Under the pieces are notes generated by a model. It was not told the origin of the DNA and did no database searches. It was given only the letters and a program-made list of their open reading frames with translations. This document shows positions 1 through 64,000 of a stretch of 64,000 bases of DNA, one piece after another. The stretch is from Apostichopus japonicus. Lineage: Eukaryota > Echinodermata > Holothuroidea > Aspidochirotida > Stichopodidae. The translations under genes and the position numbers were made by a program. Within the stretch, counting starts at the first letter, position 1. Every line of letters begins with the position of its first letter. Location of the stretch: positions 4,266,001-4,330,000 of the forward strand of contig NC_092561.1 of assembly GCF_037975245.1 (NCBI RefSeq), given 5' to 3'.

Positions 1-975
1 GATTCATGTGTCTGATTGTTCTTATACACAGTACAGTAAGGTTGTCTGGAGCGTTTCTGATTGTTCTTATACGCAGTACAGTAAGGTTGGCTGGATTCAC
101 ATGTCTGACTGTTCTTGTACGCAGTACAGTAAGGTTGGCTGGATTCACATGTCTAACTGTTCTTGTACGCAGTACAGTTAGGTTGGCTGGATTCATGTGT
201 CTGATTGTTCTTACACGCAGTACAGTAAGGTTGGCTGGATTCATGTGTCTGATTGTTCTTATACGCAGTACAGTAAGGTTGGCTGGATTCATGTGTCTGA
301 TTGTTCTTATACGCAGTACAGTAAGGTTGGCTGGATTCATGTGTCTGATTGTTCTTATACGCAGTACAGTAAGGTTGGCTGGATTCATGTGTCTGATTGT
401 TCTTGTACGCAGTACAGTAAGGTTGGCTGGATTCATGTGTCTGATTGTTGTTGTACGCAGTACAGTAAGGTTGGCTGGATTCATGTGTCTGATTGTTCTT
501 ATACGCAGTACAGTAAGGTTGGCTGGATTCATGTGTCTGATTGTTCTTATACGCAGTACAGTAAGGTTTACTGGATTCAGGTGTCTGATTGTTCTTATAC
601 GCAATACAGTAAGGTTGGCTGGATTCATGTGTCTGATTGTTCTTATACGCTGTACAGTAAGGTTGGCTGGATTCACATGTCTGACTGTTCTTGTACGCAG
701 TACAGTAAGGTTGGCTGGATTCACATGTCTGATTGTTCTTGTACGCAGTACAGTAAGGTTGGCTGGATTCACATGTCTGACTGTTCTTGTACGCAGTACA
801 GTAAGGTTGGCTGGATTCATGTGTCTGATTGTTCTTATACGCTGTGCAGAATGTTTGGTTGGTTTCACGTGTCTGCGAATATTCTTATTCGCTGTACAGT
901 AAGGTCGGCTGGATTCACGTGTCTGGTTGTTCTTATACGCAGTGCAGTAAGGTTGGCTGGATTCACGAGATTAGG
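1..975. repeat. 48-bp minisatellite, about 20 copies
   Basis: About twenty head-to-tail copies of a 48-bp unit whose core reads GCAGTACAGTAAGGTTGGCT. Divergence is low (for example TATACG/TGTACG, CATGTG/CACATG), and the last copies before 975 are more degenerate. Because 48 is a multiple of three, the array stays open in two forward frames (16-residue repeats). I read this as a by-product of the period rather than a gene. The array begins at or before the window edge. Confidence 0.95.
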
Positions 976-1855
976 CAGGGAATTCTTGGCTATTTTTAGT
1001 CAATGGCAATATACAAAATATTCACCAGGAGGATTTCAGGATTTTAGGCACTCAAATCTTTAGAGACTTTGAAACTTGATTATATAAAAGTATTAACTGA
1101 CAATATTTCATATAATATTGGATAAGAGATAAACTAGCGCATATTTTAGTGAGCCTAATTTTTGTAAAAATGTAAAGGTACGTGAATTTGTTTTGTCGTC
1201 AAAGAAAACAAAACTGTGTGTGTAATTTGCTTGAGTTTATTTTATCGAATTCTAACTGGACAAGAAATGTTTGACGACACCGCGTGTTCTTAAAGTTAAT
1301 TCACACGTTATTTATGTCACAATTTCTGAGACAAAGTGAACAAGTGTTTGCTGAATTAAATGTAGAATATTGTTAAAAATGGAAAAATTATTTCAGTCTG
1401 GTGTTTAAGTTTTAACGTTTTATGAAATGGTAAAAGTGTAGAGCAATTTCAAACCATTTTCTATAATAGTTTATATATGGCCATAGTTAATGCTTACGGA
1501 AATCCGATGGGGGTTGAAATTCGAACTGCGAAGGGTTCCATAATGTCAAAAGTGATAATCCAAACTTCATAATACAAAAAAAGTGAGCTCTCCTTCCAAT
1601 CACATACAGCTTAAAGGCATTTTATACTCAGCAGCTTAGAGTAAGCTTAATGGATGTTGAGTGGTCTCAAATCAGACCAAATTAGGCTAATGGCCTCAAG
1701 ACTTCATAAGTTCAGAAAATAAAAATGTAACACTTGGTTGATAAATAGGTCACAAATGAATACTAATAAATATTCAAACGCTTTTTTTTCAATTTAAAAG
1801 TGTCTAGGACAAGATACGATGGCAATATATGAAAAACTGTCCACAGTAGCATGAA
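976..1855. other. Non-coding spacer, nothing recognised
   Basis: AT-rich single-copy-looking sequence between two minisatellites. No exon with a recognisable domain, no RNA gene and no transposon ends were seen. Confidence 0.6.
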
Positions 1856-2335
1856 CCTATAAAACCAAATAGATCCTACAAAAAACCGACATATTCTACA
1901 AAATCGATAGATTCTACAAAACCGATAAATCCTACAAGAAACGATAGGTCCTACAAAAACCCAATAGATCCTACAAAAACCGTAAGATCCTACAAAACCG
2001 ATCAATCCTACAAAAAACGATAGGTCCTACAAAAAACGATAGGTCCTACAAAAAACGATGGATCCTACAAAAAACCAATAGATCCTACAAAACCGATAAA
2101 TCCTACAAAAACCAATAGATCCTACGGAAACCGATAGATTCTAAAAAACCGATAGTTCCTACAAAAACCGATAGATTCTTCAAAAACCGATAGTTCCTAC
2201 AAAACCGATAGATCCTTCAAAAACCGATACGGTAGGTCATACATAACTGACAGGTCCTACAAAAAATCGATAGATCCTACATAACCGACAGGTCCTACAA
2301 AAAATCGATTGATCCTACAAAAACTCATATATCAC
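1856..2335. repeat. 19-20 bp minisatellite (GATCCTACAAAAACCGATA-like)
   Basis: Roughly 25 degenerate copies of a 19-20 bp unit with core CCTACAAAAACCGATAGAT. Unit length varies by a base or two because of A-run changes. A reading frame on the minus strand across part of it is low-complexity and is not taken as coding. Confidence 0.92.
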
Positions 2336-3861
2336 AGACAACAGACACCACGAGACTCAAAATTAATTGATCTGCCGATGATAATATTGATGAATTATAA
2401 AATGAATAAATCTACTATAACCGAATCGTGTAACATTAAACAGTTATAAGAAACTTTACATGTCAATCTGATGAAGGGGGAAGGGATATTGCCGTACCGG
2501 ACATGTCACCTCAATATTATGTTTCTGCGGTAATTCATGCACAATACAGGCGAGAGTGGTTACAGTATTTGGTTATATGGGAAAACAAACTAAGTGATAC
2601 TCGTATACAGCTGAAGACTTTGGACTGGTGTGAGAGGCTCTGGACGGAGGGTGTTTTAAATCTTCAAAGTGATGTGGACTCTTTAAGTTTTTGTAATATT
2701 TCTCACTAGGTAAACCCTACCCAGCAATGGTTTAGCTGACACGTTGGCCATTTATGGCATCTTCAATTTCCTTATCATGACCATGACGATATTTCGCTAT
2801 GAGAGCCTGAATTTCTCGTCGCTTGTAAACAAACCTCTTTACTGAGTAAATAATTTTCGGGCTCTGCTCATGGGAGGCCTAAAGTGGTCTTTAATTGCCT
2901 CAATTGACCCAATTTGTGCACCACAATTTCTTCTATATAGTTACTCTGACATCAAAGCCACGAAAACAGCTTTGATAACATATAACATAAAGAAATGTTC
3001 TACTGGTGTTTTTTGGCACTTTTTCTGAGAACACTTGGGCGGATTTACATATAATCTATATGGTGTACGCCACCTTCAGAGATTGTGGGGGAGGGGGGTG
3101 GGAGTATTAAGGGGCGGAGGACCGTGGGTGACTGCTGGTGTTTTGACCCGAGCGTGAAGAGGCGGAGACGGGGAATAATTGTATTCCTCCCTTTTCCCAA
3201 GGCTTTCTCAAACACGGATTGGCATTATGTCTAGTGCAGAGTAACAAAGGTAGTAAGAGGATAGTATAAAAGTACGCTATTTGCGTTGTCACATTGGGCT
3301 GCATACAAAACACATGTGAAACAATTCGTTGTATTGAAATGTGTATCAAATGTAAATATCTAAATTTTGAGAAAAAAATTGGAAACTGTTATCAGTTGTT
3401 TTTAACTTTGATGACATTTTAACTTGTGAGTCATTCCATTTATAAGACGGACAAGAATTCCTTCGACAGTAATTAGTAATTATGCCTTAATAACCCCCCC
3501 CCCCCCCTGCTCCCTCCCCACTTTATTATAAGTATATCTAAAATTTATATTAACAACAATAGAAAAATACAGTATAAAGGCGAATAGTACTAGTTCCCAA
3601 CATAAATCCAACAACTATGTGTCGTTGTGGTTGATAGACATGTCATTTCAATAATTCTTGATTTAACAAACATTTAATAGATTCAAAGTTCAATCTGTAG
3701 ATAAGTCGGACTTCCTGCTAAGTATGAGAAGTCATTCTCAAGATCACGTGACTTGAATATTGAACGTTAAAAAGTTATTATATTCATACAAGTTTGAACA
3801 TTCACACGCTTGGTATTCTGTATTAAAGTTGATGATTCATGTAATTTGCCTTTTTTTCCAG
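2336..3861. other. Non-coding, probable intron upstream of the synaptotagmin C2B exon
   Basis: No exon is recognised here. The sequence ends in a polypyrimidine tract and AG at 3860-3861, the acceptor of the next exon. The exon for the start of the synaptotagmin C2B domain, which should lie upstream on the + strand, is not visible, so the intron probably extends past the window start. A C-run occurs near 3497-3508. Confidence 0.5.
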
Positions 3862-4033
3862 ATCCATATGTTAAGGTATCCCTTATGAGCCTCGGAAAGC
3901 GAATAAAGAAGAAGAAAACAGCAGTCAAGAAGAACACATTAAACCCCATATACAACGAAGCATTAGTGTTTGACGTCACGCCTGAAACAATGGACAGTGT
4001 TTGTTTCGTCATAGCAGTTGTGGATCATGATTG
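3862..4033 (+). CDS. Synaptotagmin, internal exon encoding most of the C2B domain
   Basis: The exon starts after a T-rich acceptor ending in CAG and stops before a GTAAGT donor. It begins with the last two bases of an Asp codon and ends with the first two of a Trp codon, so its 172 bases join in frame to the exon at 7299. The peptide starts DPYVKV, a standard C2 strand with a calcium-ligand Asp. It continues through the polybasic strand [18 protein letters not shown] typical of synaptotagmin C2B (phosphoinositide, AP-2 and SNARE contact) and ends VVDHD, which supplies two further calcium-ligand Asp residues. Synaptotagmins are calcium sensors for membrane fusion. The preceding exons (transmembrane segment, C2A, start of C2B) are outside the window or not recognised. 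Confidence 0.93.
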
Positions 4034-4237
4034 GTAAGTGTTCACTCATCTGATAAACAGATAACTTGTTCGCAACTACAGCGTTAATAAGCGAAACCAA
4101 AGTTAATTACCATTAATGTCTTTGAACTAGTTATTGTCTGGTAGAGCCTCGTACACATCACTGACACGGAACCTTCATTATTCTGTTAGTATATTATGAA
4201 AATAACAAACATTCTTTTCGTTGTATCATGCGAAATC

Positions 4238-4505
4238 GGCCCTCTAATTCATCCCTGGGCTACACCCCATGACCTGTCCCCCTCAGCCCTCAATTCATCC
4301 CTGGGCTACATCCCCTGACCTGTCCCCCTCAAGCCCTCTAATTCATCATTGGGCTACACTGCCTGACCTCTCCCCATCAGCCTTCTAATTCATCCCTGAG
4401 CTACACCCCCTGACCGGTACCTCTCAGTCCTCTAATTCATCCCCGGGGCTGCACACCCTGACCTGTCGCCTATCCTCACCTGACCTGTCCCACTCTACTC
4501 AACTG
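4238..4505. repeat. Degenerate C-rich repeat of about 47-50 bp in the synaptotagmin intron
   Basis: About five imperfect copies of a unit containing CTAATTCATCCCTGGGCTAC followed by a CCTGACCTGTCCCCCTCAG-like stretch. It is strongly pyrimidine-biased on the + strand. A run of C follows near 4557-4570. Confidence 0.85.
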
Positions 4506-5223
4506 ATCTGTCCCCCTCTGCCCACCTGATCAGCCCCTCTCCTTATCTGACCCCCACCCCCCCCCCCCCATCCTCAGACCTGTGTCCATCATGATGAAGC
4601 TTACAGCCAATATGTTGAAATAGTTCACATTCGATAAACTGTTTTGTACAGTTCAATTGCATGTTGATTGGGTAACAACGTCATTGGCATATGTGTCATC
4701 ACCTTTAATTGGGTTGCGATTTGTGAAGGGGCAACCTACTATTAAAATTAAATCTGTAAGGAACGAGCCACGTTCAAATGTTATGTTTTTATCAAAAATT
4801 AAATTGCATGGACGTGGTTTAGTTTAATTGCCTGTCTTAGGTAGATGGTCCGTATGTCATGAACGGCTTTCAAGAAATCTCTTTAGGTTTAATTTTGAGT
4901 CAGGATTTCGACAATATTAATTCTTTCCCAGTTTTGCTCATCTACTACTTGGTACGAACTCACTGAATCGTTCAATGGTTTCCACATATTATTCAGTGTA
5001 ATGATGACGAAAGCAGACGTCATAATGAAGATATACTTTGAAAACCTTGTATCCATTACATAGCTGTAAACGTTGGCATTTTGCGGTGTGTACCTCTAAA
5101 AACATTCAGTGCATTCCGTCTATATAGCTCTATAGAGGTTCCAAGCAATCTTGGACTTGTATGACTAATTAATAATTAAATATATTTCCTTGTAGGATTA
5201 TTTTATTGAAAATTGTTCACAGT

Positions 5224-6340
5224 CTTTAGAAGACTTGTGCAGTCCTGTGTAGTCTTGTGCAGCCTTGTGTATTCTTCATCAGTCTTCAGCAGTCTTGTGT
5301 AGTCTTGTGCAGCCTTGTGTATTCTTTATCAGTCTTTGGCAGTCTTTGGAAGAATTTGGCAGTCTTGTGTAGTATTGTGCAGCCTTGTATATTCTTCAGC
5401 AGTCTTTGGCAGTTTTTAGAAGTCTTTGGCAGTCTTGTGCAGTATTGTGCAGCCTTGTGCATTCTTCATCAGTCTTTGGCAGTCTTTAGAAAAATTTGGC
5501 AGTTTTGTGTAATATTGTGCAGCCTTGTATATTCTTCAGCAGTCTTTGGCAGTTTTTAGAAGTCTTTGGCAGTCTTGTGCAGTATTGTGCAGCCTTGTGC
5601 ATTCTTCATCAGTCTTTGGCAGTCTTTAGAAGAATTTGGCAGTCTTGTGTAGTATTGTGCAGCCTTGTGTATTCTTCGTCAGTCTTTGGCAGTCTTTAGA
5701 AGAATTTGGCAGTCTTGTGTAGTATTGTGCAGCCTTGTGTATTCTTCGTCAGTCTTTGGCAGTCTTTAGAAGAATTTGGCAGTCTTGTGTAGTATTGTGC
5801 AGCCTTGTGTATTCTTCGTCAGTCTTTGGCAGTCTTTAGAAGAATTTGGCAGTCTTGTGTAGTCCTGTGCAGCCTTGTGTATTCTTCATCAGTCTATGGC
5901 AGTCTTTGGCAATCTTTGGTAGTCTTGTACAGCCTTTTGTATTCTTTAGCAGTCTATGGCAGTCTTTTGGCGATCTTTTGTAGTCTTGTGCAGTCTTGTG
6001 TAGTCTTCAGCAGTTTTTGGCAATCTTGTGTAGTCTTGTGCAGCCTTGTGTATTCTCCAGCAGTCTTTGGCAATCTTGTGTAGTCTTGTGCAGCCTTGTG
6101 TATTCTTCATCAGTCTATGGCAGTCTTTGGCAATCTTTGGTAGTCTTGTACAGCCTTTTGTATTCTTTAGCAGTCTATGGCAGTCTTTTGGCGATCTTTT
6201 GTAGTCTTGTGCAGTCTAGTGTAGTCTTCCTCAGTCTTTGGCAATCTTGTGTAGTCTTGTGCAGTCTTCTGTAGTCTTCTGCAGTTTTTGGCATTCTTCA
6301 GCAGTCGTTGACAGCTTCTGACAGTCCTTGACTGTATTCA
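5224..6340. repeat. 70-bp tandem array built from ~10-bp subunits, in the synaptotagmin intron
   Basis: The best-preserved copies start at 5641, 5711 and 5781, giving a 70-bp period. Each copy is itself made of seven related ~10-bp blocks such as AGTCTTGTGC, AGCCTTGTGT, ATTCTTCATC and AGTCTTTGGC. Around 5890-6000 and 6110-6220 a longer segment of about 220 bp is duplicated. Open frames across it are low-complexity by-products. The array sits inside the intron 4034-7298. Confidence 0.95.
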
Positions 6341-7298
6341 CATGTCATCAATACGTAGAAAACTAAGGTTGGGATAATGTTGTACTCAAGGTAATAAGGC
6401 AATGCTATAGTGTAAGCTGCGCTCAGTTCTTGTCTATCTATGTATTATAGGATAACCATAAACTGAAATATCTCGCTTGGTTGCATGCTAGTGAAGCGAT
6501 TTATCTTCAAGGACACATTTCTGTTGGTTATTACTCATCCCTGCATATATTTACGTACTAATATTTAGAGAGGGTATAGAAGAGTCAAGAAACGGCTGAC
6601 AAAATTAGCATATTCAAACTGATTAAAGCGATTACTGATTTCTGGATCTAGCATTAAATGATTAATGAAGGATATCAATGATGGAAAGAATACATAAGTT
6701 GTAGACTTGAGATGAAATATACATGCATTTACTATTATGGATAAAAAATGAAGACATGTTTTGATGGAATGGAAGCAGATTCTTTAATCGAAAATAATTT
6801 GGAGCAGGCAGGGGAAAACCCTTATAAATAACGATTTTCTTACCAGTACATTTGTCTTGAAGTAAATTGTTCCTTGTTTACAGATGTTTATAACTTCTAA
6901 ATTATGTTTTCCTAGCTGGCAATGTACTCTTATGCCAAGGCCCCTCTAAACTGTCCTTGTCATTTGCAACAATATTATCATTTTGCTTTGATGTTTATAT
7001 TTCAAAGAAAACTAACCCTTTCTATTCTCAATCGATCATATCATTGTCAGTAGCTTCACGAAAAACATATTTAACATTTAAAACAAACGTCTCATCCGCC
7101 ACTACCCCCACACCCTCCCCTTCCACACCCTCCCATTCCACACCCTCCCCTTCCACACCCTCCACTGTCCGAAACATAAAACGTTTAGAGCGCCGTAGAA
7201 TAATCCATCTTTATATCCCGATCCGTCCCTTAACATGAACCAGTTTATTATTATTATATGTCAGTGATTTTCATTTTCTTTACACCTTCTCCTTAAAG
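6341..7298. other. Remainder of the synaptotagmin intron
   Basis: Non-coding. It contains a short CCCTCCCCTTCCACA-type repeat at about 7107-7166 and ends with the acceptor of the terminal coding exon at 7297-7298. Confidence 0.6.
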
Positions 7299-7509
7299 GG
7301 TTGGTCACAGTGAGCTGATAGGGGTATGTGAGACCGGATCATTCTGTGTTGGACAAGGCAAAGAACACTGGGAAGAAATGTTGGCTAATCCGCGCACACC
7401 AATCGCACACTGGTACCAGCTTCAGGAATCAGCGCCTTCATTCTCAGCGGCCGTGGTAGCAGGTGGCTTGAAGAATTGCATGGGGAATTCTCAACAATCA
7501 AATGAATAA
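7299..7509 (+). CDS. Synaptotagmin, terminal coding exon (end of C2B and C-terminus)
   Basis: The exon follows an AG at 7297-7298, completes the split Trp codon from the 4033 donor and runs to TAA at 7507-7509. The peptide begins VGHSELIGVCETG. It then has the C2B C-terminal helix HWEEMLANPRTPIAHW and the strand WYQL, the position of the conserved WHxL motif. The GHSE and GVC features resemble the synaptotagmin 3/6/9/10 group more than synaptotagmin 1, but orthology cannot be fixed from this fragment. A tail of about 30 residues after WYQL is longer than in many family members and has no motif I recognise. The joined frame across both exons, including the split codon, is strong evidence for a functional gene. 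Confidence 0.93.
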
Positions 7510-7692
7510 ATCAGTTAGAAGCTGTTTAATTGACCTTTATGCTATGAAACACCGTTTGTGTCGTATCTGGCAGAAGTTCTTCCGGTAGCTACTGGTTTTT
7601 CGGTTTATATAACAGCACGATTAGTAGGTTGAACATTAAACTATTGAGAAACCATTTAAGCCACATGAACTTGATGTAATATATTAAAAGAC

Positions 7693-7698
7693 AATAAA
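7693..7698 (+). promoter_or_regulatory. Candidate polyadenylation signal of the synaptotagmin gene
   Basis: AATAAA lies about 185 bases after the stop codon and is followed by a T/G-containing stretch. Another AATAAA overlaps the stop itself at about 7505 and is less likely to be used. Confidence 0.5.
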
Positions 7699-7820
7699 GC
7701 TCTCGTTGTTGCAAGGAACCGTAATTGGTGATCAGTGGGGGACTTTGGATATTGATGATATGAAATTAATCATGACTACCTATGGAGTACAATTAAACTG
7801 GAGTCTATTTCCAACACATA

Positions 7821-8020
7821 AACATGATCCAACATGATCCAACATGATCCAACATGAGACAACATGAGACAACATGATCCAACATGGGACAACATGATAC
7901 AACATGAGACAACATGAGACAACATGATCCAACATGATCCAACATGAGACAACATGATCCAACATGAGACAACATGAGACAACATGAGAAAACATGAGAC
8001 AACATGAGACAACATGATCT
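7821..8020. repeat. Perfect-register 10-bp tandem repeat, 20 copies
   Basis: Twenty consecutive 10-bp units in exact register, nearly all AACATGAGAC or AACATGATCC. The two variants alternate irregularly and no indel disturbs the 10-bp phase. The three overlapping minus-strand reading frames are by-products. Confidence 0.97.
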
Positions 8021-9379
8021 TACACTATCCTACATCGCGTCATCACATCACGCCAAATACCATAACCAACCAGTCTACATAATTTAATTAATTTAATTTG
8101 ACTTGAATATAATTAATTTAGTTTGATTTGAATATAATTAATTCAGTTTGATTTTAATATGTACTCTGCAAAGATGATTACGAAATTTTTAAATCGGCGA
8201 TACAAACCTGTGTCATTTTATGATAAAAACCAAACGAATAATTCATGCTAGCGTAACGAGTCTGAAATATGAACGTTAAAATGTAGGATTAAAAAAAATA
8301 CCAGTTTTAATTTGCAGAATGAAAGGGAAGACTAGCTTACTACAGTATAAGCAATGTATAGACACAACTAGTCTATTATCTTTGGGATTAGTCATGTTTC
8401 CTGTTTGACTGTTGAAAATGCATCCATTTTACAAATTAAACTGAACAAAACTATTACAAAGGGGTACCACTGATTCAACCATATCATTGCGACGTGGTCT
8501 TATTATATTTGTTTTGTTCTAAGTTATGTTGATGGTGAGAAAAATACTCTTTGTTCTTTGTTGGGTTTGATGGACCGTAGAAGAAGAAGAAGAAGAAGGG
8601 GGGGGGTGTACATTATTTTACCAGCCAGTAGCTAGGTTTGAATGAACTTTAAAGTTATGTACTTATACTACAACATTAAAAAAGTTTCCTTTCGTAAAGT
8701 ATGGATACGTTAATTTTCACTCAAAAACAAGACAAATTCAGCAAAAATCTTTGCTTAGGATGTTGAAGTTGCGTTAAAGCTACCAGTATAAAACAGAATT
8801 CCGAATGGTGTTATTCATCGTCACTTTAGCATAGTCTCTGTATATTATGTGAATGGAAAGGAAGATAATGAAAGCACTGTATATATATCTATACATATAT
8901 ATACTGTAGGCGTGCACAGAGATGTGAGTTCCTATTGTTCAGTGTCTTAATGGGTACACTTAATGGCTGTTCTAGTGCATTACTCTAGTATTGTTCATTT
9001 ATACGTCTTTTTATACGCTTTTTTTGGATATCATGTGGTGACATCTCAACTAACTATGTCTGAAAATATACGTTAGTCGTCCATTTATTGTTTATTTTTT
9101 TTGGCAATCTGAGTAAATATGCAGTTCTATATATGTTTGTACGTTTTATACTTTCGTAGGTAATTTGTACTTTAGATCAACATTCTTCTAGTTTCTGAAT
9201 TTGGTTTTACACAGTTTAATTGCATCTTAAAATCTCACCATTTTCAAGCATTACCACTAAACTTGTTTCATACATTTTGTAATTTTCTAGCTTGAGTAGT
9301 AACTATAGTTGTAAGCTTCTTACCGGTTTCTCTAATTAGTGAATCAAACATGTTAATTTCCTAATTGTCTTTTGACCTA
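8021..9379. other. Non-coding spacer
   Basis: No gene recognised. A short GAA microsatellite followed by a G-run lies at about 8579-8606. TAATTTAATTTGA-type short repeats lie at about 8078-8155. Confidence 0.6.
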
Positions 9380-10350
9380 ATTAATGACCTTCAGCCACAG
9401 ATGAAGTGCATTATATATGATGTTTTTAACATAAAGCAAAAGAATAAAACACTTTAATGACATAGTTATGACGCGACCTCCTCCAGTTTGATCTCGCCAG
9501 TAACACAACGTTTCCAAACTCGTGTCAACCACACGATGACAATACATTAACACGTTTAGTTTTGTGCTTATACTCTCTATTACCACAGGATGACTATATG
9601 ATAACACTCTAGGCGTTGTGTAACCACGAGATGAACATATGTAACACTTTAAGCTTTCGCTTACTCTTTAGTACCACAATATGGCTATGATAACATTGTA
9701 GGCGTTGTGTTACCACAAGATGAATATATGTAACACTTTAAGCTTGTGCTTACTCCTGATTACCACACGATGACTATATATGATAACACTCTAGGCTTTG
9801 CGTAACCACAAGATGAATATATGTAACACTTTAAGTTTGTGCTTACTCTTTAGTACCACAATATAGCTATGTTAACACTTACTTTTAGGCTCACTCTTAA
9901 GTACCACACGATCACTATATGGTAAATCCGTAAGCTTTGCGATAACACTTGGGTGCCACATAGACAAATATATGTAATGCTTTAAGCTTTGTGCTATAAC
10001 AAGAGGACGACCATGGTAACACTTAAAGTGGAGTATGGTAATACTTTAAGCTTTTAGCTAACTCGTGAATATAACAAGTGGAGTATGGCAACACTTTAAG
10101 CTTTTAGCTAACTCGTGAATATAACAAGTTGACCATGGTAACACTTAAAGCTTTGTGAATATAACACGAGGACCATGGTAACACTTAAAGCTTTGTGAGT
10201 ATAACAAGAGGACCATGGTAACACTTAAAGCTTTGTGAGTATAACAAGAGGACCATGGTAACACTTAAAGCTTTGTGAATATAACAAGAGGACCATGGTA
10301 ACACTTAAAGCTTTGTGCTAACTCGTGAATATAACACGAGGACCGTGGTA
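9380..10350. repeat. Degenerate tandem array with a 40-bp homogeneous end
   Basis: The left part (about 9480-10000) consists of diverged copies sharing TACCACAAGATGAATATATG and TAACACTTTAAGCTT, with a period of roughly 90-105 bp. From about 10040 to 10340 it becomes a clean 40-bp array with core GAGGACCATGGTAACACTTA. The gradient from diverged to uniform copies suggests recent expansion at the right end. Confidence 0.88.
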
Positions 10351-12129
10351 GCATTGCAACAGGGTTTTTTGTCTTGGTATTCTTTTCAAATATTTAAAAA
10401 TAGCCTCATAAAAAGGATTTTTTATTTTTACATGTGTCCTCGTGATATCATATGGGAAGATACGTTAAGGTATTCCCAATTATATCTTCTATAACTAAAA
10501 TGTACCACTGTTTATCGAAGTTTTTCTTCTGATTAATGTAAATGACGTTTTTGGCTAAAATGTCAATAAAGAATATTTTTGTAAAAAAATAAGAAATTTA
10601 TCTGATTTTGCTACATGTTAAGAGAGGTATTCTTTGATCAACAATGACGATGTTCCTTCTGGGCTAATCGAGATTAAGTTTTTAATTGTTGTTAGAATCT
10701 TAGCAGTCAGGCGGAGACGTTATTATGTACTGTCATATTCTTACCGAACATATTTTTTTAGGTCTCTATAAATTATCCATTGATCAGTTCCTGAAACCGC
10801 ATTACAATTTCACACATCAATGCTGAAGTAGGGAATATTACCTTCCTTTGACTGGATTTGATTTATAAAGCACGCCACCTATTGTTCGATAAGCTTATGA
10901 ACGATAGTTTGTCTACGTCGTAATCCCGTGCTAATCCCGCGATAATCCCGCATTAACCACATTAAAACAGGAGATTGTTCATCCATATTGCAAGAACCCA
11001 AAGATGGCACGAAGTCAGAACTAATGCATATTGCCTTCATATGGTGTTGATGAGTTGGTGTAAGATTAACATATGGTGTTGATGACTTGGTGTAAGATTA
11101 AACTATATATGGTGTTGATGACTTAGTGTAAGATGAACCTATAGTTGGAGATTGCAGAAGTCTTTTGGAAACAGAAAGATCGACTTTATTATTCTATGGT
11201 TGTAATTTGGGTTCAGGTTATTCGTAATGCGAATGGGAGTATACCAACTGTTGAACGTACAAGCATGACTGAAGTGTACCCAAACAACTGACGAAAGAGG
11301 CGATCGGGTGGCTAAAGACCCGTGACGACGGGGTCAATGGAGGGGGGGGGGTCGAATATCGGAAAAAGAGACCCCGGAGAACTTGCACCCGATGGTCGAC
11401 GCCTCGGCCGTTCAATGACCATGTACTCGCCCTGTGTGATACCTTCTCGTAAATGACATAATTTGGCCCTTGTCAAGACCTTAACAGTTCAATGTATATC
11501 ATAAAAAACCATTGGGACAACTTAGACCTAATCTTAAAAATAAGAAAAATCGTATAGATTTTTCGAATTTGCTTAAGTCATTATACAGAAGAAAGAAGAG
11601 TAGGTACATAAACCTTTAACAGTTTATCGGATCGCTAAACGCCAACCTCGTGAAACGAATTTGTCAAGAAATGTGTTTCATATTGATATGTAGTAAACAA
11701 AAGATGCTCACATTTTGTTCAAATAGTCACTGTGATGACTCTGATAAGATAAATATGATCTAGTAACATCCTATCGTCAGATTTATGTAAATATTAAAGA
11801 AAACGTTGTACATAAAGATATGATTATAACACCATCTGCACCGCTAGCTGATTAGTCAAAATAAAACTGATAAAAAACATAAGCGTTCGTTCATTCTTGT
11901 ACTTTTTCATTCTTATTATTCATTTCATTCAAATTGCCTGTTATAGATATTGGAATGGAGTAACTGCATCTGAATTCAGCAGCATTTAGAAGTTGACATA
12001 TTTTCAAACAAACTGACAGCTTTCTGCATCTTTCATATGAAATGACGTAATCATGACGTTGGCATCTCATCTGTTTGTTCCTATTCATAGTTTAGTCTTG
12101 CGGTTTCTTGTAAAATAATTGAACTCCTG
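10351..12129. other. Non-coding spacer with a short direct repeat
   Basis: No gene recognised. Three copies of a ~45-55 bp unit containing ATATGGTGTTGATGACTTGG lie at about 11036-11140. A G-run occurs near 11342-11351. Weak reading frames on the minus strand show no domain. Confidence 0.6.
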
Positions 12130-13520
12130 TATTAAGGTTTGAAAATCAATTCAACCTCAATTTAGGAAGATTACAAAAAGTCTTGATTTGAGCCGAATTT
12201 TCCAAAATTCATAAGGGTATAGCCTTACAAAATTGTCAAATTTAGACGAAAAATCGAGTTTTTCACATTCCAGCCTGGATGTACACAATGGATTCCAACT
12301 GATCAGAAACCTATTTAACACGTGCTCAAAGTAAAATGTCACCCTTTTCTTTGCCTCCAAATACACTTTATTTTAAATTAAGACATATTTAAGTGTAATT
12401 TAAAAGAATTTGGTTCTGATTTCCACTATTATCGTCTGATATAAGCTCAAAATAGCGCCAACATATATTCAATATCAATTAAGGAAGATTATGAAACGTC
12501 GTGATTTGAGCCGAATTTTTCAAAATTTCATAAGGGTATAACCTTACAACTTTGTCAATATTTGGACGAAAAAAAGTATTTTTTCACATTCCAACCTGTA
12601 TGTACACAATTGATTGCAATTGTTCAGAAACCTATTTTACACCGGCTCAAAGTAAAATTTCACCCTTTTCTTTGCCTCCAAATGCACTTTATTTGAAATT
12701 AAGACAAACAATTTCATATTCATATTTAAATGTATTTTCGAAGATTTTGGTTCTGATTTTCCACTATTATTCTCTAGTATTTACTCAAAATAGCGCCATC
12801 ATATATTCAATATCAAATTAGGAAGAATATCAAAGTGCGTGATTTGGGCCGAATTTCCCGAAGTTTTCATGTTTCCGAAATTCATTACAACTTTGTCAAA
12901 TTTGGACGAAAAATCGTATTTTTTCACATTCCAACCTGGATGTTCACAATGGATTGCAATTGTTCAGAAACCTATTTTACACCGGCTCAAAGTAAAATTT
13001 CACCCTTTTCTTTGCCTCCAATTACACTTTATTTTAAATTAAGACAAAAGATTTCATATTGATATTTAAGTGTATTTTGAAAGAATTTGGTCCTGGTTTT
13101 CCACTATTATCGTCTGATGTTAAATCAAAATAGCGCCAACATATATTCAATATCAATTTAGCAAGATTATAAAAAGTCGTGATTTGGGCCGAATTGTCCA
13201 AACTTCATAAGGGTATAGCCTTACAACTTTGTCAAATTTGGACGAAAAATCGTATTTTTTCACATTCCAACCTGAATGTACACAATGGATTGCAATTGTT
13301 CAGAAACCTATTTTACACCGGCTCAAAGTAAAATTTCACCCTTTTCTTTGCCTCCAATTACACTTTATTTGAAATTATGACAAAAGATTTCATATTCATT
13401 TTTAAGGTGTATTTTGAAAGCATTTGGTCCTGGTTTTCCACTATTATCGTCTGATGTTAAATCAAAATAGCGCCAATATATATTCAATATCAATTTAGCA
13501 AGATTATAAAAAGTCGTGAT
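12130..13520. repeat. About 335-bp satellite-like tandem repeat, four copies plus a partial
   Basis: Units begin near 12151, 12469, 12808, 13149 and (partial) 13485, giving periods of about 318-341 bp. Shared landmarks include TTCAATATCAATTTAG, GATTTGGGCCGAATT, TTTCACATTCCAACCTG and ACACCGGCTCAAAGTAAAAT. Copies differ by scattered substitutions and small indels. Reading frames inside are repeated but short and have no known domain. Confidence 0.93.
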
Positions 13521-14549
13521 ATACCGAGTGCATCACAACCCCAGTCGGCGTTACATATAGCCAGGCAAAAAACAGCAAACACGAATACAGTAAAGAGTGA
13601 ATTTAGCGCTCAAAATACTAATGAAAAGCCAACCAATTTAATTCGAACTTGAGGAAGAAAACAACCAGCCATCTTGACCCACTATGAAGCCCGGTAAACT
13701 TTAATCGAGACTGTAACCTTATGATCAACCCCGGTGTAACCCAGAGTCGTGATACAGAACCATGGTATAAATGAAAGAGAGATTACATTGACCATCAGGA
13801 TAAAGTAACTTCTGATCAATGAAAGGGGTAGACAATTATTCCGTCATACACTTAAGCTTGGTGAAGGGAGGGGTGTAACGGGGGGGGGGGGGGTATATGA
13901 GCACAGGTTCCAAGCGCCATCTAGTTTATTTGTGAAAGATTCAAAAGTGTCCCCTATTGGTAATCAATAGTACCCTTTCCCATTTTTGTAATTAGAAATT
14001 GCCTTTTAATTTAAACTCCATAATCGGTGCCCTGGTGTCAAACACTGCAATGTCAGAAAGTTGCGTTGCAAGGTTCAATGAAAGCTTACGTTTGCTGAAG
14101 GTCACACAATTTTTGGCAGCACCCATTCACTGAGATCTGGTTACATAATACGAGGGTGGTGGAATTGCTTCCGGCTTGCTGATGAATATAGTGTTACATT
14201 GTCAAAATGCACATGGTCTTATTCAAAACTGAAAAACAATTAATATATTTTGAACCACTAAATTGGAATCGCTCATTAGTGTTCTAATGTGCTGATTAAT
14301 GTTCATGATTTGTAAATCAACATTCACAAACCATCATGAGGCAACCATCACGAAACAGATAACTTAAACAAATGATTGTGACATAATAACTTGGCATAAA
14401 TTTCTTTATCTTATTATTTATTGCTTTTTTGAAATGTTCAATAATAATTACACTTTATAATATTATTATACATATATTTCAACCAATGGCTGATTTACAA
14501 TACATATCATTGATATGAGTATTTAATTAGCAGCCATCACTGCTTCATA
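13521..14549. other. Non-coding spacer
   Basis: No gene recognised. A G-run lies at about 13880-13892. Confidence 0.55.
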
Positions 14550-14675
14550 AATGTGTTATTAATAGCATCAATTGCTATGAGGATGCTATTAATATCATTC
14601 ATTGCTATGATGGTGCTTATAACAGCATCCATTGCTTTGAGGTTGCTATTAATAGCATCCATTGCTATGGGGTGC
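14550..14675. repeat. 30-bp tandem repeat, about four copies
   Basis: Copies of a unit with core AGCATCCATTGCTATGAGG, followed by a GCTATTAAT element. Copy-to-copy divergence is about 10-20 percent. Confidence 0.88.
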
Positions 14676-14974
14676 AATCAATACTATTTGGTAACAAAAA
14701 AATTTGCCTTTACTAAAACATCACCAAGTATCACATTTTCTCAATTATGAATGTTATTTTATAATTCTTAGCAGCTACTCTATAAATCATTCTGTGCATC
14801 TACCTTTCACAGTCCACTATGCAAAGTATTACAAACAAAATTAATTTTTCTTTTGTTTCCAAAAAAGAAAGGAAGAATAAAGGCTAATGGGCACTTTGGT
14901 GGATCATTAATTTGAATGTCATCACCCAATATCATACTATTTATCTCCACATGTAGCAGCAATTATCCAATAAT

Positions 14975-15330
14975 TGTATTCCAGGCTTGGAAAACAATCT
15001 GATTTAAGGTTGTGGAGTTATTGCAATTTTGAATGTTGGTCTCTCCATAAAACATTGGGTCCCAAATATATTTGGCTCAAACAAACTAGCTCAAAAATAT
15101 ATTTGTCCCCAAAAATTGAAGCCCCAAAAATGTGGACCCAAAAATATTGGGCCCCACAAATTGATGCCCAAAGAATTTGTCTCAAAATGCACTTGAGGGG
15201 GAATAAATTTGGCCCTGTTTTTTTCCCCAGCCCAGATGGCCTGCATGTACCAGCTATTAACCAACAACTATATACTAAGTTTGGCTACAATCGGTTTTAC
15301 GGTTGCAGAGTTATTGCAATGTAAATATTT
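14975..15330. repeat. Degenerate CCCAAAAATATTTGG-type short repeat inside a direct repeat
   Basis: Between 15055 and 15220 there are about ten imperfect 15-20 bp copies rich in CCCAAAAAT and ATATTTGG. The block is flanked by two related sequences containing GGTTG(T/C)GGAGTTATTGCAAT-like cores near 15005 and 15300. A + strand frame of 116 codons spans it but is composed of the repeat. Confidence 0.7.
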
Positions 15331-15779
15331 TGACGTTTCACCCCATAACCTCATTAATATTCATATGGTCAGCGCCTAAAACGACATAGCACTACTCACT
15401 ATAATACATCTACATAGCAAGAATGACCAATATCCATCACTGTGTTCTCACAGACCCAAGCAAGTGTCATACACACACACACACCAACCTTACTGCATAG
15501 GTTCCTTTGCTTGCTTCCAGCAAGGAACCAAAAAAAAAAAAAAGGCTGGAAGAGTTTTGTATTGCACACATTGGCATTCCAACAGCTCATACATGACTTC
15601 TTTAAATTTTGAACATGATGATAACTTTTAGAGTTGGAAAATAAACTATTGACAAAATGAAAATACTTTCAATAAAATTAGTACTGTCAGTTAATCCCAT
15701 GATTAAATAAGAGCTTAGATGGCAAGTTTGGTTGAAACTCTATGACAATGTTCATCTATGAGGTTGATTACTGATTCCA
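15331..15779. other. Non-coding spacer
   Basis: No gene recognised. A short CA microsatellite lies at about 15470-15484 and an A-run at 15531-15543. Confidence 0.5.
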
Positions 15780-16345
15780 GTATCTTTGATGCTAATTACC
15801 GGCAGTGATGTTGATTTTACATGTATTTAGTGCTAATTACCAGCAGTGCTGTTGATAACACTGTTTACATGTATTTAGTGCTAAGTACTGGCAGTGTTGT
15901 TGATAACACTGTTTTACATATAGTGCTAATTACAGACAGTGTTGTTGATAACACTGTTTTACATGTATTGAGTGCGAATTACGGACAGTGTTGTTGATAA
16001 CACTGTTTACATGTATTTAGTGCTAAGTACTGGCAGTGTTGTTGATAACACTGTTTTACATGTATTTAGTTCTAATTACAGACAGTGTTGTTGATAACAC
16101 TGTTTTACATGTATTGAGTGCGAATTACGGACAGCGTTGTTGATAACACTGTTTACATGTATTTAGTGCTAAGTACCGGCAGTGTTGTTGATAACACTGT
16201 TTTACACGTATTTAGTGCAAATTACAGGCAGCGATGTTGATAACACTGTTTTACATGTATTTAGTGCCAATTACAGAAAGTGTTGTTTCTAACACTGTTT
16301 AACATGTATTTAGTGCTAATTACAGACAGTGTTACATGTATTTAG
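15780..16345. repeat. About 50-bp minisatellite with an internal hairpin, about 11 copies
   Basis: Units share the inverted repeat ACAGTGTT-GTTGAT-AACACTGT (8-bp stem, 6-base loop), then TTACATGTATTTAGTGCTAATTAC. Unit length varies around 49-52 bp. In most copies the stem is perfect. Confidence 0.93.
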
Positions 16346-17508
16346 TGATCACAGTCACATGCATTGGTAACTAACAATGCCTTGCCAGTCTTTGGTGTTA
16401 CCTAAAGACAGTAGTAATAACTCTGTTATGCAATAATCTTGTTAGACTTGACCATACAATAAGTTCAAAATTTTAAACCAACATCAAACAAATAAAATTT
16501 TAATATGATATAAACAACATATGAAAATATAATAAATTTATGGTGATTCTAACTTATAGCAATGTTAACTGAAGACAAGTACATTATGCTATATACTTAA
16601 AAATAAGAAAACTAAGAATGCTACAGTAGCTAATTCATAAATGATAGAAATAAGATTTATTCCTCTCACTGAATTGATTCTTAGCAACATGAATACTTTA
16701 CCAATTTTTATTTAATTAAAGATTGCCAGATAGCAAAGTCACATTAACAAGTGAGCAGTGAGCCTGTGAAATAATAAGTATTCATTGTTTTGAAACAATG
16801 TATTAACTAAAAAATTTTGAGAGCTAGAGAAGCAAATATGCAAATTTCAAGTGGCCAGACAATGTTGTGAAAAAAAAAAATTCTAATAGTTTGAGAAACT
16901 GAATGAGAGAAAGGAGCAGAAAATATAAACATGTTACAAGAACATATTATTATTTGATTGGTATAACCTTTCAATCCTAACTGGTTGTGCATGCCACAAC
17001 AGGGTGTTTTAATAAACTTGGAAGTGATTATCACATATATTATTATGAGACACAGAAAACCACAAAAGTTAGTAAAACTTACTTTTTGTTTTCATCGCTT
17101 AAAAAAAAATGGAAAGCACTGTGGTTTGGAATGTGCCATCAGTTATTAAAACAAAAGCAACAGACACCGACAAAGGGCTGAAATAAACACCCACAAAGGG
17201 CTGGATAATGTTGCTGTGATTTAAGAACAGACTCATCAGCTTACAGTAATGCTCCCATGTTGGAATGTTGCTTGTGTAGTACCAGTAACTGCTGTACCTA
17301 TGTGCTATTTATATAAGTATTACCAATGTTGTTTGTGTTTCTGGTTTGTTGGCAGGCTGTTATGAAATGTGACTTAACTACACCATACCCTGTAGCTTGA
17401 ATAATAATACTTCAATTTAGTAAGCAAAATATCCTATTAAAATGCACCTTAAGAATACTTGTATAATTGAGCCTTTTAAAGCAATATAGCCTAGTCTCAT
17501 GTAGCTCT
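16346..17508. other. Non-coding spacer downstream of the UCP gene
   Basis: Very AT-rich, with no gene recognised on either strand. Confidence 0.55.
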
Positions 17509-17716
17509 TAAGTTCATGTTCTTAGATACAATATTAAGTTCATGTTCTTAGATACAATATTAAGTTCATGTTCTTAGATACAATATTAAGTTCATGTTCT
17601 TAGATACAATATTAAGTTCATGTTCTTAGATACAATATTAAGTTCATGTTCTTAGATACAATATTAAGTTCATGTTCTTAGATACAATATTAAGTTCATG
17701 TTCTTAGATACAATAA
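17509..17716. repeat. 26-bp tandem repeat, eight nearly identical copies
   Basis: Unit TAAGTTCATGTTCTTAGATA plus CAATAT, repeated eight times with essentially no divergence, which indicates a very recent expansion. Confidence 0.97.
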
Positions 17717-18577
17717 TACAATAGGAAGAAGGCAGCTCACATGTATATATGTCATTAGTATTGATTCAGTATATGCACTGATACGAACAACTAACAAAAC
17801 AATATAGTATAGAAAAACAAAGAAGCCTACTCAATGAAGCCTACTCAATGTAATACTGGATAAAGCTAGCATTCTATTCTCAACAGTTTAAATGTTAAGA
17901 TAAAGATGCTGTTCAACAATGATATTGACCACTGATAAAGCAAGGATAAGTTTAAACATGACAACCATCTTCAGCCTGGTTTCCATCCCTAATGAAAAAA
18001 ATAAAAGTCTGACTTTTCTTGTCATTCACTTTGTTAAATTATACATATTCAGTCACTTGCAAAAAACAATAATAATTCCAATAAATTTAAATTCAAACAA
18101 CTTTGTAATAATAGTCTTCACTAAATACGTTGGCATCACGATTTAAAGTTTTCTGTCTTGTCTAAGATTGGTAAGCTGATCATCAACATAGATCTCACCT
18201 CTGGTAAGCTGATCATGAACACAGATCTGATCTCCTGATGTTCATTCTCCGAAGTGAACCAGAACCACCTAACATATTTCTATCTCTGAGATGTAGCAAT
18301 GTAAACATTATCTTTATGAGGCTCCATGAATCATTCCATTCTCACGAACTTGTTTTTCACCAGTTGTCAGACAATTTTAACGGGTGAACAATGCTATTAC
18401 AGCACCATTTGAATACTTTTGAAATAATATTTCAATTAATCACAACCAATTGTTCCCTGCAGTTCATTATTCTGTTAGACCATAGGTGTTCTCCACAAAG
18501 GTCTTCACTGTTATCCATTCCATCTCAGACACCGAATCTCTGTCTTTTTTCCCAATCACAAGATGTGTAAAATTGAT
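17717..18577. other. Non-coding; probably includes the UCP 3' UTR (minus strand)
   Basis: Immediately downstream of the UCP stop codon on the minus strand. No unambiguous minus-strand AATAAA was located close to the stop. A duplicated segment containing GGTAAGCTGATCAT occurs at about 18169-18230. Confidence 0.45.
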
Positions 18578-18686
18578 TTAATTTGTGTCCCTAGTTTTGT
18601 AGTCCATCATTACTCTCTTCAGTTGTTCAAAAGACACAAACATGACCACACTCCATGCACTAAGCCTCATAAAATTTGGGAGGAAT
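18578..18686 (-). CDS. Mitochondrial uncoupling protein (UCP), coding exon 5 (C-terminus)
   Basis: The exon follows a minus-strand acceptor (TTGTTACAG) and ends at TAA (18578-18580). It completes the split Gly codon from exon 4 (AAA GG|A TTC), giving residues 291-326. The peptide FLPNFMRLSAWSVVMFVSFE corresponds to the last transmembrane helix and signature region of UCPs, followed by QLKR. Known UCPs usually have a GSWN-like sequence where this protein has SAWS; I cannot say whether that changes activity. The reading frame ends a few residues after the canonical carrier fold, as usual for the family. Confidence 0.93.
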
Positions 18687-19372
18687 CTGTAACAAGAACA
18701 AACAATTAAAATATTAAAACAAACAATAAAAAATACATGCAAACAATAAAAGCTACTCTTCACCATAGATGTGAGGACAAATGTTGCCATGTACCCTCAT
18801 TCCAGATATGGCCAGATTAGCTGACAGCCCTGGCAGACTGGCCGTGTGGGCCAGACGGTTGGGTGACAAATGAGCTCAGAAGCCTGGTAACAGAGTGCAT
18901 CCCATTCAATCAATAACAGGCTGACAGAGGAGAAGGATGCCGTGGCCGATTTTAAGACCACGTCCGCTAAGACTGTTAGCTTATAATGGCTTTTACAACC
19001 TTTGGATTAATACTATAGTACTGTACTGTATTTTCCTTAAATAACTGGGAAAGTGAAGATTGAAAATGACAACTGATATTTATAACACATAATTTTCTTT
19101 AAGTGGATCAAGGACTTATTGTGTATTCCGATGACAGATCTATCTTACAGATAAAAGTATAAAATTTGATAAAGTTCAGTTAATCCCAACCTTCAATTGT
19201 TGTTGGGCTGATATGTCTTTACAAAGTTGGAATTATTTCTTGATTGTTTCAAAGAAGACCACTGAGCAAAAACGAATGAGACCAATGCTGTTTGTTCACA
19301 TTTATACAGTAGATAACACAGCAACAGTTCCATTACCATTTTAAATTAGGATTTAAACCGGATCATATACAT
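18687..19372 (-). other. UCP intron 4, part 3' of the MITE
   Basis: Intron sequence between the last two coding exons, up to the 8-bp target duplication of the MITE. No further feature recognised. Confidence 0.7.
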
Positions 19373-19751
19373 CAGGGTTGTCCAACCTTTTGCAGAGGAG
19401 GGCCACATGGAATGATTATGATGAAGGAGGGGGCCGCATGAACCCTACGATTTTTCAATTTTTTGCGTGAAGCCCAAGGCAACAAAATGTGAGCACTGCG
19501 CGCGGTGAGCACTGATTTATTTTCTTTCCTGATAAAACAGATGAATAAAGTCCAGCCACCCCGCCCCCCTACGCTGAGACCTGTATGCAGTTTTTTGGAC
19601 CCAGAAGGCTGAATGATTGATTATATAGCTTCAAATTGTTATCAATAAATCTACTCACTAAATTTCGCACCGTAGAGCATCTCTGGCGGGCCGGACGCAA
19701 CCCTGCGGCGGGCCGGACTGTGGCCCGCGGGCCGTAGGTTGGACAACCCTG
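19373..19751. mobile_element. hAT-type non-autonomous DNA transposon (MITE), 379 bp, in UCP intron 4
   Basis: Perfect 16-bp terminal inverted repeats: the left end is CAGGGTTGTCCAACCT and the right end is its reverse complement. They are flanked by a perfect 8-bp direct repeat ATATACAT (19365-19372 and 19752-19759). An 8-bp duplication and CAGGG-type ends are typical of the hAT superfamily. The subterminal GC-rich part with GGCGGGCCGGACTG and GGCCCGCGGGCC resembles the ends of hAT-Charlie-like elements known in many animals. There is no transposase frame, so it would depend on a transposase supplied in trans. The intact ends and target duplication suggest a fairly recent insertion. Confidence 0.93.
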
Positions 19752-20076
19752 ATATACATGGTAGGTTGACCTTGTGCTTTTAAATAATATTTGCTACTAC
19801 TACCACTTCCGTTTCTCCTACTAAACTTGTTTAATTTAGTGAACCACATCATTAAATGTGAGTGTGTAATAATAAAACTCTTTATTTTAAGACCACCCCT
19901 AACTAATTCTTTTTTTTCATGTAAAGTCTTGCCCATCTCCTGTTTTCAGATTTCTTTCAATATTCCCAAAAGGTACCTTTTGAAATATTTGAAACATATA
20001 CAGTATGTATTTCTGATTTCTTTCAATAATTCAAAAACCAAACCCATTGAATTATATCATACTTGAGAATGCTTAC

Positions 20077-20359
20077 CCTTTATAAAATGCCAAAGGTCCC
20101 CCTTCTCTGAACATTTTAGCAGCACAATTTAATGCACCAGCGTATTGGCCAGCGGGTGAATTCATAAATCTGGTTTTTACTACGTCCACCGGGGAAGCCA
20201 CGCAGGTTGTGATAAAGCCAGCACCGAAAGCTGAGACAATGTGACAGGGAAACTCATCTGGTAGAATCTTATTTTTCAGGATGTACTCCTTCAGCATGTC
20301 ATATGAAACAAGCTCTGAAGCAGTAACAACAGCATTCCTTGTAATGTTTGGTAGTGAAC
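20077..20359 (-). CDS. Mitochondrial uncoupling protein (UCP), coding exon 4
   Basis: Exon 4 begins after the minus-strand acceptor ATGTTCTACAG, completing the Gly codon split after LWK, and ends before GTAAGC. It encodes residues 197-289. It contains [20 protein letters not shown] (matching the UCP region around helix 4), [13 protein letters not shown], and the third carrier signature [10 protein letters not shown] (Pro252-Lys257 for the P-x-D/E-x-x-K core). It ends in the FYKG helix. Mitochondrial carriers have three ~100-residue repeats, each with this signature, and act in the inner membrane. UCPs dissipate the proton gradient or export metabolites. The 5' 70-80 bases of this exon plus its acceptor are repeated four more times just upstream (20360-20945). 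Confidence 0.95.
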
Positions 20360-20945
20360 CTGTAGAACATGAGAAGAACAAGTTACATTATATACTGGAA
20401 CAGCCCAGGATGTACAGTACCCCTTAAGCATGTCATATGAAACAAGCTCTGAAGCAGTAACAACAGCATTCCTTGTAATGTTTGGTAGTGAACCTGTAGA
20501 ACATGAGAAGAACAAGTTCCATTATATACAGGAACAGCCCAGGATGTACAGTACCCCTTAAGCATGTCATATGAAACAAGCTCTGAAGCAGTAACAACAG
20601 CATTCCTTGTTATGTTTGGTAGTGAACCTGTAGGACATGAGAAGAACAAGTTACATTATATACAGGAGCAGCCCAGTATGTACTCCTTAAGCATGTCATA
20701 TGAAACAAGCTCTGAAGCAGTAACAACAGCATTCCTTGTAATAATGTTTGGTAGTGAACCTGTAGGACATGAGAAGAACAAGGTACATTATATACAGGAG
20801 CCGCCCAGTATGTACTCCTTAAGCATGTCATATGAAACAAGCTCTGAGGCTGTAACAGCAGCATTTCTTGTAATGTTTGGTAGTGAGCCTTTAGGACATG
20901 AGAAGAACAAAGGTACATTATATACAGGAGCGGCCCAGGATGTAC
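20360..20945 (-). pseudogene. Four extra tandem copies of the 5' part of UCP exon 4 with acceptors
   Basis: Acceptor-to-exon boundaries equivalent to 20359 recur at 20493, 20627, 20759 and 20888, giving spacings of 134, 134, 132 and 129 bp. Each copy contains a YAG acceptor and an open segment coding for about 23 residues beginning SLPNITRNA(V/A)VTASEL. After MLK it diverges into intron-like sequence. None has the rest of the exon or a good donor. Offsets from the real acceptor are not multiples of three, so using an upstream acceptor and reading through would shift the frame and reach a stop. They are therefore best seen as partial exon duplications lying in intron 3. They could act as decoy acceptors. 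Confidence 0.92.
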
Positions 20946-22420
20946 TGTACCGTAAAGTGTGAGTGGTTTTGTTCATTAAAGTACCATGAGTACTGAGGTA
21001 GAGTGTAATGACATGGTAGTGTCTGCAGTACAGTATAGTGTGACCATTAACTGTAGCGCACTGCAACAGTATCTACTGTGCAATTACACTACTGAATGGA
21101 AATACACTAAAGCCAGTATCTTCAGTACAAAATAGTTTACTGTTACAGTTCAGTAAATTGACTAATTGTCAGTGTCTCTTTGTCTGTATTACTGTCTAGT
21201 GTCCACTCAGCTGTGTCAGAGCCATGCAGCACAGTACAGCAGTATTGGATGCTACAAGTATGTGCAATATGTACTAAGTGACAGCTGCATTGCTGTACTG
21301 TAGAGAGAGTCAAGCTGTTAATGCGTCCACGATTCGCAGGGATCCTCTCTGATTATTATCTGATCTCCCTGTATGTACTGTAAATGTAGGGAGATGAGAT
21401 CACCCCACATCAGAAATATGAGGAAGTGTACATGTCTAGGCCTCACAACTGGTGACAAATTTCCTGTCACCTGTTGTCAAACAATAGAGAACAATAGTCA
21501 TTGGTTGTCCAGACAAAGGGTTAGAATAAAGGGAAATGTCATAGGTTGTAGCTAATACAAGTTGGTGCGTGTGAGTGAGTGAGTGAGTGAGTGGGCAACT
21601 GCGTGACATGTGAGTGTACACGATGAAGTTGAGTGAGCAAACAAGTGTGTGAAAGTCCTAATAGTCCTATCAAGTTCAAACTGGTGGGTAGGTGCCTGAC
21701 TATGAAAAGCATGATTGGTGACATCATAGGTCAAAGGTCAGAGATCAAAGGTAAAATACCCCAAAACTCTATTTGTTTTGCCATTACCTGTGTGTCAGTA
21801 TGAACTGGTAAAAAGATAATAATGTAAGGGGATGAGATCTCAAACTCCATGGATTGTTCTCTTGTTGCAACATTACAGATAAACTTTATCTCCACAATCA
21901 GGTTTCTTGCTCATATTTGCTAGCTAAGACAATAGAACAATATCAATATTGTGTAATAAATCAACTACAGTACATTTAACAATCAGCTACATCTTTGTCT
22001 AGAACTTATTAAGTGTCATGACGATCCATCAATGGGATGATAAAAGGTGACTTTGGTGATAAATAAGTCACAGCTATGACATGTGATGAAACAATGATAT
22101 TGGGGCTATATGTACTGCAATGATACAAGGGTTATGTACTGTAATGATAATAGGTGCTATGTACTGTAATGATATCAGGGCCATGTACTGTAATGCCAGT
22201 AGGGGATTTTTACTGTATTGATAGTAGGGGTTATGTACTGTATTGATAGTAAGGGCTATGTACTGTAATGATAGTAGGTGCTATATACTGTAATGAGATG
22301 TTTCTCTAAAGGGTAATCTCAAACACTATGGTTGCTATAGAAACATTACCTGGATTGATAATGTTGCTTTTGATTGGTCTACAGCATATAAAGCCATCCT
22401 TTAACTTATAACAATTTTAC
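20946..22420 (-). other. Remainder of UCP intron 3, with short repeats
   Basis: Contains a GAGT microsatellite at about 21570-21594 and a degenerate ~25-30 bp repeat at about 22090-22300 with core TATGTACTGTAATGATAGTA (about eight copies). No coding exon is seen. Short frames on the minus strand follow the microsatellite. Confidence 0.75.
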
Positions 22421-22630
22421 CTTTCCACAGTCCTTTCTTGAGTCCTTCTTCTTTAAAGATGGTCTTGTAGGCATGGTATGCACCCCTGTACTGGGTTCCA
22501 CTTTCCTTATTCATTCCTTGTGCCTGTAGCCTCACCTTGACTACGTCTGTTGGTTGGGCTATGACCACTGCCAGACCACCAGAGGTAATACCAGCAGCTA
22601 TCCTTGCATAGATATTAACACCATCTGTGC
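22421..22630 (-). CDS. Mitochondrial uncoupling protein (UCP), coding exon 3
   Basis: The exon starts after a minus-strand acceptor TTTTGACAG and ends TGGAAAG before GTAAAA. The 210 bases carry a split Gly codon at both ends and encode residues 127-195. They include [20 protein letters not shown], the second carrier signature (Pro152, Asp154, Lys157), and end with the matrix-loop and helix motif GLKKGLWK. The frame joins exons 2 and 4 without a gap. Confidence 0.95.
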
Positions 22631-22789
22631 CTGTCAAAATATTAACAACAGATTGAAAATTATGTAATTTTAAGTATTGCATGCTATTGACTGCTACATA
22701 CAGTATAGCAGTGCTTGTACATAGCAGATGATTTGAAGTGAGTGTCTCAAGTTCTCAACAGATATGATACAGTAATTAATACATGATAA

Positions 22790-23480
22790 TTAAAACACAC
22801 ATAGTATTACACAGTAAAAGAAATCAGCAAACCATACAGCCCTGTAGTTCAATATGGTGCAAAGGTAGTATGGTGGTGGTACAGTACTGTTGCATGGTAA
22901 AGCACAGTATGCATTGGTACAGCATATATACATAGTACAGTACTTACAGTACCGTATGGTATGGTAAAGTAAAGCTAAGTAACGTATGGTACAGTACAGT
23001 ATACATAGTATATAGTACAGTACAGTACACATAGTACAGTACAGTATACATAGCATTGCACTGTATACATAGTACAGTACAGTACTGTATACATAGTACA
23101 GTACAGTATACATCGTATAGTAACAGTATACATAGTACAGTACAGTATATAGTATTGCACAGTATACATAGTAAAGTAAAGTATACATAGTACAGTACAA
23201 TATATAACATATAGTACAGTACATAGTATCGCACAGTTCACATAGTACAGTACATAACTAGTTCACATACAGTAGTTTAATACAGTACATATGATAGTTC
23301 AGTATACATGGAGACTTACAGTATAGATCACATAGTATAGTACCATACATTGTACAGTACAGTATACATATTATATTTTAGTACAGTAAAGTACACATAA
23401 TACACTATAGTATACATAGTACAGTACACAAGTACAGTATACAAGTACAGTATACATGTAGCACATTACAGTATAAATAA
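22790..23480. repeat. TATACATAGTACAGTAC-type simple repeat in UCP intron 2
   Basis: About 700 bp of irregular 15-25 bp repeats made of ACAGTA, TATACATAGTA and GTACAG blocks, with further scattered copies to about 23720. The long minus-strand frames here are by-products of the low-complexity sequence. Confidence 0.9.
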
Positions 23481-23720
23481 TAGAGTTCAGTACAGTATAA
23501 TGCAGTATTGGCCTACATACGTATTATTTAGTAAATTACTGTATGGTAAAGTATAATATACAGTATGGTATGGTACAGTTCTGTATCTAGGTATTCTATG
23601 ATGCAATATGGTGTACATCATGGCATACTTACAATAGAGTATTTTGGCATAGCAAAGAACAGCACTAAATGGTATGGTATTGTATGTACAGTAAGCTATA
23701 TATAGCTGTAACACTACAGT

Positions 23721-24550
23721 GGGTGAGCAGAGCTTGACACACTAATTGTGATCATAAGCATTGCACTTGACCATTTTATTACAATGGCAGCCATAGCTCA
23801 CATGAAAAGATAGTCTTACTATAACAAGAACATCCAAGGTTACTAGCTTTCAAATGATGTTTGCATTAACTCAAGATATCTCAAATTAATTTGCTCATCT
23901 GTTTTCACAGCTATCTTGTAATCTGATAAAGTGCACTAAAATACCGCAATTATTTCCCACAAACAAATTATAGGGTCACGCCATGAAAAAATACTTCATT
24001 ATGTATGAAAGTCAACAAATAACCCCTTGCCATACACCCCCTTAAATAAGCAAATTAAGAAATATTAAAATTCGTACAAATCTATGACACATTTGAACTT
24101 GTTGATTTTGTCATTGGACACCACATTCTAAAATAGCTATTAATTCACTTTGCAAACATAAACGTTGGAACCAACTCAAATTTCCATCTGCCCAAATAAC
24201 GCCATAAAGATGGGAAGTCCCATTAACACTACTGAGAGGAAATCATTGGCAATTATTGGAACTAGCGACGTAGGGAGTTATCATCTAGTGGACAACTTGA
24301 CTATGACCCGTTGCTTAATATATATCATCATGAAAAAAGAAGAGATTTCAACTGCCATGAGAAGAAATTTCATGAGAAGAATTGACAGTGATTAATATTG
24401 TTAATGTCAGGATTACAAGTTGATCCCCTCTACTTATAATTCTGAATAGGACAATATGCTCCATTCACACTAACTGTACACCCTCATAATAAAAATAAAA
24501 TAAAATTGTTAGAGAACTGCTTATCCACTAGAGAGCCTGTGTAGGAGAAT
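23721..24550 (-). other. UCP intron 2, non-repetitive part
   Basis: No exon recognised in this part of the intron between coding exons 3 and 2. Confidence 0.6.
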
Positions 24551-24770
24551 GTGTAAAAGTAAGTTGGGCCTGACGTTTCGATCCTAGCAGGATCTTCTTC
24601 AAAGGCTCAATGACAAGTAACAGTAACAGAAGGGACAAAAACACACACAGAATACAGACAGGTTAATGAGCAAGGTGAACACAAAGAGATAGATGTAAGG
24701 GGATTAGTAGACAAGGGATGGAGAGAAGAAAGAAAGAAACCAACAGGGGAAGGCCAACTTACTTTTACAC
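24551..24770. mobile_element. Foldback/MITE-like element with 19-20 bp inverted ends in UCP intron 2
   Basis: The left arm GTGTAAAAGTAAGTTGGGCC (24551-24570) is the reverse complement of GGCCAACTTACTTTTACAC (24752-24770) apart from one missing G. Just inside the left arm is TGACGTTTCGATCCTAGCAG, which contains part of a GATCC-TAGC-AGGATC palindrome. No clear target-site duplication was found, so the true ends may lie slightly outside. No coding capacity. Confidence 0.65.
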
Positions 24771-24966
24771 ACTGTACACCATCATGTATAATGTAGGTTT
24801 CAGTGATGTTTTCATGCAAGTATTCTCGTAAAAAATAGCAGGCCAAAGCAGTTGGAGATGTTCATGGCATAACCAATCTGTGGGAGGCTTACAAATGTTA
24901 GGCTTCTGTCAACTACAGTACTATGCAAGCCTACATTACAATTCTAACTGTATGCTAGTCACTTAC

Positions 24967-25204
24967 CTAACAATTCTGTGTAGGCCTCTTTGATGTTATC
25001 ATACAACCCTATCCTGACACCACAAAAGCACAATTGACGCTGCATGCCAGGGTTCAGACCCCTGTACAGTCCCCTTGGTCCCTCTTCCTTCACAATGGTT
25101 GAGATGGTTCCAAACACTCCTTTATATCTGAAATTTTCCTTCTGAGCTCTGGCTTTGGCAAAGGAGAAGGAACTTTTGGCAGCTTTTGCACTCTCTCCTT
25201 GTAT
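24967..25204 (-). CDS. Mitochondrial uncoupling protein (UCP), coding exon 2
   Basis: The exon follows the acceptor ATCCTCTCAG and ends GAATTGTTAG before GTAAGT. It encodes residues 47-125 plus one base of the next Gly codon. It starts IQGE, so the join with exon 1 reads KVRLQIQGE, a classic UCP sequence at a classic UCP exon boundary. It then has a serine- and lysine-rich stretch of roughly 20 residues, [20 protein letters not shown] and [12 protein letters not shown]. The last two correspond to the matrix helix and transmembrane helix 2 of the first carrier repeat. Where UCPs commonly have QRQMSFAS-like residues, this protein has QRQLCFCG. Confidence 0.95.
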
Positions 25205-26094
25205 CTGAGAGGATAAAATTAAAAATGACAAAACTTCAGCAAATAATTAAACAGAGTAGACTTGTGGATTTGTGACGATACATGTAGTGCATGACTCCAG
25301 GAGCACTCCCTGATTTCATGAACTGTCCCTGGGTTAACCTTGTCTCCAGATTTTATGTTCTGTCCAAGGAATTTACCTGAATTTGTAAAACGGACTGAGT
25401 AATTTCAATTCATCTATTTTGCCTTCCGTTTGTAGAAACAGCTTAAAAATTAACTTTTGAGTGTTACATTCATGATAGATAAAATACATGTCTCTGATCA
25501 TTGAATTATTTTATCAGACTCTGTATTTCAAATGGAACTTACACTAGTCATCAATAAGGAGACTTGCATTTTTTTGGGGCAAAATCTTGTTTCAGGATGA
25601 GGTGTTGTAAACTTGAGCATTTGAATGTTATCCTTGAACCACCAATACACTCAAAGGCCCTCAATAGTCCACCCTCCCTTTACCATAATTTCCATTCATA
25701 ACAGCTAATGAGAAAATTAAAGGAGGGGGGGGGGGGTCAACATGAACAGCATGTCCCCGGATTTATTTGAAATATTAATAAGGTCACCTTTTAATGCTAA
25801 CAGTACTTTTTGTAGTTAAATCATGGTAACATCATAGTAGAATATTTGTCTCTGCGTTCTAAAATCACCAGAAATGTATGCAACTAATTTATGTTCTTTA
25901 AAGAGGCTTTACCAAAAGACTAAACTTTATATAGTTTCCATTTTAACAGACTTCATTGGTCACATTTATAGAAATTATCACATCCCTGAAATTTCTCCTA
26001 ACAAACACTTGTAACTGTACTAGATGGATCTTAAAATGAGATTTTGAAGAAGTTTTTCTGATAAGTTGTTTGTAGAACTTTTACTGTGACTTAC
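25205..26094 (-). other. UCP intron 1 (between coding exons 1 and 2)
   Basis: Bounded by GTAAGT and CTCTCAG on the minus strand. Contains a G-run at about 25723-25735. No other feature recognised. Confidence 0.75.
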
Positions 26095-26232
26095 CTGTAG
26101 TCTTACTTTGGCCATATCCAAAGGGAAAGTGAGTAGATCTGCAAAGCACCCTGCCAGTGCACCACTCACTAATCTTACACCAGTGGTAGGCACCACCGCC
26201 ATCTTCTGCTGCTCGTTCTGAACTTGAGCCAT
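26095..26232 (-). CDS. Mitochondrial uncoupling protein (UCP), first coding exon
   Basis: Encodes residues 1-46, starting at ATG 26230-26232. A minus-strand acceptor CATTCCAG lies one base before this ATG, so a non-coding 5' exon must exist upstream, and the longer open frame starting further upstream is intron. The peptide contains [20 protein letters not shown] and the first carrier signature PLDMAK (Pro37, Asp39, Lys42). Most UCPs have PLDTAK at this place. A second in-frame Met at residue 11 could also serve as start. Predicted total length after joining five exons is 326, slightly longer than the usual 300-315. No cleavable mitochondrial presequence is seen, as expected for carriers. Confidence 0.93.
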
Positions 26233-26233
26233 T

Positions 26234-29200
26234 CTGGAATGTATGTGTTTAAGAGTCACGTTGATCAATGCTCCTAATGTGAAGGTGTTACAATTTACTG
26301 TCACTGATTCCCAGTACTAGCAGCCTCACAGATCTGGTGTTGAAAATCAACAGCCTTCAGCATGATATTCAGTTGGCTTGGTCTTTAAGCTCTGCAGCAG
26401 AAAGAGAAAAACAGTTTCCAAGAGAGCTGCTTTTATGTAGTTTATTTTTGTTTACTTACTGAAACAACCTTATCAATCACCAGCCTCTGAGCTCTTGTTC
26501 ACGTTTGTCAACAATCAAGGATTGTGTCAAGACAAATCAAGAATTGTGAGATGACTAATGGGGGGGGGGGGGGGGAAGAGATACTAAAGAGATTGAGACA
26601 ATTGAAAATCTCTAGAATTCCTGGAGGATGGCATCTTATTATATGCAAACTGAGTTCAGTTGAACCTCTTCAGCACCTCCCTGTGGATTGTCAATATCAA
26701 GGTCACATTACTGTATAACACAATCAATTAAGTATGCATTCCAACTGACCTATAGATTGTAGCATTGTAGATTAACAATAGGTCAAAGGCAGCATACAAA
26801 CATACCTACCAAGATTAAGTTAACTACATTGTTTGTGATTGGCACGTGATTGGTGGACAACTTGGATCCATGCCAACACCTATTGACAATGGTACTGCAC
26901 ATTTTTAAATCATTACCATACATGCAACATCAGTTTTCAAATACAACAACTGAGCACAAGTTTGTTAAAAATATTGTTAGATTAGATTGATCATGTATGT
27001 ATATTATTTTTGAAAGTAAAATTTCCCTCTCATAAAGTGTAATTAGCACAAAATGTAATTGTAAGTTTGTCCTACATTACATTTACAGTCAACATAAGTT
27101 TCCATGATTTTAGCAAGCATCAACTCATGTTTTCCTCATTAAGAACAATATTCCACATAAGGTCTGTGATGTATAGGCTACCCACAGTAAACCTTTGTTT
27201 TTATAAAGAGGATATACTGTATTGTAATGCTTACAATACTCTGTATTTCAGGAACCTACATGACGACACATGCATACTGTACACACCTCATGTAGGACTA
27301 CTGTTGGGCTTTACTGAATATTACATAGTGTGTATCATGCAGCTGGGTATTTGAACTAAAACGGAAAGTAGTTCCTCCTTACTGCACCTAAGCTATTTGC
27401 ATGTGGAGTGTATTCAATAGCCTGAGCATCCCTATGTACATGCTCAGTACAATATATGTATATATAGCATATAGTATCAGTGACCTAGCTGTTGTTCAAA
27501 CGGCACAGCTGCTGAAGGTGACAGTGCACACTGCTTATTCGCTTTCAAATCACTCCTAATACATGTAAGTCCTTCAAACTAATTTGCTCAGTAATGTGTA
27601 CAGCTATATACTGTACAGTAATAGTTACAGGTCTAACCCAACATAAGAACACCATCTGTTACGGCCACCACCCAACACCGGATGCTGCTTTTAAAATTTG
27701 CTGGTACAGTATATATAATATCTTACAAAGAGCTTTTAATGAAACATACATGGTTTATTTTGTCACTTAATATAATTGATGGATGGAAAAGGGGTTTTCA
27801 GGCAGAACAGTTCTGGAACAAATGTCTGCCGATTACATGGATTAGGCTACTGTAGTAACTGTACCAGTAAGGATACAGTTTGGGGAGTTAGCAATTTAGA
27901 ATTATTGGATATCATGTCAAGTATTTGGTTCCCTCATCTGGTTTGCTCTTAGATCTTTGTGCCATCAAACATGTATGAAAATGTAAAAATACTTCACTGA
28001 ATATCTGGAACACAAGATCCACAAGTTTGTATGTGAAATCATGTTACATCATGGACTGACTCATGCACATAAAGTATATACATGTTAGTCAATGTTCTTT
28101 GGTAAAATTGTGATTTGTCTTATAGGGAACCTTTTCATGTTCATTTATTCAAACCAGTATAAATAAAAATGAGTTCAAGGATCTATCAAATATCAACAAG
28201 AAAACAGGATTTGATAAAAAAAAATTAGATATGTATAAATAATCAGTAAGATTCTTAAAAGGTTAACACACAAAATGAATAAACAATGACTGAAATAACA
28301 TTAAACATTCTTAATGATCAGACTGGATGAATATTGCCGCACGATAAAAGAAGTAATTCCTGTAAATTGATTTCTGAATTACAGCAAGATCTATGGATTT
28401 CTAAGGTTTCTGCTAATCACATGAATTTCAGCTAGACAGTTGCGTCCTAAAACATTAACTATATATATCTGTAAAGAATAATGCAATGCTGTTGAAAGTC
28501 TTCACAAAGACAATAACTTCCTAGAAGTAGGATCTTAGTAATGATACCCTCAAATGGAACACTGACACATCAAATTGAAGCTTTTCATTTGAGGACAAAT
28601 AATCTCACTTGTTAAACTCTTGAAATTAAATCACATGACATGCAGTTACTTCTTACTGAACATATATACTCAGAGTGCAATTAAAACTTAAATTACAAAT
28701 TATAAGATTTTATTCTTAATATTGTCAATTTTATGTACAATACAGTGGTAAATGGTTGCTTGAATCTGAAAATATAGGAATGATTGCAATTTCCCTGTGG
28801 TGAGCACTTTGGGGGAATAGTAAAGTGACCCTTAAGGTACACACTTTGATGAAATAGGCTGTATAATTTATTCTATTTCCAAAATGTAATAAACCAGTAA
28901 TGACAACAATATATTGAAATGATTTCATAATGTTTGGACAGTGATTTTTCAGTTCTCAGACACTTTTGAATTCTCCCAATTTGAGTAGAAAATATGTTCT
29001 ATAAATGCGATCATGATTTCAAAATTTGCAATTGCTGGTTAGGTTTAGCAGACAAGTACATACATAGCATGCTAACAATATATAGTCCATATAGGCCTAG
29101 CCTAGAGATGATTAAGTGGTAGCCTAACTTAGCTGTAAATGTATGACTATTAACAGGTAAATTGATTCCTTCTTTCGACTAATGGTCAAGTCACAATCAA

Positions 29201-29386
29201 GTCAAAGTTAAAGAAGTTCTCCTGGACCAGTACTGAAGGCAGTACCAGTATAGTACTACTATCACTACACTACAGTACTAACCAGCACAATAGTATACAT
29301 GTATACATTATACAGTACCGTAAGGCCTAAGTTACCTCACATTAGGCCAAAGTTAGGATATTTTGAGTGTAACCTAGCATACTTAC
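26234..29386 (-). other. Non-coding, presumed first intron of the UCP gene
   Basis: No coding exon recognised on either strand over about 3.1 kb. A G-run lies at about 26560-26574. The acceptor before the UCP start codon and a GTAAGT donor on the same strand at 29381-29386 are compatible with one long 5' intron, which is an inference. Confidence 0.4.
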
Positions 29387-29700
29387 GTTGAAACGCGTGA
29401 TTTTTTTTCGAAAGGTTTAACTCTCACGTTACTTTATACGTATAATATTCTTGATTGATCGCCTCATGTCATTTTACAAGTAATTCTTCCAGAAGATAAA
29501 ACGAAAAAACGTTCCACGCCACCGAATCTGCCAGTACAACGTACCCCATCTGTATCTATGCATGTAGACAGCCGTATGACGTAATATTAACATAAATTAT
29601 TGACACACCTCTTATTTGCACCAATCAAATTCATTCAATTGGGGGCTCGTTGATAGCTAACCAATCATATTGAGCAATGCAGACACACCTTTATAAAAAA
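29387..29700 (-). promoter_or_regulatory. Putative UCP 5' UTR exon and promoter
   Basis: On the minus strand a CGCGTTTCAAC|GTAAGT donor lies at the left edge of a CpG-richer stretch. A minus-strand TATAAAGG lies at about 29688-29695, with several CCAATC boxes (+ strand) at about 29622, 29661 and 29791. TGACGTAAT (about 29578) and TGACGTCG (about 29870) look like CRE half or full sites. Vertebrate UCP1 is cAMP-regulated, but that link is only suggestive here. The region could equally serve a + strand transcript. Confidence 0.3.
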
Positions 29701-30069
29701 GGTCATATCCTGCCTGCAACAGCTAACAGAAGGTCACTTCAAAAATAGTTCAGTCAGCTGATCTGATTCTTGCGTCACAATATCTATCAACCAATCGTAT
29801 CACAGATCTCGTGACGCGCCCCCGTGAGATCACAATGTATGAATTGCCATTGTGTGCAAATAGCTCAGTGACGTCGCAGCTCTTTGTGAAGAGTGGCGCT
29901 TTGCAAGTCACTCATATGTGACGTACTTACGGACACCATGTATGCCAAAAAAGGACAACGCTGTATCATGATAACTGGTAATACCAAGAATGAACACGAG
30001 CAATGCTTAATCATATCAGGAGGTATTCTGTCACGGGAGTCTTCCCCGGAAGAGCTATTATCAGTGTAT

Positions 30070-30532
30070 GCGCGTACGTATGGAAGGCCGTTTTAACATT
30101 TATTAAGGAATTTCAGATATCTCGAAATAATTTCAGATATCTCAAATTAAATTACAAATATCTCCAATTTATTTAAAATATCTACAAATAATTGCAGATA
30201 TCTTAAAATCAATTTCAGATATCCCGAAATACCAGGGAATTTCAGATATCTGAAATTGAATTCGAGATATCTCGAATTCAATTTCAGATATCTCGAATTG
30301 AATTTCAGATATCTGAATTAGAATTTCAGATATCTCGAAATTTATTTTAGATATCTCGAATTCAATTTCAGATATCTCAAATTCAATTTCAGATATCTGA
30401 ATTAGAATTTCAGATATCTCGAAATCTATTTAAGATATCTCGATTTCAATTTCAGATATCTGAAATAAGAAACAATTTCAGATATCTAAAATTCCCGATT
30501 TAATGTTAAAATGGCTTTCCATACGTACGGGC
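30070..30532. mobile_element. MITE-like element with ~31-bp inverted ends and an AGATATCT-repeat core
   Basis: The left end (30070-30100, starting GCGCGTACGTATGGAAGGCC) and the right end (30502-30532, ending CTTTCCATACGTACGGGC) are inverted repeats matching at about 28 of 31 positions. The interior is an array of about 20 irregular 18-30 bp units with the palindrome AGATATCT joined by TCGAATTCAATTTC-like links. A target-site duplication is not obvious. No transposase frame. Confidence 0.75.
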
Positions 30533-31492
30533 ACCGCGCCATTTTTTTTTTTTTTTGCGGGGGGAGAGGGGGGGGGAGGGTAGTTAGACATTTGCCCGAA
30601 TTTTCGAAATTTACTCAACGAGCCGCATGAAACATGCTGATGCCGGTCTCAGGTGCAAATCAAAGATTTTCACAAGTGGGGACACACTTTGTGAGGGCGA
30701 AGCCGTAGCCTGCTAACGCAGAATGCGCGAGGCCTCGACGAGGATCTGGAGACCTCCCCCATGAAAGTTGTGAAACTAATCACTGTTATATGCGTTTTCC
30801 TCGGCATCGGGCAATCAAGATAAATACCCTTAGATTACACATTTTTTTGTATGGAATCGTGCATTATTATGCACTGTGACAGCTCTGTAATTTCGGGATA
30901 GACTAACTAAAACCAGTAATTATTATAATATATTTGTCAAGACCAGGAAAAAAAAGTTGATAACTGAAAACCGAACAACCTCGATCTACATGAACTCTAG
31001 TCCATACGTAGATACAGCCTCAATCTACTGACTCCATACCTACATACAGCCATCGGATCTACCTTAATTATATAACTGTTAACAAGTTACCTATCCCTCA
31101 GCTCCATATTTAATATTTTATATGGAAATTACTCGAAGATCGGCAGTTGCCATATTGCAATTACATTGTCCACTTGAAGAATTTAAGACGCCAAGTGGCC
31201 CAACTTGGGTTAAGTGTATGTGACAAGTAGCCTAAATGTAGCCTAAGGAACAAGAGTAGTCTAAGGGCCGAGTGTGTTTTGTTTCGTCGGCGTAAATATT
31301 TCGGTGATATTGCACTTGCATTAATATGTTAACCCCTGAACCCACCCATCAAGGAAAAAAAAAAGAACTACAACAACCTTAACAACAACATATTGCTTTC
31401 AATTGAACCTGTATCAGTTATACATTGGTTGTTTATTTCATTTTGTTAAAGCATTGATGTTGGTCTTTTAAGTTCGCTTAAAGTTATGGTAC

Positions 31493-32439
31493 TGTAACGC
31501 GCCGTCCTCGGTGGTGAGCGCAAGGAAGAGTGGAAATGCGGGAACACAGGAATGAGGCTGTCGACAGGAGATATTAAAGTTTACCCGTTTATTTACGATC
31601 TATATACATGTCAAGATGGTGCACAGTGGTCGTGCATTACAGAGGCAATTATTAAATACGAAACCAAGTTTTAACACATGCTCAGAAGTCGATGAAGTTA
31701 AATACAACACAGTACATTACTAATGGCGGGTCTCGACACGGAGGGCAGAACGATAGACTTCGGCGCTGAAGATTGGGCTATGGTGAACGGCGGCGCAGTT
31801 GGCGGATTGGTGAACTGCGGCGCAGTCGGCGGAATGGTGAACGGCGGCGCAGTTATTTTACTAGTCGTCCGATCCGACTTCCTGGGCTGTTCCACCACTG
31901 TTTTTGCCAATAGATGACTCGTTCGTCTCCTAATTCATGGTCACAATCGTTCTACCCCTCCTATTCCGAGCCGGGAACCGCCCCTCGTCCGAGCATGGAA
32001 TCCTCCTCACCAACCCCTGGTCCGAGCCCGCAGTTGCTTTTAAACAGAAACTACTTCCTATACCTACAACGTGTGAACCTACACTTAAACCTATTAGAAA
32101 CATAAACCACGCCCAGTCTACAACCGTCAACCAATAAAACACAATTAAATACGACATGCGTGCTGGTTAAGATTTACCCAGACCTAACATTTTTGGCCCC
32201 CCGGAACGTAAGCTAGACGTCCTACTCAGTGACCTCCAAAATTGGTCAACAAGAGAGAGTTCCCCCTTAACAGTTGTTCATAAATCAAGCAAGTGACACC
32301 CCCTCATATGATTTTATCTAACAAACAATTCCCGTAAAGCGTCTAATAAAGTAAAGAATCAACCCAAGTTAAAACATTTGATTTGAGAAAATACTTGTTA
32401 ACGCTAACGACAAACAATGAGCTTTGACGTGTCGTTACA
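31493..32439. mobile_element. Probable solo LTR (947 bp) with empty-site support
   Basis: Starts TGTAACG and ends CGTTACA, flanked by the 4-bp direct repeat GTAC (31489-31492 and 32440-32443). Removing the insert and one GTAC gives ATGGTACTATTTACTTTAAG, which matches the uninterrupted sequence of unit 4 near 60884 and aligns with units 2 and 3. TG...CA ends and a 4-bp duplication fit a Gypsy-type LTR, and no internal retroelement genes are present. A 27-bp GC-rich repeat (about 31780-31857) lies inside. Short frames on both strands come from that repeat. A DNA transposon with 7-bp inverted ends is a less likely alternative. Confidence 0.8.
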
Positions 32440-33973
32440 GTACTATTTACTTTAAGAACAAGAAGAGAGAAATAATATTAAACTAGTGAACACTATAACA
32501 AAAGTCGTAAAAACAGTGGTGGACTTTAACTGTACCTTATATTAAACAATGACTGACAAAATGCACTCACTTTGTTATTGCAGTGTACACCCCCCCCCCC
32601 CAATTTAATTTGACGCAAGGTCATTCTAACGGTTCTTGTGTGTGAATTACTTGTAGATTACATTCTAGCCGCCTTATTTGATTGCTTACGTTGTCCTGGT
32701 GCTTTTCGATCGAATACCTTGGGTTTGTGAAATGGACTTTTAAGTTTTTACATAACGCCCTCTATTTTTATTTTTATCGTTGGAGCAGTTCACACTTGGT
32801 TTTTCTTTCCATGATTTATATCTGACTGGTGCATTTCTGTTTCTTATAAAGCATCGACTTTCTTTGTAAGTGATTAGTTTGCTTTAACCGAGAGCCGACT
32901 TAACCCATATATCTTTATTTGTTACTTACCACAATTCTAAATATAATATCATTATGAGAACCTTGATTTTGATTTTGAAATCATTATCCCGCTTGATTTA
33001 GTTGGTCAAGTTAGCAATACATTTTATATTCGATGATATCAATGACTTCGTTTTGTATCAGTTATTTGTGACTTTTGTTGAAAACCCGGATCTATAATGA
33101 CTTTATTTACATCAAAGCTTCATCAATGAAAGTAGCTATGGACTACCTAGTCAAGCCTCTCCATAGCTGTTGGCACTGTGCAATGTATATTCCAAATTTG
33201 ACAAGCAAAACGTAATATTGCTGGGAACAATATGATGGATTAAGGAGAGGATTGGGAGAAGGGATACTCGGCGCCCGGGTTAAATTAGGGGGACTGAGGA
33301 ATAGGGATAAAGAATACTATTTTTCTCAGTTTCAGAAAATACTTATGGAAAAAATTAAGACTTCCAAAAGTGTGTGTGTGTTTGGGGGTGGGGGGGGAGG
33401 AGGTGATAACAAAGTTGTTCCTGTGGACCTGTCTGACATCAGGAAAATCGTCTCTGAATGTTTCAGAAAAACATATATTTTTCATTTTCTTAAAAGAGCA
33501 TTGTAATTTGTTAAATGTCACAGAAAATTTGATACCGGTCTATATATATATCATTACCCTGAATTTCAAAACGGTATAGCAAACCTTTATCGTTATACTA
33601 TATTCATCTTTACTCTAGGATATATGAATGGAAAGTTGCACATAACCCATGTAATAAACGGACATGTATAGTAGAAACTGATGTGAATCGATTATTAACA
33701 TTGATACAAAAGATATTAATTAGGACTACAAGAGTCATTCAGTGAAACCAAAAACAATAACTGTATCAAGGGTAAGACCTAAATTTCTATTCGAAATTAA
33801 ATTCAACGATTAAGCACGATAAGTGAACGTGTGGCTTCGTTAGTTTGTTTCCTACAAGGAAGTTATTCATGTTCAGTAGAATGCTGAGTGCCTTCAATTT
33901 AGATAATAATCAGTTAAAGAGGCAAGTCCATGTTCGGATGTTAGTTCTGACTGCTCCCAAACAGCGACAGAAA

Positions 33974-34363
33974 ATGCGAGGGTGCCATATTTCATTTCTT
34001 CTGGTACTACGATTGATCACTGGTGTTGGATGCAACAACGAGTTCTGTATGGACTTACCTTATGGTTTCCAAAGTAAACTTATCACCATTGGAAGTAACA
34101 CAGAAATACACTGTGATATCCGTGATTCCTGTACAAGCGGAGTATGGCGGATAACTCTGGAATCAAATGGAACATCTTACGAACTGTCTTCGGGAAACTG
34201 CAGTGCTTGTGGTGACTATTTCACAGTTTTCAATAACAAAACGTCGAATTCCCTAATCATCGAAAACTTCAATTCAGAATTAAGTGGAATGTACACGTGT
34301 GTAAGCGATTCGTGCTCTAATGGAGATAAGGCGTCCCCGACGAGGTGTTTCAATGTTACGGGG
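33974..34363 (+). CDS. Ig-domain membrane protein, copy 1, exon 1 (signal peptide and Ig domain 1)
   Basis: Start chosen at ATG 33974, because the peptide MRGCHISFLLVLRLITGVGC is a good signal peptide; the frame is open further upstream but that part is not protein-like. Residues 21-130 form one Ig-like domain: B-strand Cys47 (EIHC), Trp58 (GVWRITL), and F-strand SGMYTC with Tyr107 and Cys109. Additional cysteines at 20, 25, 53, 76, 79, 114 and 125 suggest extra disulfides. N-glycosylation motifs occur at Asn65, 75, 88 and 127. The exon end at GGG|GTAGCA is phase 0 and joins exon 2 in frame. A second phase-0 donor at 34430 (TCG|GTAATA) would add 22 residues. The protein family is not recognised beyond Ig-like; an adhesion or immune receptor role is inference. 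Confidence 0.82.
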
Positions 34364-34479
34364 GTAGCAAGAGAGCTAAGACAATGTCGTTTAAGACTGT
34401 CCTACCTACAAGAAAATGGAACCTCTTCGGTAATAAACTGTTAGAACTGTTGATAACCACAAATCATGATATATATTCC

Positions 34480-34890
34480 AGCTAGCATATAGTTGGGCAA
34501 CTCCTTCGTTTTCCACACTATGATATGTATCACTGTAGTATAGTTGGGCAACTCCTCCGTTTTCCTCGTATATGATATGTATCACTGTAGTATAGTTGGG
34601 TAACTCCTCCGTTTTCCTCAGTATATGATGTGTATTACTGTAGTATAGTTGGGTAACTCCTCCGTTCTCCTCAGTATATGATATATATATCACTGTAGTA
34701 TAGTTGGGCAACTCATTCGTTTTCCTCGTATATGATATGTATCACTGTAGTATAGTTGGGTAACTCCTCCGTTCTCCTCAGTATATGATATATATATCAC
34801 TGTAGTATTGTTGGGCAACTCATTAGTTTTCCTCAGTATATGATATGCCACTGTAGTATAGTTGAGCAACTCTATCGTTTTCCTCAGGGT
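34480..34890. repeat. 53-bp intronic minisatellite, copy 1 (about 8 units)
   Basis: Tandem units with TATAGTTGGGTAACTCCTCC, then a TTTTCCTCAG tract and TATATGATATGTATCACTG. Most units contain a pyrimidine tract plus CAG resembling a splice acceptor. The array lies in intron 1 of Ig-gene copy 1. The equivalent arrays in copies 2, 3 and 4 have about 7, 9 and 6 units. Confidence 0.92.
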
Positions 34891-35340
34891 AAACTACGAA
34901 TGCAAAGAGACCTTGGGTAGAACGATTAAACGATCACAAATTTTGGGCAAGTTTTCTACGTTTCGACAATTGAATCGGTTAAAATGTTGTATATTCCTCT
35001 TCATTTGGGAAACATATATTGATTGGATGCATAGTCCGACCAGTTCGTTATTGGTTAAGATGTTTACCATTTGGTGCCCTATATGCTACAACCTACATGC
35101 AGTCGGGATACTAGAACATAAGAAATAACACAACGTTAATGACAACGTCAGCTCTTACGCACTAGTCTCGTAATGTCCCATGAAGTTGCTAAAAAAATTC
35201 AGAATTAATGCAGATCCCTATTGACAAATGGTTGATAATTACGTCTATTAATTATTTCATAAAGTTATTGAATTTTTTTTTCACTGCATGTGTGGTAATT
35301 CTCTCAGATACTCTGTTTTGTTCTATTTATTCGAGCGTAG
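34891..35340 (+). other. Intron 1 remainder of Ig-gene copy 1
   Basis: Conserved between copies but not convincingly coding. The stretch after the last minisatellite CAG could encode VNYECKETLG in copy 1, but copy 3 loses the Cys and the frame does not continue to a good donor. Confidence 0.5.
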
Positions 35341-35443
35341 ATCTTTACTAACGGTTCCAGTAAAGTATCTGTTCAGACGGGTGCAAGATTGAATTTCACA
35401 TGCATCGATGGGTCAAAAGTCAGAATCAAATGCGGTGACAATG
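35341..35443 (+). CDS. Ig-domain membrane protein, copy 1, exon 2 (start of Ig domain 2)
   Basis: The 103-base exon follows the acceptor GAGCGTAG and ends GACAATG before GTATGC. It encodes residues 131-164: IFTNGSSKVSVQTGARLNFT, then Cys151, the B-strand cysteine of a second Ig-like domain, and a further Cys161. NGS and NFT are glycosylation motifs. The acceptor has a TAG just before it in this frame, so the exon cannot extend left. The terminal single base joins exon 3 to form a Glu codon. The exon is conserved in copies 2 and 3 with one replacement (Ile152 to Met). Confidence 0.82.
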
Positions 35444-35843
35444 GTATGCTAATGACTATAGTGAATTATCTCTTTTAACATTACATACTGTAATTAGTCT
35501 ATACTGTGGTTCTGTTATGCTAGTATATGTTGAGTAAGGTTTTTCAGTTTTTCAGTTTTTTTTTTGTGTTTTTAATTTTAATTTAATGATCTGAAGAGAC
35601 TTAGCAAGAGATATTAAAGCCAAATTATGCATTAACTATTTACACAACCAAACTGATGTCTATCTCGACAATCTTTTTGCCACTCGTTTATGTAGGCCTA
35701 CTCTCAAGAATTATACAATCTTCATAACAAATATCGTTATGATTTAAAGTTATTTACAGATAGGAGATATTCAAAATGAGAAGATAAAAATAGAAATGTT
35801 CTCATCGTATTTATTAATTTTTTCGACGATTCATTCATTTCAG

Positions 35844-36262
35844 AAGAATCAGATGTTCCGAATTATTTTCCCCTTTCTGTGTGTTCATTTTCAGCAATCG
35901 ACAAGACGGACAACATAATTGTGAATATTTCTCATAATAATTGTAGAATTAGATGTAAGAAGTCTTTCGATGGTGATGCTCAATGTAAGACTGACTTATA
36001 CCTTGAGGTAAAGAACCGAATCGCGACGACCCGCTTAGTAGCTGGATTTGAAACAACGACTGGTTCGTCTCTGATGGACAAACAGACAGTCAAATCAGCA
36101 AACGGACCTCTCATTATAATCTCTGTATTTCTTGCGATATTTGTTTTCACCACTATTGTACTAGGTAGGTACATTATTAAATCAAGGGGCGGTAGGCACG
36201 ACGATGTCGGAAATCTCCCACGGGCTTGTGAACCGCAGTATGCTGTGGTCATGATGCATTGA
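35844..36262 (+). CDS. Ig-domain membrane protein, copy 1, exon 3 (rest of Ig2, transmembrane helix, tail)
   Basis: The exon follows CATTTCAG, completes a Glu codon and ends at TGA (36260-36262), giving residues 165-303. The Ig2 F strand is NNCRIRC (Cys202 is the likely partner of Cys151), followed by AQCKTDLYLEV. A stalk leads to a hydrophobic helix, about residues 253-271 (PLIIISVFLAIFVFTTIVL), then the positively charged stop-transfer RYIIKSR. A short cytoplasmic tail ends EPQYAVVMMH. YAVV fits a YxxPhi sorting signal or an SH2 site, but it lacks the -2 residue of a classic ITIM. A second acceptor-like TTTTCAG at about 35896 is in frame. An internal GT-AG pair (36008-36164) could remove the helix but would shift the frame. 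Confidence 0.85.
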
Positions 36263-36845
36263 TGTGGTGTTTAATGTGTTTTTAATTTTAATTTTATCTC
36301 AAGTCAATACAAATTAACCTAGCACTGTAAAGACAATCTTTATACTCATGTATCCTGCATATATATAGGCCTTTTTTTTCGTATTTTCACTAAAACTTCA
36401 TGTCATACTTTTCATGGTTTGAAGTTAACATTTCAGAGTGGAAAACAGTCGTTTATTTGCAGCATTAATATTGGAAGAGTCTTAGTCAATTTTATTTTCA
36501 ACTAAGTTTTAATAGTTCACCGTATAGCCACTGTAATATATAATAATCGAGCGTATATCAGTTGTAATATAAAATAATCGAGCGTACAACAGCTGTAATA
36601 TATACAGATTTAACGTTATATCAGCTTACCGAAGTTGCAGTTAACACAAGAAATTGACTTATTAAAAATATCAACCACTTATTGCTATATAATTGGAAAC
36701 ATTATACACCCGTTACTACAAGAAGGACTGAACACGAAGGAAATGTACTTTCAACTTGAAAAATATTCATTTTCTTTTCATTGTCCTATAGTTAAGTCTA
36801 TACGGTTACTCATTACGTATCGATTTAACGACACGGTATATCAGG
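36263..36845. other. 3' flank of Ig-gene copy 1
   Basis: Probable 3' UTR and spacer, conserved in units 2 and 3. No clear AATAAA is present until the satellite monomer, whose own AAAAAATAAAAG contains one. Confidence 0.5.
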
Positions 36846-36861
36846 AAGAAAATATACGGAA

Positions 36862-36897
<36 letters not shown>

Positions 36898-37105
36898 GTA
36901 TATATATTATTTTAACACAAAAAATAAAAGCAAACTCCAATATTGGGTATACATAGCTGCATGTCTCTTATAACATTATTGACGCATTTCTGGATATGGT
37001 AAGAAAGTAAATAGTTTATCAAACGCTTTCTCTTTACCTTAAATTACTAAAACATTTCGATATATTCTGAAAACTACCTTTTAGTTTATAAAATCTACCG
37101 TGATC
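36846..37105. repeat. Single monomer of the satellite, with (AT)n, in unit 1
   Basis: One AT microsatellite (about 36865-36893) followed by one ~200-bp monomer homologous to the arrays at 43010 and 58232. It lacks a ~31-bp segment present in the array monomers: here ATAGCT is directly followed by GCATGTCTC. The missing piece contains CTTTTATTTT, so the hairpin that array monomers can form is absent. Confidence 0.9.
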
Positions 37106-37439
37106 TCGTGATCTCGATATTTGATATTTAAAAGTTTATTGAGGATCAGTTGCATGGTAAAGAGTATGAACATTTTTTGCTTCTATGAATAGACACTAAC
37201 TTCTGATCTGATTTCCATATATAATAATGATAGTATATTTAAATTTTGTTAATTTATTTTATATATTTATACAGGGTAACATATTCAACGTAGTTGTTAT
37301 AAACAGCGGTCCTGTGAAACAATAAAAATATGAAAAAAGCAACATATATAAAATAAAACAGGCAACAAAAATGCTAAAAAAACAAACAAAGAACGATAAA
37401 AGGTAAAATATAAACATTAAGATAGCATGTAAACTTTAA

Positions 37440-37930
37440 GATGACATTTAAAAGTATCAAAAGTATATGCATTCCTCAGGTAGACTGTTCCAAACGGTTG
37501 GACCCATAAACGAGGAGGAGTTTTTAAAACATTCTAACCTATCATCAGGCACGTGAAGATCATTTACATTAAAAGAATGCGTGAGTCCATAATCCTGAAC
37601 ATCAACCTGCATAGTATCATGATTAGAAGTTTAATCTGGCGCCACACCATGGATGGCTTTAAACATTGAAATAGGCATAAAATAATACCTTCTTTGTTTC
37701 ACCTTCATCCATGGAAGTTCCATTACTAGATTAATGCCTCTAAAATAAGTAAAATTTAGTAACAATCCTTGCAGCCCTATTCTTTTTAATGAAATCGTGC
37801 ATTATTGTGCAGTGTGACAGCTCTGTAAGTTCGGGATAAGCTAACTATAGCCAGTAATTATTTTCATATATTTGTCAAGACTAGGAATAAAAAGTTGATA
37901 ACTGACAACCGAACGATTGCGCGCAAATTG
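37440..37930 (-). mobile_element. Non-LTR retrotransposon (LINE) 3'-end remnant at the unit 1/2 junction
   Basis: Minus-strand sequence homologous to the better preserved copies at 52500 and 59690. It retains the PTVWNSL-like and GLTRSFNV-like pieces and the IKKNRAARIV region. It is interrupted by stops and is not functional. The duplication-unit boundary (about 37790) lies within it. Confidence 0.75.
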
Positions 37931-40122
37931 CGCACATTTATTTTACAAAGAGTTGCCGTGTCCGAAGTGGCACATCATGGCAAGAAAAGAAAGAAACATT
38001 ACTGAGCGCGAAACGTGCAAATAATTGCGTTGGCATATGTTTGGGTTTTAAACGGCATCTTTGGGCACATACAACGACGAATAATAATAAATGGTGAAAT
38101 ATACACGCGGATATTGCTCGCGAAGCGTTCGTCCCATATTTTGTTTCATACAGAACATTCCGAACACTAAATAACATAGTGAAAAGATAGGAAGGAACAA
38201 TCACTGAGTGGGGGGTCTGGGGTTCCATAGATATAAAACAAAAACAAACTTTTTAAGATGCAACTTCTGCCGGCATCTGGCAGTCAAGAATAGTACACAG
38301 GCAACATGTTTTCACGTTGTACCGTGTGTTGTAAAGCATCTTTCTGTAACCCTTATTCTTAAAAACAAAATAGGGTAAAATTGGGGAGAATCGGGAACGA
38401 TTTGACCCCACCCATCAAGAAAAAAGAACAAGAACAACAAGTTAACAACAAATATTGCTTTCAATTGAACCTGTATCAGTCATACATTGGTTGCATATTT
38501 CATTTCGTTAAAGCATTGAGTTGGCCTTTTAAGTTCGCTTAAAGTTATGGTACTTTATAATTTAAACAAAAGAAGAAAGAAATAATATTAAAATAGTGAA
38601 CACCATTATTACAAAAGTCGTTACAACAGTGGTGGACTATAACAGTACCGTATTAAACAATGACTGACAACATGCACTCACTTTGTTATTGCAGTGTACA
38701 ACCTCCCCCCCCCCCCCCAATATAAACTGAGGCGAGGTAATTCTAACGGTTCTTGTGTGTGTGAAACATGTAGATTACATTCTAGCCGCCTTATTTGATT
38801 GCTTACGTTGTTCTGGTGCTTTTCGATCGAATATTATGTTGGGTTTGTGAAATGGACTTTTAAGTTTTTACATAACGCCCTCTATTTTTATTTTTATCGT
38901 TAGAGCAGTTCACACTTGGTGTTTCTTTCGATGATTAATATCTTACTGGTGCTTTTCTATTTCTTGTAAAGCATCGACTTTCTTTGTGAGTGATTACTTT
39001 GCTTTAACCATGAGCCGAGTTACTTCATATCTTCATTTGTTACTTACCACAATGCTAAATATAATATCATTATGAGAACCTTGACTTTGAGTTTGAAATC
39101 ATTATCCCGCTTGATTTAGTTTGTCAAGTTAGCAATACATTTGATATTCGATCACATCAACGACTTTTCGTTTTGTATCAGTTATTTGTGACTTTTGTTG
39201 AAACCCCGGGTCTATAATGACTTTATTTATATCAAAGCTTCATCAATTAAAGTAGCTATGGACTACCTAGTCAAGCCTCTCCACTGCTGTTGGTACTGTG
39301 CAATATTCCAAATTTGACAAGCAAAACGTAATATTGCTGAACTTGGGTACCATATGATGGATTAAGGAGAGGATTGGGAGAAGGGATACTCGGCGCACGG
39401 ATTAAATTAGGGGGACTGAGGAATAGGGATAAAGAATACGGTTTTCTCAGTTTCAGAAAATATTTATGGAAAAAATCAAGACTTCCAAAAAGTGTGTGTG
39501 TGTTTGGGGGTGGGGGGGGGGCGGGGTGATAACAAAATTGTTCCTGTGGACCTGTCTGACTTCGGGAAATTCGTATCTCTGAAATGTTTTAGAAAAACAT
39601 CTCTTTTTATCATATTCCTCAAAGAACATTGTAAGATTGTAATTTGTTAATAACACAGAAAATTGGATATCGGTCTATAAGTATATCATTACCCCGAATT
39701 TCATAACGGCATAGCAAACCTTTACCGTTAAACTATATTCATCTAGTTTACTCTAGGATATATAAATGGGGAAGTTACATATAACCCATGTAATAAACGG
39801 ACATGTATTGTAGAAACTGATGTGATACAGGGCTATTAAACATCGATTATTAACATTGATACAATAGATTAGGACTACAAGAGTCATTCAGTGAAACCAA
39901 AAACAATAACTGTATCAAGGGTAAGACCTAAATTTCTATTCGAAATTAAATTCAACGATTAAGTACGATAATTGTGAACGTGTGGTTTCGTTTTTGTTTC
40001 CTACAAGGAAGTTATTCATGTTCAGTAGAATGCTGAGTGCATTCAATTTTGATAATAATCAGTAACAGAGGCAAGTCCATGTTTGGATGTTATTTCTGAC
40101 TGCTCCCAAACAGCGACAGAAA

Positions 40123-40512
40123 ATGCGAGGATGCCATCTTTCATTTCTTCTGGTACTACGATTGATCACTGGTGTTGGGTGCAACAATGAGTTCTGTATG
40201 GGCTTGCCCTATGGTTTCCAAAGTAAACTTATCACCATTGGAAGTAACACAGAAATACACTGTGATATCCGTGATTCCTGTACACGCGGAGTATGGCTGA
40301 TAACTCTGGAATCAAATGGAACATCTTACGAACTGTCTTCGGGAAACTGCAGTGCTTGTGGTGACTATTTCACAGTTTTCAATAACAAAACGTCGAATTC
40401 CCTAATCATCGAAAACTTCAATTCAGAATTAAGTGGCATGTACAAGTGTGTAAGCGATTCGTGCTCTAATGGAGTGAAGGCGTCCCCGACGAGGTGTTTC
40501 AATGTTACGGGG
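40123..40512 (+). CDS. Ig-domain protein, copy 2, exon 1 (signal peptide and Ig1)
   Basis: 130 codons aligned without gaps to copy 1 exon 1, with the same start, signal peptide, cysteines and glycosylation sites. Replacements relative to copy 1: Ile6Leu, Asp27Gly, Ser55Arg, Arg59Leu, Thr108Lys, Asp118Val. The last five are shared with copies 3 and 4, and Leu6 with copy 4. In this comparison about six codons change by replacement and about six silently, so there is no sign of decay. The upstream frame is interrupted by a TAA where copy 1 has TTA, which supports the ATG chosen here. Confidence 0.82.
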
Positions 40513-40614
40513 GTAGCAAGAGAGCTAAGACAATGTCGTTTAAGACTGTCCTACCTACAAGAAAATGGAACCTCTTCGGTAATAAACTGTTAGAACTGTT
40601 GATAACCACAAATT

Positions 40615-40615
40615 A

Positions 40616-40670
<55 letters not shown>

Positions 40671-41030
40671 CTAGCATATAGTTGGGCAACTACTTCGTTT
40701 TCCTCACTATGATATGTATCACTGTAGTATAGTTGGGCAACTCCTCCGTTTTCCTCAGTATATGATATGTATTACTGTAGTATAGTTGGGTAACTCCTCC
40801 GTTTTCCTCAGTATATGATGTGTATCACTGTAGTATAGTTGGGCAACTCATTCGTTTTCCTCAGTATATGATATGTATCACTGTAGTATAGTTGGGTAAC
40901 TCCTCCGTTTTCCTCAGTATATGATGTGTATCACTGTAGTATAGTTGGGTAACTCCTCCGTTCTCCTCAGTATATGATATATATATCATTGTAGTATAGT
41001 TGGGCAACTCATTCGTTTTCCTCAGGGTAA
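40615..41030. repeat. (AT)n plus 53-bp intronic minisatellite, copy 2 (about 7 units)
   Basis: A run of about 24 AT dinucleotides (40617-40664) precedes the same 53-bp array seen in copy 1. Several units carry the TTTTCCTCAG acceptor-like tract. The (AT)n is absent or short in the other copies. Confidence 0.92.
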
Positions 41031-41633
41031 ACTACGAATGCAAAGAGACCTTGGGTAGAGCGATTAAACGATCACAAATTTTGGGCAAGTTTTCTACGTT
41101 TTGACAATTGAATTGGTTAAAATGTTGTATATTCCTCTTCATTGGGAAACATATATTGATTGGATGCATAGTCCGACCAGTTCGTTATTGGTTAAGATGT
41201 TTACCATTTGGTGCCCTATTTGCTACAACCTACATGCAGTCGGTGATACTAGAACGTAGAAAATAACTTAACGTTAATGACAACGTCAGCTCTTACGCAT
41301 CAGTCTCGCAGTAAGCGATGAAATGAGATAACAGCTTTATTAAAACGTTTGCCGATAAAAAAATAAAAAAATAATAAAAAACACTCTTACATTTGATTGT
41401 AATTGTGAACATTACAAAGGTGATTTGGCCATCTAGTCTGCGCGGGATTCACAAGCTCAAAATGAAAAGTTATGACTACATAGTCTACAAACATAATAAT
41501 TTAATGGTTTACCGTTTCAGCTACTTGAAGATGTCCCATGAAGTTGCTGAAAAATTCAGCATTAATGCAGATCCCTATTGACAAATGGTAATTCTCTCAG
41601 ATACTCTGTTTTGTTCTATTTATTCGAGTGTAG
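41031..41633 (+). other. Intron 1 remainder, Ig-gene copy 2
   Basis: Contains about 200 bp also present in copy 3 but missing from copy 1 (around AACATTACAAAGGTGATTT). Relative to copy 1 it lacks the segment just before the exon 2 acceptor region that includes GTTATTGAAT. No coding evidence. Confidence 0.5.
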
Positions 41634-41736
41634 ATCTTTACCAACGGTTCCAGTAAAGTATCTGTTCAGACTGGTGCAAGATTGAATTTCACATGCATGG
41701 ATGGGTCAAAAGTCAGAATCAAATGCGGTGACAATG
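41634..41736 (+). CDS. Ig-domain protein, copy 2, exon 2
   Basis: 103 bases after GAGTGTAG and before GTATGC, with the same phases as copy 1. Residue 152 is Met instead of Ile; the other residues match. Encodes the B-strand half of Ig domain 2. Confidence 0.8.
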
Positions 41737-42139
41737 GTATGCTAATGTCATAGTGAATTATCTCTTTTTAAATTACATACTGTAATTAGTCTATACTGTG
41801 GTTCTGTTATGCAAGTATATGTTGAGTAAGGTTTTTCAGTTTTTCAGTTTTTTTTGTGTGTTTTTAATTTTAATTTTAATGATCTGAAGAGACTTAGCAA
41901 GAGATATTACAGCCAAGTTATGCATTCAATTATTTACACAACCAAACTGATGTCTATATGTCGACAATCTTTTTGCCACTAGTTTATGTAGGCCTACTCT
42001 AAAGAATGATACAATCTTCATAACAAATATCGTTATGATTTAAAGTTATTTACAGATAGGAGACATTCAATATGAGAAGATAAAAATAGAAATGTTCTCA
42101 TCGTAAATATTAATTTGTTCGACGATTCATTCATTTCAG

Positions 42140-42405
42140 AAGAATTAGATGTTCCGAATTATTTTCCCCTTTCTGTGTGTTCATTTTCAGCAATCGACAA
42201 GACGGACATCATAATTGTGGACATTTCTCATAATAATTGTAGAATTAGATGTAAGAAGTCTTTCGATGGTGATGCTCAATGTAAGACTGACTTATACCTT
42301 GTACTAGGTAGGTACATTATTAAATCAAGGGGCGGTAGGCACGACGATGTCGGAAATCTTCCACGGACTTGTGAACCGCAGTATGCTGTGGTCATGATGC
42401 ATTGA
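42140..42405 (+). CDS. Ig-domain protein, copy 2, exon 3, lacking the transmembrane segment
   Basis: Starts after CATTTCAG in the same phase as copy 1 and ends at the same TGA. It is 153 bases shorter: after TDLYL the sequence goes directly to VLGRYIIKSR. This loses residues 219-269 of copy 1 (Ig2 end, stalk and nearly all of the helix) in frame. The junction shares TTG between the two breakpoints. The predicted product (252 residues) has a signal peptide, most of two Ig domains and the former tail with QYAVVMMH, but no membrane anchor, so it would be secreted. A degenerating gene is the alternative. Confidence 0.8.
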
Positions 42406-43009
42406 TATGGTGTTAAATGTGTTTTTAATTTTATATCAAGTCAATACAAATTAACCAAGCACTGTAAAGACAATCTTTATACTCATGTATCCTGCATATA
42501 TATAGGCCTATATATTTTTCGTTTTTTTTTACTAAAACTTCATGTCATACTTTTCATGGTTTGAAGTTAACATTTCAGAGTGGAAAACAGTTGTTTATTT
42601 GCAGCATTAATATTGGAGGAGTCTCAGCCAATTTTATTTTCAACGAAGTTTTAATAGTTCACCGTATAGCCACTGTAATATATAATAGTCAAGCGTATAT
42701 ACGTTGTAACATAAAATAATCGAGCGTACAGCAGCGGTAATGTAGGCCTAAACAGATTAAACGTTATATCAGCTTACCGAAGTTGCAGTTAACACAAAAA
42801 TTTGACTTAATAAAAATATCAACCACATATTGCTATATAATTGGAAACATTATACACCCGTTACAAGAAGGAATGAACACGAAGGAAAAGTACTCTCAAC
42901 TTGAACAATATTTATGTTCTTTTCATTGTCCTATAGTTCAGTCTATACGGATATTCATTTCGTATCGATTTAACGACACGGTATATCAGGAAGAAAATAT
43001 ACGTTAGTC
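42406..43009. other. 3' flank of Ig-gene copy 2
   Basis: Aligns with the 3' flanks of copies 1 and 3. No coding evidence; short frames are not conserved in meaning. Confidence 0.5.
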
Positions 43010-43015
43010 GTTACG

Positions 43016-43057
<42 letters not shown>

Positions 43058-43964
43058 TTAACACAAAAAATAAAAGCAAACTCCAATATTGGGTATACAT
43101 AGCTACTTTTATTTTGAAAACTGCGGAACTGACGCTGCATGCCTCTTATAACATTATTGACGCATTTCTGGATAAGGTATGAAAGTAAATAGTTTAACAA
43201 ACGCTTCCTCTTTACCTTAAATTACTAAAACATTTCGATATATTCTGACAAACTATCTCTTAGTTTATAAAATATATATATATATTATTTTAACACAAAA
43301 AATAAAAGCGAACTCCAATGTTGGGTATACATAGCTACTTTTATTTTGAAAACTGCGGAACTGACGCTGCATGCCTCTTATAACATTATTGACGCATTTC
43401 TGGATAAGGTATGAAAGTAAATAGTTTAACAAACGCTTCCTCTTTACCTTAAATTACTAAAACATTTCGATATATTCTGACAAACTATCTCTTAGTTTAT
43501 AAAATATATATATATATTATTTTAACACAAAAAATAAAAGCGAACTCCAATGTTGGGTATACGTAGCTACTTTTATTTTGAAAACTGCGGAACTGACGCT
43601 GCATGCCTCTTATAACATTATTGACGCATTTCTGGATAAGGTATGAAAGTAAATAGTTTAACAAACGCTTCCTCTTTACCTTAAATTACTAAAACATTTC
43701 GATATATTCTTACAAACTATCTCTTAGTTTATAAAATATATATATATATTATTTTAACACAAAAAATAAAAGCGAACTCCAATGTTGGGTATACGTAGCT
43801 ACTTTTATTTTGAAAACTGCGGAACTGACGCTGCATGCCTCTTATAACATTATTGACGCATTTCTGGATAAGGTATGAAAGTAAATAGTTTAACAAACGC
43901 TTCCTCTTTACCTTAAATTACTAAAACATTTCGATATATTCTGACAAACTATCTCTTAGTTTAT

Positions 43965-44003
<39 letters not shown>

Positions 44004-44446
44004 TTAACACAAAAAATAAAAGCGAACTCCAATGTTGGGTATACGTAGCTACTTTTATTTTGAAAACTGCGAAACTGACGCTGCATGCCTCTTATAACAT
44101 TATTGACGCATTTCTGGATAAGGTATGAAAGTAAATAGTTTAACAAACGCTTCCTCTTTACCTTAAATTACTAAAACATTTCGATATATTCTGACAAACT
44201 ATCTCTTAGTTTATAAAATATATATATATATTATTTTAACACAAAAAATAAAAGCGAACTCCAATGTTGGGTATACGTAGCTACTTTTATTTTGAAAACT
44301 GCGAAACTGACGCTGCATGCCTCTTATAACATTATTGACGCATTTCTGGATAAGGTATGAAAGTAAATAGTTTAACAAACGCTTCCTCTTTACCTTAAAT
44401 TACTAAAACATTTCGATATATTCTGACAAACTATCTCTTAGTTTAT

Positions 44447-44501
<55 letters not shown>

Positions 44502-44950
44502 TTAACACAAAAAATAAAAGCGAACTCCAATGTTGGGTATACGTAGCTACTTTTATTTTGAAAACTGCGAAACTGACGCTGCATGCCTCTTATAACATTA
44601 TTGACGCATTTCTGGATAAGGTATGAAAGTAAATAGTTTAACAAACGCTTCCTCTTTACCTTAAATTACTAAAACATTTCGATATATTCTGACAAACTAT
44701 CTCTTAGTTTATAAAATATATATATATATATATAGTATTTTAACACAAAAAATAAAAGCGAACTCCAATGTTGGGTATACGTAGCTACTTTTATTTTGAA
44801 AACTGCGAAACTGACGCTGCATGCCTCTTATAACATTATTGACGCATTTCTGGATAAGGTATGAAAGTAAATAGTTTAACAAACGCTTCCTCTTTACCTT
44901 AAATTACTAAAACATTTCGATATATTCTGACAAACTATCTCTTAGTTTAT

Positions 44951-45001
<51 letters not shown>

Positions 45002-45684
45002 TTAACACAAAAAATAAAAGCAAACTCCAATGTTGGGTATACATAGCTACTTTTATTTTGAAAACTGCGGAACTGACGCTGCATGCCTCTTATAACATTA
45101 TTGACGCATTTCTGGATAAGGTATGAAAGTAAATAGTTTAACAAACGCTTCCTCTTTACCTTAAATTACTAAAACATTTCGATATATTCTGACAAACTAT
45201 CTCTTAGTTTATAAAATATATATATGTATATATATATTATTTTAACAGAAAAAATAAAAGCGAACTCCAATGTTGGGTATACGTAGCTACTTTTATTTTG
45301 AAAACTGCGAAACTGACGCTGCATGCCTCTTATAACATTATTGACGCATTTCTGGATAAGGTATGAAAGTAAATAGTTTAACAAACGCTTCCTCTTTACC
45401 TTAAATTACTAAAACATTTCGATATATTCTGACAAACTATCTCTTAGTTTATAAAATATATATATATATTATTTTAACACAAAAAATAAAAGCGAACTCC
45501 AATGTTGGGTATACGTAGCTACTTTTATTTTGAAAACTGCGGAACTGACGCTGCATGCCTCTTATAACATTATTGACGCATTTCTGGATAAGGTATGAAA
45601 GTAAATAGTTTAACAAACGCTTCCTCTTTACCTTAAATTACTAAAACATTTCGATATATTCTGACAAACTATCTCTTAGTTTAT

Positions 45685-45747
<63 letters not shown>

Positions 45748-46196
45748 TTAACACAAAAAATAAAAGCGAACTCCAATGTTGGATATACGTAGCTACTTTT
45801 ATTTTGAAAACTGCGAAACTGACGCTGCATGCCTCTTATAACATTATTGACGCATTTCTGGATAAGGTATGAAAGTAAATAGTTTAACAAACGCTTCCTC
45901 TTTACCTTAAATTACTAAAACATTTCGATATATTCTGACAAACTATCTCTTAGTTTATAAAATATATATATATATATATAGTATTTTAACACAAAAAATA
46001 AAAGCGAACTCCAATGTTGGGTATACGTAGCTACTTTTATTTTGAAAACTGCGAAACTGACGCTGCATGCCTCTTATAACATTATTGACGCATTTCTGGA
46101 TAAGGTATGAAAGTAAATAGTTTAACAAACGCTTCCTCTTTACCTTAAATTACTAAAACATTTCGATATATTCTGACAAACTATCTCTTAGTTTAT

Positions 46197-46249
<53 letters not shown>

Positions 46250-47308
46250 AACACAAAAAATAAAAGCAAACTCCAATGTTGGGTATACATAGCTACTTTT
46301 ATTTTGAAAACTGCGGAACTGACGCTGCATGCCTCTTATAACATTATTGACGCATTTCTGGATAAGGTATGAAAGTAAATAGTTTAACAAACGCTTCCTC
46401 TTTACCTTAAATTACTAAAACATTTCGATATATTCTGACAAACTATCTCTTAGTTTATAAAATATATATATGTATATATATATTATTTTAACACAAAAAA
46501 TAAAAGCGAACTCCAATGTTGGGTATACGTAGCTACTTTTATTTTGAAAACTGCGAAACTGACGCTGCATGCCTCTTATAACATTATTGACGCATTTCTG
46601 GATAAGGTATGAAAGTAAATAGTTTAACAAACGCTTCCTCTTTACTTATAATATTATTGACGCATTTCTGGATAAGGTATGAAAGTAAATAGTTTAACAA
46701 ACGCTTCCTCTTTACCTTAAATTACTAAAACATTTCGATATATTCTGACAAACTATCTCTTAGTTTATAATATATATATATATATATATATTATTTTAAC
46801 ACAAAAAATAAAAGCGAACTCCAATGTTGGGTATACGTAGCTACTTTTATTTTGAAAACTGCGAAACTGACGCTGCATGCCTCTTATAACATTATTGACG
46901 CATTTCTGGATAAGGTATGAAAGTAAATAGTTTAACAAACGCTTCCTCTTTACTTATAATATTATTGACGCATTTCTGGATAAGGTATGAAAGTAAATAG
47001 TTTAACAAACGCTTCCTCTTTACCTTAAATTACTAAAACATTTCGATATATTCTTACAAACTATCTCTTAGTTTATAAAATATATATATATATTATTTTA
47101 ACACAAAAAATAAAAGCGAACTCCAATGTTGGGTATACGTAGCTACTTTTATTTTGAAAACTGCGGAACTGACGCTGCATGCCTCTTATAACATTATTGA
47201 CGCATTTCTGGATAAGGTATGAAAGTAAATAGTTTAACAAACGCTTCCTCTTTACCTTAAATTACTAAAACATTTCGATATATTCTGACAAACTATCTCT
47301 TAGTTTAT

Positions 47309-47349
<41 letters not shown>

Positions 47350-47792
47350 TTAACACAAAAAATAAAAGCGAACTCCAATGTTGGGTATACGTAGCTACTT
47401 TTATTTTGAAAACTGCGAAACTGACGCTGCATGCCTCTTATAACATTATTGACGCATTTCTGGATAAGGTATGAAAGTAAATAGTTTAACAAACGCTTCC
47501 TCTTTACCTTAAATTACTAAAACATTTCGATATATTCTGACAAACTATCTCTTAGTTTATAAAATATATATATATATTATTTTAACACAAAAAATAAAAG
47601 CGAACTCCAATGTTGGGTATACGTAGCTACTTTTATTTTGAAAACTGCGAAACTGACGCTGCATGCCTCTTATAACATTATTGACGCATTTCTGGATAAG
47701 GTATGAAAGTAAATAGTTTAACAAACGCTTCCTCTTTACCTTAAATTACTAAAACATTTCGATATATTCTGACAAACTATCTCTTAGTTTAT

Positions 47793-47835
<43 letters not shown>

Positions 47836-48284
47836 TTAACACAAAAAATAAAAGCGAACTCCAATGTTGGGTATACGTAGCTACTTTTATTTTGAAAACT
47901 GCGAAACTGACGCTGCATGCCTCTTATAACATTATTGACGCATTTCTGGATAAGGTATGAAAGTAAATAGTTTAACAAACGCTTCCTCTTTACCTTAAAT
48001 TACTAAAACATTTCGATATATTCTGACAAACTATCTCTTAGTTTATAAAATATATATATATATATATAGTATTTTAACACAAAAAATAAAAGCGAACTCC
48101 AATGTTGGGTATACGTAGCTACTTTTATTTTGAAAACTGCGAAACTGACGCTGCATGCCTCTTATAACATTATTGACGCATTTCTGGATAAGGTATGAAA
48201 GTAAATAGTTTAACAAACGCTTCCTCTTTACCTTAAATTACTAAAACATTTCGATATATTCTGACAAACTATCTCTTAGTTTAT

Positions 48285-48339
<55 letters not shown>

Positions 48340-49022
48340 TTAACACAAAAAATAAAAGCAAACTCCAATGTTGGGTATACATAGCTACTTTTATTTTGAA
48401 AACTGCGGAACTGACGCTGCATGCCTCTTATAACATTATTGACGCATTTCTGGATAAGGTATGAAAGTAAATAGTTTAACAAACGCTTCCTCTTTACCTT
48501 AAATTACTAAAACATTTCGATATATTCTGACAAACTATCTCTTAGTTTATAAAATATATATATGTATATATATATTATTTTAACAGAAAAAATAAAAGCG
48601 AACTCCAATGTTGGGTATACGTAGCTACTTTTATTTTGAAAACTGCGAAACTGACGCTGCATGCCTCTTATAACATTATTGACGCATTTCTGGATAAGGT
48701 ATGAAAGTAAATAGTTTAACAAACGCTTCCTCTTTACCTTAAATTACTAAAACATTTCGATATATTCTTACAAACTATCTCTTAGTTTATAAAATATATA
48801 TATATATTATTTTAACACAAAAAATAAAAGCGAACTCCAATGTTGGGTATACGTAGCTACTTTTATTTTGAAAACTGCGGAACTGACGCTGCATGCCTCT
48901 TATAACATTATTGACGCATTTCTGGATAAGGTATGAAAGTAAATAGTTTAACAAACGCTTCCTCTTTACCTTAAATTACTAAAACATTTCGATATATTCT
49001 GACAAACTATCTCTTAGTTTAT

Positions 49023-49057
<35 letters not shown>

Positions 49058-49500
49058 TTAACACAAAAAATAAAAGCGAACTCCAATGTTGGGTATACGT
49101 AGCTACTTTTATTTTGAAAACTGCGAAACTGACGCTGCATGCCTCTTATAACATTATTGACGCATTTCTGGATAAGGTATGAAAGTAAATAGTTTAACAA
49201 ACGCTTCCTCTTTACCTTAAATTACTAAAACATTTCGATATATTCTGACAAACTATCTCTTAGTTTATAAAATATATATATATATTATTTTAACACAAAA
49301 AATAAAAGCGAACTCCAATGTTGGGTATACGTAGCTACTTTTATTTTGAAAACTGCGAAACTGACGCTGCATGCCTCTTATAACATTATTGACGCATTTC
49401 TGGATAAGGTATGAAAGTAAATAGTTTAACAAACGCTTCCTCTTTACCTTAAATTACTAAAACATTTCGATATATTCTGACAAACTATCTCTTAGTTTAT

Positions 49501-49579
<79 letters not shown>

Positions 49580-50028
49580 TTAACACAAAAAATAAAAGCG
49601 AACTCCAATGTTGGGTATACGTAGCTACTTTTATTTTGAAAACTGCGAAACTGACGCTGCATGCCTCTTATAACATTATTGACGCATTTCTGGATAAGGT
49701 ATGAAAGTAAATAGTTTAACAAACGCTTCCTCTTTACCTTAAATTACTAAAACATTTCGATATATTCTGACAAACTATCTCTTAGTTTATAAAATATATA
49801 TATATATATATAGTATTTTAACACAAAAAATAAAAGCGAACTCCAATGTTGGGTATACGTAGCTACTTTTATTTTGAAAACTGCGAAACTGACGCTGCAT
49901 GCCTCTTATAACATTATTGACGCATTTCTGGATAAGGTATGAAAGTAAATAGTTTAACAAACGCTTCCTCTTTACCTTAAATTACTAAAACATTTCGATA
50001 TATTCTGACAAACTATCTCTTAGTTTAT

Positions 50029-50073
<45 letters not shown>

Positions 50074-50590
50074 TTAACACAAAAAATAAAAGCAAACTCC
50101 AATGTTGGGTATACATAGCTACTTTTATTTTGAAAACTGCGGAACTGACGCTGCATGCCTCTTATAACATTATTGACGCATTTCTGGATAAGGTATGAAA
50201 GTAAATAGTTTAACAAACGCTTCCTCTTTACCTTAAATTACTAAAACATTTCGATATATTCTGACAAACTATCTCTTAGTTTATAAAATATATATATGTA
50301 TATATATATTATTTTAACACAAAAAATAAAAGCGAACTCCAATGTTGGGTATACGTAGCTACTTTTATTTTGAAAACTGCGAAACTGACGCTGCATGCCT
50401 CTTATAACATTATTGACGCATTTCTGGATAAGGTATGAAAGTAAATAGTTTAACAAACGCTTCCTCTTTACTTATAATATTATTGACGCATTTCTGGATA
50501 AGGTATGAAAGTAAATAGTTTAACAAACGCTTCCTCTTTACCTTAAATTACTAAAACATTTCGATATATTCTGACAAACTATCTCTTAGT

Positions 50591-50621
<31 letters not shown>

Positions 50622-51144
50622 TATTTTAACACAAAAAATAAAAGCGAACTCCAATGTTGGGTATACGTAGCTACTTTTATTTTGAAAACTGCGAAACTGA
50701 CGCTGCATGCCTCTTATAACATTATTGACGCATTTCTGGATAAGGTATGAAAGTAAATAGTTTAACAAACGCTTCCTCTTTACTTATAATATTATTGACG
50801 CATTTCTGGATAAGGTATGAAAGTAAATAGTTTAACAAACGCTTCCTCTTTACCTTAAATTACTAAAACATTTCGATATATTCTTACAAACTATCTCTTA
50901 GTTTATAACATATATATATATATATATATATATTATTTTAACACAAAAAATAAAAGCAAACTCCAATGTTGGGTATACATAGCTACTTTTATTTTGAAAA
51001 CTGCGGAATTGACGCTGCATGCCTCTTATAACATTATTGACGCATTTCTGGATAAGGTATGAAAGTAAATAGTTTAACAAACGCTTCCTCTTTACCTTAA
51101 ATTACTAAAACATTTCGATATATTCTGACAAACTATCTCTTAGT

Positions 51145-51201
<57 letters not shown>

Positions 51202-51884
51202 TTAACACAAAAAATAAAAGCAAACTCCAATGTTGGGTATACATAGCTACTTTTATTTTGAAAACTGCGGAACTGACGCTGCATGCCTCTTATAACATTA
51301 TTGACGCATTTCTGGATAAGGTATGAAAGTAAATAGTTTAACAAACGCTTCCTCTTTACCTTAAATTACTAAAACATTTCGATATATTCTGACAAACTAT
51401 CTCTTAGTTTATAAAATATATATATATATATTATTTTAACACAAAAAATAAAAGCGAACTCCAATGTTGGGTATACGTAGCTACTTTTATTTTGAAAACT
51501 GCGAAACTGACGCTGCATGCCTCTTATAACATTATTGACGCATTTCTGGATAAGGTATGAAAGTAAATAGTTTAACAAACGCTTCCTCTTTACCTTAAAT
51601 TACTAAAACATTTCGATATATTCTGACAAACTATCTCTTAGTTTATAAAATATATATATATATATATAGTATTTTAACACAAAAAATAAAAGCGAACTCC
51701 AATGTTGGGTATACGTAGCTACTTTTATTTTGAAAACTGCGAAACTGACGCTGCATGCCTCTTATAACATTATTGACGCATTTCTGGATAAGGTATGAAA
51801 GTAAATAGTTTAACAAACGCTTCCTCTTTACCTTAAATTACTAAAACATTTCGATATATTCTGACAAACTATCTCTTAGTTTAT

Positions 51885-51951
<67 letters not shown>

Positions 51952-52170
51952 TTAACACAAAAAATAAAAGCAAACTCCAATATTGGGTATACATAGCTAC
52001 TTTTATTTTGAAAACTGCGGAACTGACGCTGCATGCCTCTTATAACATTATTGACGCATTTCTGGATAAGGTATGAAAGTAAATAGTTTAACAAACGCTT
52101 CCTCTTTACCTTAAATTACTAAAACATTTCGATATATTCTGACGAACTATCTTTTAGTTTATAAAATCTA
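43010..52170. repeat. Large satellite array, about 36 monomers of ~200 bp plus variable (AT)n
   Basis: The shortest period is about 232 bp. Conserved landmarks in each monomer are ATTTTAACACAAAAAATAAA, CTCCAATGTTGGGTATAC, GACGCTGCATGCCTCTTATA and ACAAACGCTTCCTCTTTACC, then a purely AT dinucleotide run of about 6 to 36 repeats. Each monomer can form a hairpin between AAAATAAAAG and CTTTTATTTT. The first and last monomers keep an older form (GCAAACTCCAATATTGGG) also seen in unit 1. Four monomers (near 46640, 46950, 50470 and 50780) contain an internal ~80-bp partial duplication. Minus-strand frames beginning MLNYLLSYL in each monomer are by-products of the repeat. Confidence 0.97.
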
Positions 52171-52299
52171 CCGTGATCTTGTGATATCGATATTTGATAT
52201 TTGAATGTTTATTGAGGAAAAGTTTGCTTATTAAAGAGTATGAACATTTTTTGTTTCTATGAATAGATATAAACTTCTGATCTGAATTCCATGTTTAAT

Positions 52300-52960
52300 A
52301 ATGATAGTTTATTTGTTTATTTATTTAATATATTTATACAGGGTAACATATCCAACATTGTTTTTATAAACAGTGGTCCTGTGAAACAATTAAAATATGC
52401 ACACAAAAAAACAGATATTAAATAAAACAGGCACCAAAAATGCTAAAAAAAAATAACTAAAGAACGATAAAGGTAACATTAAGATATCATGTAAACTTTA
52501 AGATGGCATTTAAAAGTATTAAAATAAATGCATTCCTTAATCAGATAGACTGTTCCAAACGGTTGGACCCATAAATGAGGAGGAGTTTTTAAAACATTCT
52601 AACCTATCATCAGGCACGTGAAGATCATTTACATTAAAAGAACGCGTGAGTCCATAATCCTGAACATCAACCTGCATAGTAACATCATTAGAAGTTTAAT
52701 CTGGCGCCACACCATGTATGGCTTTAAACATTAAAATAGATATAAAATAATTCCTTCTTTGTTTCACATTCATCCATGGAAGTTCCATTACTAGAATAAT
52801 GCCTCTAAAATAAGTAAAATCATTATTTTTAGTAACAATCCTTGCAGCCCTATTCTTTTTAATGAAATCGTGCATTATTATGCAGTGTGACAACTCTGTA
52901 ATTTCGGGATAGGCTAACTATAGCCAGTAATTATTTTCATATATTTGTCAAAACTAGGTA
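52300..52960 (-). mobile_element. LINE 3'-end remnant at the unit 2/3 junction
   Basis: The minus-strand frame contains FIKKNRAARIVTKN, ELPWMNVKQRR and FKAIHGVAPD, then after a stop DYGLTRSFNV and FMGPTVWNSL. This is the typical C-terminal sequence downstream of the reverse transcriptase in CR1/Jockey-like LINEs. Stops interrupt it. The unit boundary (about 52863) falls within this remnant. Confidence 0.85.
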
Positions 52961-55214
52961 TAAAAAGTTGATAACTGACAACCGAACGATTGCGCGCAAA
53001 TTGCGCACATTTATTTTACAAAGAGTTGCCGTGTCCGAAGTGGCACATCATGGCAAGAAAAGAAAGAAACATTACTGAGCTCGAAACGTGCGAATAATTG
53101 CGTTGGCATATGTTTGGGTTTTAAACGGCATCTTTGGGCACATACAACGACGAATAATAATAGAGGGTGAAATATACACGCGGATATTTCTCGCGAAGCG
53201 TTCGTCCGATATTTTGTTTCATACAGAACATTCCGAACACTAAATTACATAGTGAAAAGATAGGAAGGAACAATCACTGAGTGGGGGGGGGGGGGCGGGT
53301 CTGGGGATCCATAGATATAAAAAAAATCAAACATTTTAAGATGCAACTTCTGCCGGCATCTGGCAGTCAAGAATAGTACACAGGCAACATGTTTTCACGT
53401 TGCACCGTGTGTTGTAAAGCTTCTTTCTGTAACCCTTATTCTTAAAAACAGAATAGGGTAAGATTGGGGAGAATCGGGAACGATTTGACCCCACCCATCA
53501 GGAAAAAAAGAACAAGAACAACAAGTTAACAAGAAATATTGCTTTCAATTGAACCTGTATCAGTCATACATTGATTGCATATTTCATTTCGATAAAGCAT
53601 TGAGTTGGCCTTTTAAGTTCGCTTAAAGTTATGGTACTTTATAATTTAAACAAAAGAAGAAAGAAATAATATTAAAATAGTGAACACCATTACAAAAGTC
53701 GTTACAACAGTGGTGGACTATAACTGTACCGTATTAAACAATGACTGACAACATGCACTTACTTTGTTATTGCAGTGTACAACCTCCCCCCACCCCCCCC
53801 CCCCCCAATTTAAACTGAGGCAAGGTAATTCTAACGGTTCTTGTGTGTGAAACATGTAGATTACCTTCTAGCCGCCTTATTTGATTGCTTACGTTGTTCT
53901 GGTGCTTTTCGATCGAATATGTTGGTTTTGTGAAATGGACTTTTAAGTTTTTACATAACGCCCTCTATTTTTATTTTTTATCGTTAGAGCAGTTCACACT
54001 TGGCTTTTCTTTCGATGATTAATATCTTACTGGTGCTTTTCTATTTCTTGTAAAGCATCGACTTTCTTTGTGAGTGATTACTTTGCTTTAACCGTGAGCC
54101 GAGTTACTTCATATCTTCATTTGTTACTTACCACAATGCTAAATATAATATCATTATGAGAACCTTGATTTTGATTTTGGAATCATTATCCCGCTTGATT
54201 TAGTTTGTAAATTAAAAGTTAGCAATACATTTGATGTTCGATCATATCAATGACTTCGTTTTGTATCAGTTATTTGTGACTTTTGTTGAAAACCCGGATC
54301 TATAATGACTTTATTTACATCAAAGCTTCATCAGTAGCTATGGACTACCTAGTCAAGCCTCTCCACTGCTGTTGGCACTGTGCAATGTATATTCCAAATT
54401 TGACAAGCAAAACGTACTATTGCTGAACTTGGGTACCATATGATGGATTAAGGAGAGGATTGGGAGAAGGGATACTCGGCGCACGAATTAAATTAGGGGG
54501 ACTGAGGAATAGGGATAAAGAATACGGTTTTTCTCAGTTTCAGAAAAAAATTTTAAAAAAAAATGAAGGCTTCCAAAACATGTGTGTGTTTGTGTGTGTG
54601 GGGGTGGGGGGTGGATGATAACAAAACTGTTCCTGTGGATCATCTGCCTCAGGAAAATCGTCTCTCTGAAATGTATAAGAAAAACATTTTTTTTTCATAT
54701 TCCTCAAAGAACATTGTAAGATTGTAATTTGTTAATAACACAGAGAAATTTGATATCGGTCTATAAGTATATCATTACCCTGAATTTCATAACGGCATAG
54801 CAAACCTTTACCGTTATACTATATTCATCTAGTTTACTCTAGGATATATAAATGAGGAAGTTGCATAAAACCCATGTAATAAACGGACATGTATTGTAGA
54901 AACTGGTGTGATACAGGGCTATTAAACATCGATTATTAACATTGATACAAAAGATATTAATTAGGACTAAAAGAGTCATTCAGTGAAACCAAAAACAATA
55001 ACTGTATCAAGGGTAAGACCTAAATTTCTATTCGAAATTAAATTTAACGATTAAGTACGATAATTGTGAACGTGTGGTTTTGTTTTTGTTTCCTACAAGG
55101 AAGTTATTCATGTTCAGTAGAATGCTGAGTGCATTCAATTTTGATAATAATCAGTAACAGAGGCAGGTCCATGTTCGGATTTTAGTTCTGACTGCTCCCA
55201 AACAGCGACAGAAA

Positions 55215-55604
55215 ATGCGAGGGTGCCATATTTCATTTCTTTTGGTACTACGATTGACCACTGGTGTTGTGTGCAACAATGAGTTCTGTATGGGCTTGCC
55301 TTATGGTTTCCAAAGTAAGCTTATCACCATTGGAAGTAACACAGAAATACACTGTGATATCCGTGATTCCTGTACACGCGGAGTATGGCTGATAACTCTG
55401 GAATCAAATGGAACATCTTACGAACTGTCTTCGGGAAACTGCATTGCTTGTGGTGACTATTTCACAGTTTTCAATAACAAAACGTCGAATTCCCTAATCA
55501 TCGAAAACTTCAATTCAGAATTAAGTGGCATGTACAAGTGTGTAAGCGATTCGTGCTCTAATGGAGTGAAGGCGTCCCCGACGAGGTGTTTCAATGTTAC
55601 GGGG
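55215..55604 (+). CDS. Ig-domain protein, copy 3, exon 1 (signal peptide and Ig1)
   Basis: 130 codons collinear with copies 1, 2 and 4. Copy-specific replacements include Gly19Val near the signal cleavage site and Ser77Ile, which removes the NCS glycosylation motif at Asn75. Thr15 is shared with copy 4. Donor GGG|GTAGCA conserved. Confidence 0.82.
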
Positions 55605-55732
55605 GTAGCAAGAGAGCTAAGACAATGTCGTTTAAGACTGTCCTACCTACAAGAAAATGGAACCTCTTCGGTAATAAACTGTTAGAACTGTTGATAACCA
55701 CAAATTATGATATATATGTATTCAATCTAGCA

Positions 55733-56190
55733 TACAGTTGGGCAACTCCTTCGCTTTCCTCAGGATATGACATATATTACTGTAGTATAGTTGGGTAACT
55801 CCTCCGTTTTCCTCAGGATATGATGTGTATCACTATAGTATAGTTGCGCAACTCATTCGTTTTCCTCAGTATATGATATGTATCACTGTAGTATAGTTGG
55901 GCAACTCCTCCGTTTTCCTCAGTATATGATATGTATCACTGTAGTATAGTTGGGTAACTCCTCCGTTTTCCTCAGGATATGATATGTATCACTGTAGTAT
56001 AGTTGGGTAACTCCTCCGTTTTCCTCTGTATATGATATGTATCACTGTAGTATAGTTGGGTAACTCCTCCGTTTTCCTCAGGATATGATAAGTATCACTG
56101 TAGTATAGTTGGGCAACTCATTCGTTTCCCTCAGTATATGATATGTATCACTGTAGTATAGTTGGGCAGCTCATTCGTTTTCCTCAGAGT
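55733..56190. repeat. 53-bp intronic minisatellite, copy 3 (about 9 units)
   Basis: The same array as in the other copies with the highest unit number. Units with CCTCAGTATATG and CCTCAGGATATG variants alternate. Confidence 0.92.
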
Positions 56191-56853
56191 AAACTACAAA
56201 TACAAAGAGACCTTGGGTAGAACGATTAAACGATCACAATATTTGGCTAAGTTTTCTACGTTTTGAAAATGGAATTGGTTAAAATGTTGTATATTCCTCT
56301 TCATTGGGAAACATATATATTGATGGATGCATAGTCCGACCAGTACGCTATTGGTTAAGATGTTTACCATTTGGTGCCCAATTTGCTACAACCTACATGG
56401 AGTCGGTGATACTAGAACGTAGGATATAACACAACGTTAATGACAACGTCAGCTCTTACGCACTAGTCTCGCAGTAAGCGATGAAATGAGATAACAGCTT
56501 TATTAAAACGTTTGCCAATAAAAAAAAAAAACACTCTTAAGAACGAAGATTTGATTTTAATTGTGAACATTACAAAGGTGATTTTGCTATCTAGTCTGCG
56601 CGGGATTCACAAGCTCAAAATGAAAAGTTATGACTGTACAGTCTACAAACATAATAATTTAATGGTTTACAGTTTCTGCTACTTGACGACGTCCCGTAAA
56701 GTTGTTGAAAATTTAGTATTAATGCAGATCCCTTTTGACAAATGGTTGATAATTTCGTTCATTAATTATTTTATGAAGTTATTGAATATTTCTTCACTGC
56801 ATGTGTGGTAATTCTCTCAGATACTCTGTTTTGTTCTATTTATTCGAGTGTAG
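56191..56853 (+). other. Intron 1 remainder, Ig-gene copy 3
   Basis: No coding evidence. It combines segments found separately in copies 1 and 2, so it probably represents the fuller ancestral intron. Confidence 0.5.
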
Positions 56854-56956
56854 ATCTTTACCAACGGTTCCAGTAAAGTATCTGTTCAGACGGGTGCAAG
56901 ATTGAATTTCACATGCATGGATGGGTCAAAAGTCAGAATCAAATGCGGTGACAATG
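56854..56956 (+). CDS. Ig-domain protein, copy 3, exon 2
   Basis: 103 bases with the same acceptor (GAGTGTAG), donor (GTATGC) and phases as copies 1 and 2. The peptide is identical to that of copy 2. Confidence 0.8.
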
Positions 56957-57358
56957 GTATGCTAATGACTATAGTGAATTATCTCTTTTTAAATTACATA
57001 CTGTAATTAGTCTATACTGTGGTTCTGTTATGCAAGTATATGTTGAGTAAGGTTTTTCAGTTTTTCAGTTTTTTTTGTGTTTTTAATTTTAATTTTAATG
57101 ATCTGAAGAGACTTAGCAAGAGATATTACAGCCAAGTTATGCATTCAATTATTTACACAACCAAACTGATGTCTATATGTCGACAATCTTTTTGCCACTA
57201 GTTTATGTAGGCCTACTCTAAAGAATTATACAATCTTCATAACAAATATCGTTATGATTTAAAGTTATTTACAGATAGGAGACATTCAATATGAGAAGAT
57301 AAAAATAGAAATGTTCTTATCGTAAATATTAATTTGTTCGACGATTCATTCATTTCAG

Positions 57359-57624
57359 AAGAATCAGATGTTCCGAATTATTTTCCCCTTTCTGTGTGTT
57401 CATTTTCAGCAATCGACAAGACGGACAACATAATTGTGGACATTTCTCATAATAATTGTAGAATTAGATGTAAGAAGTCTTTCGATGGTGATGCTCAATG
57501 TAAGACTGACTTATACCTTGTACTAGGTAGGTACATTATTAAATCAAGGGGCGGTAGGCCCGACGATGTCGGAAATCTTCCACGGACTTGTGAACCGCAG
57601 TATGCTGTGGTCATGATGCATTGA
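57359..57624 (+). CDS. Ig-domain protein, copy 3, exon 3, lacking the transmembrane segment
   Basis: The same 153-base deletion and the same junction (TACCTTGTACTAGG) as copy 2. The frame stays open to the conserved TGA with the QYAVVMMH tail. Differences from copy 2 include Ser instead of Leu at residue 167, Asn instead of Ile at residue 188, and Pro instead of His in the GGR(H/P)DD part. The predicted product is secreted, 252 residues. Confidence 0.8.
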
Positions 57625-58231
57625 TATGGTGTTTAATGTGTTTTTAATTTTATATCAAGTCAATACAAATTAACCAAGCACTGTAAAGACAATCTTTATA
57701 CTCATGTATCCTGCATATATATAGGCCTATATATTTTTCGTTTTTTTTTACTAAAACTTCATGTCATACTTTTCATGGTTTGAAGTTAACATTTCAGAGT
57801 GGAAAACAGTTGTTTATTTGCAGCATTAATATTGGAGGAGTCTCAGCCAATTTTATTTTCAACGAAGTTTTAATAGTTCACCGTATAGCCACTGTAATAT
57901 ATAATAGTCAAGCGTATATACGTTGTAACATAAAATAATCGAGCGTACAGCAGCGGTAATGTAGGCCTAAACAGATTAAACGTTATATCAGCTTACCGAA
58001 GTTGCAGTTAACACAAAAATTTGACTTAATAAAAATATCAACCACATATTGCTATATAATTGGAAACATTATACACCCGTTACAAGAAGGAATGAACACG
58101 AAGGAAATGTACTCTCAACTTGAACAATATTTATGTTCTTTTCATTGTCCTATAGTTCAGTCTATACGGATATTCATTTCGTATCGATTTAACGACACGG
58201 TATATCAGGAAGAAAATATACGTTAGTCGTT
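57625..58231. other. 3' flank of Ig-gene copy 3
   Basis: Nearly identical to 42406-43009. No coding evidence. Confidence 0.5.
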
Positions 58232-58234
58232 ACG

Positions 58235-58318
<84 letters not shown>

Positions 58319-58831
58319 TTAACACAAAAAATAAAAGCAAACTCCAATATTGGGTATACATAGCTACTTTTATTTTGAAAACTGCGGAACTGACGCTGCA
58401 TGCCTCTTATAACATTATTGACGCATTTCTGGATAAGGTATGAAAGTAAATAGTTTAACAAACGCTTCCTCTTTACCTTAAATTACTAAAACATTTCGAT
58501 ATATTCTGACAAACTATCTCTTAGTTTATAAAATATATATATATATTATTTTAACACAAAAAATAAAAGCGAACTCCAATGTTGGGTATACATAGCTACT
58601 TTTATTTTGAAAACTGCGGAACTGACGCTGCATGCCTCTTATAACATTATTGACGCATTTCTGGATAAGGTATGAAAGTAAATAGTTTAACAAACGCTTC
58701 CTCTTTACTTATAATATTATTGACGCATTTCTGGATAAGGTATGAAAGTAAATAGTTTAACAAACGCTTCCTCTTTACCTTAAATTACTAAAACATTTCG
58801 ATATATTCTGACAAACTATCTCTTAGTTTAT

Positions 58832-58872
<41 letters not shown>

Positions 58873-59325
58873 TTAACACAAAAAATAAAAGCAAACTCCA
58901 ATATTGGGTATACATAGCTACTTTTATTTTGAAAACTGCGGAACTGACGCTGCATGCCTCTTATAACATTATTGACGCATTTCTGGATAAGGTATGAAAG
59001 TAAATAGTTTAACAAACGCTTCCTCTTTACCTTAAATTACTAAAACATTTCGATATATTCTGACAAACTATCTCTTAGTTTATAAAATATATATATATAT
59101 TATTTTAACACAAAAAATAAAAGCGAACTCCAATGTTGGGTATACATAGCTACTTTTATTTTGAAAACTGCGGAACTGACGCTGCATGCCTCTTATAACA
59201 TTATTGACGCATTTCTGGATAAGGTATGAAAGTAAATAGTTTAACAAACGCTTCCTTTTTACCTTAAATTACTAAAACATTTCGATATATTCTGACGAAC
59301 TATCTTTTAGTTTATAAAATCTACC
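58232..59325. repeat. Satellite array of four monomers with (AT)n, unit 3
   Basis: The same monomer as the array at 43010. The first AT run (about 58237-58312) is among the longest in the window. The second monomer contains the ~80-bp internal partial duplication (about 58700-58780) also seen in unit 2. Confidence 0.95.
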
Positions 59326-59459
59326 GTGATCTTGTGATATCGATATTTGATATTTGAATGTTTATTGAGGACAAGTTTGCTTATTAAAGAGTATGAACAT
59401 TTTTTGTTTCTATGAATAGATATAAACTTCTGATCTGAATTCCATGTATAATAATGATA

Positions 59460-60110
59460 GTTTATTTGTTTATTTATTTAATATATTTATACAGGGTAAC
59501 ATATCCAACATTGTTTTTATAAACAGTAGTCCTGTGAAACAATTAAAATATGCACACAAAAAAAACATATATAAAATAAAACAGGCACCAAAAATGCTAA
59601 AAAAAAATAACTAAAGAACGATAAAGGTAACATTAAGATATCATGTAAACTTTAAGATGACATTTAAAAGTATTAAAATAAATGCATTCCTTAATCAGAT
59701 AGACTGTTCCAAACGGTTGGACCCATAAATTAGGAGGAGTTTTTAAAACATTCTAACCTATCATCAGGCACGTGAACATCATTTACATTAAAAGAATGCG
59801 TGAGTCTATCCTGAACATCAACCTGCATAGTAACATGATTAGAAGTTTAATCTGGCGCCACACCATGGATGGCTTTAAACATTGAAATAGGCATAAAATA
59901 ATCCCTTCTTTGTTTCACATTCATCCATGGAAGTTCAATTACTAGATTAATGCCTCTAAAATAAGTAAAATCATTATTTTTTGTAACAATCCTTGCAGCC
60001 CTATTCTTTTTTATGAAATCGTGCATTATTATGCAGTGTGACAACTCTATAATTTCGGGATAGGCTAACTAAAGCCAGTAAATATTTTCATATATTTGTC
60101 AAGACTAGGA
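59460..60110 (-). mobile_element. LINE 3'-end remnant at the unit 3/4 junction
   Basis: The minus-strand frame has FIKKNRAARIVTKN, ELPWMNVKQRR and FKAIHGVAPD as at 52700, with different point changes. Non-functional. Confidence 0.85.
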
Positions 60111-62482
60111 ATCAAAAGTTGATAACTGACAACCGAACGATTCCGCGCAAATTGCGCACGTTTATTTTACAAAGAGTTGCCGTGTCCGAAGTGGCACATC
60201 ATGGCAAGAAAAGAAAGAAACATTACTGAGCGCGAAACGTGCAAATAATTGCGTTGGCATATGTTTGGGTTTTAAACGGCATCTTTGGGCACATACAATG
60301 ACGAATAATAATAGAGGGTGAAATATATACGCGGATATTGCTCGCGAAGCGTTCGTCCGATATTTTGTTTCATACAGAACATTCCGAACACTAAATTACA
60401 CAGTGAAAAGATAGGAAGGAACAAACACTATACTGAGTGGGCGGATCTGGGGATCCATAGGCCTAGATATAAAACAAAAATCAAACATTTAAGATGCAAC
60501 TTGTGCCGGCATCTGACAGTCAAGAATAGTACATTGACTCTAACTCCATACATAGATACAGCCATACCCACTGCAAGAATTTAAGACGCCAAGTGGCCTA
60601 AGGGTCAAGTGTATGGACAAGTAGCCTAAGTGTAGCCTAACGAACAAGTGTAGTCTAAGGGCCGAGTGTGTTTTGTTTTCGTCGGCGTACATAAATATTT
60701 CGGTGATATTGCACTTGCATTAATATGTTAACCCCTGAACCCACCCATCAAGAAAAAAAAAGAACTACAACAACCTTAACAACAACATATTGCTTTCAAT
60801 TGAACCTGTATCAGTCATAAATTGATTGCATATTTCATTTTGTTAAAGCATTGATGTTGGTCTTTTAAGTGCGCTTAAAGTTATGGTTCTATTTATTTTA
60901 AGCACAAGAAGAAAGAAATAATATTACACTAGTGAACACCATAACAAAAGTCGTTACAACAGTGGTGGACTTTAACTGTACCGTATATTAAACAATGACT
61001 GACAAAATGCACTCACTTTGTTATTGCAGTGTACAACCCCCCCCCCCCATTTAATTTGACGCAAGGTCATTCTAACGGTTCCTGTGTGTGAATTACTTGT
61101 AGATTACATTCTAGCCGCCTTATTTGATTGCTTACGTTGTTCTGGTGCTTTTCGATCGAATATGTTGGGTTTGTGAAATGGACTTTTAAGTTTTTACATA
61201 ACGCCCTCTATTTTAATTGTTATCGTTGGAGCAGTTCACACTTGGTTTTTCTTTCCATGATTTATATCTGACTGGTGCATTTCTGTTCCTTATAAAGCAT
61301 CGACTCTCTTAATAAGTAATTATTTTGCTTTAACCGAGAGCCGACTTACTCCATATATCTTCATTTTTTACTTACCACAATTCTAAATATAATATCATTA
61401 TGAAAATTAAAAAATTAATTAAAAAATTAAAAATTAATTATCCCGCTTGATTTAGTTTGTCAAGTTAGCAATACATTTAATATTCGATCACATCAACGAC
61501 TTTTCGTTTTGCATCAGTTATTTGTGACTTTTGTTGAAACCCCGGATCTATAATGACTTTATTTACATCAAAGCTTCATCAATGAAAGTAGCTATGGACT
61601 ACCTAGTCAAGCCTCTCCACTGCTGTTGGCACTGTGCAATGTATATTCCAAATTTGACAAGCAAAACGTAATATTGCTGAACTTGGGTACCATATGATGG
61701 ATTAAGGAGAGGATTGGGAGAAGGGATACTCGGCGCACGGATTAAATTAGGGGGACTGAGGAATAGGGATAAAGAATACGGTTTTCTCAGTTTCAGAAAA
61801 TATTTATGGAAAAAATCAAGACTTCCAAAAAGTGTGTGTGTGTTTGGGGGTGGGGGGGGAGGGGGAGGGCGGGTGATAACAAAATTGTTCCTGTGGACCT
61901 GTCTGACTTCAGGAATTTCGTCTCTCTGAAATGTATTAGAAAAACATCTCTTTTTTTCATATTCCTCAAAGAACATTGTAAGATTGTAATTTGTTAATAA
62001 CACAGAAAATTTGATATCGGTCTATAAGTATATCATTACCCCGAATTTCATAACGGCATAGCAAACCTTTACCGTTAAACTATATTCATCTAGTTTACTG
62101 TAGGATATATAAATGAGGAAGTTGCATAAAACCCATGTAATAAACGGACATGTATTGTAGAAACTGATGTGATACAGGGCTATTAAACATCGATTTATAT
62201 CCTCGATACAATAGATATTTATTAGGACTACAAGAGTCATTCAGTGAAATCAATAACTGTATCAAGTGTAAAACCTTCTTGAAATAAAACAACCTTTCTA
62301 TTCGAAATTAACTTCAACGATTAAGCACGATAAGTGAACGTGTGGTTTCGTTTTTGTTTCCTACAAGGAAGTTATTCATGTTCAGTAGAATGCTGAGTGC
62401 ATTCAATTTAGATAATAATCAGTTAAAGAGGCAAGTCCATGTTTGGATGTTATTTCTGACTGCTCCCAATCAGCGACAGAAA

Positions 62483-62872
62483 ATGCGAGGGTGCCATCTT
62501 TCATTTCTTCTGGTACTACGATTGACCACTGGTGTTGGGTGCAACAATGAGTTCTGTATGGGCTTGCCTTATGTTTTCCAAAGTAAACTTATCACCATTG
62601 GAAGTAACACAGAAATACACTGTAATATTCGCGATTCCTGTACACGCGGAGTATGGCTGATAACTCTGGAATCAAATGGAACATCTTACGAACTGTCTTC
62701 GGGAAACTGCAGTGCTTGTGGTGACTATTTCACAGTTTTCAATAACAAAACGTCGAATTCCCTAATCATCGAAAACTTCAATTCAGAATTAAGTGGCATG
62801 TACAAGTGTGTAAGCGATTCGTGCTCTAATGGAGTGAAGGCGTCCCCGACGAGGTGTTTCAATGTTACGGGG
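62483..62872 (+). CDS. Ig-domain protein, copy 4, exon 1 (signal peptide and Ig1)
   Basis: 130 codons collinear with the other copies; all Ig cysteines are kept. Copy-specific replacements are Gly31Val and Asp48Asn. Exons 2 and 3 are not in the window: intron 1 is entered by other sequence at about 63294 and the window ends at 64000. Whether this copy has a membrane anchor is unknown. As in copy 1, the frame is open upstream of the ATG, but the signal peptide supports the ATG at 62483. Confidence 0.8.
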
Positions 62873-62999
62873 GTAGCAAGAGAGCTAAGACAATGTCGTT
62901 TAAGACTGTCCTACCTACAAGAAAATGGAACCTCTTCGGTAATAAACTGTTAGAACTGTTGGTAACCACAAATTATGATATATATATATATTCAATCTA

Positions 63000-63293
63000 G
63001 CATATAGTTGGGCAGCTTATTCGTTTTCCTCACTATGATATGTATCACTGTAGCATAGTTGGGTAACTCCTCCCTTTTCCTCAGTATATGATATGTATCA
63101 ACGTAGTATAATGAGGTAACTCCTCCGTTTCCTCTGTATATGATATGTACCAATGTAGTATAGTTGCGCAAGTCATTCGTTTTCCTCAGTATATGATATG
63201 TATCACTGTAGTATAGTTGGGTAACTCCTCCGTTTTCCTCAGTGTATGATATGTATCACTGTAATATAGTTGGGCAACTCATTCGTTTCCCTC
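63000..63293. repeat. 53-bp intronic minisatellite, copy 4 (about 6 units)
   Basis: The shortest and most diverged version of the array, containing variants such as AATGAGGTAACTCC. It ends abruptly at CCCTCA before unrelated sequence. Confidence 0.88.
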
Positions 63294-64000
63294 ACAGGGT
63301 TTTCGTTAGTAGCCGGGACCCGGGTCAAATGACCCGCTCATTGCACGTACATGACCGGGCTACTTTGCGACGCTCAGTAAAAAAAAAAAAAAAATTAAAA
63401 AAAAAAAATGACGAAAAAAATCGAGAGGAATAAATACCCACAACCAGGTCAGGTGTGATTGAAACTGTCACAGCAGTTAACTGTTGGTAAAAACTACAAG
63501 AAGTTGAACATTAGTAGTATGGTCGAGGAGATGAGGCCGAGGGGTGGGTGAGAGTAGAGGTAGGCGAAGGGCTTCTCTTGACATACAAATTGTTGCTCAA
63601 CAGAGATAAAAGCTGAATAAAAAACAGAAGGTTCTATAACAGACCTAGTTGGGTATTTTTTGGCAGTAAAATCCTACTCACTTTGTAGGTACCGTAGACC
63701 TATTATCATTTTGTTATGATCGCACTTCATTTAATGCAGCAAGTGCGTCACACCCTTGCAAAGTTCGGTTCAGTGGCATAGCTACCTCCCTAGGCTCCAT
63801 GACCCGAGTGTTAATAAAAAAAACTTCAGGAGAAAAAAAGAAAAATAGGACAGAAGAAAGGGGTGATTGGGAGGGGGCAATATCATTGACCAAACAACTG
63901 TATATTGCACCATTTTGCATCTAGAGACTTTTTAAATTGCAATTTTCCGGCAAAGGGGAGGAGGCACCCCCTCCCCTTAGACCCCTCCCCCATGTCCGCG
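63294..64000. mobile_element. Possible inserted repeat at the window end
   Basis: The homology between unit 4 and the other units stops at CCCTCA|CAGGGTTTTCGTTAG. The new sequence has a palindromic GGGACCCGGGTC near its start, A-rich tracts at about 63379-63420, and a compositionally odd C-rich end (GGCACCCCCTCCCCTTAG). CAGGGTTTTCG could be a transposon terminus, but the other end is not visible, so the class cannot be set. Confidence 0.4.

What the first reader, a model, noticed from the sequence alone, without database searches (positions are those of the whole stretch)
35844..57624. In-frame loss of the membrane anchor in two of three tandem Ig-protein genes
Seen: exon 3 of copy 1 encodes a 51-residue stretch (219-269) with stalk and helix. 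Copies 2 and 3 lack exactly 153 bases with an identical junction and stay open to the same stop. The breakpoints share TTG, fitting a microhomology deletion before units 2 and 3 separated. Inference: the cluster encodes one anchored receptor and at least two secreted forms with nearly the same Ig domains, such as decoys or ligands. The deletion also removes the Ig2 end, so folding may be affected.
Basis: partly seen in the sequence, partly recalled or inferred. Interest (0 to 1): 0.8.

Follow-up and report, generated by a model that had tools for sequence, protein, structure and literature searches.

The report
Sea cucumber receptors without membrane anchors
A cluster of six near-identical immunoglobulin-domain receptor genes in what is probably a sea cucumber holds three copies with a membrane anchor and three in which one clean deletion removed it, so these should make secreted look-alikes of the receptor, although nothing yet shows that they are used.

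Summary
Copies 2 and 3 lack the same 153 bases (51 codons) of exon 3, with TTG at both breakpoints, and stay open to the same stop. Sequence beyond the window shows six tandem copies: anchored (1, 4, 6) and anchorless (2, 3, 5), all six frames open. A whole-genome DNA search finds the missing stretch three times, all in this cluster. Distant relatives elsewhere in the genome encode a membrane helix in the matching exon in 9 of 10 genes examined, so the anchored form is ancestral. The deletion largely spares Ig2: cysteines stay and the last strand is resealed with hydrophobic residues. Copies exchange parts: about 5.4 kb from copy 1 exon 3 to copy 2 intron 1 matches copies 4/5 without a substitution. 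Most likely the anchorless genes make secreted two-Ig proteins, comparable in design to LAIR2 or LILRA3. Expression, secretion and decoy function are untested, and private changes in the deleted 3' exons (4 replacement, 1 silent) show no selection.

The parts
33974..34429 (+). unit 1 (anchored) exon 1: signal peptide and Ig1
   Evidence: open frame from ATG to donor TCG|GTAATA; Ig profile match
35341..35443 (+). unit 1 exon 2: first half of Ig2
   Evidence: AG|ATC ... ATG|GTATGC, kept in 6 of 6 units; similar exon in one C15 relative (E 0.018 in a 50-kb search)
35895..36262 (+). unit 1 exon 3: second half of Ig2, stalk, membrane helix LIIISVFLAIFVFTTIVLG, tail ending QYAVVMMH
   Evidence: hydropathy 2.85; relatives with the same exon layout
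36005..36157 (+). the 153 bases that are absent from units 2, 3 and 5
   Evidence: alignment; three matches in the genome search, all in this cluster
36008..36164 (+). possible cryptic 157-nt intron (GAG|GTAAAG ... TACTAG|G) that nearly coincides with the deleted stretch
   Evidence: simple consensus scoring, donor 7.3 and acceptor 5.5; coordinates; no transcript evidence
40123..40578 (+). unit 2 (anchorless) exon 1
41634..41736 (+). unit 2 exon 2
42191..42405 (+). unit 2 exon 3 with the 153-base deletion; junction at 42299-42301 (TTG)
55215..55670 (+). unit 3 (anchorless) exon 1
56854..56956 (+). unit 3 exon 2
57410..57624 (+). unit 3 exon 3 with the same deletion; junction at 57518-57520
62483..62938 (+). 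unit 4 (anchored) exon 1; its exons 2 and 3 lie beyond the window (C1:4330805-4330907 and about 4331361-4331728)
35881..41286 (+). tract from unit 1 exon 3 to unit 2 intron 1 that is repeated without a substitution in units 4/5 (from about C1:4331347); 4 indels
   Evidence: 150-base bins with 0 mismatches

Best explanation
Shown from sequence: a six-gene tandem array encodes two-Ig-domain proteins. An ancestral anchored gene suffered one 153-base in-frame deletion in exon 3 that removed stalk and membrane helix. The deleted 3' block now sits in three of six units because units were duplicated and halves of genes recombined or were converted between units. Inferred: the anchorless genes are transcribed with the same exon joins and make 257-residue proteins that enter the secretory path by their signal peptide, fold both Ig domains (the final strand of Ig2 is resealed as DLYLVLG in place of DLYLEVK), and are secreted with the former cytoplasmic tail as a C-terminal extension. 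Most likely role if functional: soluble competitor or ligand for the partner of the anchored copies, in the manner of LAIR2 beside LAIR1.
For: Identical junction in 3 units, apart from one later substitution in unit 5. All six frames open, with GT-AG sites kept. In the deleted forms no 19-residue window outside the signal peptide exceeds hydropathy 0.49, against 2.76-2.85 in the anchored ones; with the alternative upstream acceptor the highest is 1.29. Helix in the matching exon of relatives, 9 of 10 with hydropathy 2.89 or more. Exon 1 looks constrained across copies: 11 silent and 14 replacement changes, Fisher p 0.024; pN/pS 0.23-0.45 in the 14 pairs that differ. No frameshifting indel in any of the six coding sequences, although about 10 indels would be expected between units 1 and 3 at the non-coding rate (counts). 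Ig2 cysteines intact and the conserved LxV replaced by a similar LxL. Copying of parts between units.
Against: No expression or protein data. Private changes in exons 2 and 3 of units 2, 3 and 5 are 4 replacement to 1 silent, about what neutral drift would give, though n is 5; with the upstream acceptor one more replacement in unit 2 would count. The frame and Ig1 constraint may predate the deletion, because 5' halves could have belonged to anchored genes. The AlphaFold model of exon 1 was too poor to help (mean pLDDT 35), and Ig2 of the deleted form was not modelled. Pfam scores for Ig are below the curated cut-off (18.9 against 21.8). The first donor is weak by my scoring (2.2).
Confidence: 0.6

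Rival explanations
1. The anchorless copies are neutral by-products of tandem duplication: recently broken receptors on the way to becoming pseudogenes, kept open only because they are young.
For: 3' flanks of units 2 and 3 differ by 0.36% (2/550), though unit 5 differs from them by 3-4 of 215; 4 replacement and 1 silent private changes; unit 5 has lost its 3' flank about 220 bases after the stop and unit 6 its 5' flank, so the array does generate truncated units.
Against: Three of three deleted copies are fully open with GT-AG sites kept, and have the TATA-like element TATATAAATG that reads TATATGAATG in unit 1; the deletion is in frame and resealed.
Confidence: 0.3
2. The anchor is supplied otherwise: exons 1-2 of a deleted unit splice to exon 3 of the next anchored unit (3 to 4, 5 to 6), so products are still anchored.
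For: Tandem same-strand units with the same exon phases would make such joins in frame; unit 5 lacks its own 3' flank and unit 6 its upstream region.
Against: Each deleted exon 3 has the same acceptor sequences as the anchored ones of units 1 and 4, and AATAAA-like signals follow every unit. Not tested with RNA.
Confidence: 0.06
3. The stretch is an alternative intron: anchored genes can splice out 157 bases nearly coincident with the deletion, giving a secreted, frameshifted isoform, so the deletion only hard-wires an existing soluble form.
For: The GAG|GTAAAG donor scores 7.3, above the gene's own donors (2.2 and 6.2), and the acceptor (5.5-6.6) lies within the range of its own acceptors (1.6-7.5); present in 3 of 3 anchored copies.
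Against: The deletion junction is not the spliced junction; scoring used a recalled vertebrate-like consensus; the reading frame through the stretch is open in units 1, 4 and 6 and relatives encode a helix in the matching exon.
Confidence: 0.1
4. Assembly error: false tandem copies or a haplotype mix.
For: A tract of about 5.4 kb shows no substitution between units 1/2 and 4/5, and long AT-rich satellite lies between units 2 and 3.
Against: The published assembly that matches in size was built from HiFi long reads (passages); 5' flanks of units 1-5 differ by 5-9% except units 2 and 5, so long reads should be placeable. No reads were examined.
Confidence: 0.04

Closest known systems
LAIR1 / LAIR2 (human leukocyte-associated Ig-like receptors)
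   Same: Linked anchored and soluble Ig receptors with very similar extracellular parts; [quoted passage not shown]
   Different: One gene pair with a known ligand; here three anchored and three anchorless genes, unknown ligand, and no evidence of shared ancestry.
LILRA3 in the human LILR cluster
   Same: A soluble member lacking membrane region and tail in a tandem Ig-receptor array (PMC8562567, passages).
   Different: Here the former tail sequence is kept in frame after the deletion, and the anchorless form is as frequent as the anchored one.
Ig-receptor families on contigs C15, C3 and C1:20.5 Mb of the same genome
   Same: Signal peptide and Ig1 in exon 1, then a later exon with half of Ig2, stalk, helix and tail.
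   Different: 9 of 10 examined are clearly anchored (the tenth is unclear); several have longer stalks and tails; four C15 members are 23-27% identical to unit 6 in exon 1.

Membership tests
Immunoglobulin superfamily | Ig domain sequence profile | tested here: met
   Pfam ig only below cut-off (18.9 against 21.8 bits), but a profile of 6 exon-1 sequences (2 from this array, 4 from C15) matches solved Ig proteins, best neurotrimin E 1.6e-9
Immunoglobulin superfamily | Ig fold in structure | tested here: inconclusive
   AlphaFold model of exon 1 had mean pLDDT 35
Sea cucumber C15 Ig-receptor family | Exon layout and motif HNNC..C ... CK ... LxV in the last exon | tested here: met
   whole-genome matches of a C15 exon 1 to this array are weak, E 0.003 to 0.011
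Sea cucumber C15 Ig-receptor family | Membrane helix in the last exon | tested here: not met
   Met by units 1, 4 and 6, not met by units 2, 3 and 5; 9 of 10 relatives meet it
LAIR2-like soluble decoy (works like) | Near-identical ectodomain without anchor | tested here: met
   Exon 1 of units 2, 3 and 5 differs by 1.5-3.3% from units 1 and 4 at DNA level; helix absent
LAIR2-like soluble decoy (works like) | Secretion and competition for the ligand of the anchored form | not testable with these tools
   needs expression and binding assays
ITIM receptors | (I/V/L/S)xYxx(I/V/L) in the tail (recalled consensus) | tested here: not met
   Tail EPQYAVV (EPQYDVV in unit 6) has proline at -2; only YxxV is present (read)

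The most novel reading that the evidence does not exclude
The array is a two-module system: Ig1-bearing 5' halves and anchored or anchorless 3' halves are reshuffled by copying with breakpoints in or near introns, so that a recognition domain can be converted between receptor and matching secreted form, producing matched anchored/soluble pairs such as units 1/2 and 4/5.
Probability: 0.12. Interest if true: 0.65.

Novelty: new member of a known kind. Interest (0 to 1): 0.4.

Why it matters
If the anchorless copies are made, this is an echinoderm example, young by sequence divergence, of how a receptor gene gives rise to a secreted look-alike, a step that I know (from recall) mainly from mammalian receptors such as LAIR2 and LILRA3. 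Because both forms sit side by side with nearly the same recognition domain, the step from receptor to soluble form could be followed across individuals and related species. If they are not made, it is an ordinary case of tandem-array decay.

Tried and rejected
Precise intron loss (retro-copy) as the origin of the deletion: rejected, because the junction retains TACTAG and is not GT-AG. Mobile insertion in copy 1 instead of deletion in copies 2 and 3: rejected, because the 153 bases were found only at the same place in three units and relatives encode a helix in the matching exon. Conflicting tree topologies of the 5' and 3' halves: not supported. AU tests leave ((u1,u4),(u2,u5),u3) acceptable for both halves, so the exchange rests on unequal divergence depth. 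Selection on the deleted form: no signal. Rows dropped: seven hits with E 0.2 to 0.97 to short frames without the motif, judged chance. Whole-genome searches with the window's own Ig1 and with a C15 exon-3 peptide did not complete, so the family count rests on one C15 exon 1 as query, in which unit 1 itself was not listed. Literature: searches listed no paper whose title or abstract start concerns this array or family; two searches gave the papers on LAIR2 and LILRA3, nothing.
Full report
Where it is. That total agrees with the published Apostichopus japonicus assembly (671.60 Mb, 34 scaffolds; PMC10344927, passages seen), so a sea cucumber is very likely; this is an inference from size, not a sequence match.

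Observation. Copies 2 and 3 lack 153 bases of exon 3 with an identical junction and remain open to the same TGA. TTG stands at both breakpoints in copy 1. In my gene model (exon 1 to donor TCG|GTAATA, exon 2 AG|ATC to ATG|GTATGC, exon 3 from TTTTCAG|CAATC) copy 1 encodes 308 residues and copies 2 and 3 encode 257; the lost residues are 224-274. A second acceptor upstream would add 17 residues in frame to each of the six copies.

Six units, not three. A whole-genome search with exon 3 of copy 1 found the same cluster continuing beyond the window. Fetching it gave six exon 1s, six exon 2s and six exon 3s in the 114 kb examined. Units 1, 4 and 6 have the 153 bases; units 2, 3 and 5 lack them. Unit 5 has one further substitution at the junction (V to L). 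The six coding sequences are open. A genome-wide DNA search found the 153 bases three times, all here.

Polarity. Two weak matches on contig C15 (E 0.52 and 0.56) turned out to be relatives with the same layout: exon 1 with signal peptide and Ig1, and a later exon with half of Ig2, stalk, helix and tail. A C15 exon 1 used as query matched 35 places at E 1 or better: 19 on C15, 2 on C3, 5 near C1:20.5 Mb, 5 in this array, 4 elsewhere. The array itself scored only E 0.003-0.011 there, and unit 1 was not listed; kinship therefore rests also on the exon layout and the exon-3 motif. Of 10 relatives whose exon 3 I examined (8 on C15, 1 on C3, 1 on C1), 9 have a clear helix (hydropathy 2.89-4.13); the tenth (L034) has 1.60 in that exon and a hydrophobic stretch in a later open frame. 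The anchored state is therefore most likely ancestral and the deletion derived.

What the deletion does to the protein. The helix scores 2.85, 2.85 and 2.76 in units 1, 4 and 6; in the deleted units no window outside the signal peptide exceeds 0.49, or 1.29 if the upstream acceptor is used. The alignment of 7 sequences shows Ig2 cysteines (17, 21, 31 of the first row) and the V of a final LxV as invariant. The deletion keeps the cysteines and replaces DLYLEVK by DLYLVLG (unit 5: DLYLLLG), so the last strand can plausibly still close. This is inference; Ig2 was not modelled, and the model of exon 1 was poor.

How the deleted form spread. In 5' flanks units 1-5 differ by 5.3-8.7%, except units 2 and 5, which have no substitution over 1000 bases. 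Downstream, units 1 and 4 differ at 0 of 549 bases of 3' flank (2 indels) and 0 of 427 of exon 3. Units 2 and 3 differ at 2 of 550, although their 5' flanks differ at 56 of 981; unit 5 differs from units 2 and 3 at 4 and 3 of 215. From unit 1 exon 3 through the intergenic region to unit 2 intron 1, about 5.4 kb, there is no substitution against units 4/5 (4 indels), with divergence rising on both sides. So genes are mosaics, with breakpoints in or near introns. Tree topologies alone do not show conflict; the evidence is unequal depth.

Selection. Exon 1 across the six units shows 11 silent and 14 replacement changes (Fisher p 0.024) and pN/pS of 0.23-0.45 in the 14 pairs that differ. About 10 indels would be expected in the coding sequence between units 1 and 3 at the flanking rate, and none that shifts the frame is seen. 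These signals cover the array as a whole. For exons 2 and 3, changes private to single deleted units are 4 replacement to 1 silent, or 5 to 1 with the upstream acceptor, with no sign of constraint. The deleted genes are young, so this is weak evidence either way.

Splicing caveat. In anchored copies a GAG|GTAAAG donor and a TACTAG|G acceptor bracket 157 bases (36008-36164 in unit 1) almost coincident with the deletion. The donor scores above the gene's own two donors, and the acceptor within the range of its own acceptors (consensus recalled). Anchored genes might thus also make a secreted, frameshifted isoform. The deletion junction is not that splice junction.

Comparison. The nearest known cases in kind are LAIR1/LAIR2 (PMC8225389, passages) and LILRA3 (PMC8562567, passages): anchored Ig receptors with a soluble neighbour. 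This array resembles them in design, not by tested descent. Searches listed no paper that concerns the array or its family by title or abstract start; a review of animal immunity (PMC13428168, passages) did not mention it in the passages seen, and a holothurian genome preprint (PMC13228809, term search) holds no occurrence of immunoglobulin, Ig-like or Ig domain.

Verdict. A real, derived, in-frame loss of the anchor, best explained by one event, now present in three of six units. Secreted products are the likeliest outcome if the genes are expressed; decoy or ligand function is a reasonable but untested idea.

Noticed in passing
43040-52167: Large array of a roughly 232-base satellite with variable (AT)n stretches between units 2 and 3; it explains the 15-kb spacing and reappears, shorter, after unit 3 (58406-59320) and before unit 6.
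   Followed up: partly
34488-34887, 40677-41025, 55736-56187, 63003-63294: 53-base minisatellite in intron 1 of units 1-4 with differing copy number, in the intron where the histories of 5' and 3' halves part.
   Followed up: partly
63295 to beyond the window end (about C1:4330063): Insertion of about 770 bases in intron 1 of unit 4 with ends CAGGGTTTT...AAAACCCTG and a short flanking repeat CCTCA, probably a small DNA transposon; no second copy in the 114 kb examined.
   Followed up: partly
L021:8098-8654: Units 5 and 6 are joined by a loss: unit 5 ends about 220 bases after its stop, satellite follows, and unit 6 begins about 150 bases before its ATG, so unit 6 (anchored) lacks the shared upstream region.
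   Followed up: partly
33621, 39759, 54845, 62106: TATA-like TATATAAATG upstream of exon 1 in units 2-5; unit 1 has TATATGAATG instead, so promoter strength may differ between copies (motif judged by eye).
   Followed up: no
L026, L027, L028, L030-L033: A larger tandem family of anchored two-Ig receptors on C15 (and C3), several with long Thr/Ser-rich stalks and tyrosine motifs in the tails such as YDDL and YDEI.
   Followed up: partly
20073-22754: Minus-strand exons of a mitochondrial carrier protein (Pfam Mito_carr 62.5 and 61.3 bits); uncoupling-protein-like from recall.
   Followed up: partly
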